Positions 1 through 64,000 of a stretch of DNA of 64,000 nucleotides are shown in pieces. The stretch spans positions 21,353,402 to 21,417,401 of the forward strand of contig OX424567.1 in assembly GCA_949152475.1 (NCBI GenBank). The letters run 5' to 3'. The stretch is from Terebella lapidaria. Lineage: Eukaryota > Annelida > Polychaeta > Terebellida > Terebellidae. The notes below the pieces were generated by a model. That model made no database searches. It was not told the DNA's origin and saw only the letters and a list, made by a program, of their open reading frames with translations. Position 1 is the stretch's first letter. The number at the start of each line of letters is the position of its first letter. The position numbers and the translations under genes are program-made.

Positions 1-248
1 CTCTACTGTTCAACAAGTGAAACTAAGTAATTCTTCTGCAAATGTTGCAACGTTTATTCAAAGAGCGTGTTGCTTATATCAACATCTCTTGTGGGTTTGG
101 GTGTTGGCATAACAGTGATCATCAATATGTGACAAAACCAGCAAACCTAGCGAAAAACCCCTTGCTCATTTTATTCAATGAATAAGACTGAAACTCAACA
201 GTATGGGCTGCAATGCACTGTCTAGTGCGGTGTTTATTCCATTTGCAG

Positions 249-863
249 AGTCTCTCACACTGTGAGCTGATCACTGACGATGGGATCCGACACCTTGGCG
301 TCAGCACATGTGCAACGGAGACACTAAGCGTTTTAGAACTAGACAACTGTCCGCTGATCACTGATGTTTCGCTCGAATACCTGCAGAGCTGCCAAAGTCT
401 CGAGCGTATAGAACTCTACGATTGTCAGCTCATCACGCGCGCTGGTATCCGCCGACTCAAGGTACCATATATCGTGCATGCATGCATCAATGTGTGACAA
501 ATCTAGGCTACCTAGAGAAAACTCTTGCCCTTTTTGAGAAAATGAACATATCTGAATTGTGTGGCAATCCTGGAACTGGCAATTGAAGACTCAGCTATAC
601 AGTCAAAACCACCAAATGAATAGCTGTCAAAATTAGTAGTTCCACATTAAAGCCTCTTCCCATGGTGTTATTCTAAAAAATCTGTTCTTCTATCATGTCT
701 ATTATGTTATGAATGTGTGATGTATTTTGACATATGTCATATTTTAACATTTCAGAATCATCTCCACGACATTAAAGTGCACGCCTACTTCGCTCCCGTG
801 ACACCACCGCCCTCTGTTGGTGGCGGTCGACAACGCTACTGCCGCTGCTGTTCCATCCTATAG
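249..863 (+). CDS. fbxl20: Fbxl20-like F-box/LRR protein, last two coding exons (5' part outside window)
   Basis: Substrate-recognition subunit of an SCF (SKP1-CUL1-F-box) ubiquitin ligase by family knowledge. Two exons are visible: 249-461 (after a TTTGCAG acceptor, phase 0, donor AAG|GTACCA) and 756-863 (acceptor TTTCAG, stop TAG 861-863). The first encodes terminal leucine-rich repeats with the family's phrases SHCELITDDGIRHLG, LELDNCPLITD and LERIELYDCQLITRAGI. The second encodes IKVHAYFAPVTPPPSVGG and ends in CRCCSIL. The C-terminal CSIL is a CaaX-type prenylation motif as in FBXL2 and FBXL20, implying membrane anchoring; the PPPSVGG stretch favours FBXL20 over FBXL2. The F-box and earlier repeats must lie upstream of base 1. 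Bases 1-248 are intron, 462-755 is the last intron. No breaks are seen. Confidence 0.95.
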
Positions 864-3100
864 CACACACCCCCGCCTAGAGACTCAAATTTGTGATAAT
901 TACGTCAGAAAAGCGGCCACTGGATCGGCCACAGTGACGCCAGCCGCTGGGACTGAGTTATTTTTTCTTTGTGCAATTGAAGGAAACGCTTGCCTTGTAG
1001 TCGTATATATTAGGTATTGCGGCTCTTTTTTGTAAGCGGCCGATACGGCAGAAATCGTAGCCGTCGAGCGGGTCATCATGGCGACACGTCGAGGGCCGTA
1101 GATTCCTTCTATAAATGTACGTGGAGAATCAAGTTCAACTGAAAATTGGTGTTTTGCAAGTTGTCTTTCATTTGAATCTTTCATTGGAAGTTAATTGATC
1201 ACTGCGGAAAACCAAACAAACCCTAATTTATTTTGCACGGAAGTCATCAGCATTCGATTGTGTATCAAGTTGTGTACCTTACTCGTTGATGTGTGTAACC
1301 TTCACAGGTTTGAATCTGTTTGTTATTGATACAAGTTGCTGAAAACCAGAGTGTAAACTTGATTATGACTGTTTACCTTTGTGCATGTGACTGTTAATGA
1401 TTGTGTTATGTTTGATTGAGTGAGACTGGTGCTGGCGGCATCATCAACTTGAAAACCATGTCACTATTCTGAAAATACGAAATTTCACTGTTTGATATTA
1501 GTTTATAAATCAAAATATGAAGTTTTACAGATGAAAATCATGGCCGGAAAAGTTATTGAACACTATGAGACTAGATTTACTTAGTAAGTAGATACAGTTG
1601 TACTCTACACAAAGTCATTTGTGTTTCGCCATGTTATAACTGACAATTATATAAAGATAGATGTAGCAAGCGCGTGCTTGGTTGGGTCGATTTCAAGTGT
1701 ATAATTGCATTTTCTATCGCAGTTTTCTGTTGTCTACTGTGTCATTGTGAGTGATCAGAACTCTGGTGCTGTCCTAAACTAAATTGAAATACGTTGTATT
1801 GACAGTGATGTAAAGATTGCTGTATACTCCGCCGTAAGTTTTGTAACCAAATTATGCCCCAGACTGTGAATTTTGTAGTTGTTCGGTGATTTGTGTAAGT
1901 TGTGCAATATTCTAAATGTCATGAGCAGAAGTCAATGGACGGAAAGGTTTATAATGATTCTGTAATTTTCATGATTATGACTGTGCATTTGAAGTTTTGG
2001 AAAGAAACTATAGAATCATGAATCAATTTAGAAACAAAATGTTACATTTATAAGCAGTTGGACCATAGTTTCATGTCATATGAGTTTGCTTTTCATTGCA
2101 TGTACTTGTTTCGTATCGGATAAAGTAAATGGGGAAGGGACCAATGTTCGTTTGTCTAATAAGTTGCGAGATTGTTTTCCAATCATTTCTTAAAATGATT
2201 TTTTTTTCACGACGAGGATGGAATATTCAACATAATGTAAACAAGATGTTTTTTCTGCAGAATTTTTGTGCTTTTATACTCGGTGTTTTGTGATATGTCC
2301 AAGGGAAAGGGGAAACAATTGCGTCTTTTTCACCACCACAGGTTTGCCATTAAACAAGTCAGTCGCATTTATACTGTGCTTAATAAAATGCTCCCAGAAT
2401 TTCCTTTTGCTGATTAATTGTAAAGTCAGTGTGGCCACTATACAGTATTTATTAGTTATATATCATTGTTGATATATATAACAAATGAATGATGACGTGT
2501 TTGAACTATATATTATGAATGTAATGATCATCATGAGCAGATTTTGTTTTGTATTTTGCATCTTTGATTATCATCATTTCATGTCGTGTCGTTGCATTTA
2601 TGTTTTGATAAACTATCATCGAATAAGCCAGTCAGTAATCGGCATGGCATGATTATGGTGTATGTAATGCTGCCCAATATATCATGGTATGTACAAGATG
2701 TCATTATGTTTATTAAACACATGTATTTGCCAGAGGCATTTTGTTGTTCTGAATTTTGTTGTCCGACAACATATCATTATTACTGGTACATTTACTGGCC
2801 TGGTTAAGGCATTGGATGCATCCAAATATTCCGTGTTGTATTCAAGTGTTCAAAGATTTAGCTGTGAGAAAAATTACAAACAGTCATTTCTCACCTGACC
2901 CAAGAGAGTAAAAACTATACAAATGTACACCATCAGTTAATCTCTACAAGATAGGCGTCCCCCACAAAAAGGCCTCCCTTCTACTGCTTAAGGGGTCGGC
3001 TTTCTATTTCGTCCTCGGTTGAATTTCCATTGTTTCTCTAGATTTTGTCATCATTATTCGAGTTTTCTACATCGGAACGTTCACTCGGCGCAATGGTTGT
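864..3100 (+). other. 3' UTR and downstream flank of the Fbxl20-like gene
   Basis: AT-rich sequence without a supported reading frame; the short open frames here have no recognisable family. It probably contains the Fbxl20 3' UTR. An AATAAA hexamer at 2382-2387 is a candidate poly(A) signal, but the true end cannot be fixed from sequence. Nothing else recognised. Confidence 0.5.
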
Positions 3101-4960
3101 CTCCAAAATTCTGAACACTGGGCACTGAATCTACTGATCTGAGTCTTGGAAGTGACCCCTGGCATGATGCCACAGTTCTTGCAGAAGTTGCTCTGAAAGG
3201 TCTCCAGTCAGTAGTAGTTCTCCACACACTTCCCACGGATGTCATGAACCTCCCAGATTAGATGGGCAGAATGCGTGACACCCGGAACACCGGACACTGA
3301 TGTCAGTGTCAAGCATTAGGAGGTTCATGTCATTCATTAGAAGTGCGTGGATACCTTCTTTCTTGAGACCTTTCGAAGCGATATCTGTAAGAACCATGTC
3401 ACTAAGGAGTGGTGAGCTGTCTACAGAGCATTGAGGGATGTGTTATGCCTGAGATTTGGAGCGGGAGACTCCACAAAGGGCACCTGTTCCGAGGATAGGA
3501 ACTTTCATTCCAACGATGGGGACCCAGGTCCTGATCATGGGTTCTACATGCAGCTCGCCAGATCAATCTGCAGCTATTTACCACATACCCCATGCATTCT
3601 CACACCTCAGAGATGCACACACAGTATGAGGGGGCAGAAGGCCTATTGATATGTACATCTAAGATAACTGTATCTTCATGTTCCAAGGCTCAAAACAGCA
3701 AGATGTCATCCCCACTTGCATTCCAGTGTTCGGTTGTAGCTGTGGTTCCAGGAATCTCCTCGCACATGTCAGTTGCATCAGGTCACCATTCTTTGATGGA
3801 CCTTGAGTGTCCTCGACCTCGTTCGCGCTGCTGCAGTGGCCTTCTGTTTCGGATGACCAACGGATCAAGAACATACTGTCTCAATGTTTATTATTTCACC
3901 TTAAGTCGATGTGCCAGACCAAGACAATGCTGCAACCCCGGCATCTGGTCTTGAAAGCCCAGTAGGGTTAGTCTGGTTAGTTTCTGGAGACTCAAGGATC
4001 TTGACCTCTGCTCCAAATTTTCACTACAGCTCAGCACCAGCTCCATTCCAGATACTGTGCCTTCCTAGTAACTGGCCTGGGCCACTACGGTGCTCCCCCT
4101 CCATGTCCAGGTCCTTCCTTGGCTGCTCACTCCTCGAGGAATTGTTCTCACCTGGAGACATAAGAGTTGCTAAAAAGGAAGCAACTACAAACGAACAACG
4201 TTTGTAGTTGCTCCAGTCCACAGTTTTCACAGGAGCTCCCTCCCCATCTATCTTCAAATTTCCGTTGGTACAGGACTGCACCTTCTTTGCTGAATGTACC
4301 TGTTCCCTAAATCAGCAGCTCCCTATATGAGGGCATCAATCTTGATCTGCTCTACAAAGACTGGTTGATGTGTGCATGTGACCAGCATGTGACATCCTGG
4401 AGAGCCCCGTGCAGCAGATCTTGGAGGTCAGTCTGTCTTAGGACGGAATCTATGAGAAAATCCGGTCAATCCCCCACATCGTGGGACATCTGATATCACA
4501 AGATATCACAATGATCAGATATCTTTCGGCATCTACACCTGGTCCACTGAACATTCGATCCGAGATGCACTCTTGAAGTCTGTCAATTTTACGGAGCCCG
4601 ACATGTTGCTCTATGGAAGAATCTGGATTCTCTTATCTACGAGGTAGAGTAGTTGCTCGAAGAAATTTTTCTTACTTCTTGCTCCGAAGTGGTCAATGTT
4701 CAAATGACGCAAGATATCCTGCTCAAGTGACAGAACTAGGGACAGCCGAAACCTGCTCAGCCCCAGTGGCAGACACAGCAGGAATTTCCTCTAGAATTCA
4801 TAAGAAAACCTAAGTCCTATAAGAAGAACCTGTGGGGAACTCCAACCCCCAACAACACCAAGTCCCGTTCCAACTATGGTTAACGACGGGAAAACCTCAG
4901 GGTGGAGCAGGAGCGTCCAAGCTCGATCCCAGTTGTAAGTTCAATCTGGGAAACTTTAGT
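3100..4960. repeat. Old interspersed repeat, copy A (left part), cut by the DIRS element
   Basis: From about 4240 to 4940 this matches 15560-16230 at perhaps 75-80 % by eye; shared phrases include GAGGGCATC, CTGGTTGATGT, AGCATGTGACAT and GCAGCAGATCTTGGA. The matching continues on the far side of the DIRS element (11550-12290), so the retrotransposon split an older element. Bases 3100-4240 hold only short broken frames that I do not recognise. The minus-strand BEL/Pao remnant nearby suggests, but does not prove, that the parent was a BEL/Pao retrotransposon. Confidence 0.6.
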
Positions 4961-5124
4961 GTTATATGCCTATATCTTACCTCCAAAACACATTACGGGT
5001 TATGGCTTATTAGCCTTACTGACATAGGAGTTCTCCATAGAGAGAACCCCATTTGGAAAATGGGCTAGACAATGAATTGTCCAAGCCACTAACCCACGTG
5101 ACCGGATGGTGACGTCATTCTCGT
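4961..5124. repeat. Left inverted terminal repeat of the DIRS element
   Basis: About 164 bp, nearly identical to the reverse complement of 11361-11522. It contains an E-box CACGTG (5095-5100) and a CRE-like octamer TGACGTCA (5110-5117), both also present in the right copy, so the repeat may carry the element's promoter. Confidence 0.92.
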
Positions 5125-5327
5125 CTCCTATGGCTGCTCTACCACATTGGATTTGCCTTGCTGACATAACTTTGCGAATATTTTAGTTTTCATCGTCTTA
5201 CGAACACTTTCTTTGCATGCCTTTTTGGATATTTCTTTTCCTCGCTCTTTTGGCGTGCTTCGCGTGGATAGTTTCCGCTCCTCGGACTTCGTTTTGTGTT
5301 TGGAGCGCGGACTCCCCTCTTGCCGTG

Positions 5328-7779
5328 ATGCGCCGCTGTGCTCAGTGCGGGCAGCAGCTTCCGTCGTGGGAAGTACACTCAGAGTGTATTGCGTGCCAGG
5401 ACCCGGTGCATACGGATCAACTTACGTGCGGTTTGTGTGCGGACCGTTCGCGGGAGGAGTGGGGGCAGGTTCTTGGAGCTGTTCTCGCACGGAGAGACAA
5501 GTTGTCCCGTCAAGTGTCTCCAGCCCCGTCCTCTTCATCTTCCGCGTCGTCGGCCAAGCGTCGCCGCCGTCAGGAAAGGAAGACTTCTGCCCTGCTGGGC
5601 AAGCTGGATCGTACCCTGGTTTGCCTAGAAGCTAAGTTTTCTTCCCCTTCCTCTTTGTTTTGTTCCGCGGGTGATCTGCTGGTGGGAGAGTCGCACTCGA
5701 CCCACGGTGGCACGCCCCGGGAGTCAATTCACTGTGTATTTCATGTACCGTCAGCGGGGATCCTGTTTGCGCGTGTCACCTCCGCTGTTATCGGCGAACA
5801 GGTTCCTGCAGCTGCGCCCGCGCCTTTTCTGGCCAGTTCTCCCGCGTTTTTCGGTTCCCGGCCCTCGGGGTCCGGACCCCGTACGGGGTCCGGCCCCCGG
5901 ACTTCGGTCCAGGGGCTTTGTGTGGCCCGTCGTAGCGGTGCTCTGGTTAGTGTGATGGCGCGGAGTCCGGACCCCGTACGGGGTCCGGACCCCGACCCTT
6001 CGGGTATTCTGCGCTTGGCACAGCCTCAGTCGCAGAGGCCGGCCCCCGTGCTTCGGGGGCCGGGCCCCGTGTCACGGGGGCCGGGCTCCGTCCGACGGGG
6101 CCCGGACCCCGTGCCACGGGGTCCGGGCCCCGGGGTGCGGATCCGGCACTCGACTCTCAGTGCTGCTTCTGCCCTGCCGTTGCCCGCTCGGGGCTCGGCC
6201 CCCGTCCTACGGGGTCCGAGCCTTGAGTGCATGCTGTTGACAGCTGCTTCTATAGAGAAATCTACCGCTTCTTTCTCTTTGCAGAGTTCATCGGCGTTGA
6301 CTGCCTCTTCGGCCTCTCTCACCGTGACGACTAGCTCGGCGGCCCAGCCTTCCTTGCCAGGTCCTTCTTCGGTGGTCTCCCGGCCCCCCTCTCCGTCTGG
6401 AGTTCCCCCAGCGGCCCCAGCGATGGATGTGGCTAGCCTTGTTACGGCTGTTTTGGCAGCCCTGGACGCCCGCGCGGGTGTGTCCCTTCCCCCCACGTCA
6501 GATGCCTTACGGCGTACTCAGGCCTTGGAGCCTCCCCAGCAGTTGCCTGCGGAGATCTTCGGGGAGGAGTCTGATGAGGACTCTGGGGAGGAGTCGCTTG
6601 CGTGCGGGCAGGATGTGCCTACTCCTTCGGCGCCACTGGCTCCAGTTTCCAGGAAGCGCCCAGCTTCCGTCGTGGCTTCCGTGGCTCCCAGCGACAAGCG
6701 CTCTCGTCTTGACGCCGAGCCGGCCGACAGTGAGGAGGGAGAGGAGGACCTTTCCTTCGATCACAAGCTCGACCTCGTGCGTTCGACCTTGGAGCCCACC
6801 CTCTTTCCAGCTGAGCCGAAGCCCACAGTGTCTAAGCGTCCGACGTCGCTGCTGGCATCCCAGCGCTCCCCGGAACGTCAGCCTCGACGGGGTCTCCCTA
6901 TCCCGGACGGGCTCCGCGAGGAGTTTTCCCGGCGCCGCTGTGAGACACTGGACCAGGGGAAAACAGAGTTGGGGAAGTTTCCCCGTCGGCCTCCTTTCCA
7001 CAAGAAGGACTACCTCCCGTCCAACCCGGACTACCTGGATAAGCCAGCGGTATTCCCCGAGGCGGCGGCCCAGTACCTTGGCGACAAGGCTCGCCCCGTG
7101 ACCCTTCAGCCGGAGACCTTACTCTCCCTGAACCACGCCGTCCGCGCCGCCACCTGTGTGTCCTCCCTGGAGGACTGGTTCCGTACTGCGGCTTACCGCC
7201 AACTACAGTCTGCCTTGACAGCGCTGGAAGACCTGGAATCCCCACCGTCTCAGCTAGTGTCCCTGGGGGACCACCTCCGTTCGGCGTCCCAACTCCTGGA
7301 GTCTTGTGACTTGGCGTCAGCCCACCGGATGGAGCAGTCCACGTACGTGGAGTGGGTCCTCCACTTACTGAGGAGAGACGATTTTCTAGGCCAAGCTAGG
7401 TTCAAGCTTCCCCCGGCCTTGGTGACGGAGCTTCGCTGTGCCCCGCTCGTAGATCCAGAGGCAGGGGCTGCTCTTACCTCTCCTCCACCTCTCTTCGCCG
7501 GCCTAGAGTCTAAGCTGCCTGCAGCCCGTGAGCTGGCCCGTCAGGAGGAGTCGGTCTCGACCAGTAAGCGTCTCACGGAGACGATCGCCAAGCGTCTGGC
7601 CTCCCCTCTTCAGGCGTACGCCCCCTCTTCCTCCAAGCCTCCACCGACCAAGTCCAAGGAGAAGAAGGAGAAGAAGCCCTTTCAGAGGGCCCCTGCCGGC
7701 AGTAAAGCGACCAAGAAGTCAAAGCACAAGGGCAAGCCCAAGCCAGCAGGGGAGAAGAAGTCCTCCGCCCCCGCAGCAG
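5328..7779 (+). CDS. DIRS ORF1, gag-like protein (frame stays open to 10790)
   Basis: Putative nucleic-acid-binding structural protein of the element. I chose the ATG at 5328 because it has a purine at -3 and directly precedes the conserved-looking cysteine cluster MRRCAQCGQQ; an earlier in-frame ATG at 5217 has T at -3. The N-terminus has three CxxC pairs (CAQC, CIAC, CGLC), suggesting zinc binding. A Ser/Pro/Gly-rich middle encoded by GC-rich palindromes (5869-6222) follows, then an acidic stretch (EESDEDSGEES), a helical core around 6750-7560 and a Lys-rich tail (KSKEKKEKKPF). A strong donor-like CAG|GTGAGT lies at 7779/7780. Without splicing the frame runs on without a stop through the RT region into the recombinase (to 10790, 1,821 codons from this ATG). 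The endpoint given assumes splicing there, which is inference. Confidence 0.7.
5869..6222. repeat. Array of GC-rich palindromes inside the DIRS gag ORF
   Basis: Several short hairpin-forming units lie close together. 5965-5990 is a perfect 26-bp palindrome (core ACCCCGTACGGGGT) and a near copy sits at 5869-5893. 6033-6140 is a run of back-to-back hairpins with arms such as GGCCCCCG/CGGGGGCC and GGACCCCGTG/CACGGGGTCC. One more lies at 6199-6222. They are translated as repeats of the type GP-x(4-5)-RGP. Confidence 0.85.
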
Positions 7780-7809
7780 GTGAGTACTTCACAGAATCAG
7801 CTCCCTGCG

Positions 7810-9903
7810 ATGGACCCTGCGATACCTCGGGCTGTCCCACCCTCGTTCCAAAATTCAAGCGAGCCTGTGGGCGCCCGTCTAACAAATTATTGGCAAGAGT
7901 GGCAGACACTCGGAGCCAGCCCGTGGATCGTGTCGGTCCTTCGCAGGGGCTTTCGCATCCAGTTCAGTCAGCGTCCTGCACTGGCTACCGAGCCTATTCC
8001 CTTTTCACTTCCCGGAGCTCACGCCAAACGGTTAGCACTCTCGCTCGAGATCGCCGATATGCTGGCCAAAAACGCGCTCGAAAAAGTAGGAATTTCCTCT
8101 CCAGGTTACTACAGTATCCTGTTCTTGACTCCCAAGAGCTCAGGCAGGTGGCGCCCCGTGATCGACCTGTCCGCTCTAAACCGCCATGTCAAGACCCCCA
8201 AGTTCGCCATGGAGACGGCGGAATCGATCCGCTTGTCCCTTCCAAAGAACTCTTGGGTCGTCTCCCTGGATCTGAAGGACGCGTTCTTTCACATCCCGAT
8301 TCATCCGGTCTCCCGCAAATATCTGCGCTTCGTGCACCGGGGCACCGTGTATCAGTTCCGTGCCCTGCCATTCGGACTGTCCCCGGCTCCATGGATCTTC
8401 ACAATGGTGGTGAAAGAGTTACAGATACTCGCCCACAAGGAGGGCATCCTCCTCTACCAGTACCTAGACGACTGGATTGTCTATCACCAGTCTCCCGAGG
8501 TTCTGACTCGGCACTTACAGTGGGTCCTGGACTTGTGCAAACGCATGGGTTTGCTGGTCAATCTCCAGAAATCAGAGCTAACGCCGGCCCAGGACTTCGT
8601 GTTTGTCGGGTACCGGTACAAGACACAGCTGGGTATGGTTTTTCCCACGGAGGAGCGGCTGTCAAAGATACGGTCCTTACTCCGCAGATTCTTGGACGAG
8701 CCCAGTCAGTCAGCACAGGTCTGGCAGTCGATGCTCGGGTTGCTGGCAGCAACCGAGAAATTAGTTCCTTACGGTCGACTCCACATGCGGGAGTTACAGA
8801 TCGACCTTCGCTCCCAGTGGATCGCAGCCACGGATTGCCCTCAGCAACCGGTCGTCCTTTCTCCAGCAGGGAAGGCGTCCATACTGTGGTGGATGTCCGC
8901 TACCAACCTCACTCGGGGCTCACCCTTCCGTCAGCCTCCTCCCTCCAAGCATCTATTTACGGATGCCTCTACGGAGGGCTGGGGGGCACACCTGGACTTC
9001 AAGGAAGTGTCTGGGGTGTGGACAGAGCCCGAGAGCTCGTGGCACATCAACCGCTTAGAGTTGGAGGCGGTTTCCCTGGCCCTGGCCCACTGGGAGGAGG
9101 AGTGTGCTGGTCGTGCTGTCCTGGTGTCCACGGACAACTCCACTGTCGTGGCCTACATAAACAAACAGGGGGGTACAAAGTCCGTTACCCTGTGTCGGCA
9201 GGCCACGACGCTTCTTCTGTGGTGCCGGTCTCGGAACATTCACTTGCGTGCACGTCACATCCCGGGCCGGTTGAATGTGTTGGCGGACCAGCTGTCACGC
9301 AGGGGGCAGATCCAGCCAACAGAGTGGTCTCTCCATCCTCAGGTGTTCAGTTCCCTGTGCCTCAGGTGGGACCGCCCTACAGTGGATCTCTTCGCGACCA
9401 GGTGGAACAACAAGCTTCCAGTGTTTGTCTCTCCGCTTCCGGACCCCCTTGCGATGTCCATCGACGCGTTGTCCACGGATTGGGACGGCCTGTTCGGGTA
9501 TGCATACCCTCCGGCGATTCTGCTGCCCAAGGTTTTGGCCAAGATCAGGTCCCACATATGCCGTATTCTCCTGGTCGCTCCATACCAGCCACAGCGGCCT
9601 TGGTTCCCAGAACTTCTGGGCCTGTTGGTAGATCAACCAGTGGCCCTACCCCCTCGGGACGACCTTCTCAAACAGCCCCGGGCGCAGCTGTTTCACAGCC
9701 GACCCGCGAGCCTGAACCTCCATGCGTGGCTTCTGTCCAGCGATCCCTTCGCGCAAAGGGATTTTCTTCAGAAGTGTCCAGTAGGATCGCCCGCCCTAAT
9801 AGAAACTCATCCTTGGGAGTCTATGAGTCTAAATGGCGAGTCTTCGCTGCTTGGTGCGATGGCAGGCAGGTTGATCCATTCAACGCCTCTGCTCAGACAG
9901 TAG
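7810..9903 (+). CDS. DIRS reverse transcriptase / RNase H ORF
   Basis: Copies the element's RNA into DNA. It lies in the +1 frame relative to gag; the frame is open from 7528 but its first ATG is at 7810 (697 residues). RT motifs seen: LTPKSSGRWRPVIDLSALN, VSLDLKDAFFHIPI, FRALPFGLSPAPW and the catalytic box YLDDWIV (YLDD at 8461-8472), all intact. RNase H follows with LFTDASTEGWGAHL (Asp codon 8962-8964), RLELEAVSLAL and STDNSTVVAYINKQGG. The C-terminal part (VDLFATRWNNKLPVF and YAYPPAILLPKVL) matches the region usually found after RNase H in DIRS/Ngaro-type elements. The whole ORF overlaps the continuous gag-recombinase frame, and its last ~130 bp overlap the recombinase. Confidence 0.92.
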   Translation: MDPAIPRAVPPSFQNSSEPVGARLTNYWQEWQTLGASPWIVSVLRRGFRIQFSQRPALATEPIPFSLPGAHAKRLALSLEIADMLAKNALEKVGISSPGYYSILFLTPKSSGRWRPVIDLSALNRHVKTPKFAMETAESIRLSLPKNSWVVSLDLKDAFFHIPIHPVSRKYLRFVHRGTVYQFRALPFGLSPAPWIFTMVVKELQILAHKEGILLYQYLDDWIVYHQSPEVLTRHLQWVLDLCKRMGLLVNLQKSELTPAQDFVFVGYRYKTQLGMVFPTEERLSKIRSLLRRFLDEPSQSAQVWQSMLGLLAATEKLVPYGRLHMRELQIDLRSQWIAATDCPQQPVVLSPAGKASILWWMSATNLTRGSPFRQPPPSKHLFTDASTEGWGAHLDFKEVSGVWTEPESSWHINRLELEAVSLALAHWEEECAGRAVLVSTDNSTVVAYINKQGGTKSVTLCRQATTLLLWCRSRNIHLRARHIPGRLNVLADQLSRRGQIQPTEWSLHPQVFSSLCLRWDRPTVDLFATRWNNKLPVFVSPLPDPLAMSIDALSTDWDGLFGYAYPPAILLPKVLAKIRSHICRILLVAPYQPQRPWFPELLGLLVDQPVALPPRDDLLKQPRAQLFHSRPASLNLHAWLLSSDPFAQRDFLQKCPVGSPALIETHPWESMSLNGESSLLGAMAGRLIHSTPLLRQ

Positions 9904-10790
9904 CTGATTTTCTCTTGGAGAAATTCCAAGCGGGTGCGGCCCCTTCGACATTAGCGGGTTATAGGACCGCTCTAGCCAAGACTATTTTGCCTCACACTGG
10001 TATCAATCTCGGCGAGGATCAAGATCTGAGCGCCTTGCTCAATAACTTTAAAGTTGAACGTCCGCTTACCCGTAACTCAGTTCCGGAGTGGGATCTATCC
10101 CTGGTTTTGAACCGTTTGGCGTCTGCTCCCTATGAACCTATGTCTTCCGCCCCCCTAAAGTTCCTTACTTGGAAGACAGTCTTCCTGCTGGCTCTGGCTT
10201 CTGGACGTCGCAGGAGCGAAATCCACGCCTTGGATTTCTCAAAAGTTAGATGGCGAGAGGATGGCCTCCAGGTCTCCTTACAGGTCATCCCTTCTTTCCT
10301 GGCGAAAACCCAGCTGGCGTCGTCTCCCCCGCTGGCCTTCACGATTCCGGCTTTGTCGGCGTCTGTAGGCCCGAATCTCGAGGAAGACTGTCTCCTGTCC
10401 CCGTTGCGGGCTTTGCGCTTGTACCTTAAGCGGACAAAAGGTCTCCGGGCTGGCAAGCGACTGTTGTTCATTTCACATCAGTTGAAATTCCAACGGGACA
10501 TACGTTCCGCTACCATCTCATCCTGGATTCAAAAATGTATCCGCACCTGTTACGATTTGGCCGAGCAGGACTCCGCCTGTTCGTTCAAGGTACGCGCCCA
10601 TGATGTTCGGGCCATGGCGGCCTCTCTTGCATATATGGGACGGGTTCCACTTGATCAGGTCATGCAAGCATGTTCATGGCAATCCCATAACACCTTTACG
10701 TCTTTCTACCTTAGAGACCTGACGTGGACGGGGAGTGAGGGCTACCACCTCGGGCCCGTGGTAGCTGCTCGGAGCGTCGTCACCCCTTGA
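9772..10790 (+). CDS. DIRS tyrosine recombinase
   Basis: Integrates the circular DNA intermediate by site-specific recombination. An N-terminal core-binding-like helical region (YESKWRVFAAWC, STLAGYRTALAK) is followed by the catalytic domain. The active-site residues are visible: Arg in SGRRRSEIHAL (10206-10214), His and Arg in AHDVRAMAA (His 10599-10601, Arg 10608-10610), SWQSHNTF in place of the H/W position, and the nucleophile Tyr in TSFYLRDL (10707-10709). Stop at 10788-10790. It lies in the same frame as gag. No start codon is obvious at its beginning, so it is probably made either as a gag fusion through a spliced RNA (donor 7779/7780, acceptor TTTTCTTCAG ending 9771, frame kept) or by readthrough of the continuous frame. 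Confidence 0.92.
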
Positions 10791-11211
10791 GGATGACGTG
10801 GCCCATCTTGTACATACGTTCCTCTTGTACATATGTTGAAGTTCCGTGTTGCGAGTTCCGGTTCCGATTACCGTTAAATTGGTCTCCTATGTCAGTACGG
10901 TCGTACTCCTTAGTTCGGTATGCATTGTGACTCAGTTGCGTCAGCAAGGCATATCCTCATGTACATACGTTACGTCACTTATGACCGGAAGCCAGTCACT
11001 CGACACTCGGAGGTAAGTGTTTTTTTCTACTTACCCTATTGTTAAACCATAAATGTTTTGGTGACCCTGAGGACACCCTCCTTTGGTTCCTCCAATCATT
11101 CAGGGGAAAAGCCCACCCTGTCCCTCACTGAGGCCCTAGGGTTGAGCTTTTGGTTATGTCAGAGTTCTTTTTGGAGCACCCCGCCTCCAATCTTTATTCT
11201 GATTTTACCCG

Positions 11212-11305
11212 TAATGTGTTTTGGAGGTAAGATATAGGCATATAACTGGCTGTTTTATGTTAATAAAACTAGTGTTATATACTATACTTACCTCCAAAAC
11301 ACATT
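11212..11305. repeat. Internal complementary region of the DIRS element
   Basis: The left part (TAATGTGTTTTGGAGGTAAG...) is the reverse complement of the left terminus. The right part (ending CTTACCTCCAAAACACATT) is the reverse complement of the right ITR end. The middle is complementary to the 27-bp right-end extension 11523-11549. This is the circular-junction template diagnostic of DIRS elements. Confidence 0.93.
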
Positions 11306-11360
11306 CAGAGTGCCCACCCGGCCGGCCCCGCGTACTCCTTCTGGTTGGTTCCTAGAATCG

Positions 11361-11522
11361 ACGAGAATGACGTCACCATCCGGTCACGTGGGTTAGTGGC
11401 TTGGACAATTCATTGTCTAGCCCATTTTCCAAATGGGGTTCTCTCTATGGAGAACTCCTATGTCAGTAAGGCTAATAAGCCATAACCCGTAATGTGTTTT
11501 GGAGGCAAGTATAGTATATAAC
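11361..11522. repeat. Right inverted terminal repeat of the DIRS element
   Basis: Reverse complement of 4961-5124 with few differences. It is followed by a right-only extension (11523-11549, ending AAAACAGCCA), after which the older host repeat resumes. Confidence 0.92.
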
Positions 11523-11549
11523 ACTAGTTTTATTAACATAAAACAGCCA

Positions 11550-12290
11550 ATTTCTCACTTCCCGTAGGGCAATCAACCCGGATAATTCTCCTGCCGTGTA
11601 AGAGGTCGCTCAACCCATTTCTGGCCCGTTTGGAAAAAGACAACAGCAAACCCAGTTATCCCTGGTTCATGGGTGTAGCCAGGAAGGGCTGTCAGTTCGA
11701 AAAGGTACTCACACTGAATCATATTTAACATCTCAAGAACGTCAAGGTACTCAATCAGAATCATTTGAAACATCACTAAAACATCACAACAACCATGGTG
11801 AAATTCCAGACCTGTGAGTGTGTGAAGATACATTCTGGACCATGGGTGCTTCAGCACACCTCAATGATCTGGTGGTGGCCGTGGATGCTAAGAGTAGTGG
11901 TCATGGATCCTAAAACCATAATTTATGAGGCAAACCTAGTGTGCTCAGAATATATGGACACTGAAGGGTACAAATATCATCCAAAAAAACGAGCGCAATG
12001 CTGTTATAAGGTGTATTTTGAATCACATGTGACATGAGTAAGCAACACACACTGTGCCTTTTGCAGCCGAGTCAGTGGTCATGGGTGCCTCATCAGCTGT
12101 TCATCATGTTCAGTGAGACCGGTAATAGTACATGGGCTAACAATGGCCACTGTGCATCCCTGATGAACCTTCATGAGTTCATCCCTGATGAACCTCTGAC
12201 ACTGTTACCGATGATATAAAGGATGTTCACAAACAAGACTGCTGGGACTGATTACTCAACGAGATATTGCATTGGCAATATTTCAAGGAA
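11550..12290. repeat. Old interspersed repeat, copy A (right part)
   Basis: Continuation of the repeat interrupted by the DIRS insertion. It matches 16240-16640 (shared phrases GGGTGTAGCCAGGAA, CATGGGCTAACAATGGCCACTG, TCATCAGCTGTTCA). No intact coding frame. Bases 12290-12640 show no recognised feature. Confidence 0.65.
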
Positions 12291-12639
12291 TATTTCGTGT
12301 AAAACCATGATTTTTACATCTAATATTTTCCTGGTTGAGAAATCAGATAAGACCATTTCCGAACATGGCAAACCGTTCCTATTGGTCGAAACAGTACAAC
12401 TAGAATATGATTTCGGCTAAAAAAAACTTCAGTCCTGTGACATTCTCATGAAGTAATAGCTGGCAGCTGATTCACTATTTCAATATCAAGGTGAGGAGGT
12501 GCTCTGGGGCCGGTGGCAAACATGTTGGGTCACTAAGTGATTCCACTGTGAGCAGAACTGTTTATGATGACCAATACTTCTGCCATGAGCGTCCTCAAGT
12601 CTTCATCATTGAGAAAGGTACCACTGTTCTGAAGCAATA

Positions 12640-13110
12640 CATCAAGGATAGGCCTCCCACTTTGAATAATATGTGCCTCTCCCAAATACCTCCCATGTGG
12701 CTGGCATGAAGCACATTGAACTTGAAGTGGAAGTCACCGCTGTTATTGAGCAAGAATTCTGACAACCTCTTGAACTCCTCACTCTTTTCAACTCCTGGTA
12801 GGTACCAATGACATTCGTCCCCTGATCCACAAGCGTTGAAAAATGAGTTTGTATGAAGGATGTTCAGGAATCAGCTGCTGAGGAATCCCTTCTGTGACTT
12901 TCCAGGGTACAAAATAGTCAACCCCAGAAAATGTGAAAGGAGAAGGGATCGTCTGATCATCTGTCAGTTTGCCTATCATCTGTTTCTGAACCAGACCTCG
13001 GTTTGTTTGAAAGGTAACACAGTAATGAACGACTCTTGACACACTGGTGTATACTTTGGTGACCCAGAACCCACCATCACGAACATCCAGTAGAGTGAGA
13101 ACTTTTCCTT
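12640..13110 (-). pseudogene. BEL/Pao-type retrotransposon integrase remnant
   Basis: Minus-strand translation in several frames gives pieces matching BEL/Pao integrases: FWVTK, VVHYCVTFQTNRGLVQKQM, IPSPFTFSGVDYF followed by PWKVTEG, then further downstream SDQGTNVIGTYQELKR and LHASHMGGIWERHI. These correspond to the region before and inside the DDE core. Frameshifts separate the pieces, and the second pair of zinc-finger residues is damaged (CVTF instead of CVxC). It is a dead fragment; no LTRs were found around it. Confidence 0.7.
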
Positions 13111-13249
13111 GATGTGCTTTTCATGGAAATGTCTAATGATGAGCTGAGTAATATGACCACTGGGTGCATCAAACCGAGATTGAGCTGTGAATTGAGCAGT
13201 CTTCCTCCAACTCATAGAAAGCCAATCTCTTGAGGAATGGATTAAGATG

Positions 13250-15460
13250 GGAGAATAATAATAATGTTTATTTTTGTATAGCACAATAAAACACATGCTT
13301 CTCAATGCGCTGTTTACACACAATAAAAAAGTGTAAAGGATAAAACCAAGAAGTAAAACTAGTGAATAGAGATACAAAAGGTGACTAGTTAACAAAAAAC
13401 ACATTTATATAGATGAGTTTTTAGTTGAACTCTAAAACATATACAGATTGACTAGATTTAAGGTCATCGGGTAGAGCATTCCACATGGTCGGTCCTGCAT
13501 GGGTAGAAGTTCAGTTGCCATAGAAATTTGTTTTCTGTTGTGGAACAACCAAGAGTGACTGTGAACTGGATCTGAGGGAGCGCGTTGGCTGGTACCAGAT
13601 CAGGAGTTCCATCAAATATTCCGGAGCCAAACCGAGCAGACACTTGTACACAAGCAAAATGATTTTGAACTGTAGCCTGTATATGACAGGCAACCAGTGT
13701 AAGTGTGCCAACACTGGTGTGATTGAGTCATGCTTCTTACTCCTGCTGACGACCCGGGCAGCCGTATTCTGAAGACGTTACATGCACAGCAGTGATGACG
13801 ACGGGACACCAACGAGGAGAGAGTTGGCATAATCCAGCTTGGTCAACACAAATGCGTTAATTGGTTTCTTTGTAGCTTCATCATTGAGATATTTGCGCAG
13901 TTTACCAATGAAGTGAAGGGCATTGGTGCTCGACCGGCACAGCTGTGTGACATGGTAATCCATTGTAATATTTGAGTCGAGGATCACACCCAGATTACGT
14001 GCTGTGCTAGTGGGCAGTACCTCTGTGTTGCCAATGACAACATGTGGGATTTCCTGATAGGATCAGAACTTTGAGTGAAACTGCAAGAACTCAGTCTTAC
14101 TTTGGTTGAGATTCAGGTAGTTGTTGCTCATCCAGGCGTTAATCTCCCTGAGGTAGTCAGCAAGAGATCCTGCATAATAATAATGTCAAGTTTTTATATA
14201 GCGTTTTTTCAGGAATCTGCTCAAAGCGCTTGACAATTATTACCCCCGATATATGGCCAGGAACCACAGTGACGACGACGGGAGCATCTGCGAGAATTTG
14301 CCCGGCTTGGCAGTGATGAGGAGCTGCATATCATCCGCGTAGCACGTATAGCTTAGGTCGTGTTCACGTATAATATCACCAAGTGGTGACACATGCAGAG
14401 GAAACAATTGGGGACCAAGCACAGACCCTTGAGGAACTCCACATCTTAGTTTTGTAGGTGGGGACTGGGCCCCATCAATGATGACACATTGGCTCCGTTC
14501 ATCCAGATATGATTGAAACCACTTCAGAACAGTTCCGCCAATGCTGAGCCGTGTCTCTAGCCTTGTTATCAATCTGTCATGCGTGATGGTATCAAAAGCT
14601 GAGCTCAAATCTAGGAGAATGAGTACCACATCATCTCCTTTGTCGAGTGCTTGAAGTATGTCATTATTGATGCACAGTAGTGTTGTTTCTGTGCTGTTAT
14701 TGGCCTTGTAGGACTAAAATGGATCTGTCAGGCCGTGCATCTGGAGAAAATCACTCAGTTGTTTGACGACCACCCGTTCGAGGAGTTTTGCCAGAAATGG
14801 GAGCTGAGAGACAGGCTGATAGTTTCCCGAGGCTTCAGCATCCATGCTCGCCTTCTTAATTAGTGGGGTCGCAATGGCCTTCTTCAGTGATCCAGGCACA
14901 ACACCCGTCTTGAGTGACGAGTTAACCATGTCAGTCAAAATTGAGATCACGCTCGACTTCCATGCACACATCAAGTAGTCTAGTGATGACTGGGTCCAAA
15001 CAGCACGTTTTACAAATGATTTTGTGTATGGTATCACAATCCACTTGATCAAATTCCATAAAGGAGACCTTCAGATCGATCTAAGAGTCATCCAATTAAA
15101 GGTGAGTTTCAGCCCCTTCAGGCATAGCTTCATCAATCAACGATCTGGCATTGTCAATCTCGGCAGTGAAGCAGTCACTGAAGCGACATGCAAGGTCAGT
15201 GGTGTCGGAATGTTATGAATATGCTTGACATCTTCACAGGTTTTATTCGTGTTATGTTTTGTGTGTCTCTTGGTATTTGCTTCAAACCTCCAGTTCTTCT
15301 GCAAAAAAAGTTCTTCTGCAGTTCTTCTGCTTCTCCTGTTGCAAAGCTTGAAGATTGTTTGTTCAGCTTCCCTAATACCAGCAACACCTGGCATCAGTTT
15401 CTCTGTGGTCTTTTTGATACGAGCCACGACTCTCAGCAATCTTTTGCATGACAAAAACCT
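13250..15460 (-). pseudogene. Decayed CR1/L2-like non-LTR retrotransposon (LINE)
   Basis: Reading the minus strand from 15460 down: a basic linker (LFLQKNWRFEANTKRHTK), the RT start (VVPGSLKKAIATPLIKK, NYQPVSQLPFLAKLLERVV), the RT core (LILLDLSSAFDTITHDRL, LRCGVPQGSVLGP and the active-site box CYADDMQL, still intact), then the C-terminal region (LGVILDSNITMDYHV, LDYANSLLVGVPSSSL, LAHLHWLPVIYRLQFKI, LAPEYLMELL). Stops and frameshifts break it into at least five pieces. An unrelated or tail-like segment (TATATAGCG..., 14168-14245) interrupts it. The 3' end is an (AAT)n run near 13255-13270, as usual for this group. The endonuclease is not recognised. Confidence 0.85.
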
Positions 15461-15559
15461 TTCAAAATGTTTTTGTGAAGGCTTTTTGTTAAGTGTTTGT
15501 CCCAGTTTTTGCTGGAGCTGCCCCCCCCCCCTTCCGTTTCAATATCTCCATTGAAACAT

Positions 15560-16640
15560 GTCTGTACCTTCTCCGCTGAGTTTACCTGTATCCTAAGTCC
15601 TTGATATTAGCGCACCATGAGGGCATCCATCTTGATCGGCTCTACCAAGAACTGGTTGATGTATACTTGTCCAGCATGTGACATTTTGGAGAACCTCTTG
15701 CAGCAGATCTTGGAAGTCATAACAAAGAGATCTGGTCGATCTTCCACAGCGTGGGATTTTCCATCAGATAACACATTTATCAGATATTTTTCAGGCACTT
15801 ACACCAGGTCCACTCAACATTGGATCCCAGATGCACTCTTTAAATCTGTCAGTTTTATGGCGCCAGATATGTGACTCTCTGGAAGAACCTGGATTAGTAA
15901 GTAAGTATAACTTTATTACCGATATCTTTTCCATGAGGTAGACCATTCGCTCAACGAAGAGTTTCGGGCACCGAAGTGGTCATTGCTCAACTGATGTAAG
16001 ATATCCTGCTCAAGTGACAGGGCTGGTGACAACCCAAGCCTGCTCAGTCCCAGTGGCAAACACAGCAGGCGCTTCCTCTAGTGTTCAAAAGTAAAAGCGA
16101 AAGCCCCATAAGGAGAAGGTGCAGGGAACTCCAACCCCCAACAACAACAAATCCCGTCTCAACTGTGGCTAAAGCTGGGAAAACCTCAGGGTGGAGCAGG
16201 AGCATCCAAGCCCGATCCCAGTTGTAAGTTCAACATAGCAACCCTTCCTAATTCTCCCACCTAGTGGGAGGTCACTCAACTCATTCCTGGTCCGTTTGGA
16301 GTTCCCAGTTATCAGGTACCCCTGGATAATCCCAAACCCAGTTACCCCTGGATCGTGGGTGTAGCCAGGAAAGGGTTCCAGTTTGAAAAGTTACCCAATC
16401 TGAATCATCTGAAAACATCACTCAAACTTTGAGCGTGTAATGATACATTCTGGACCTTGTGCGTCTTGCAGCCTCATCAGCTGTTCACCATGTTCAGTAG
16501 CACTACATGGGCTAACAATGGCCACTGTGTATTTCGGATTAACCTCTGTCAGTCATACAGCCATTTTCATGTCACTATCAGCGATGATATTAAGGATATT
16601 CACAGACAAGACTACCATATCCTTGATCCTAGCTGCTAGA
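15560..16640. repeat. Old interspersed repeat, copy B (uninterrupted)
   Basis: Corresponds to copy A on both sides of the DIRS element (4240-4940 and 11550-12290). It shows what the pre-insertion sequence looked like apart from indels around 16235. No intact frame. Confidence 0.65.
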
Positions 16641-16689
16641 TCTTCGATATTGACAGACTTGAGAACCTCCTAAGAATTGAAAGCAAACT

Positions 16690-18290
16690 TGTGTAGACAT
16701 AGTTTCATGTATAAGATGAACTTCTTTCTCCTTAGTTTGGAACACTACAAACCAGCAACTATACAGAATTCTTTTTTCACGAATTGTGTACCTGGGCCAA
16801 CTCTTACCTGTGTTCCACATTCCATCGAAACTGTTCGACAAAAGTTCCTCACCAGATCGTTTGTCATATTGTGGCATATCAGCGTATCTTCCAAAATTCC
16901 ATGCTGGTAACGAGCACTGCAGTCGAAACCGGCTCTTATCTTTGGTATTTTGCCATGTTTCCCTTCTGTCACCAGTTATGTTTTACCTTGGGTGAAATAG
17001 TGTTTTACGAATCCAACATAGTCCTATTTGGCACATCTGAAGCGGAAGATGCAAACAAACAAGACTTACAGACGGTTTTCAGCCAATGCTCGGCTTTACA
17101 TCCTTTCTAAGTGGTAGCGGCATCGTTTTTGCTTATTTTGTGTATTTCTTCATTCACCAATGAGAGAAATTCTATTTGCTTAACTGAATTCCCAAGCCCT
17201 CCTGTATCAGAGCTGACGATGTGTTTTTTATCATATTCCTGGCCCATGAAAACCTGGATGTAGACCTCGATGGTTACAAACACAGATGTCCTAGGTCTGA
17301 AGATATTCATAGTTCAGCCTAGTTCTTCGGTTCATACTACTTTTAGTGTTTTGAGTAATAGCAATCAATTTTGGTGTTCGGGAAAGGTCTCGTCTGATTC
17401 TTTGACCAGGAACATTTTAGCAGTAGACCACAAAATCATGATCCTGCAAGTAGTTCTTCGGATATTGTCGATGCAAGATTTCGTGGGTGACCATTTTCAA
17501 AAATGGCTGCCAAGAGTAGGCAGTCCCGAGATTTTTTTCAGTCAACACGATCCTTAATCATCCTTTACAGTGCTCCGAAGATGGTTATATGACTCACGGA
17601 TGTGATGTGCACAGGATCCTCGATTGTGGTACAGTTCTGGAAGTGAAACCCCAAATTCATGTCGGAGCCTTGCTGTATATATATGCCCCAGAATACACAG
17701 CCAACGAAGTATGCATGAGAATGAAAACACAGCACAATATGGCCTACAGTTTGCTGGAACTCCCAGGACTGCTTTACGCTTCTATACACATAGACGAAAT
17801 CTAGCTGTATGAATGGGAGGACATTTTTAAGTATATTCTCCTGGTGAGATACGTCTACCAATTACGAGAGAGCAGTTTGCAGGAGTGACTATAACACTCG
17901 AGTGGTTTCCATTGAGGCAACTATTGAAATGCCAGAGATGATACACTTCAGAGGATCAGCGTTTGGCGTCATTCGAAATTCTTCTTAGAGCAAATAGTTT
18001 GAGGATGAAAACTACTCCAGTTTAAGGATTAAAACTACACAGTCTCCAATTTTGAGGAAACAAAGTACAAACTGCTGGTCTCGAGAATGAAACATTCACG
18101 AATTATCGGAGATGGAAATTACAAGCTTTCAATTTCGAGAGTGGTAGGTTTAAATTGCTCCCACGATAAAACTTTCTTGGGTCTTGGAATACAAACGATT
18201 CAGAAGGTATATGTCCTATGGCTCCTGATGGCGTAAAGCACACAAATTACCCGAGTGTCTGCATGATTTAGAACACAAAGTAAATTGTAC
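16690..18290. other. Gene-free stretch
   Basis: Only short open frames without recognisable domains. It may hold further fragments of the repeat at 15560-16640. I see no RNA gene or element here. Confidence 0.4.
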
Positions 18291-18295
18291 AGTCG

Positions 18296-18301
18296 TTTAT
18301 T
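18296..18301 (-). terminator. Candidate poly(A) signal of the lectin/WSC receptor gene
   Basis: AATAAA on the minus strand, about 680 bp after the stop codon at 18983-18985, followed by GT-rich sequence. It is the first such hexamer I found downstream. No transcript evidence. Confidence 0.4.
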
Positions 18302-18982
18302 AACAACTTACTCAACATTAAGTTACAAATATATAAACAAATATGTACAAACAAGTTGATATCACAATTATTATACATGTTCAAATGTGGACGGATGCAA
18401 TCACTAAAGTGAAAGCTGTGATTTCAAAACATGTACATGTAATAACTATTCACATGACATTATAGCAAATTAACCACAATATATTCAAGAATGCCCAGAA
18501 TTCAAACAAGAGTATGGCGCAAACATGTACACAGGCTACGGTACAGAAGGAGTTCTGCGAAGAATTACATGTAAATAACAAGCACCTACACAGAAAAACA
18601 TTGATAAAATATTCAATCTCTTCATTTGAGTAGATCAATTAAAATAAAATTTCATTACACAAAAATAATTTTAAAACTTTCATCATTATCAGTCATGAGT
18701 CATCAGATCAAATATAAGTAAAACCTATACAACAAAGAGGTAAAAAGATCCATAATAACATTCACGCATAATCCTCGCCTTGTTCCTATGTATATCCGCT
18801 ATACCCTCATACCCTGTGCATTTGAACCCGGTGACTAAAACAGTATTATAGTTTGTAAATAGCAAGATACATACGAGACTGTAACCGTGGTCCCTGTGTA
18901 AAATACATGCCCAGCATAGTATTTCTAGATTAGGTGAGCGTTATGATGTGTTGAGCTCATGTCATAACGTGTCCACACTGGT

Positions 18983-21900
18983 TCAGTATCGTTCGTCTAC
19001 TGTGACGCTTGTCGGTCGAGGACTTGGCTCGTAACTCATACGACTTTTCTCCTCACGAGACAGCTTCTCTTTTATCAAATTGGCTGCAAACGGAAGCAGG
19101 AAAATATTCATTATCAATGTATCATCCATATCGACGACATGGTAGAGTTGTATGGCATTAGGTTACATACGCTATCCAAACATTACTAGCAATATTCACG
19201 GGCAGGTTATTGGGCTAAACTAAAACATTACCACCACTGCCATATGATTTCGATTATGGCAATTAAAACTCTTACATAAGAAATTTGTTGGAAAGCAACA
19301 AAGCCGGACAGAATACTTCTATCCAAAGACACACTCGCATCATCAGCGACATACAGTGTGCAAAATGTACTAGTACCTCACCTTCCTACTGTACATCTGA
19401 TGGAATGAATAACTGCACAAAATACAAATGAACAATTTAGAAACCCAAAATTAACCAACGAAATATGTGACGGGGAACCAAGAAGCCAAATTCTACATCA
19501 TATCTGATAGCTCCAATGGCAACATAACAGCTACAGGTTTTGGAATGATTGTCCTTCATTCTATTGAAACGTTTCCATGGTTTAATAGTGACGTCGTCAT
19601 GTGAACTTAAATACGCTTCACTTGAATATCAGTGACGGTGGTGTGTAGTAGCTAGCCATACATCACTGTTCGGTTCTCTTCTCATCTAAGCGTGGTCAAA
19701 TCTTCAAATATCAGTTTGATTTTCAATACAAACACTTGGTTCTTTTTGAGGTGTTCGACAGATTGTCTATGACTAATTTGGCCTAGATTTTGCTGTAAAT
19801 TCTGGTGAGGTCTTCTGTCATATTCTCAGCAGCTGACTGGATTGGTTCAACTGTACACAAGTCCAAAGGTGTAGATCAGCTTGCAATGGGTCTATTCCAA
19901 GAGGATTTGTTTTGGGATTTGGTTATTGGTATTCTGATTCCCCATATACTTCTTCTCAATACTACCATAGAATAGAAGTTCAATGTTCCAGCTACACAAT
20001 ATCTGCTCGATGTGCTCGTGGTGGTAGAGGGTTTACCAAATGGCGCATCTTTGGATATGACTGCTTGTCGAATACTCGGTATAGAAATGTGTCTATTCTT
20101 ATAGCCATTGGGACTCGATATACCACTCTGTACTCGAGTTTTGTGATATTGTACGAGCTCTATAGTCTATACATACTTTTGCTGCCTGTACTGCTGGCGT
20201 CACTCGCGGGTAGGTAGACCTCGTCCCCGATAGCTCCGCTGTACGGGATCTGAGCATTTGGTCGTCCATCGTACTGGTATCCGGAGCTCACTTTGTTCTT
20301 CCTGCAATAAGAGGCAACAAACGTTAACAAAACATACAAAGACATGTTTCTGTGTATGTGCGTAAATCGCAAATTTTCTGGCTTGAAGTTACCTAATGTC
20401 ATATCCCAACGTACCTGTTATTTTTCCTCTTGTAGTAGCACAAGACCACGATGAGGATGATGATGATAATCACGAAAAGGATGCACAAAACGATCATAAC
20501 TGCAAGATACAAGAAAATTGTAAATACAGGGAACAAATAATAGCTTCCGTGTAAAAATGTACAGGTGCTAAACCCCACATCACGTATATATGGATGACAT
20601 CATAATCTATAGTGATATATCCTCATATGTGCACATCCATTTCTGATAAAAAGACGAAGTTCTATAGAACGTTTGCCCGAGTGTAGCATCAAGAAGGACT
20701 CACTGATGACGAGAGTTGACAGGCCATTGTTTTCACTAGAGGAGGCACCCGGGCCTTGAGTGCCAAGGGCAAGGGTGGTTTGGTCTCCCGTCGTTACGCT
20801 GCGAGTGGTCGACGCGGGCGTAGGCGCGGGTGTAGCGGGCGTTGGTGTTGTTGCTGGTGTTGGCCCTGCTGATGACGCTGGTGTTGGCGATTGTGTTGAC
20901 GACGCTGGTATTGATGCCGATGTAGAGGCTGGTGTAGGAGCTGGCGTGGGAGCTGAAAGTCATCGATGAATCAAAATTATTCCATGATGGTCACCGATGG
21001 AAGAGCAATCTATGATGGTGTCCATAGATAATATTCGAGAGGGCCGCTATGGCTCTACAGTCTAAGTGTAATATCTGAAAATTGTTCGGTTTCGTGACAG
21101 GTCTTCATAATAAATACAGGTCGTCACACTGGAAATTTATATGTTTTTACCTATATATTAAAGGGCATAACGTACCAGTTGTGGTGGTCGTCGTCGGTGG
21201 CGCGGTGGTGGTGGTTGTGGTTGTCGTGGTGGTTGTCGTGGTGGCCTCTGAAGTAGGGGTGGGGGTAGTAGTGGTAGTGGTTGGGGTTGTTGTTGGGACG
21301 GGGGTTGTGGTTGTTGTTGTTGTTGGGGCAGGAGTGGTTGTAGTGGTTGTTGTTGTAGTAGTTGTAGTAGTGGTCAAGACTGTTAGGTCGGTGTTAGAAC
21401 ACAAGGGGAAAACAAGCAATAGTTTGGGTTAGATAAAGAGATTTGCTCATCATCATTTCATGTACAACCATCGTTATATCAGTAATTCTCCACAACTGAT
21501 TTTGGAGAGAATTGAAAAATAGAATCAAAATATACATCAATATATACACAAGAAGGTAAAGTATTCTGTTATTATCTCGTTGAGAAACTCCTCTCGTAAT
21601 GTTAGATTGAAAGAAGAGTCGCTAAATATTGAAATAATTCTCATCAATTATTTACAAATGATTATCATCAGTTATTCACAGCAGGTACATGTAAGTCATA
21701 ATTTCACAAATGTAACCTATTAGAATTGAACACAGCAGAAATGCTAATGTTATAAACATATACAGGGGTACTAGTTCATATATACAAACAATTGGTTGGT
21801 ACCATTGCCAGTCAACTCGGGGGGGAGATTTTGCTGGACACACGTGTACTAGTATATATTTTCATGTGCTTTACAAACAATCACTTCCAATCATTAAATT

Positions 21901-24900
21901 TTCTTTGTTACACCACCTGATCAGCATCCATGAAAGATAAGTTATAGGTCTGTATTTTGTAGGAAACCCAATGAGAGGCTATGCTCTATTGCAAGATATG
22001 TAGATTCTGTACGTACCAGCAGCCTGGCAAATGTATCCACGGGTGTTGCTCCCACTATTACACAGGTCGTCATTCCAACGACCATTCTGGGTGATGTACG
22101 CGCAGCGGCTGCTCAAGCTGTTGGGCTCATTGGCCGCCCAGTTAGTGTAGGCCAACTGCTCACCTGATGATAAAGGTATATGTTGTTAAAGTCGCTGCGA
22201 CAGCGTATAAGATGCTGGTTTATCTTGATGATATTGTTCTTTCTACTCAACGTACCTCCAGTCCATTTCCAGAGGTAGCTTGCAAGGCCGATGTGGTAGA
22301 AGTTTGAGCCGGTGAGAGAGCCGAATACATCGAGCCAGGTGGTCTGATCTGGGATGTAAGCCAAGTCCCCGCCGTATGTCTGCATACAGTCCCATCGTGC
22401 CTCGAACCAGGTCCTCGGGATCTCCACACGGTAGTAGTTGGAACCTGCGAAATATATTGTACAGGGTGTTTCAAAAGTAACATACCACCTTGTTATGAAA
22501 ATATATCATGACAATAATTCAATATATACAGCCAATGTTTTGCCATTTATTGCCGCATTGTACACCTCTATACTAAAGAAATTTTTTTTTTTGGAAAAAG
22601 TTTTGGAATTGCATTATATGATGTCATAATATGACGTCATAACAACATAAATCATGGTACCTGTATAAATGTTGAGGTCAAATATTTGAGCATTGAAGTT
22701 TGAATTTCATGGTCACACAAAATGACATTATCTTTAGAAGAGCGAATATTTCTAGTTAAGGCAGTGAACGGTCATAATGGAAAGTATTCCAAAGAAGTTC
22801 GGAATCTCTTCAAAGAAAAATTCGGAGAGGAACGCATCCCTGATCGACATTGTGTTGTTGCCTTAATGAAGAAATTTGAGCGAACTGGGAGCGTGCAAGA
22901 TCAACCTCGTAGCGGTCGTCCTACAGTTATCACTGACCAAGTACTTCAAGAGGTTACAAATAAATTACATAGAAGTCCACAGAAATCTTTGAGACGTCTT
23001 TCACAGGAAAATGGTATGTCGTTCACATCAACCTACAGAGCGGTTGAGAAACAGAAGTTCTTCCCTTACAAGGTTAGTGTTGTCCATGAACTCAAGGCCC
23101 AAGACAACGAAAAGCGAGTAAACTTCTGCCGATGGTTTGATCAATTCATTGACACGAATGGAGGAGATATTTTGAACGACACATTCTTCACTGATGAGGC
23201 ATGGTTTCATCTATCAGGTTATACAAACACTCAGAATTCGAGAACGTGGGCAACTGAAAATCCCCATAAAATCTTCGAGAAGCCGTTGCATGACCAAAAG
23301 ATCGGTGTTTGGTGTGCCATCTCGAGGAGCCGTATCATCGGGCCAATATTCTTCGAAAGCACCATTAACTCTCAACGATACATTGAGGACATTTTTGTCC
23401 CATTCTGTGACCAAATTACTGCATCCGAGAAGCAAAGGTCGTGGTTCCAACAGGATGGTGCGACTGCTCATACAGCACGAACCACAATGACAGCCATCAG
23501 AAGAGTATTCGGTGAACGCATAATTTCACGCGATTTATGGCCACCGCGCTCACCAGACCTCACGCCACCAGATTTTTACCTCTGGGGAAAATTGAAGGGA
23601 CTGGTTTATGCCGATAATCCTCGTACAATCCACGACCTCAAAGATAACATCAGACGAATCATTGACGATGTCACAGATGAAGAACTGCAACGAGTCTTCA
23701 ACAGCCTGCATCGCAGAGTCAGACTCTGCCTCCAAGTGGATGGCTTGCATTTCCAGCATTTGTTGTAATTACTAGTAGTTAAGATAATATAATATACCAA
23801 TGTTATGGAATACATGTATTTCCAATATCGGTGTTTTGTCACATTCTCTGCTATGAATAAATGTTGTCACATCAATGTAGCTTGTATGCTACTTCGTAAT
23901 ATATGGCAAATACTTGTGGTATGTTACTTTTGAAACACCCTGTATATGCAATGGAGTCTGAACGGCGTTCATGTTGGCAGGTTGTCCGAAGTCCATGTAA
24001 GTTTCCAGACTTTTAACAAGTGGTTCTTCTAATTTATAGAGTAACACATTTATGTTGAATGCTCAGGGTTGTATTTTGACCTGCATGGTTACCACATGTA
24101 GTACAGCGGCATGTGCACTTACCTGTCTGGCACACATAGTACAGCGGCCTGTAGCACTCTTGGTCGTTCAACTTCTTGCTGTTGAAGATGTCGATGGATC
24201 CACAGCTCTGGTAGCCATCATAGTTGTTCGGCTGGTTATATGCCCACAAGTCAAACCCACCTAGAAAAAGAATATACGACATCCTTACCAGATAATACAT
24301 CACATGATACAAACAACATATCTTGCACATATATGAGGACATTTCCAGTTCGTAGGCGAGTCTACTCGTTGGAATAGGTATATACGTACTGCCTCCAATT
24401 TCGATGACATTGTTGAAACCAAAGCCGCCGCATTTCTCGCTGGAATCCCCATCACAAGGCTCATTGCAGCCATTGCTGTGAATTGGTCTTGTGAAAGGGG
24501 TGTCAGACAACGGCTTGTAGGCGCACATACAGTTGTCTCCCGCCTGTATTAGGGTAAATGAATATGTAGTTATCAACCAAATACGTTATATCGGAATAAT
24601 CGTAGGCTAAGCGTCAGTCCTAAGCTCTTTATTTTGTGTGATTCTCCAGGTAATATGAGTGTTACGGTATACTCAGTTCTATGGTAAGTACTGGGAAGAT
24701 ACATATACATGTCTATGCATACTCACGTTGAGTCCCGCGAACTCGTAGCCATTGTTCCGGCAGTACTGGACACATTTGGCTCGGGTTGTGGACGTGGAGG
24801 CGAAGGAGCTGCTCGTGTCGACGTCAATAAAGTCCGAGGACGAGGAAATGTAGCGGAAACAACCCTGATCCGCAATGACCGACTCGTCTGAAACAGAAAG

Positions 24901-26799
24901 ATGCACATTATAAGCTGGACTACTTGTGATGTGGGCATGCATGATTGGTAGCGTTCTTGAATAAGTTGCATGGTCAATGTTTGTCACCCTTCCCTGAACT
25001 GCCAATAAATGATTAAAACGTACAGCTAGTGTTGACTGAATTACACCAATCAATCTTTCAGTAATGGGTATATCGGCTCCACAATGGTGTAAGTACAGGA
25101 TTGAACAGAGAGGTTGTGGCTCAATCTTGAATTAATGATATGAATCAATCCCATATACTGACTGTGGGTGTAGCGCCAGATCGGCCGAGTGAGGTCTTCC
25201 AACTGGACGTCGATCCAGACGCCATTCAAGACGTTATTGCTGGAAAGGACGTTGGCGTAGAAATCGTTATCGTTGGCGCTCTTGATCTGGACGAGCGTGG
25301 CGCCGTCACTTTGGCAGGCGCTCTCCGCGGCGTCACGGGTCTGGGCGCTTGTCACCAGCTTGTAACAGGTCTCGGAGTTGCGTTCGGTATAACCAGTCGG
25401 GCAGGTGATACCTGAGGGGGAGAATAGGGTCATCATTATAACGGGTTGTATGCATATTAGCTTGAATATTACACCTGACAGAACTAATGTATGAGGTAAT
25501 GCAATGGGTGTGTTATACATGTAGTGTCATATTGTCTAGGATATATTCATGGAAGCGTGGAAACCATTGGATGCAGGGTTCTCATGAAGTAAAAAATTAT
25601 GTTTTTTTTTCTCAAAAAAGAAGTTGAGAAAACAGGCATCGTCTCCATGTCATTGTAATCTATAAATCACAAAATTGAACAGAAAGTGTATATGATGGAC
25701 CAAGTATTGTGTAATATTTCAAGCATTTCCCCAGACAAAGAGTTGATTGATCCGTCAAGTAAGAGAATAGCCATCCTGAATGGTGACTGTACCACCTATC
25801 GATCTCATATAGATGCCGGTAGCACCTTCAATAGATATGCATTGTTGTCAATCATCAGAAATTTATGACATTGCTGGCACAAGCCAAATTTATCTACTCA
25901 TTAATGCCCACTTTTCACCATGCAGAACAAGTAAAAGCAGGTGAAATACTGGCAATGTCATTGTCATCAAATAGAATGGAACGTTACCTGGACGAGATAT
26001 TGAGCATAGGAACTACTACTACCTGATATATTTATGTAATATATGGTTTATGCAATATTTTGTATTCATGAAGGAATTGAAACTTAATGGGTTTCAATTT
26101 TCCAAATATGGTATGCAGCTCATTAAAACTACTCGACCGTTGAGAAAAGGCTCTTAAATCCGTCTTTACATATTTTATATATGTACTTAAGTACAAGCGG
26201 CTTAGCATACTAGGGATAACCTGGGCCAGCATTCAGATCGGCGGGGCCTCTTATAGGTCTATATAACCAGTACATATTTGTATTGTCCAACACAACAAGT
26301 ATCGCTGCTTTTTATACGGCTATCAATATCTGATTAATACAATGTTTCGTTTGTTGAATTGTATACCTTCAAAAATAAGTATACGAGCCATCCGTCCTGA
26401 ATTCGCCGCATTCCCAAATTCGCCAACGTGGATTTCAGGACTTCTAATGTAAATGAAACTAACAAGTTCGATCGTCAATCGAAACTCTGATATCCAATCT
26501 CTGTTCCAGTAAGTTATTTTCCACAAAACGAGCTTCTAAGTTCTGATAATATCGAGTTGGCGAATTCTGGGATGCGGCGAATTTAGGACGGATGGCTCGT
26601 ATCTGAAATTCGTACATGGAATAAATAGAATGGTGGACTATTTGAGAAAATGATACAAACTACTGTTATGTTCATACTGTTCGATGCTTAAAATGAACGT
26701 ACACAGTTTAACTTCAATGAACGTTTCTGATAATTTTAACTTACCTAGGACCGAAGTCACGGACGCCAAACAAAGTACGATTACAGCCAATGTCTCCAT
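18983..26799 (-). CDS. C-type lectin / WSC single-pass membrane receptor, 12 exons, 618 aa
   Basis: Putative type I cell-surface sugar receptor. Exons (minus strand): 26799-26745, 25411-25163, 24887-24727, 24543-24390, 24260-24123, 22444-22256, 22163-22017, 21379-21176, 20952-20704, 20499-20415, 20301-20177, 19083-18983; they sum to 619 codons. Order: signal peptide (METLAVIVLCLASVTSVLG), first half of CTLD1 (residues 20-101; Cys 22, 34, 51), WSC domain (103-206; eight Cys from 111 to 193), second half of CTLD1 (208-252; QPN, LND, Cys 226, 242, 250), CTLD2 (254-364; EPN at 328-330 and WND at 345-347, the mannose-type calcium-site motifs; Cys 272, 336, 350, 361), Thr/Pro mucin-like stalk (365-510), TM helix (about 512-537), basic stop-transfer KRKNNRK, tail ending VTVDERY. 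Nearly all introns are phase 1. An in-frame stop at 20160-20162 gives an alternative tail end (SMYRL) if the last donor is not used. No named orthologue recognised. A mariner-like element lies in the intron before 22444. Confidence 0.85.
21176..21379 (-). repeat. Thr-codon-rich low-complexity exon (mucin-like stalk)
   Basis: On the minus strand this is almost pure ACN codons with a few Pro codons, giving poly-Thr/Pro. It is bounded by a CTAACAG acceptor and an ACTG|GTACGT donor, both phase 1, so it can vary in length or be skipped without breaking the frame. O-glycosylation is expected for such a stretch. Confidence 0.8.
22462..23942 (+). mobile_element. Mariner-like (IS630/Tc1/mariner) DNA transposon, apparently intact
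   Basis: A 1,481-bp element with perfect 27-bp terminal inverted repeats (22462-22488 and 23916-23942; outer end CAGGGTGTTTCAAAAGTAAC), flanked by TA on both sides (22460-22461 and 23943-23944), the usual duplication for this superfamily. One uninterrupted transposase ORF. It is inserted in an intron of the lectin/WSC receptor, opposite to its transcription, 17 bp from the 3' splice site of exon 22444-22256. Perfect repeats and an open frame indicate recent insertion. Confidence 0.95.
22722..23768 (+). CDS. Mariner-like transposase, 348 aa, D-D38-D
   Basis: Cut-and-paste DDE transposase. N-terminal helix-turn-helix regions (LSLEERIFLVKAV about residues 3-15; DUF4817-like FERTGSVQDQPRSGRPTV at 52-69 with the GRP linker) precede the catalytic domain. 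Catalytic residues seen: Asp158 in FTDEAWFHLSGY, Asp245 in WFQQDGATAHTA, Asp284 in WPPRSPDLTPPDFYLWG. There are 38 residues between the last two, so the third acidic residue is Asp rather than Glu and the spacing is longer than classical mariner DD34D. The ORF starts at the first ATG and ends TAA with no breaks, about 350 residues as usual for the superfamily. I do not assign a subfamily name. Confidence 0.95.
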   Translation: MTLSLEERIFLVKAVNGHNGKYSKEVRNLFKEKFGEERIPDRHCVVALMKKFERTGSVQDQPRSGRPTVITDQVLQEVTNKLHRSPQKSLRRLSQENGMSFTSTYRAVEKQKFFPYKVSVVHELKAQDNEKRVNFCRWFDQFIDTNGGDILNDTFFTDEAWFHLSGYTNTQNSRTWATENPHKIFEKPLHDQKIGVWCAISRSRIIGPIFFESTINSQRYIEDIFVPFCDQITASEKQRSWFQQDGATAHTARTTMTAIRRVFGERIISRDLWPPRSPDLTPPDFYLWGKLKGLVYADNPRTIHDLKDNIRRIIDDVTDEELQRVFNSLHRRVRLCLQVDGLHFQHLL

Positions 26800-26829
26800 C
26801 TTGGATATATCTTCGAGTATTTATATTAG

Positions 26830-29800
26830 AACACTGATGTCATAGGCGGGTTGCGCGACTGTATTTTCATAAACGGTGATGTACAATATATAAAAAAACT
26901 ATCCAATTTGTTCCACAAAAATCACCACCACCGCCAGTTGTTCCACATTTATGTTGCTACACCCGATGTACTGCCAGTATATATATTATGTTGTCTAAAT
27001 TCGCTCGCGAGTCACAACTAAAATGGCAGACATATACAGTACCGCGCCTGGACATGCTGTTTGTCACCGCCGTGTCCATGGAGACACGTAAACAAGGCAC
27101 GGTCGGTTGCTCACCGCGTAGACCGTGTCTGGTACCCCCAAGGGAACGAGGCGGGGGTGGGAGGTTGTAGGGTAATCGATAAGCCGAAGAGCCCGCCAAT
27201 GGAGTAATCGCTCGTGTGTGTCCTAGCTTGGGCTGACTCAGCCATGGGGAGTCAAAATGACGCGGTATTGTCACATTGTAAAATTGTCGCGCGAGGAACG
27301 AGGGTGTTTGTTTTTCTCTGAAAACAATATTAACCTCGATTGTTTGGGATATAAACCGCTTTTATATCCAAAGTACGGGCCCAAATACAAGCTCGAATGA
27401 CCGATTGTCACAAAGGACGAGGAGATTATATCGATTTTGTATTCATTTCCTGGCGTTTGATGAAATATCGTCAATATAACTAGCATAATTATAATAATGT
27501 ACGATTGTATTTTATTGCTTTTTTGTACTATCTGTACGCCTACATATTATGCATCACTAAAGAGGTGGCATAACGTTGGCATATCTGCGAACATTGCACC
27601 ACTCTCATTATATTTCAAATTGAAACATGTTTTGTCTAATCAAAGTATTATATTTCCATACAAATGTGCTTTCCTGTCGAATATGATATTTGAAAAGTAT
27701 GATGCGCACAAATTTTTCGGCATCTCATTTAGATGGAGTTGCACGAATTGCACGATTTATCTATTTCATGTGACCTAATTAATGTTACTGACTGTCCAAT
27801 TTTGAGGGAATCCACCACTCTATCCATCATTGACCCAAAATGATAACTTTGCAAATAGGCCTACATGTTACAACTGAACAAAATATATGTACGCTACAAC
27901 GAAGCTTAGCTTCGTGTTAGGACTTAATCCAGTTCACATGTAAAAATAACTTTAGGTGACCCTGCACTTGACCTTAAATATTATATCTAGATCTACCAAA
28001 AAAAAAGTTGTCAAAAACTCGAGTTTACCGGTATATTTGTTTTAGATTGTGAAAATTGGAATTGGACTTTGAGGTGGAGCATGGCGAATCATCTGGTGGC
28101 CTTGAACTTGACTTGAGACGAAATTAAGTTGTATCTCTTAATGCCTAAGTCACTTTTGCACCGATGTCTACGCCGATGAGAATACGATGCGCGAAAAAAG
28201 CTGAAATTTGTCCATTTCGGCCGGTCACTCACCGAGCGCCTGAGGATCATCCGTGACCACCCCACATCGGCCGGCGACATGTGCAGTTGTGACCCAGGCA
28301 TAAGTCATGGACGACTGTGAAGCTCGCTTCCGTAGTATGAGGTAATAGGATATCAGATATTTTCTAGTTTATAATGAAGTTGAACAAATGTCTTTGCCCA
28401 CCAAAAATGTTTAGTTCGATTTCTCGGGACATGTTCTACTTTTTTAATGTGGAGTTTAAGGTTTAGTTGCCAGGCCCAAGCGTATATCGACTGATAGGGC
28501 AAAGCTCTATCATGAGGTCTCTGCCCTATACTTTTTCATGTATAATAACTATACAAAGATAGGAACATATTTATACTATACTTTATCAATAACACATAGA
28601 TAAACATATAGCCAGTTTTGGCTTTTTTTGGTGTTAGCTTCACCTCCAATGATCTTGCTTGTTATGTCTTTTGAGTCCACCTCAAAATGCATTTTGATTT
28701 TGTCTTAGAAGAGTAATGCTTGAAGATCAAGCTTCATATAGTAATGGTTGACCTCGGATGCTAATCAGTCCGTTACACGTTTAAGGTTACCAGGTATCTA
28801 TATTCAAAACTGGGAAATTTGGAAGCGAAAGGAGATTTGGATAATCGAATTCGAAATCAGGTTGAATGACCGCGCAACACATTTCGAAGTCTTCATGCGG
28901 GAATTCAAAATTGCATTAGTAATTCAATGAATAGAAACTTCGGAAACGCCAATTACAGAACAGAATATTATAATAATGCAAACGTTATTGGGGTCTGAGA
29001 CATTAGTCATCATAACATAATAAACAAAAATAAACACTACGTTTTGATATATATGGCAATTAGGATATTCATGGAAACACCGATTTTCTTGATATTTAAA
29101 CTAATGTGACTGACTTGCTACATTTTATACAAACTTGGCAGAATGATGTCATTATGTATACTACCTTCGCAGCATGAAAAACTAAAGTCTCTATTTTGTG
29201 TCGTGTATGTGAACGCCCCAGCCCCCATAATTAGGCCGGTCTGATGTGTCCCTGGTAGCCGCCCACCCATTCAGCACACCCGGCCGGTCTACACCGGTCC
29301 TCGGTAATGATGGGAGCATAATATGTGCCTCTTTTACTCGTGGACATGGTGTGGTCATTGTGCCGTGGGACGCTTCCGTAGTTTTGTGTTTTGTGGGTGT
29401 CCGATTTGGTTGTTGTCTCAATGTTGTGGCGGAGAAGGACCCCGTGATTTGGGACGTAATGAGGCATATCCGTGGCTCGGACACAAAACCCACTACACAA
29501 CTCAGGGTAATTAGACTAATTTGCATAATTGGTATTTAGTGTGCACTTCAAATGTGAATAGTACAACTATTTAACGATGATTTTATTCCTTACACCATAC
29601 TGCATATTTTACCCCAAGATTTTCGTCTTTTGTGACCGTATTCCGGCGTTTCTCCACATTTGAAACCCAATTTTGGGGTATTAAATCTGTCTTCTCAGCC
29701 CATATTTCACCGTGGTCTAACATCTGTTAGGGGAAACACAAATACAGTAATTAAATTTCCTGGGCTGACGCTTTCCGGGTCAAGTACTCAACCATAACAG

Positions 29801-30035
29801 GTCATTAACTTTCAATTTAATTTTTTGAATACAAGGGACATTTCACCGAAAGTAAAGCGACCGTGCGGAAGTTTGTTGCATCTGGAGGCATGGGTCGGAG
29901 CAGAGGCTGCAATATGGAGGGAAGAAGCTCGTGAATGCTACAAATGCGAGATTGAGCACTGCTAGCTAGAAAGGATAGAAACTGAAAGCTTGAGACCAGG
30001 TGGATGACGGAGAAAATATGAAATGGAGCATACAC
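26830..30035. other. Gene-free DNA between the receptor gene and the minisatellite
   Basis: No coding exon, RNA gene or transposon recognised. Bases 26880-26892 (TATATA-type sequence about 90 bp upstream of the receptor ATG) could belong to that gene's promoter. The stretch 29215-29480 is more GC-rich than its surroundings but has no protein similarity that I can see. Confidence 0.4.
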
Positions 30036-30039
30036 GGGT

Positions 30040-30485
30040 GGGAGTGGAGACTGGAAGCTGGAGACTAGAGGCTGTAACTGGAGACTAGAGTCTGGAAGTT
30101 GAAGACTATAGGCTGGAGCTGGAGAATATAGGCTGGAAACTTGAGATTAGATGCTAGAGACTAGAGGCTGGAGCTTGAGACTAGAAGCTAGAAGCTGGAG
30201 ACTAGGGGCTGAAAGCTGTAGACTAGAGGCTGGAAGCTGGAGAGTGGAAGCTGAAGCTGGAGACTTGTGGCTGGACGCTTGAGACTAGATGTTGAAGCTG
30301 GAGACTAGAGGGTGGAAGCTGGAGACTAGAGGGTGGAAGCTGGAGGGTGAAGGTTGAACCTGAGACTAAGGGTTGAAGCTGCAGACTAGAGACTGGAAGA
30401 TGACTAGTGGCTGAGAGCTGAAGACTAAGGCCTCGAAGCTGTACTAGAGACAGGAAGCTGGAGAGTGGAGGCATGAAGCTGGACG
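30040..30485. repeat. Purine-rich minisatellite
   Basis: Degenerate tandem repeats of a unit close to GCTGGAGACTAGAGGCTGGA, alternating with GAAGCTGGAGACTAGAG. About 20 units, no reading frame. The strong strand asymmetry (almost no C on the + strand apart from the GCTG) is notable. Confidence 0.85.
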
Positions 30486-30489
30486 CTAC

Positions 30490-33400
30490 AGCGAATTACT
30501 AACCCTGGACATTAATCCATGGTTCATTCCCTGACCTCTGATTAACTCATTTCCAAACATAAACCCACCGGTTCTGGGCTTCCGTCTGGCTACTTGGAAG
30601 GTCTTCACTTTAATGCATGCATGGTTGTCATAATAATTTCGCATATGATGGCACAGTCCATAGCTTCCGAGGACATAAATATCATGGGTAAGTGACAATG
30701 CACGGTCCGGCTGTGTGTCGCTGTGTCCAAGTGTTTGTATCTGGTGGGCTGGGTGGAGGTTGGAGGGTGGAGGGGTGAGCTCTTGAGAAGATGAGACCAC
30801 CCAGGGCTGGAGGTCACTAACGTCTGACCCCAGGCCTCACAAATCACGAGCCACTGTCAGTGACCCCCACCGCCCAAGGAGCAAGGCCCCTCGGCTAGAC
30901 ACGTCACCCGGGAAGGGTTTCTCCCTCTTGGCCGGGGCTGGGTGGGCAGGCGCCTAGCGAGACAACTTCATCTCTATTGGTGACATCCATTATGAAATTG
31001 AAATTATTATTACCTACCTAGTTTGATTTGGCAGTGATTTATTTGTAAAGAGGACGGCTTAAGTAATACCACTGAAGTGTGTACACACATTAAATCGTTA
31101 TAGGCATTGTCTGTTTTATGGCGTTCGTAGATATAAATTTGCGGTTTGACAACAGTCCATGTATCGTAAATGACTGCAGCAACTCAGTAGGATACACCTC
31201 AACGTCGTTTGGTGTATCCACTCTATATGATCGTCTATAAATCGTTCGAGGCGTCAAACGACACGAGAATCCGTACTACAATATAATACTAATACGCTGG
31301 TCAAAAAAGACCAAAATTGAGGGAACATTAGAAGTCATCGGCATAGTGAGCTAAGGACTCGTTTGATTTTCACATCATATGAGAAATACATAAATATAGC
31401 ACTGATTTGACTCAAATCCTAGAGTATAGGTTTATACATCATAGTGGCTCCATTGAAGAAACGGGTAGGGTATAAACAATAAGGAGTCGTTATATAACAA
31501 TGATCGGTCGGTGATGAGTGCCCGGGTATGGACAAACAGCTGGCTTTGTGTTGTGTTGACACTTGACAAAATTGTCCCCAGGAGTCCGGACCTCTTTCCT
31601 GAAAGAAGTAAAATGTCTCGACCTAGCTCGTTCCGTCACGTCCGTCAAACATCATTGACGGCCCCGCCGTCAGCTCTCGGCCACCGAGACAAATTATTTT
31701 GGGGCCGCTTCCGGCACAGAGGGCATTATGGGTTAATTACGAAGTAAGAACGGAGTCGCTCAAGCTAGCGCGGCCGTAATTAACTCGGCCGATTACCGGC
31801 CGACTTTCCGAGAGATTAATACGCCCCATGTCGACGCCCGCGAACCATACTTTCTTCGTAACGATGCACGGGGGAATCTACAGTAATCTAGCCCTTGTTT
31901 TATTAAACAGACAATCACTAGGCCGTTAGAACCCTGTAATGTTGATGCGCACTATTTGTGTAAGGATCGATGAGTGGACACTACTTTTCTCGCCTGATTA
32001 CCGCCTGATGAGCGGAGAGTTAGAAAACGCTCGGCAACAATCAGCCATGTCGTTTGTCACAACTAGGAGTCTATAATAGTGCTTGTGTTTTGTATTGTTA
32101 TGCGTTAAATCCGCTGAAGTATTGGTGCTAGCCAACTTTGCTGTAAAATACTCGCATTTGCGGTTTTCAAAGTTTGTTCCCATGTAATAAAGGCACATCC
32201 TAATATACATGTATATTTAAACTGTGATGTTATCAAATATATAATTCACCGGACACAATATCATTGGTTTTAATTTGGTACCCGTAAAATTCAAAGGTAA
32301 TGGAATGCAAGATCTGTGGAACCTGTTCGTTGCTTTTTTCCCGGAACACCTAATTAATCGGTGTGCCTAATATTAAAGAAAAAAAAAACATATCTCTCGG
32401 CTCTCCAATCTAGATCAAACCGCTGCAGTACCTAACTGTTCCTGTACCATAATTAGGCACTACCTCCAATCTTCAAAATTATCAATATCACACGTTTGTG
32501 TTCAGCAGTTTCCTTGAGTGTCTGTTTTCCCCATCGCTCTCACCAGGCGAAATATATCCCAAATGCAGCGAAATACTGGATTCATGGGGAATTAATGGAG
32601 AGCTACATCCCGCCGAGGCCACGGTAATTTGCGAATCATTTCAATTACTGGATCTCTAGATGGAATAGACTAAGATTATGATAGGCTGCCACAGGGTGGA
32701 CCTGCCAAGTTCCCGGATAGTCCTGCCGAAGTCTAATTCACGCCCCCGTGGAGCGCCTATTTTCCCTGACACCATCCCTGATAGTGGGAGGGATCTCTTC
32801 CGGAGCTCATCATCGCGACGCGATTCCCGACAGAAAAACCGGGAAATAATAAACCTAGCGGCTAAAAGAAATTGCTATCATACCCGCAATAGCTGTTAAA
32901 ATATTCATCCCCACTGTCAAATCGCCGACGAAAATGCACGGTTATCGAAAACAAAGCTGTCCACTGGTTTGCGAAAATCGCGGCTAGGGGCCCATTAGTT
33001 GCATGGTCGGACTGTCTGTACTTCTTCATGGTTGTCTGCGAGGGAGCGAAGCTGTGTCCATGCGACGCTCCCGGACCCTCCCCTGCAGAATCCCCCCTCC
33101 CCCAGCCCAGCTCAGCCCAGCCCAGCCCCCGGGGGAAGTGATCTACCGTCCCGACCACCGAGATTGTCAGGTCCCAGGCTGTCATCAAAACAATGTGTTT
33201 GATCTCCTGTTGCCGGGATTGTATCTCTCCCTGATTGTCCTGTCAATTAAAAGGCCCTTTGTTGCCAGGGAAAACACCGAAGCTCCCGTTTCCAAAACCT
33301 GACTGCAACTGGTGAAATATTGATAAATGGACGATCCCTGCTGGGCGACAGAAACCACTGGGGGCTCAATTTAGCGGCGTTTTATTTCACGGATTTTCAT

Positions 33401-34560
33401 CATTTTCTGTAACTGTTTCGGCGCTTTGTCATCAAGAGTGCCTCATCACAAGGCCCTGGTGATAGCCTCAGACTCGCGGACTCCCCACACACACCACCGT
33501 CTTTCCCTGTCAGAACTGCAGGTTGGCAAGTAATTGTTCCCGCACTTATTCATCATATTTGTCGCACAGTTCATTACAGTCCATCAAAATCCCATTATAT
33601 CCGTATAGTTTAGATCTCAAAGTACAAAAGCAAGGTATATTTTCGTGTCATTCTTCATGACTTCATTTTTGGGAAAGGTCTTGGCAAATAATTATGTCGT
33701 CAATGAAATAACCATGTAAAATTGCTCATGAGTCTGTGAGAAATTTGATTCGAAGCTGAATAGTCGAGGTAAAACATAATACAAAATAAATTGCAACGTA
33801 CAAAATAACTGAGCATGCACTCAAAGTTCGATAATTCAAAACTGAACACATACGGACACAGATAATGTTTTGTTTGTTTTCAAGAGAAGAAATGACCTAA
33901 ATACTAATCATGGTCTTCAATTAATTCTCCATGTGTAGAGTTAGGGATACAACGAACAATTTACCTTGTAAATAACATTTTCACATGTGATATCTGGACG
34001 CATGAAGAATTCTGGGTAAATTTCTCATACCAAAATATGTAAAATATCACTTGGTTGGTATTTACGCCGACGATTTTCTGAGACTAGGTCCTATTTATTC
34101 CATGTTTGTGGATTCATCTTCTCATATGACCGAATGTCAGAAATCGCGTTGAATGTGCCCGCCCCTCTTGTGAAACCATAAACCTGCCAGACCTTGCATC
34201 TCATGAATAGTTAACTAACACTGTAGGTAATTACACCTTGGATGGTCTTGCCAACGAAATTTAAATGTGAATTACACCATACGAGTCGAAGGTGCACCAT
34301 GGTTATAAATTAATTATGCGATGATCAATTAAAAGTGTGGATTTAGTCTATGGATTCCTCCTTTGCTTACAAATGTCAATCTGCGAAATATTTTCCCACA
34401 TTTTAAAACGTAGGTCTACTCTTCGACCGATCGAGCCATCGCTGTTGGAATGGCGGTGTTAAAAACAACGTAATTGCCAGAAAAAGATTGCATGCGAATC
34501 GGAAATAGATGAAGATTCCTCGTATATGGGACCCCCTACAGATTTGCGAAATACTGAGAT
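30490..34560. other. Gene-free upstream flank of gbx; candidate regulatory DNA
   Basis: No exons found. Several compact blocks mix GC-rich and AATTA/TAAT homeodomain-type motifs (about 31600-31830, 32330-32680 and 32780-33300), as developmental enhancers often do. This is inference from composition and position only. A short CAGCC-type tandem lies at 33099-33130. Confidence 0.3.
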
Positions 34561-34565
34561 CTGAC

Positions 34566-34600
34566 GTAGCCCCGCCCCTTCGCCCGCTCGGCCAATCAGC
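34566..34600 (+). promoter_or_regulatory. Probable gbx promoter elements (GC box, CCAAT box)
   Basis: CCCCGCCCC (about 34571-34579) and GGCCAATCAG (about 34590-34599) lie some 370-390 bp before the gbx start codon in a locally GC-rich stretch. No TATA box is evident, so the transcription start is not fixed. Confidence 0.5.
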
Positions 34601-34962
34601 GGTCGCGGATATCGCTATGGTTGTATTTCTATGGCGACGCGGTGCAGCTTTTGATCATTGAGAGATGATACCCTAAAGAAACAACCGATCAGCGAGTCAA
34701 AGAGATTTCAGAAAGATTTCCAAATGAATGGCGAGATTTCTTGTAAAAGTTTCGTGACAAAAGAAATCACCTACACTGTATGATTGGATAAAAGAACGAA
34801 GGACAAAAATAATTCTGGAGAACACAAATGGCCAATTTTTTGCTGTGATAATATGTTTTGCTGGACTTCGACCCAACTGATGTGGACGACGCCCGCCAAA
34901 ACCCTCCGGGAGTGGTCTTAGATGTCCCGTGACCCCCGGGTGTCCTACGCCAGGCTCTCGAC

Positions 34963-38352
<3,390 letters not shown>

Positions 38353-38355
<3 letters not shown>

Positions 38356-38670
38356 GTCATCTGCAATACACCGCCTGAGTTCGGTTAAACCATGGCTTGA
38401 GTCATGCTGGTCCAAGTAGCCATATCATGACTCCTGAGTCAGAACTGGTTGTTTAGATGAACAAAAGCCGGACTCAGGCCCAGCCATGACTCGCGAGAGT
38501 CAAAACCCCATCGACCGAGTCAAAAGAACCATTACCTATCGTTGAGTCAGTTCAATTATAATCTGAGTCTGGATCAGCGAAGGCCTGGGTCGATTGCAAA
38601 AATTTGCAACCTATATCGCCTTGGTCAGGGCGATCGTTTCAGTCAGGCTCAGTCATAGGAGGAGTCAGGC
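38353..38670 (+). promoter_or_regulatory. Cluster of TGAGTCA motifs at the start of the gbx 3' UTR
   Basis: Exact TGAGTCA at 38353-38359 (overlapping the stop codon), 38398-38404, 38435-38441 and 38543-38549, plus several TGACTC, GAGTCA and CTCAG variants up to about 38670. TGAGTCA is the AP-1 (TRE) consensus, but it could equally be an RNA-level repeat. Confidence 0.5.
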
Positions 38671-39153
38671 TCAAGCACCTCCAGGTCAGATAAAACCAGA
38701 GATGGATCGCATCTGCTTCAACTACTACCACTGCGTGAATCAGGACGCTTGTTTCTGATCAACTAAACGTGTCTGAGTTAGATATCGACCTGTTCTGCTC
38801 CATTTAGGTCATCGCAAAGGTTTTTTTCCCGATTATATGTGAAATATGCAAGTTAATTATATGGAAACCACATAATTGGAGAACTGATGTGGTACCGGAG
38901 ACATGCCGAAACTGCATGCTCTCGAAGTTTGTACTTCAAGAGCATGGAACTATACTCTTCAGCATTGTTCGATTTCTATGATCGCGCCGTTGAACACAAA
39001 TCCATCATGCACAGGCAACGTCAATGATGACGTCATCAAGACGGAGAATTCGTTTGAGTAATCTCACTGACGTTAATTAGCCTGTAGCTATGGACAAGGC
39101 TGTATACACATTTATACACTCCTTCATGCATGTATTACAGTTCACATCGTTGA

Positions 39154-39159
39154 AATAAA
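39154..39159 (+). terminator. gbx: Candidate gbx poly(A) signal
   Basis: AATAAA followed within 10-20 bp by GTGTTGTCATTGTG, a good GU-rich downstream element, 800 bp after the stop codon. Confidence 0.6.
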
Positions 39160-40080
39160 TGTGTTGTCATTGTGCAATATAAATCGGCTTGTCCTATACC
39201 GGTAGTAGCCAATTTACAATAAAATAATGAAAAAAAAAACCATGCGTTTATATGGGATTTGAGTTGGCCATATGTTATATTTTTTATTACGAGTGAACAG
39301 TAGATCTACTTACGGGTATTAATTTTAAAGTACTAGGAACATGACAATATGATGTGAGCTCAGATTAGAGCACCATGTGAGCTGATCAGAATTGTTTCTA
39401 CAGCAATTGAATATCTCAATCCCATCAAAAGTCACAGTGTCTCAAAGTTCAAATTGTCGAAAGTACAATTTGTAAAATCATATCTATAGCTCATTAATAT
39501 GTAAATTTGTATAAACGATGGAAACCTTTTTTTTAATTTATAGGCCTGATAGCTGGGTTTATGTGCATATTAAAGTCTTCAAAAAATGCAATTATTTAAC
39601 AAAGCATGTTCCACAAGCTCTCCATAATAAGGGTTAATGAATTTCACCTCCGAAGAAAACAACATTTGAAAAACTGGGTCTCTCATTCGATTGTTGCCAT
39701 GGTCACTTTAATATTGAAATAAGGCCCCCCAGTAACCATGGTTGCTATGGCGCACATCTTCTGTTATGTGGATAAATAAACAAAACCGAAGGTGAGATCG
39801 GATTGACATTACATGCATAGTCATTATACAATAGCCAAAATCTGGCAAAACGCCCGTTTCTGGTAGTTAAAATCCACAGCAACGAATAGTTGCTAGGAAA
39901 TCCAGCAGGTAAATGGTAATCATGGCAACAGTAACACTCTGAACAACACTGATTATTGGCCATGCTTTTTAATGTGCAAATTCCAAGTTTGCAATAATTT
40001 TGATCAGACATTTATCATAAGGCTCCAACTAGCCTTATTAAAATAATCCCCCTTCTAAGTCACGAATACCTCACTCGCAT
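39160..40080. other. Gene-free DNA downstream of gbx
   Basis: No gene seen. A 40-bp segment near 39650-39692 (CTGGGTCTCTCATTCGAT) recurs in direct orientation near 41190-41234, on the other side of the large inverted repeat. Confidence 0.45.
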
Positions 40081-41081
40081 ACTATACTCTGATTTTTCTA
40101 ACTTGTTTACACCGGTTTTTGAAGATATCTTTGCGATGCTGAATGGTATCGTTCTATAACTTGTCATACTTCACCTCGGAGACAAACGGCAATTTTCTAC
40201 CAAATTTTAGACTTCTATCGCAATAATTGAAGAAGTTGGCAATCTAACCCAATGTTAAAGTGATATTGGCAGTAAGTTATGGATTTTTCCATATCTTTCT
40301 GATCGAACAAAGAAAACATAACCGTCATCTGCACTTGTATGCCCAAACAGACGCCCCTTTCTAATAGATTCGTTGCGAGTTTCTGGTGGAGATATTTTGA
40401 GTTTGTTTACATTAACGCCATTCTCGGTGCTTTGTATCCCGTGACGCAGTGCGATTCCAGCTTACTCGTGTATGTTAGAGCCAATCGAGCGTGAAATAGG
40501 TTAAGTCAGAGGTAACTCTGAGTGGCGCACAAAACAAAAGAAAAGCGGCTGCTAGTACTGTCATATGCTTGATTTATCCATCTGATAAAGCAAAGTTTGT
40601 TTTGTAACCTATTATTCTGAGAACACAGGCATATATGTAATTGATTTGGAAAAGATAGTTTTCCTGCCAATATCACTTTAAATTTCAGCCAAAAACGGGA
40701 TCTCGAGAATCTGAGCTTATTCGAGGATTTGATCCTGTTTACATCCATTAGGATTCTAAGTATTGTTGTAAATTTGTACCAGAAGACACATTGGGGTGTA
40801 TTCTACACAAACATGTTGATTTTGAAAGATCGCACCACTACAAAACCGAGCAAATGCATAAAATTGTGTGCGGATCCAGGAATTAAATGACAGGGCTAAA
40901 TTTAACATTGGGGTAGATTGCCAACTTTTTTAATTTTCGTGATAGAAGTCTGAAATTCGGTAGACAATTGCCGTTTGACTCCCAGGTGAAATATGCCAAG
41001 TTATAGAACGATAGCATTCAGCATCGCAAAACTATCAGCGAAAAATTGTGTAAATGGGTTAGAAAAATCAGAGTATAATTA
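40081..41081. repeat. Large imperfect inverted repeat (arms about 180 bp)
   Basis: 40081-40261 is the reverse complement of 40902-41081 at roughly 85 % by eye (shared GCGATGCTGAATG, ATCGTTCTATAACTTG and GTTGGCAATCTA). A smaller pair (TTAAAGTGATATTGGCAG at about 40257 and its complement at about 40664) is nested inside. No transposase. Probably a non-autonomous foldback element. Confidence 0.8.
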
Positions 41082-41089
41082 GCGTCTCG

Positions 41090-42195
41090 AAAAATTCAAA
41101 GTAAGTGTTCAAACTAGCGTTGTCATAAAAAACATGCCAAAATATGACATTCAAATCGCCATAACTTTAACAAATTGGGATATTGGCATGAAGAAAACAA
41201 CATTATTTGAAAATCTGGGTCTCTCATTCGATCTCACATGTTTTGGCAATCTTACTAGTAACTACTTCAATGTTACGATAAGGTAGAATACGATGTGTTC
41301 CTTACCATTCAGTATTGTGTACATTCACATGAGAGATGCCATGAGAACTCCATGAAAACCAAACCGTCCTCTTACGACATTAATTACAGCAGATGCCAAG
41401 AACTAAGCTGTCGGTGCGATATGCTTGTTAATCTGTTGCTACATGCCCAACTCTAATGATGACGGATGAGGCACGCTGCTGTTTTGTGGCAAAGGGAGAG
41501 ACACGTCAAAATTCTGCACACCCCTCTCCACATCCCCCATATAGATCTACTTTCAAAGAAGAGCCTATCCATGATCTTATTGTTCATGCACACCGCATAC
41601 CAAAGTGCCACACGACATAACATTGAGTGCTTATTAATTTCGCTCGATGATGTAGCCAATGTACCATACATTAGTACGATACATTACCTTATTTTGAGAA
41701 AATTAATCGACATTTTGATCTTCAGGAAAAATTGATCTCCAAGTCGTCTCCAAATTTCGAATTATCATCTCAATTTGAACTCTAGATCAGAAAATGGAAT
41801 GGTTTATATACTGACTCGTATGATTAATCTCATTATTCAGCATATACTTCCACACATCAAGTGAAACTTTCATATATAGTAGGCTACACGTACTTGACAA
41901 TAAATGGTGACACAATCGAATTCGAACAGTTGGATGATTCGAGTAGATGCCGAATATTCTATTGTACATTTATCATTTGTTCTGCTATTAATTGATATCA
42001 TAATGTATTAAATACTCTATAATAAGTATTCGTAATTGCTCTACTAAGAACTGGCATGCAATGATGAGCATATTGATCAATAGTGGAGTATAGTCGTTTC
42101 TCCATTGATTCTCCATTATCATGTTATAGTCAATTCGGTTTACATCGCATACTAGTAAACAGATAAAACTAGTAATATATTCCCGAATCTGATGG
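41090..42195. other. Gene-free stretch
   Basis: Nothing recognised apart from the 40-bp direct repeat partner at about 41190-41234. Confidence 0.4.
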
Positions 42196-42198
42196 TTG

Positions 42199-42592
42199 CG
42201 GAGCCTCTGAGAGGACATGGAAGAAACTATTTAGCACATTGGTATTGCGTTCCCTCGCGATTTATTGAGTTCCCTTGCATTCCGGATCACGTTCCCTCGC
42301 GATCTTGTAGAATAACCTTCTCAGAAGGTTATACAATGTGAGGGAACGCGATCCAGAATGCGAGGGAACGCAATAATATCGAGAGGGAACGCGATAATAT
42401 AGCGAGGGAACGCGATTATAGCGCGAGGGAACGCGATTCGGAATGCGAGGGAACGCAATAAGATCGAGAGGGAACGCGATCCGGAATGCGAGGGAAAGCA
42501 ATAAGATCGCGAGGGAACGCGATCCGGATTGCGAGGGAACGCAATAACCATATGTCAAAAAATATTTCTTCCATGTCCTTTCAGCGGCTCCG
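42199..42592. mobile_element. Foldback/MITE-like element with an internal minisatellite
   Basis: 394 bp with inverted ends (left CGGAGCC-TCTGA-AGGACATGGAAGAAA, right its complement, about 60 bp per arm). Inside is a tandem array of a unit like GCGAGGGAACGC plus GATCCGGAAT or AATAAGATC. The array is on one strand at 42345-42545 and on the other at 42243-42310, so the whole element can fold back. No ORF; host target duplication not identified. Confidence 0.8.
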
Positions 42593-42599
42593 TAGATGG

Positions 42600-45235
42600 T
42601 CATACTTTCATGGAATGTCAATCCTGTGATAATTCAAGGAGGAGGTATTTTCCGACTGTGTTCTGATTGTAGTGTCTGGCTGTCTTGGTTCTTGTAGAGA
42701 TCTATAATCAACAACGCACTGCCATCTGGTGGCGAGCATAGGGATGAAATACCATCAACACCACAATCATATTTTGTCGTGTACTAACATGAAATGTCGT
42801 ATCTGGTACAAGGTCATGGAAGCCAAGGTCAATGATATTCCTGCAAAGTAAAGGTAAGATATTTCAAAAAAGAAAAGAAACAAAATTACCATATCCACAG
42901 TGATTGTCTCTATACCTCGAAACTCGAAGATTCCTCATACGATGTTTAGCACAATTTCATTATGCAATAGTTCGACTCATATATTTATAACATAACCAAA
43001 GCTACACTGTACCGTTCTTGTATAAAAAAGAATATGTGCAGATTATAATAATTATTGTTTCCTTGTTTGTTTTGTAATGAAGCCCGTGTTCCTTCACAGT
43101 CATTTGTCATTGCTCTTGAGAATTCGCTCCCCCCTCCCTTCCCCCGCCTGACAAACTTGTACGACATTGAGAAAATCCATGTGTGGCATTATAATACTTC
43201 TTATGGTTTTGCTTAATGCCCGTATAAATCATGCCCTCACAGATACAAGAGGACAATACGGCAGGAGGGATTGTAATGATTGCTAGAGAATTAAGGCACC
43301 ATTACACTTCTGATAACCCGTGTCGGCCGTTTGAAGTCATCCCACTCTCAGAAGACCGATTTGGCGTAATGATCTTTCAGGACCATCGTCTGCGCCGTGC
43401 AAACCGATACAGCGGGCTTCTTTCGGCAATGACCAAGTCAAAATTGAGCTCTCGACTGTTTGTAGAAGCTCCATAAATCGTACTCGGACCACCAACGAAA
43501 TCAATTACTGGACACCGTTTACCCGCGGTTGGAGAGGTGGAACCAGGCGACGGACTATTTTCCGCGCGGATTAATCCTATTCCAGCCGTGTCACGCCACA
43601 TTGACTGCGCCACGTCCGTGGGTTTGTCTTCGGCGGTGGGAATGCATGGTGGGGGTTGCGGGCGTCACCCTGGGGCGTGGTTACCATGGACCACCCACCC
43701 GGGTCTGGAGCAGTCGCCCGAGTCATGATATTGACAACAAGATGGAAGTCACAATTTGCTGGGCAGCCATCAGAAAATTGCCATTGCATCAACTGAGAAT
43801 TCAGCTTGGTCACCACTCAAATCGTGTGCGGAATTATGACATGGGGAAAAAGAAACTAATCAAAAACAGATCCGTTCTTAGAATCTTAGGCAAAGACGAT
43901 CAACCTAATGGATATTCCCAGTTTTTAAACCAAAATGTCATTCGAGTTCGAGTGTTGTGCCTTCATATATGAAGACACTTTTATCTTTATCATATAGCAC
44001 GTACAGTACATTGATATTAATAGAAAAATCTGTTCTTGGTTTTCGCTGCGAATTCTGAAGTCCATGTATACTAGTATACTACCATTGGTACAAGAGTTTA
44101 TTGATGCTAATAGAAATCCTGAAACAACTAAAATCGATACCCGACCAAAATCACGCACTGTTGATATCGAAGATTCATATGCTACTTCTAACGCCATTGA
44201 AAGTTATTGACCACCTATTGGTGTAACATTGTTTAGTTGTTTTTACCAAACACTCCAATAAATTTCACAATTTAAAGGTTCCAATAAGACGCATGTCAAC
44301 TTCTCATGCATGCACGACACCTTTGATGTAATATACACCCTTGAACTTTGACACATATACAGCCTGCACTATACACCATGTATGTACTTAACGTCTCGAC
44401 TAATGCTTAGATCATTTACGAATGGTTATCTATGTATTTAATACTCAATCAGTCAGAATTTCAAACATAAATATATTTATAACATATAGTGTTTTTGATG
44501 GGTATAAAGCACGTGACTATTATTAAGAAGTTTAGGCAAGACTCTTGATTCATTCTCGATCAACGTTTCTAAAATTAAGAAAAAAAAACGAAAGTCAATT
44601 TTTCTCATTTATTTCTCATTCACCTTAATCATCTTATAGACAATGTAAATTTTCTCATTCCTCATCATCAAACATCATCAACACCTTCGAATGGTAATGA
44701 TCGAACAATGATAGGTATAACAAACAATTGCACAGATTTCTCAAAACGTTTTCAAGATTTCCAAAAAGAAAACTTGTGATTTTGCAAACACATTTGCACT
44801 GTTGTCCAACAACAAATCTTTTGCATCAAAACAGGTTTTATATCAACTATTGCGTGTACAATATAATATAAGCCATCAAAATTTCCTCTTTCAATTCTCA
44901 ACCATGATCAATAAACTGTACATCACAAATGAAAGGCCAACAACAACAACAAGTACTATTTGACTTTCAGCAATACTTGATTGCAGTTGAAGTAGTGGTG
45001 ACTTTGAGTCAATTAATTTATATGATTAACAAACACAGTTGAAGCGAAAATACATGTGTATATACCTCTTGCTTTGTATCAGCTCAGCTGTACAAAGATA
45101 TGCCTTACATCTTGGAATGTAGAAGTATTTACACAAAACACACTTAGCTGTACAGATAAATGGACACAAAAATAAGCACAGTCTTCTTCTCTCAAATACA
45201 TTTTTCAGCAAGAAAAACAGCTCCTTATAAACGCC
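42600..45235. other. Gene-free stretch; may contain the 3' UTR end of the SAM-Death gene
   Basis: No protein similarity in the short frames here. A minus-strand AATAAA at 44613-44608 is one possible poly(A) signal for the minus-strand gene that ends at 45902, about 1.3 kb away; weak evidence. Confidence 0.35.
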
Positions 45236-45539
45236 CGTGGGCGCTTCTTTGGAATGTTTTCGTTAGGGCGCCGCCATGGCGCTGATACTGTAGGTCATTG
45301 CGACGGATAATTCCTACAGATACCGGTAACAGCACTAATGATACAACGGCGAAGCCGCGTTCACCATTGACGATTAGTTATGGCTCTAATTTTTCGCGAT
45401 TATAGCACTCTCGATCCTCTCGACTTAATACTAGGATAGTCTGGTTCATTCGGTTCCTGGGACAACGGATGTCAAGGCGAAGCTCGTATAGAACTGGACG
45501 GTTATGACAAGTATAACTGTCCGTTATGAGCCATGGTAG

Positions 45540-45930
45540 AAATGTTTTTCGAGTATTCGTTTCCATGGCTACTGCTACTGATGTCCATGGTCACGACGCT
45601 GTTGAAATACTGGTCTCCATGGTTGCATTGCTGGTTCCCACGGTTGCATTGCTGGTTCCCATGGTCACGATATCACTAAGCGTATGCCCCGTGGTTACAA
45701 AATGTTTCCATGGTTACAGCATTGTTGAAGTGATGCCATCAATCGTTACGCATTGCTTCCATAAATACCCGTTTCCTAGGTAACATATGTGTTTCCAAGC
45801 TTACACGATCCTGTTGCAGTATTGTTTCCATTGTAACGCAATGCTGTTGAAGCTTTGTTTTCAAGGTTTCACAACATTGCAGTATTTGGTTCCATGGTAC
45901 GTTACACGACGCTGTTGAAGCGTTGGCCGG
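45540..45930. repeat. Degenerate minisatellite abutting the last codons of the SAM-Death gene
   Basis: About ten variable units of roughly 30-35 bp with the core CCATGGTTACA...GCTGTTGAAG on the + strand. The last unit overlaps the end of the coding exon: the segment CACGACGCTGTTGAA that encodes the C-terminus and precedes the stop recurs exactly near 45594-45608. On the mRNA it forms the first part of the 3' UTR. Confidence 0.75.
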
Positions 45931-48900
45931 AGTGTAGGTATTCGTTACTCCCGTGAACTTGCTCCCTCAGGATGAGATCAGACAAATCTTTGCGCTTGGC
46001 GGCCAAAAACGCCTGGTTCAGTTTAGCTTTAACCTGGAAGTATTTTTAATACATGCAAACACTGTATGTAAATGAATGTTCATCTATAGGCCTGTCGACC
46101 CAATCTTGTACGTCCGACAAAATTCAATGCAGGCCTATAATATTATGATGGATACAATGAATACAATAGAAGAACTGAAATCAAGCATACCGGAACATTG
46201 AAATGAGAAACTTTGGGAATAGGAAGCAATTTCGAGACCGAACATTAAATATCGACATGTAGGCCTAGATATCCAAAACCATACTGGCCTCATCAAAGGG
46301 AGAAAGTGTGTGAAATTTTAGGGATACAGCATGTACAAGAGATGGTAGGCCTAAATATAGAACAACTGACCAGCAATTGATTCGTCATGAAAACGAAAAG
46401 CTACCGAGTGGATAGGCCGAGCCTAGTTCATGTTACGGTTATCAGTCGACCCACCTGCTCTTTGCCCCCTCGTTCCTGGTCTCGCCACAACCGCAGCATG
46501 TCACAAATTTGTTGTTTTGTGTTGCCAGGATTGTTATGAACCAGATGTTCCTGTTGTGCATTCGAGATGCCAAGATTGGCCGCTACATGCCGCCACTCTG
46601 CGCCCAGCTGATTCGACAGTTCATGGAGTCCCGCGTCGGATAGCAGACCTGCAGAAACAAATTGGACCTGTCTGTTTGGTATACTTTATATTTCAGATTC
46701 TGTCTTGCAGAATAAACAGGAACTGCGGAAGACGCCATGCGGTTTTTACTCACTCATTTATTATTTACGGAACGTAGATAATTAGGGAACATAAAAGATA
46801 TTTATTGGACTGTGGATTTTCAGTACCGGTACATAACATCTCCCTCTTTAACAATTGAGATGAACATTTTCATGTAAACATTAAACAAAACATCATCATG
46901 TATACTAACATAATACCATACTAATGGAAAGCGGCTACTTTCAAATACAAACAATTTACTGAACAAAGTTTGCTTAATGTGTCGGCGGTTTGGAAACACG
47001 ACCTGATCTTGTCATTCTGGGGACATTTGGGTTTCGATCGGGTGGGTCTGGGTGGGACAGCGGCAGGAGGATTGGCAGGAGGATCGGCGGTTGCTTGTAG
47101 GTTCTGTTGTCGTCTCGCTTCTGGACGATTGTTGACTAACTCCAGATCTAACTCCACTTCAGGTTGAAACTCATCGTTCTCCCTGGTCTTCAGCAGATCT
47201 CTTCGGTTTCTTCTCCAAACTCGACCTTGGTTGGGTGTTTCTCCTGAGCAGTCTTCCAGGTGTGCAGGTTTTCCCTGTCCGGACACGCACTGTGTTGTCC
47301 AGGTCTAACTGCAAAAGATGTTTCGAACCTGGATCATAGTAGTAGTTTCGCTCGATACTCTGTCATTTTCCCCTCCACTTGATCTGGTGGCTTCACTTGA
47401 GGTTTCAGCAAAGTAGCTGCTGTTTGCAGTTTCGTTCTTGTTCGTCTGGACATCAGCCTCTGGACTGGGGATCTAATCGTGTCGTCACTGGGGGTATTTC
47501 GTAGATTCAACAATGCTAAATGGGGGTCTTTTCCAGATTCTTTACATTTCTCAAGCAGTCTCTTTGCTATTCCCACTGCTTTTTCAGCTAGTCCATTGGT
47601 TTGTGAGTGGAGTGGGGACATTTTGTTCAGTCTGAAGCCATAATGTGTGGCAAAGTCTGCGAATTTTACGCTGTTGAATGGTGGGCCATTGTATGAAGTA
47701 CATTGTAGTGGGATTCCAAACCTTGCAAAAACTTTCTTCAATTCCTGTATGACAGTGGTGGCTGTGGAATCTTGTTCCAGTTTGATAATCTCGAAAAATT
47801 CACTGTAGTAGTCTATGCATATGAGCCATTTGTCTCCCAAGCAGTCAAACGAGTTCATTGCTACATGTTCTATTGGCATCAATTGTTCCTTCGACAGTGC
47901 ATATCGATGTTCTTGGCATGTGCTGATCCTCAACACGACGTCTTCTATCTGCTTGATTATCACCGGCCAGTACACCAGATCTCGGGCGAACTGCTTGCAT
48001 TTGACGATTCCCAAATGACTTTCATGGATGGCATAAAGATTTGCATTGCATTGACTTCGGATCACGACACGTTGTCCTCTGAATATGACGTAATCGATAA
48101 TTGCAAGGCTCTTCTTGGAAGTCAAAGTAGGGGCGTATCAGTGGATCCAGTTTGTTCTGTCTGTCTGGGCATCCTTGTGGCGACTCAATCACTTTTCGAA
48201 GTTCTGTCAGTGCTGGATCGTTTCTGGTTGCTATTTGTACTTGCATCGGTCTTTCTTGGCTGATCTGGCTTGTGCTCATCACTTCTGTGATTGCCACGGT
48301 GAACACATGATCCTCGGTTCTGTAATTCAGGACCCGAAAAGGACCCGAAGGACCAGGTAAGCTCTGCTCAGTGCATCAGCAACTGGTATCTCTGTGCCTC
48401 TCTTGGCGATCAGCTTGAAATCATAATGTTGGAGTTTCATCCTCATTTTCTGGAGTCTCATTGGCACTTGGAACAACGGTGTTTCCAGAATTCTCAGGAG
48501 TGGAAGATGGTCTGTCTCCACTATGACGTCACTTCTACCATACACATATGTATGGAATTTTCGGAAGGCGAAAACTATCGCTAGAAGCTCCTTCTCAATC
48601 TGAGCATATGCATTAAACATGGCAACAATACCAAGTATATAGTATCCGAGCAAACAAAACCGAGTCCATTATCCAATCTCAAAGTCCAGCGTCAGGCAAA
48701 ATCGAAAAAAGTTTTAATGGAACTTCATGAACCCCCATATAAGGCCATAAAGGGGTGAAATCAGGTGTTTTGGAAAGAGTGAGCATTTCCTGTATTCACT
48801 ATTCAGCTTGTGTTAGCGCCTTCGATCCGTACGCTACAGGTTGATGTCTTTATCCTTGGAAGAGTACACAGCCTAGTCCAGACTGTGAGGCGTCACACGA

Positions 48901-51900
48901 AATAGTTATTGGTGTATCAGTACTGTAGTACCTCAGTACTAGAGCAGTTGTCATCATTTTCTTAAGTTGTTCAAATGCATCTCAGTGCACTTCATCAAAA
49001 TGCCACTTGAAGTCTCCCTGGCTTTCTTTGATGAGTTCACGCAGCGGCTCTGTCACTGCAGAAAGGTACATAGCTCACTAATGTGCTCATAGCGCACCTT
49101 AAACAGAAAGGTTGGGTAGAAACTTGCATGTGTATGTGACCATACCCAGGAAGTATATGTAGGTTCGCAATACTTTTTCGGCTCGGGCATTTCAACAACA
49201 GCTTTCACTTTACTCGGGTCGATTTTCACTCCATGTTGAGTGAGTATATGTCCAACATACTCAACACTGTGTGAGCACAGTTTCGTTTTCCTTGGGCCGA
49301 ACTTGGCCCAAGTATCATACACTGCGCCTTAATACTACTCGTCCACTAAATGAATGCCATTTAATCCGTCTGTCACCTTTTTAACCCTCATTGAATATAG
49401 AGGAAGGCGCAGTGTATGATACTTGGGCCTTGAACTTAAGGTTTATTTGCCTGGATTTCTTCAATACAGCTTCGAATCGCTCATTGTGCAGTTGTAGTGT
49501 TGGGGCATGTATCAGAATATTATCCATTATGATTTCAACTCCTTCGAGTTCACAGAACAGCTCACTCATTGCTCTCTGGTACAATTCAGGGGCTGTAGAT
49601 ATGCCCATGGGTAATCTGTTGTATTTGTAACGACCGATTGGCGTGTTGAACGTCGTCATCATGCTTGATTCTTGTAAGTAGCCCATATTCGCATCTAAGC
49701 ATGTGAAATATTTCAACTTATCAGTGCGTGTGATGACATCATCCAGTGTAGTAATTGGGTGATACTCTCTCTGGAGCGCTTTTGGATCAATAGTGATTCT
49801 GACATCGACGTCTGGCGTCACGTTCTTCTTGTGGACGACGTGCAGAGCACTGCACAATGGCGTCGGTGTCCCAAACGGTATCTTCTCAATGATGTTCAGC
49901 TGCTCGTGCTCTGCTAACTTCTTCTTTGTGCCTTCTCTCAGTGCTGCTGGGATAGGTCTGGGAGGGTTGTCCACAGGGATAGCACTAGGGTCACACTTTA
50001 GTTTATATTCACCAGGCACTTTACCAAAACCTTGGAATACATCAGCATATGATTCCTTTATTTTCAGTGCACCCTCATATTGACACTTGTATTTGCCATC
50101 ATGATTCACATTTTCATGCACATTATGATTTGATTTCACACCCTGTACCTGTGATAAATTATCTTCTCTCTTGACAAGTTGCAGTCTCAAACTGTCATGC
50201 AGACCAATTACATTGGGTACATTATGATCAAGTTCACAGGTACTCATGTCATAACGGCCTCGGTGGAGTACAGGCAGGATCACTTGACCACTAGATTTTG
50301 TTTGAGAACCTTTGAAATCATACAACACAGTATTGTTTCATGTCACATCAGGCTTAACAGATAATTTGTCATACTCTTTCTTTGATATCACTGACGTATC
50401 AGCACCAGAATCAATCTTGAATGATATCAGCTCATGTGCTTGTGTTTGAAATTGTACATCCCAAGATGAAGCATTGTTCTTGCTTCCCTCGATATTCATT
50501 CATATGTAAGCTTCTTGTCCATGATTTACATCACAATGATCACTTTCTGTATCATACTGTGCATACTATGTACTCGTATTATCAAAATACACATCATCTG
50601 AACATACATTGTCACGTGATTGAACAAAATTCACATTTTTCTTTCTGCATACACGAGCATAATGATTCATACCATGACAATAACCACATTCTTTGCCAAA
50701 AGCAGGACAAATAAATATAGTCATGATAGAATCCACAGGAACCACATGATCCAGCATTCTGCTGTCGACCTCGAGCTGGCCTGCTGTCACCCCGTCCTTG
50801 ACCTTGAGGCTGGGATGTCCGGAATCCTCTTCTTTGGTAGTAGCCTCGGTTGCTTCCAAATGGCTGACCGTTGCCATAGGAACTCCTGTGACTGTTTGAT
50901 GAAGGCTGTCCATCACCACAGAAACCTCCACGACTGTTCCCTCGGGGCTGACTGTTCCCACGGTAACCTCGGCTTCCTTGATGCTGTCCGCGGCCACGAC
51001 TACGTCCACGACGGTAAAGTGTGTGTACTTCTGAATTATCAGTCTTATTTTCACCAAATAACAGCTTCGTTTCTTGCTGTTGCTGGAACAGCTGGCACTT
51101 TTTGATTACATCAGCTAGTGATAAGTCCTCGTTCCAGAGTTTACGACGGAGAGCCAAGTTCCGCACTCCGTTGCTTATTTGAACACACAGGTGATCGTCG
51201 AGCTGGTCACCATGAGCACAGTCATTGGCGAGGTCTCGTAGTGCTGTCATGTGTTGTGTAACTGTCTCATTGGGGGCTTTGTTTTCGGATTTGGATTTTT
51301 GTGATGTAACATTTCTTGAGTTTTATTGGCTCAAACTGCGTGTGGAATGTTTTTAGCACTGTATCGAAATTATTCTTGTCGGCATCATTCAAACCTGCGT
51401 TGTTGAACACTCGCTGATATTCACACTCATACTGTACAGTAGTATAACGCCACTTTGTGCGTACCGTCCGCACCACTTTTCCCGGCCGCAGCAGTAAAGT
51501 AAGTTCGGAACTCGTCCTTGAAATCATTCCACGACTGCGCTAGATTGTCTGTGGGTTTGAACACCGGTGGCTTTATGAACTCCATTCTTTCTTCTGTCTT
51601 CTTGATGTGTCGATTCACTCTGACACCATGTTTCGTATACTTTATATTTCAGATTCTGTCTTGCAGAATAAACAGGAACTGCGGAAGACGCCATGCGGTT
51701 TTTACTCATTCATTCATTATTCACGGAACGTAGATAATTAAGGAACACAAGAGATATTTATTGGACTGTGGATTTTCAGTACCGGTACATAACACTGTCA
51801 AAATTCTGAATGGAACTCCTTCTCTCGTCTGCTTGTGCCTTGTGGGCATGTGAACCACAATTTTCACGTCACAGAGATCGTTGAGAAGGCAAGGTAGGGC

Positions 51901-52720
51901 ATATTCACCATATAGTTTAGGTGATTTCCCGATCATATTTTCTTTCTACCCACTGAAAGATCTTCAGAAATAAATTTCAAGATCACACTGGAACATACAA
52001 GTTGTGGAATGTTTGGCTTTAATGTACTTCATCCTGATTAGACTATGTAAGCTGAACTTCAATAACGTGGATTATGCTTACCGTGGAATCTTAGTCTAGG
52101 AGGATGTCCCGGAGGATGAAATCTTTCCAACGGGCGACCTGCAAACATATTAACCACTCAATTTACAACCCCCACACAGAATTAGGCGTAGGCTGAGTTC
52201 CTGTGAAAAATATCGAAGTACGTCATCCATATAGATGAAGGCTATCAGCCATCTTTCTACAACCTGTAGGGGAATGTAGGCTGCTGTTAGGCCTAACCCC
52301 GATGGTATGCGCTCGTGAGGCTGAGAGAGGCAACGAATCCTCCGCACTCCCCGCTGCTAGACTGAGTCCCTCGCTGTAGGTGAACGACGCTGAAGCGTGG
52401 CGCGGTGACATGGACAGCTCGTCCGTTGTCGTGCTTGAGCGTGCGCGACTGCGCTCACTCCCTGTACCCGAGGACTGGCGCCGACGAGGGCCTGCAACAA
52501 CGTATAGGATTACTCATCCAATAATGGCAACCAAAGGATTGATCTGCCAGATCGATTGTTGAACCAATGCATGGATCACCAATCATGCAGGGAATCACTT
52601 GACCATGTACTTATTATTAAGGAGATCAAATGTTATCGATTGATCATTTATTCACTTACCGAGCTGTTCGCTATCGACTGGTCTCCTTGTCTCATTGGCG
52701 GGCGGCTGCTGTTGTTGTTG

Positions 52721-52759
<39 letters not shown>

Positions 52760-55700
52760 TTGCAGCCTCTTGTGTATATTCTCAAGCACTGTACGCAGCT
52801 GGACCCTCTGTCCGATGTTGGGCAATCCCAGCATGTCGACATCTGCGGGTTTGAGAGCCTCCAGCTGTCGACGGGAGGTGAACCCATTCTCGCGCAGGTT
52901 AGCGGCTATCACCTCGGACAGCTCATGCTCCGTGCACCAGGCGGTCAGGAAGTCCCGCTTGCGCCGGTCAGGAGTTGGTTCTCGACTGGATACCCTCCGA
53001 TACTCGGTACCACCGTTGAGCAGATGTGACGTACTGTGCGCACTGACGCGTGTGGTATCACTTGCTTCGCTTTGTTGGGAGAGGAGTCCTGTTTGGGGGG
53101 GGGGGGGGGGTCAATGCATACCAATCGAATGAAAATGAAATTGAAACCACGACCGACACGAAAAGTACGTTGGATCAGGCATGGCGGGACGTTAAGTCTA
53201 CTCACGGGACATTTTAGGCGGTGCGTTGCGACGTTTCCTGGCAAGGCGGAGACGCCGCTGGATGAGGAGGGCCACGCACACGACGATCACGGCTGTGATG
53301 AGGGAGAAGACCCAAGCCACCGCCACCGTGGGCCAGTTGATCTTACCTAGGGGGTGATCCATTTATTTAGAATAAAGCGCGAATAAAAGTACTGTGCATG
53401 GCCTGGACTTACCAAGAAAAAGAAATTACAAGGAAGTCGTCATGACATAGTGCTCAGCTACATCAACTATCATAGACTACACCAGGTATTAAAACGTATT
53501 TATGTTCGCGTTCCTATTGTTTGCGTTTTGATGTGCTTGAATTCCCTCTATTGTTCGTGATTCATAAATTCACCCAATGTATGACGTAATGCTTTTGCCC
53601 GGTACTTTTTATACCCAGATAATTGTTGATGTTAATAAAAGGCTATATATATACCTAGGTGTGTGATACACCGCCATCATTAAATATCTTCCAAAGAGTG
53701 TGTTTAAATTTAAAACGGTACACATGTAGGACCTAACAGATTCAATGAGGCCAGGAGTAGAGATTTTGATGCTATTTGAAAATGTACTTCGAAAACCTAA
53801 CTATGATCAGGATGATTCTCGATAAAAATTGAATCGGCCTATATAGGTCTGGTGTTGAATATATGCCCTGCAATAAATATGTTCTTTACGAACACGTTTT
53901 ATGTCATACAGAAATTATATCATTTAGATGTACCATGACCTTTGATGGGAAGTTTGGTTGGACTTCGGTTCATAAGTTTCTATTCTTTTTGAACAGTTTT
54001 TTAATTGTCACCTTCACAATCTCAAGAAGTCAAGAAAATACCGATATCAATCTAAACTCTGCCCAGCAACCCTATTATATCATACATGAACAAGACATGT
54101 AATAAACTCAAATACAATTCATGTTCAATTTGGAAATTACGTTTGATTGCGAATAAATCATTGACTGGACTGTTTTTCACACCAAGAATAGCCTTTTTTA
54201 CTTGGACATTGTCCCCGCCCCCTCCAAAATAGGTATACAATGTAGAAAAATCACTTCGTTTTATGTAATCTGTATTTTATTCGCCACAAAACGATATAAT
54301 GCTCGACATGCAGGTCAAAAACTCTTACTGAAATACAAGTAGACTGACTAGACTCCTGAGTAAAAAAATATACTTCTCAAATGAAGATGTTTACAAAGAA
54401 AAAGAAACCGATGATGCTTTGGCCCACAGCGTTTCTCGATCGCGCGATATTATTTCCATATCACTAACTGATATGAGCCTATGATGTGCATGGTACGTGA
54501 TCTCTACTGTATTGATAAGGCAAGACTGACGTTCATAAGACCATGATCTATACCCCCTTCACGTGAGGTTCTCAGATATGACAGACAAGGTGAAGAACTG
54601 AGATCAAGAGTTTTTACGTGCGTGCAAAAGCGTGTTGATTAATGATTAAGATGAAGTGCGTTAATAAGTAAAATATAATAATAAAAATGAAATTATATGG
54701 GCCAGTTATGTCGAACCACTGAGTCAGAATTCAACAGAAATTTGTTAAAATCATCAGCAAGTGACATACGTATATTGAACATGTACATATCAGTACTCAT
54801 GTCGTTGTATAATATATTTATAGTGTACACCGCACTTGATCTTGTGTATGGAATCTGTGTGTTACAACATATGTCAAATAATGATAATTTGAATATTGAT
54901 ATTAATATATATATATCAGCAATCGATATGTTATTAAGGAGAAAAGGTCTAGGTGTCAGTATGGTTATGATATTATGATAAAAGAACTTACCGTCATCTG
55001 CAGCGCTGACGGTCGGAAAACAGCAGCCTGCAAAAATATATACATGTATTTGTTGTTACAAAACGGTTCATGGTATGTAAGTAAAAGTTCACATTTTGTA
55101 GTTCAGTTGGGAAGAGTCACCAGGCGAATCAGTGAAAATCTATTCAATATTTCGATTTTTGAACATCAATCATATTACTGAAAATGATAACATCATGCAG
55201 AATATGTTCCAGTCAGAGCTATGTTTAGAATTCTTTGCTGATTTCATGACATATCCGAAAATATCATTTTAATAGCTAGTTCCCAGATATATACCAGTAC
55301 ACATATGTATACTGTAGACAAGGCCCATTCATCAAACTCGGATGTAAACAGAGCAAAAAAATGCAATTTAAAATAGCAACATCGATCATCATTGTTATAA
55401 AAATATATAAATATTAATGGGAGCGTGGGTACTTTGTACATTTTACATGTTGGATGGCAAGTTATAAACTATTGTTTTTTTTTCTCAGTTTTATGATATT
55501 TTTATTATGTAGAATAATCCTGATGGTGTACATTGTGGTCATAAAGGCAATATCACGATTATGATCTCAAACAGTCGTTAGAGTATGGGGGCATACGTTT
55601 CTTGCTCTCAAGATAACATACTGCTTCAAACATATTTATGTTCGATGTTTTCCTTATTTCGTGGAAATCATATAAAACTTAATGTTTATTAATAATGTTT

Positions 55701-58227
55701 TAGTTTGAGAGGAAGTCATCTCAATAGCTTCAAAGTGTTTCAATTATCCAGTATGAAACCTGAGCCTATTTTTCCATACAAGCATTTGTATGGGAAAACC
55801 CATTTAGAAAGCCCCAAGCTGACCAGCACCAAACGATTCAATGGAAAGTGAAATGAAAGTCAGATATATAAATTAGTCTCGATTAGATTCCCGAGTGATT
55901 CACAGAATCTTATCAATATGAGTGTAGCCAGCACAAATACGATTCTGCTAATAATACGTGTGTATATTTTGGAAAAATACTAATTCGGGTTGTGAATGGG
56001 TACTTTAGTGTGTACTTGTCGTTCACTTTTTTTCTCGGGATTGGTTTTGCAACTTCAAATTGATTCGGTGTTGGGCTGTGTTCTAAGTCACCTTATTGCA
56101 CATCAACGTCGTTGTATTTAACTCTATACTTTAAACAGTATACATGTACACTGATTTAGACTCCAATAAGACTTTAATATGAACCTTATGATGTACAGTG
56201 GGAACAATCATATTCCACACACCACATGTTTGCTTGAAAATTGTTAATCACTGCAGGTTTTCTATTGGCGTCATTAAAATCTGAGCTTGTTGCTCAATAT
56301 GTAAATATGTAAACCTACATTGCACAATTTTACGCATGCGGGTGCCACAACAGTGACTAACGGCAACATAATTTCTGTTTGTCGTTCCTACTAACCATGA
56401 CGAGGACGTATTGCAGCAATTGAAGAGCCCCAAACTCCAAATTATTCAGTGTACAGTAATTAACATCGATGACACTTTAGGGCAGATCTCTATACATTTA
56501 AGTTTCTGATCTTATTTAATTAAGTAAAAAATCTCGCAATTATGAAGTGACATCACATGTCTGTGTTCACGATGAGAAATGAATGAGCAGATCTATACAT
56601 TAGGTTGATTTGTGAGTGGTTCACGGAATCTTATCAATATGAGGGTACCGAGTACAAATACGATTTATTTTTCTCATGATACGTGTGTGTATTTGTGACA
56701 GACCATCTTTCGGGTTAAGAATCGGTACTTACTAGTATGTACTTGTTATGCAATTTTTTCTTGGGATAAGTCTTGAAACTCTAAGTCTGTTTTAATCGGT
56801 GTTGGGGCGTTCTATGTTATTCTTAAAGAGTGTATACCCATATTACACCCTCTGCTAATTCCATCAGGTGAACATTGGGAACAATCACATTCCCCAAATT
56901 GTCTGTTCCTAGTGACGTCAAATGAGGCTTCAGATACCAATGATTGGTTGGGATTTTTTTATCACTTCAGGTTTTTTTATTGTCGTCCTCAAAATCTTTA
57001 ATTGTTGTTGATCAATTTAACCTACATGGCACGATTTTTACGCAAGTGCAAACAAAACTGTTATAACTTCTACATAATTTCTACTAACCATCAGTAATTA
57101 CGAGAACATTTTACATTTAAGGAAATTCTAGATCAACATTTGATCAAATTCACCAAGTTGTGACCTAGTTTAGCCTGAAATTTCAACACTCAATATATGT
57201 AGATACAAACACATCCGTTTACCAAATAAGAAACCCTGCTATCAAGCATATCAAACATGTAACTCATTTCACTATACAGGGGTAATGTTAATTATGATAG
57301 GGGCACAACATATTGAGAGATATAATCAGTTGATACCAAGATGTGTAGAAGCATACACAATGGCTGTTCTTAGAGATCAGGGAAATGACGATGTTGAGTT
57401 TGTGATACTAAAACCGAAATAGTGAAAAAGTCAAATGCTTTGTCTGTTAGACATATGGATACATGAAAGTGATGTGGTTAGGTTAACTATAGCATCTTGT
57501 CCCAAATCGACGTTGACAACGTCTGCCCGAGTGAGGAAAAGTAGTACATGATAGACTATATTCATGTGTATATAGTTGGGTCATAGGCCTAAGGGTCCTG
57601 TACTCTACAAGCAAAGAATTTCCGAAATATAACATAACATTATAGGATCAGTCGTTTCTAGGACTGGTATAAAAACAACTACAAGTATTCCTGTCACTTT
57701 CCTTGTTTATGGGAAAGAAAACGAAAGTGGACAATCCAAAGGGCATGTCATGTAGGTCATGTTAACATATGTGTTGAGATGTTATTTTGAGACAAACCCG
57801 CAGTATGTAACACGTTCTCATGCTTTTTGGTTCATACGAAATGATCACCATATGAATGTAAATCCAGAAGTGATAAAATTAATAAAACATTAAAACTAAT
57901 TCAGGTACGTTGCCAAAAGTTTTTTTTAATCCTAAGTTGTGTTCATCAATGGGTCTATGCTACACTTTGTGCTTTGAAAATGAACTGTTTCGAAGAGAAC
58001 ATCTGTCATCGAATTCAGTAAAATCTACAATGCTTCTGCGTTCGCATGCATACTCGTGCACATGGTGTGCATGATGACCAATGTAATGGCTTGGTATGAG
58101 TAATCAATCGATCGATAGCTATTAAATAATACATTTGCGGACAGACATTGATGGTTTACTTACATACTGCCCAGAATATAGCCCAGACATGCAATCGAAT
58201 GTGGCCGACTCTCGCTACCAAAGCCAT
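45902..58227 (-). CDS. Single-pass membrane protein with SAM and C-terminal Death domains, 8 exons, 426 aa
   Basis: Putative membrane adaptor/receptor in Death-domain signalling. Exons (minus): 58227-58164, 55027-54992, 53346-53206, 53088-52660, 52491-52264, 52138-52082, 46648-46455, 46033-45902; total 427 codons, all junction phases match (mostly phase 1). Signal-peptide-like start (hydrophobic HVWAIFWAVCCCFPTVSA, cleavage plausible before ADD), a linker of only about six to nine residues, TM helix about 40-62 (VAWVFSLITAVIVVCVALLI), basic stop QRRLRLARKRR, SAM-like domain about 125-190 (FLTAWCTEHELSEVI, LRENGFTSRRQLEAL, LGLPNIGQRVQL), polyGln, Ser/Arg-rich linker, Death domain about 320-400 (LSNQLGAEWRHVAANLGIS, QICDMLRLWRDQ), C-terminus RFNSVV. 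The second exon is a 36-nt microexon. Donor of exon 52491-52264 (ACAG|GTTGTA) is weak; reading through it gives a stop at 52223 and a protein without the Death domain. An LTR retrotransposon occupies the intron before the Death exon. I know no named orthologue with this order. Confidence 0.8.
46673..46838 (-). repeat. 3' LTR
   Basis: 166 bp, starts TGTTTGGTATAC on the + strand and ends GTACATAACA; near-identical to 51629-51794. It is short for a gypsy element. Confidence 0.93.
46839..46850 (-). other. Polypurine tract of the LTR element
   Basis: TAAAGAGGGAGA on the minus strand, immediately before the 3' LTR; it primes plus-strand DNA synthesis in this class. Confidence 0.8.
47330..50460 (-). 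pseudogene. Broken pol of the LTR element (protease, RT, RNase H, integrase)
   Basis: On the minus strand: protease box DSGADTSVIS (about 50393-50420); RT pieces from 50328 down to 49440 (VPGEYKLKCDPSAIPV, IPFGTPTPLCSALHVVHKK, RYKYNRLPMGISTAPE) with the catalytic pair changed to MDN (49511-49535) and a deletion before TTFNTPIG; the RT end after a MITE (KTKLCSHSVEYVGHIL); RNase H (CDASQSGLGCVLFQ; YAQIEKELLAIVFAF) split by an insertion of about 170 bp near 48620-48790; integrase (HESHLGIVKCKQFARDLVYW, QTNGLAEKAVGIAKRLLEK) with one zinc-finger Cys lost and the second catalytic Asp replaced (TSYNGPPF). Multiple stops and frameshifts. Not functional. Confidence 0.88.
49305..49429. mobile_element. 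125-bp MITE inserted in the RT of the LTR element
   Basis: Perfect 26-bp terminal inverted repeats (49305-49330 and 49404-49429; inner end ACTGCGCCTT). The flanks share GAACTT (49299-49304 and 49432-49437); an 8-bp duplication with two mismatches is also possible. Removing the insert plus one flank restores an uninterrupted RT phrase at that point, so the insertion boundaries are well fixed. Too short to code. Confidence 0.88.
50560..51600 (-). pseudogene. Broken gag of the LTR element
   Basis: Frameshifted pieces from 51600 down: FIKPPVFKPTDNLAQSWNDF, an internal capsid-like part (VRNLALRRKLWNEDLSLADV), an Arg/Gly/Gln-rich region, and a CCHC zinc knuckle CGYCHGMNHYARVC (about 50655-50700). 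No single frame spans it. Confidence 0.85.
51611..51628 (-). other. tRNA primer-binding site of the LTR element
   Basis: TGGTGTCAGAGTGAATCG begins directly at the inner edge of the 5' LTR. The TGGTGTCAG start resembles the tRNA-Leu-type sites of many gypsy elements; the match is by eye. Confidence 0.7.
51629..51794 (-). repeat. 5' LTR
   Basis: 166 bp, ends GTACATAACA next to the target duplication CTGTC at 51795-51799. Near-identical to 46673-46838. Confidence 0.93.
52705..52765 (-). repeat. CAG/CAA trinucleotide repeat coding for polyglutamine
   Basis: On the minus strand a mixed CAG and CAA tract in the SAM exon, immediately after the SAM domain, giving about 18 Gln plus a preceding QQE. 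Likely length-polymorphic. Confidence 0.9.
53095..53110 (-). repeat. Homopolymeric C16 polypyrimidine tract at a 3' splice site
   Basis: On the gene's strand a run of 16 C directly precedes AAACAG|GA, the acceptor of the SAM exon (53088). It acts as the pyrimidine tract and is mutable in length. Confidence 0.75.
55860..57130. repeat. Diverged tandem duplication of about 0.57 kb
   Basis: 55870-56450 and 56605-57130 run parallel (shared AATCTTATCAATATGAG, ACAAATACGATT, ATACGTGTGTGTATTT, TCGGTGTTGGG, AACCTACATGGCAC-like). Offset about 730 bp, perhaps 70-75 % identity by eye. It lies in the long intron between exons 1 and 2 of the SAM-Death gene. No ORF. Confidence 0.75.
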
Positions 58228-58543
58228 GGTTTGCTCGGCTAAGCTGGATATAGCCCGGTAGATATTGAATCAGTCACATTGTAATGCCTCTATATCGTCC
58301 TAGGCGTTCACGCCCGGCTGCGCAATTATTACAGCGTCTCCGAGTATCCATATTTACATCGTTTTAGCTTTAAATATCTTCACGGTAGTCCCACAAAATA
58401 GAAATAAAGTCTGTTCACGTGTACATGAGGTGAAGTTGATGGCCGACAATATACAAGTACCACCGCTACACAACACAACACACCTAGGCTAAGCTGTCAT
58501 CTGTCTGCAGGCAGGTATGTCATATAAGGCAAGGTCACGGGCG

Positions 58544-58593
58544 TGACGTCACGGGGACACCCTCCTCCCCCTCTCCAGTCACGGGGAATTCCC
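58544..58593 (-). promoter_or_regulatory. CRE-like and kappaB-like sites upstream of the SAM-Death gene
   Basis: TGACGTCA at 58544-58551 and the palindromic GGGAATTCCC at 58584-58593, 320-370 bp before the start codon at 58227. Both are palindromic, so strand is arbitrary. GGGAATTCCC fits the NF-kappaB/Rel consensus. Functional role is inference. Confidence 0.4.
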
Positions 58594-58599
58594 TTAGTC

Positions 58600-60430
58600 A
58601 TCACCTGCCTGGTGACAAAAAATCAATAGATCTTTACAAACTGCTCGCTTGAGGGCTCACTTTGGCCTACAAACATTTAACTTATTGAACTCTTCAGTTG
58701 AGAGCGTGAATGAAAGATTGAATGAATGGTGTTTAGGTCGATTTTGCGCACTGCATGAGCCGTGAAAAAGAACTATTCAACTACCACAAAATACTAGTAA
58801 TGCAGAACGATACAGTTTATGCAAGAAAAAATTTGCCTTGACTTCATATCAGCAAACTAGCAGAACAATAAATTCATTCATGGAAATACAAAAAGAGGGA
58901 AAATATAGTATGATGTAGATCATGAAACACAACTGAACACTACCGTATCTACGAGTATGTACCATTTATCTATGACAAGTCTCAACCCCATAAAAAATAT
59001 TGGTTAACATGACATACTGAAACAATAAAAAAAAATATTCGCAATTGGTCATTTGTATAATATAAAAGGACAACATAAGTACGTAGACTCGACTACATCA
59101 TATGCCTACATTATGTCTGTCATTGATGACGCCAGTGTTGCGCCAAATGTGATGGCCGTGCATTGTTTTCATTCCAGGAGTTGTTCACTATGTATATCTT
59201 CTATTGACTTCATCGAGATTTTATGATAATACATAAAGACGCATTTTATTCTACTACACACAAAATTTTACTCCATATGTGCGTGAAATTAAAGGTTTAT
59301 GCATAGCTGCAACCACTACAAGGAGCTGGGTCTTTGCTGCAGCGATTTTGTGGCACCTGTGTGTGCCAATATCCATCATACCAGTTCGCATGATGATGTT
59401 TACTGATCACATGGGGGTCAGAACAGACTTGGGCGTCCGGACCCACATGTCACCAAAGGTGTGCTTAATGACAAAAAAAACAATCAATGAACAAGTAGTA
59501 CATGAATGGTTTGAGATCCGGGTTGAAGATGGGAAGTAACTGAAGAATCTACAGCATTTGAGCATCGGAGATGGCCAAATTTGACGTTTGCCATGGTATG
59601 AACCAGGAAAACGCCAATGAAAACTGATTCTATGAACCTTTTTCAAAATGAAATTGCTAGATATGATGACCCCGTCGAATAGAGTCCATCCGAGCTGTGA
59701 GGATATGTCCATGATAGGTCAACGAATATTATACAATTTCGGACTCGAAGTGTTTACATACAATTCCTAGGTTCACCACTGATATGATCGACTCGACCAA
59801 TGGTCAATGCAGGAAAACCAGGCTCGATAACCATTCTATCATTGTCTAAATCAGTGATCCACCAGACTAGAAATCCATTATGCTAGATATAGGTTATCGG
59901 AAAATAACTTTATAATCTCACCATATCATAATGCGAACAAAATTTCGGTATCCTCACCTGTCTGGGTATCGTTTTGTATTCATAGTCTAGATCTACTTGG
60001 AAAATTGATGGTCTAGGTTAGACTTGTACAGCCATGGGCATTCAGATACATCATTGGCACTTTTGTGCATTCTGGAATCTGAATCCGTAATTCATTGTTT
60101 TCACCATTTTGTTACCTGTGACCATTGAACCTGGTCGTCACAAACATATTTTTTGGTGGAACATATGGCGTTTGTACTTCTACTACATTTGAGGTTCCGA
60201 AATAGCATTTCCGCAGTTTGTCGAAGTCTGGTGTATATTCAGCAAAGTCCACTAAAAAATGTATCGTGTAATAAAGTATTTAGCATTTACGGTAAAATGT
60301 TATTATATAAAGAGCATGTGAGCATTCAGAGTGAAAAACAAATCATAAAAGACCGAATATAACTTTGTGTCGAAAGGCAATGGCTGTACGAAGTTGAAGT
60401 AAAAACGACTTCATGAAGACTTACTCATAT
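58600..60430. other. Gene-free stretch
   Basis: AT-rich DNA with only short unsupported frames. Nothing recognised. Confidence 0.4.
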
Positions 60431-60689
60431 CCTCTGTGGCCGAGTGGATTGGACTGGTGGCTCTTGAAGCAACGAAGCTCAGAGGCGGTAGGTGACGCGT
60501 GTTCGATCCCCGTCACCGGCACAAAGTAGGTGGAGTTTTCATCCTGGCATTGCAAAGGTTTCTCAGTTCGAATGTGCTTTCCAAATTCAAAAATGTCACT
60601 CGACGGGGGATGGGGAGGACAGGCAGAATTGCCTATCATCATGGACCGTCGTTAAACAAATCTGATTATTATTATTATTATTATTATTC
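60431..60689 (+). mobile_element. tRNA-derived SINE
   Basis: RNA polymerase III promoter boxes are present: box A TGGCCGAGTGG (60437-60447) and box B GTTCGATCC (60501-60509), with a long spacing and variable-arm-like region as in tRNA-Leu/Ser. A non-tRNA body follows and ends CGTTAAACAAAT before an (ATT)n tail (60665-60689). The acceptor stem does not pair well, so it is a SINE rather than a tRNA gene. Confidence 0.85.
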
Positions 60690-62760
60690 TCTATACAGCT
60701 TCACGATTAGCAAATATATTTTGGTACACGTATATGTTCAGAGTGATTTAGTTTGAATCAAACCCTTGAAAAGCTGGGGGGTTTCCCAAAGTTTACGTCA
60801 ATTTAATTGAGTTAGATTTTTCAGTAAATTCAAATTATATTCCCCCAAAACCTTCGAGTAACTTGTCACTAAACGTGACATTTACTGGTGAATTTAACCG
60901 CCCAAAACATCAACAAATGTTGCGTGATTTGTGAAAAATTAAATCAGAAGTTAGCAGTCAATAAACCCCGAGTTCAGTGTGGATTCAATCGAAATTATAT
61001 TATAAAAAAATTTCAGGTATTAGTCGAATATTACGGGCGTTTAGTGAAAACTTAAATTCCACTTTTCGTGCAGTGATATGAATGATTAAAAACTGAGTAT
61101 TTAGATGCCATTATACTGAAGGACTATACATGTTTGTTTTAATTACCTTCACAAGTTCACATACTTTTCCTTAATAACATTTCGGTAGGATAATAATCAC
61201 GAATTTTATTAGTCATTTTCTTTTTCAATATTCCCAAGATGTGTGGCTGCACGAAATCCATAGCTGCATTTCCGGAAATATGATCGAGCTTCTTTGCCAG
61301 AATGTTTTGTGATGGTTATCCTCAAAGTCACGAAACGCAGGATGAGCAGCCCGATGCTGCCGCTCTGTAGAAGCGCAATTGCAGCGACTTGGATGCCTGG
61401 ACCTCGATGACTGCAGATTTTGGGCTCGGAGAGGAACGTCATATGTTGGTGGTTATGTCGCACAGGTAGTCTTCTCCATGGGGAGAGCTGCGATATGCCT
61501 GGATCAATTCCTGAAACTCTCTCACATGACACTGGTCGCCAGGCGATAGGGCGTGTGGCGTCATCGCCGACTGGTTCATTTCTCTCATCGGGATGTCACT
61601 GAATCAAGTAACATGTAGAAGTTTGGCATTTAATAAACTCTCTCGTGAAGCCAATGACATGATTGAAACGAAAATCTCACTGATAGATTTTTTGGCGTCC
61701 CCTCATCCGAATTCATGTATTCGCCCCAAAACAGTTCATACTTCAATCAACATTCACCAATCACAATAACATCCGAATAAGGAGGTAGAAACTGTTCTAA
61801 GCTGTACCCTTTCAAGTCTCAATTTACCTGACTGCAATCCATTTGACTGTACTGTACAATCATTGAGTATAGAAATATCAAAACCAAAAATATAAAAGAA
61901 ACAATTATATATAAACAGCTACAAAATTAACAAAATGAAGCTCAATCGACACATATAAAATACATTCACTACTTCCACAATTATTTATTTCTATGTTTTA
62001 ATTATGGAACAAAAATGTAAGTTTCAAGCATGCATTCTCCTTTCATTCTCCACGCTATTGTAACTGGATGAACTTTTCTCAAGTAATAGGATTATGATGT
62101 TAACCACCATTTAGATGAACATGTGTCCATCGAATGTCATCAATTAATACAGCAAGATTACGGTGATGACAATAGAAACCCCAGCGTGAATTCACATATC
62201 TGGGAATGGGCATAACGTGGAGAACATATTCAGATGACAGAAAATGACACGATTACATAGTCCGTTCAAATTTTTATCTTTCTGAAATCTTTCTGAAATC
62301 TCAAACAAAAAACCCTAAAAATATTTCCAGAAAATGTTTTTTGTTTGTTTTTTCTCCTTTTTCAAAATGACGGTCATTTTTGACAAAAACGACCAAATTT
62401 GGATTTGGCGGCCATTTTCTGAAAATCTGTTCAGTAATTTTTACGTTTCCGGACCTTTGGTCCGATAACCTATTGTCGTGGCGTTGCGTCTGCCATCCGT
62501 CTACATTTTTTATCTAAGTTTTCGGTCGAATCTTTCTGAAATTTCGCACAAAATGCCTAAAAATATTTCGAGAGGCAACTTATTTTCTTATTGATGCTTA
62601 TCACTCCTCATATGTACCCCTGTGGCATGTATAAGATTCGTTGTACTTGAATCGCTTGGAGTGGGCCATTTTGGGCCAAAACTCAGCCCAAATGGGACTT
62701 TCTCATGTTAAATTCTCCTATGCTTTATAATGGGGCACATTTTCCCAAATATCTTACTTA
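60690..62760. other. Gene-free stretch
   Basis: No supported gene. A minus-strand frame at 61532-61209 is open for 107 codons but resembles nothing I know. A phrase containing TCTTTCTGAAAT...CCTAAAAATATTT occurs twice (about 62280 and 62525), suggesting a dispersed repeat next to the satellite. Confidence 0.4.
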
Positions 62761-62779
62761 ATATTGTGATTAGAGACTA

Positions 62780-64000
62780 GTAATCAATAGTGGACATATA
62801 GGAAATGATATATGCAGAATATTCTCACGACCTTGAGTTCGACCTTTGACCTAATTTTCAAGGTCATATGACAAAATGACTAATATTTTGCTTATTATCG
62901 ACTTTACAGCTTCGGAATCAATTGTGAACATATCGGAAATGATATCATAGAATAACCATGATGATATATTTTGAATATTGTCATGACCTTGAATTTGACC
63001 TAATTTTCGAGGTAACAGGACGAAATAGCTAACGTCTCGCTTATTATCGACATTACAGCTTAGGAATCAATTGTGCACATAGGAAATGATATATACTGAA
63101 TATTGTCTTTACCTTGAATTTGACCTTTGACCTTTTTTTAAGGTCACAGGACAAAATGGCTAATATCTTGCTTCTTATTGACTTTACAGCTTAGGAATCA
63201 ATTATGAACATATAGGAAATGATATACAGATTATTCTCGTGACCTTGAGTTTGACCTTTGACATTAATTTCAAAATCACAGGACAAAATGACTAATATCT
63301 CGCTTATTATCGATTTTACAGCTTAAGAATCAATTGTGAACATATACAAACTTATACTGAATATTGCCATGACTATGAATTTGATATCTGACCTCATTTT
63401 CAAGATCAAAGGACAAAATGGCTAATATCTTGCTTCTCTATTGACCTCATAGCTTGGGAACCAATTGTGGGCATACAGAAAATAATATACACTGAATATT
63501 CTGATGACCCTGAATTTGACCTTGACCTTATTTTCAAGATCAGAGCGCAAAATGGGTAATATCTCGTTTATTATTGACTTTACAGCTTAGGAATCAATTG
63601 TAAACATGAAGAAAATGATATATGCTGAATATTTCCATGATCTTTAATTTGACATTTGACCTCATTTTCAAGGTCACATGACAAAATGGCTAATATCTTG
63701 CTTCTTATCGACTTTATGGCGTCGGAACCAATTGTGGACGTACAGAAAATGATATACGCCGAATATTCTGATGACATTGAACTTGACATTTGACCGTATT
63801 TTTGAGGACAGAGCACAAAATGGCTAATATCTCGCTTATTATCGATTTTACGGCTTTGGGGTCAATTGTGCACATATAGGAAATGATATACGTTGGATAT
63901 TGTCATGACCTTGAATTTGATCTTTGAACACAATTTCAAGGTCACAGCACAAAATGGCTAATATTTTGCTTATTATCGGCTTTTCAGCTTAGGAATAAGT
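62780..64000. repeat. Tandem satellite, about 133-bp period, continuing past the window
   Basis: At least eight units; the landmark AGCTTAGGAATCAATTGTG recurs near 62909, 63058, 63189, 63322, 63451, 63586, 63718, 63852 and 63988. Each unit also carries GACCTTGAATTTGACCTTTG, CAAGGTCACAGGACAAAATG and ATATCTTGCTTATTATCGAC variants. Units differ by 10-25 % by eye. No coding frame. Confidence 0.92.

Follow-up and report, generated by a model that had tools for sequence, protein, structure and literature searches.

A predicted Terebella lapidaria protein combining a membrane anchor, a SAM-like domain and a Death domain

In this study we describe a predicted minus-strand gene (58227-45902) whose eight exons form a single open frame of 1281 nt, or 427 codons including the stop (426 aa). 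The predicted protein runs from a signal-like start through some eight outside residues, a transmembrane (TM) helix, a SAM-like domain, 16 glutamines (polyQ), linkers and a Death domain to a C-terminal NSVV. We propose that it is a membrane-tethered SAM-Death platform: a type I single-pass protein that exposes some eight residues outside the cell and carries a cytoplasmic SAM-polyQ-linker-Death tail, a reading to which we assign a probability of roughly 0.5. The frame, the exon chain, the hydrophobic TM segment, the SAM-like fold model and the Death domain on which it builds were all computed directly. The novelty would lie in the architecture, which varies that of other Death-domain proteins of the membrane and is drawn from one predicted gene model. 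Coordinates refer to the window, by which we mean the whole 64,000-nt stretch analysed (C14:21353402-21417401, from an assembly of 761.6 Mb in 438 contigs).

Results

The exon chain was first proposed in a sequence-only reading, which had eight exons joining in phase to 427 codons; rebuilding it on the DNA gave the same single open frame (Table 1). Introns 1-6 are in phase 1 and intron 7 is in phase 0. Six of the seven donors are near consensus as judged by eye, the weak one being that of E5, where read-through leads to a stop some 12 codons downstream. The frame is preserved if E5, E6 or both are skipped. GC content is 0.50-0.63 in the exons and 0.35-0.51 in the introns, with the upper intron value belonging to the 117-bp intron 3. 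Codon-position periodicity, calculated for the coding sequence with the polyQ stretch and the three codons after it excluded, reaches 23.6 against a mean of 5.5 (sd 3.2) for non-coding DNA nearby, and none of 2000 overlapping non-coding samples of the same length attained it. Mononucleotide shuffling left the E4 frame free of stops in 16 of 2000 trials. Together with the E value of the Death domain and its score in the genome search (see below), the periodicity and the E4 shuffles place the gene model beyond chance, and the exon chain and open frame are confirmed as real. The terminal NSVV is class I PDZ-ligand-like; p75 and NRADD have a C-terminal PDZ-like motif.

Table 1. Exons of the predicted gene and associated features, in window coordinates.
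Feature	Position	Strand	Description
E1	58164..58227	-	codons 1-22; signal-peptide-like start; ATG in ACCATGG context
E2	54992..55027	-	end of signal-like segment and outside residues ADD; acceptor TTTTTGCAG, donor GTAAGTTC
E3	53206..53346	-	final outside residues, TM helix, basic RRLRLARKRR
E4	52660..53088	-	Ser/Thr-rich linker, SAM-like domain (residues ~125-190), 16 Gln (193-208)
AlphaFold2-folded piece of E4	52745..53005	-	five helices in SAM order
E5	52264..52491	-	Ser/Arg-rich linker; weak donor CAG|GTTGTA
E6	52082..52138	-	Pro-rich linker GRPLERFHPPGHPPRLRFHG
LTR retroelement	46673..51794		within intron 6; from repeats and inspection
E7	46455..46648	-	bulk of Death domain; no Met in open frame ahead of domain
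E8	45902..46033	-	end of Death domain, C-terminal NSVV, stop

The gap of 5,433 bp between E6 and E7 is almost entirely accounted for by one complete LTR retroelement of 5,122 bp. Its 166-bp LTRs (46673-46838 and 51629-51794) are identical at 159 of 166 positions, a 5-bp target duplication (CTGTC) flanks it on each side, and its reverse transcriptase and RNase H score over the Pfam cut-off, with the integrase under it. Once the element is subtracted, intron 6 measures 306 bp, a length comparable to those of introns 3, 4, 5 and 7 (117-421 bp). It is here that the locus might be divided in two, with one gene for a TM-SAM protein that terminates after E5 or E6 and a separate Death gene; the 5.4 kb gap holding a retroelement speaks for this, as does the stop met soon after read-through of the weak E5 donor. 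Against this division, removing the insertion shrinks the gap to 306 bp, the strong E6 donor requires a downstream acceptor, and the phase 1 start of E7 fits E4, E5 and E6; moreover, the E7 open frame has no Met ahead of the domain and therefore needs an upstream exon. The short element-free intron and the dependence of E7 on an upstream exon favour a single gene for the TM/SAM and the Death exons. A Death gene of its own, which the sequence-only reading had raised as a challenge to the model, did not emerge when the DNA was examined for it; we regard it as disfavoured, and a two-gene arrangement as quite improbable.

Only 24 bp of intron (46649-46672) are left between the retroelement and the E7 acceptor, and branch-point use may therefore be disturbed in this haplotype. 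Forms without the Death domain, or with read-through of the E5 donor to the stop, are possible. The 24-bp remnant constitutes a natural test of Death-exon skipping.

At the N-terminus, a signal-like start, about 6-9 outside residues and a TM helix had been claimed, and by eye and Kyte-Doolittle profile this description holds. The signal-like segment, with a hydropathy peak of 1.65, ends in PTVSA; ADDG follows from residue 31, giving a predicted outside stretch of about eight residues (ADDGKINW). The TM helix spans approximately residues 38-63, peaks at 2.85 and is succeeded from residue 64 by a basic stop-transfer sequence. Because signal peptide and topology were judged by eye and Kyte-Doolittle only, the first segment could also be retained in the membrane.

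So short an ectodomain might instead indicate that the model is 5'-incomplete, with unrecognised exons adding a real ectodomain and producing an ordinary-looking receptor. The first two exons are short, and the introns that follow them are long (3136 bp for intron 1, 1645 bp for intron 2) and of phase 1-1, where extracellular modules are usually inserted. Nonetheless, no Pfam domain was found at E up to 1 in any of the three frames read on the minus strand across introns 1-2 and 58200-64000, nor at E up to 0.1 in the minus-strand frames of the next 20 kb upstream beyond 64000. TNF receptor cysteine-rich repeats in particular were absent as a Pfam domain from the model, introns 1-2 and the ~26 kb upstream on the same strand. 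The same procedure applied as a control to 45850-52600 recovered the Death exon and the domains of the element. Such a scan is blind to domains that lie outside Pfam, are split across exons or are disordered, and the SAM-like domain of E4 itself was missed by Pfam. The start codon, for its part, has a strong context and an in-frame stop 14 codons ahead. With the control positive and the scan of introns 1-2 and ~26 kb upstream empty, the additional ectodomain exons that had been named beforehand as a threat to the model did not appear and were rejected as candidates, and we consider a 5'-incomplete model unlikely.

The cytoplasmic tail contains a domain previously called SAM-like, a claim that stands by predicted fold and fails by profile. 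In the single-sequence model, 47 of the 50 nearest folds (the best 50 listed) are SAM or SAM-related, EphA and EphB SAMs among them, with a best E value of only 0.086. No Pfam SAM model matches the whole protein, and the domain alone matches no family at E up to 10. The polyGln tract was counted at 16 residues. Judged by eye, helix 5 of the SAM-like domain starts with a basic stretch (IGQRVQLR) and helix 4 contains an acidic one (ADVD). The tankyrase SAM domain polymerises via two surfaces, one a basic end-helix and the other an acidic mid-loop (according to part of PMC4980433), and SAM domains are frequently polymeric scaffolds of signalling complexes (part of PMC13012725). By analogy, the charge pattern is compatible with a SAM scaffold that polymerises head to tail and proves nothing.

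The C-terminal Death domain is identified on two counts, in agreement with the initial claim. Pfam Death (PF00531) covers residues 326-404 of the protein at 29.3 bits against a cut-off of 22.6 (E 9.6e-7), and a whole-genome profile search recovers E7 alone as one of 35 matches, at 34.5 bits against the 22.6-bit cut-off. The closest solved Death domains by sequence are those of PIDD (E 1.3e-5), RIPK1 (2.5e-5), CRADD (3.3e-5) and FADD (best 3.4e-4). No p75-like chain occurs among the 28 PDB matches at E up to 10, in a copy that should include p75 entries. The predicted fold of E7 alone (pLDDT 67) is too weak for use.

Protein homologues were sought by scoring 7996 and 7995 candidates and then 38 that share words with the query, and none emerged; as few animal proteins seem to be included in the collection searched, the empty result does not argue against homologues elsewhere. 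Relatives within the genome were sought exon by exon with the polyQ-less protein, listing matches to E 1. At least 22 were listed, of which 8 are pieces of the gene itself and 14 lie outside it: 12 belonging to three gag-like frames that occur in several copies (L015/L017; L019/L020; L022, L023 and L025-L030), one SAM-like (L021) and one Death-like (L024, E 0.33). No locus with both SAM-like and Death modules is among the matches listed.

The best outside relatives of the SAM-like exon among the matches listed, C2:37035511 (38%, E 4.7e-6) and C17:985687 (34%, E 1.9e-4), are copies of one frame labelled gag-like by eye, and their match score comes partly from common Gln-rich tails. At the end of the C2 frame lies a CCCH-type finger that scores slightly under the Pfam cut-off (19.1 of 20.5 bits), and the C17 copy is followed by a reverse transcriptase (E 2e-11). 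Two further multi-copy gag-like frames, of which the listed matches include 2 and 8 copies respectively (E 0.031 and above), start SAM-like, and identity of the aligned gag-like copies to the E4 SAM-like stretch is 24-38%. A SAM-like assembly domain starting gag-like proteins may be undescribed; a limited literature search for SAM in gag gave nothing relevant. Gag-like frames starting with a SAM-like stretch related to E4 lie at L015:1426-2469 and L017:1471-1860. L021 (C14:17967885), on the same chromosome as the gene, is a single SAM-like frame of the DFVSEWC... type (31%, E 0.145) and is not gag-like by eye.

Discussion

Several known systems resemble the predicted protein in part. Its nearest solved Death domains (E 1.3e-5 to 3.4e-4) come from PIDD, CRADD/RAIDD, RIPK1 and FADD, which are cytosolic, carry other partner domains and are not known to have a TM segment or a SAM domain. 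Eph receptors are likewise single-pass membrane proteins with a cytoplasmic SAM domain close in fold, and differ in having a large ectodomain and a kinase and no known Death domain. p45/NRADD is not known to have a SAM domain or polyQ.

The sequence-only reading knew of no standard family with this order of domains. That statement survives for the SAM-like domain placed between TM and Death, as the TM-SAM-Death combination found no match in the literature searched. It does not survive for a short ectodomain with a Death domain, which has a precedent, and its nearest known outline, in p45/NRADD/NRH2: this protein has a truncated, short, non-binding ectodomain, a TM segment and a Death domain, and pairs with p75 through a TM Cys and Death-domain heterodimerisation (part of PMC4122344). 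The likeness extends to the order of short ectodomain, single TM and cytoplasmic Death domain (as outlined in the same part of PMC4122344); the TM and Death sequences of p45/NRADD/NRH2 are p75-like, and the likeness here is one of outline. Among invertebrates, the oyster (C. virginica) TM-DED-TRADD-N protein is another marine membrane protein with a cytoplasmic death-fold module, and differs in its cysteine-rich ectodomain, in carrying DED and TRADD-N rather than SAM and Death, and in forming an expanded family (part of PMC8195603). Amphioxus hybrid genes (TIR-SAM, Death-NACHT, TNFR-caspase) similarly testify to shuffling of SAM and death-fold modules, with some transcripts recovered, and a portion of PMC2575513 describes no TM-SAM-Death combination among them.

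The precedent of p45 supplies the main rival to the platform. The protein could be a partner that binds no ligand: coupled through its TM segment and Death domain to a full-length Death receptor, it would redirect or damp that receptor, and its SAM domain would dock another SAM protein instead of seeding a polymer. The two outlines are alike in short ectodomain, Cys-containing TM and Death domain (part of PMC4122344). However, no p75-like chain came up in the PDB matches up to E 10, and no SAM domain is mentioned for p45 in that part of PMC4122344. We consider this pairing somewhat unlikely.

The sequence-only reading had the anatomy and order right as far as the DNA shows, and the platform that it proposed is a reasonable extrapolation, in which expression, topology, polymerisation, partners and output are inferred. 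SAM-SAM contacts, limited to the membrane plane, would set the clustering of tails, perhaps aided by the polyQ tract. Clustered tails would bring the C-terminal Death domains together, and these would nucleate a Death-domain assembly at the membrane together with cytosolic FADD/CRADD/PIDD/RIPK1-class proteins, leading to a caspase or NF-kappaB-type output. As there is no room for ligand binding, the switch would be a membrane partner (through TM or SAM contacts), the abundance of the protein itself or the state of the membrane.

Death-fold signalling normally begins at an ectodomain-bearing receptor or a cytosolic sensor. A more far-reaching and rather doubtful version would make the protein a sensor-less membrane device, in which an in-plane SAM polymer sets the threshold for Death nucleation and the SAM domain is akin to the gag-like starts of this genome's own retroelements; transposons and a cell-death-type gene would then have a self-assembly domain in common. 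In a recent survey, SAM polymers are described as scarce in innate immune signalling and SAM domains as unable to supersaturate (part of PMC13012725). If true, our proposal would couple two assembly modes that are described as largely separate (same part of PMC13012725), and would offer a clear-cut way of asking whether a polymer at the membrane that is not nucleated can set off Death-domain assembly.

Other features of the window

Elsewhere in the window, a homeodomain exon lies at 37723-38352 (+; E 1.7e-24) and presumably resembles Gbx. A 1867-codon open frame at 5187-10787 (+), with a tyrosine-recombinase-like end under the Pfam cut-off, overlaps a 798-codon frame with a reverse transcriptase; this is probably a DIRS-like element. 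Open frames at 24037-25526 (-) have C-type lectin and WSC matches, all under the Pfam cut-off, and a 354-codon open frame at 22704-23765 (+) is a putative transposase by eye. A tandem array with periods of 134, 268 and 402 bp occupies 62748-63996.
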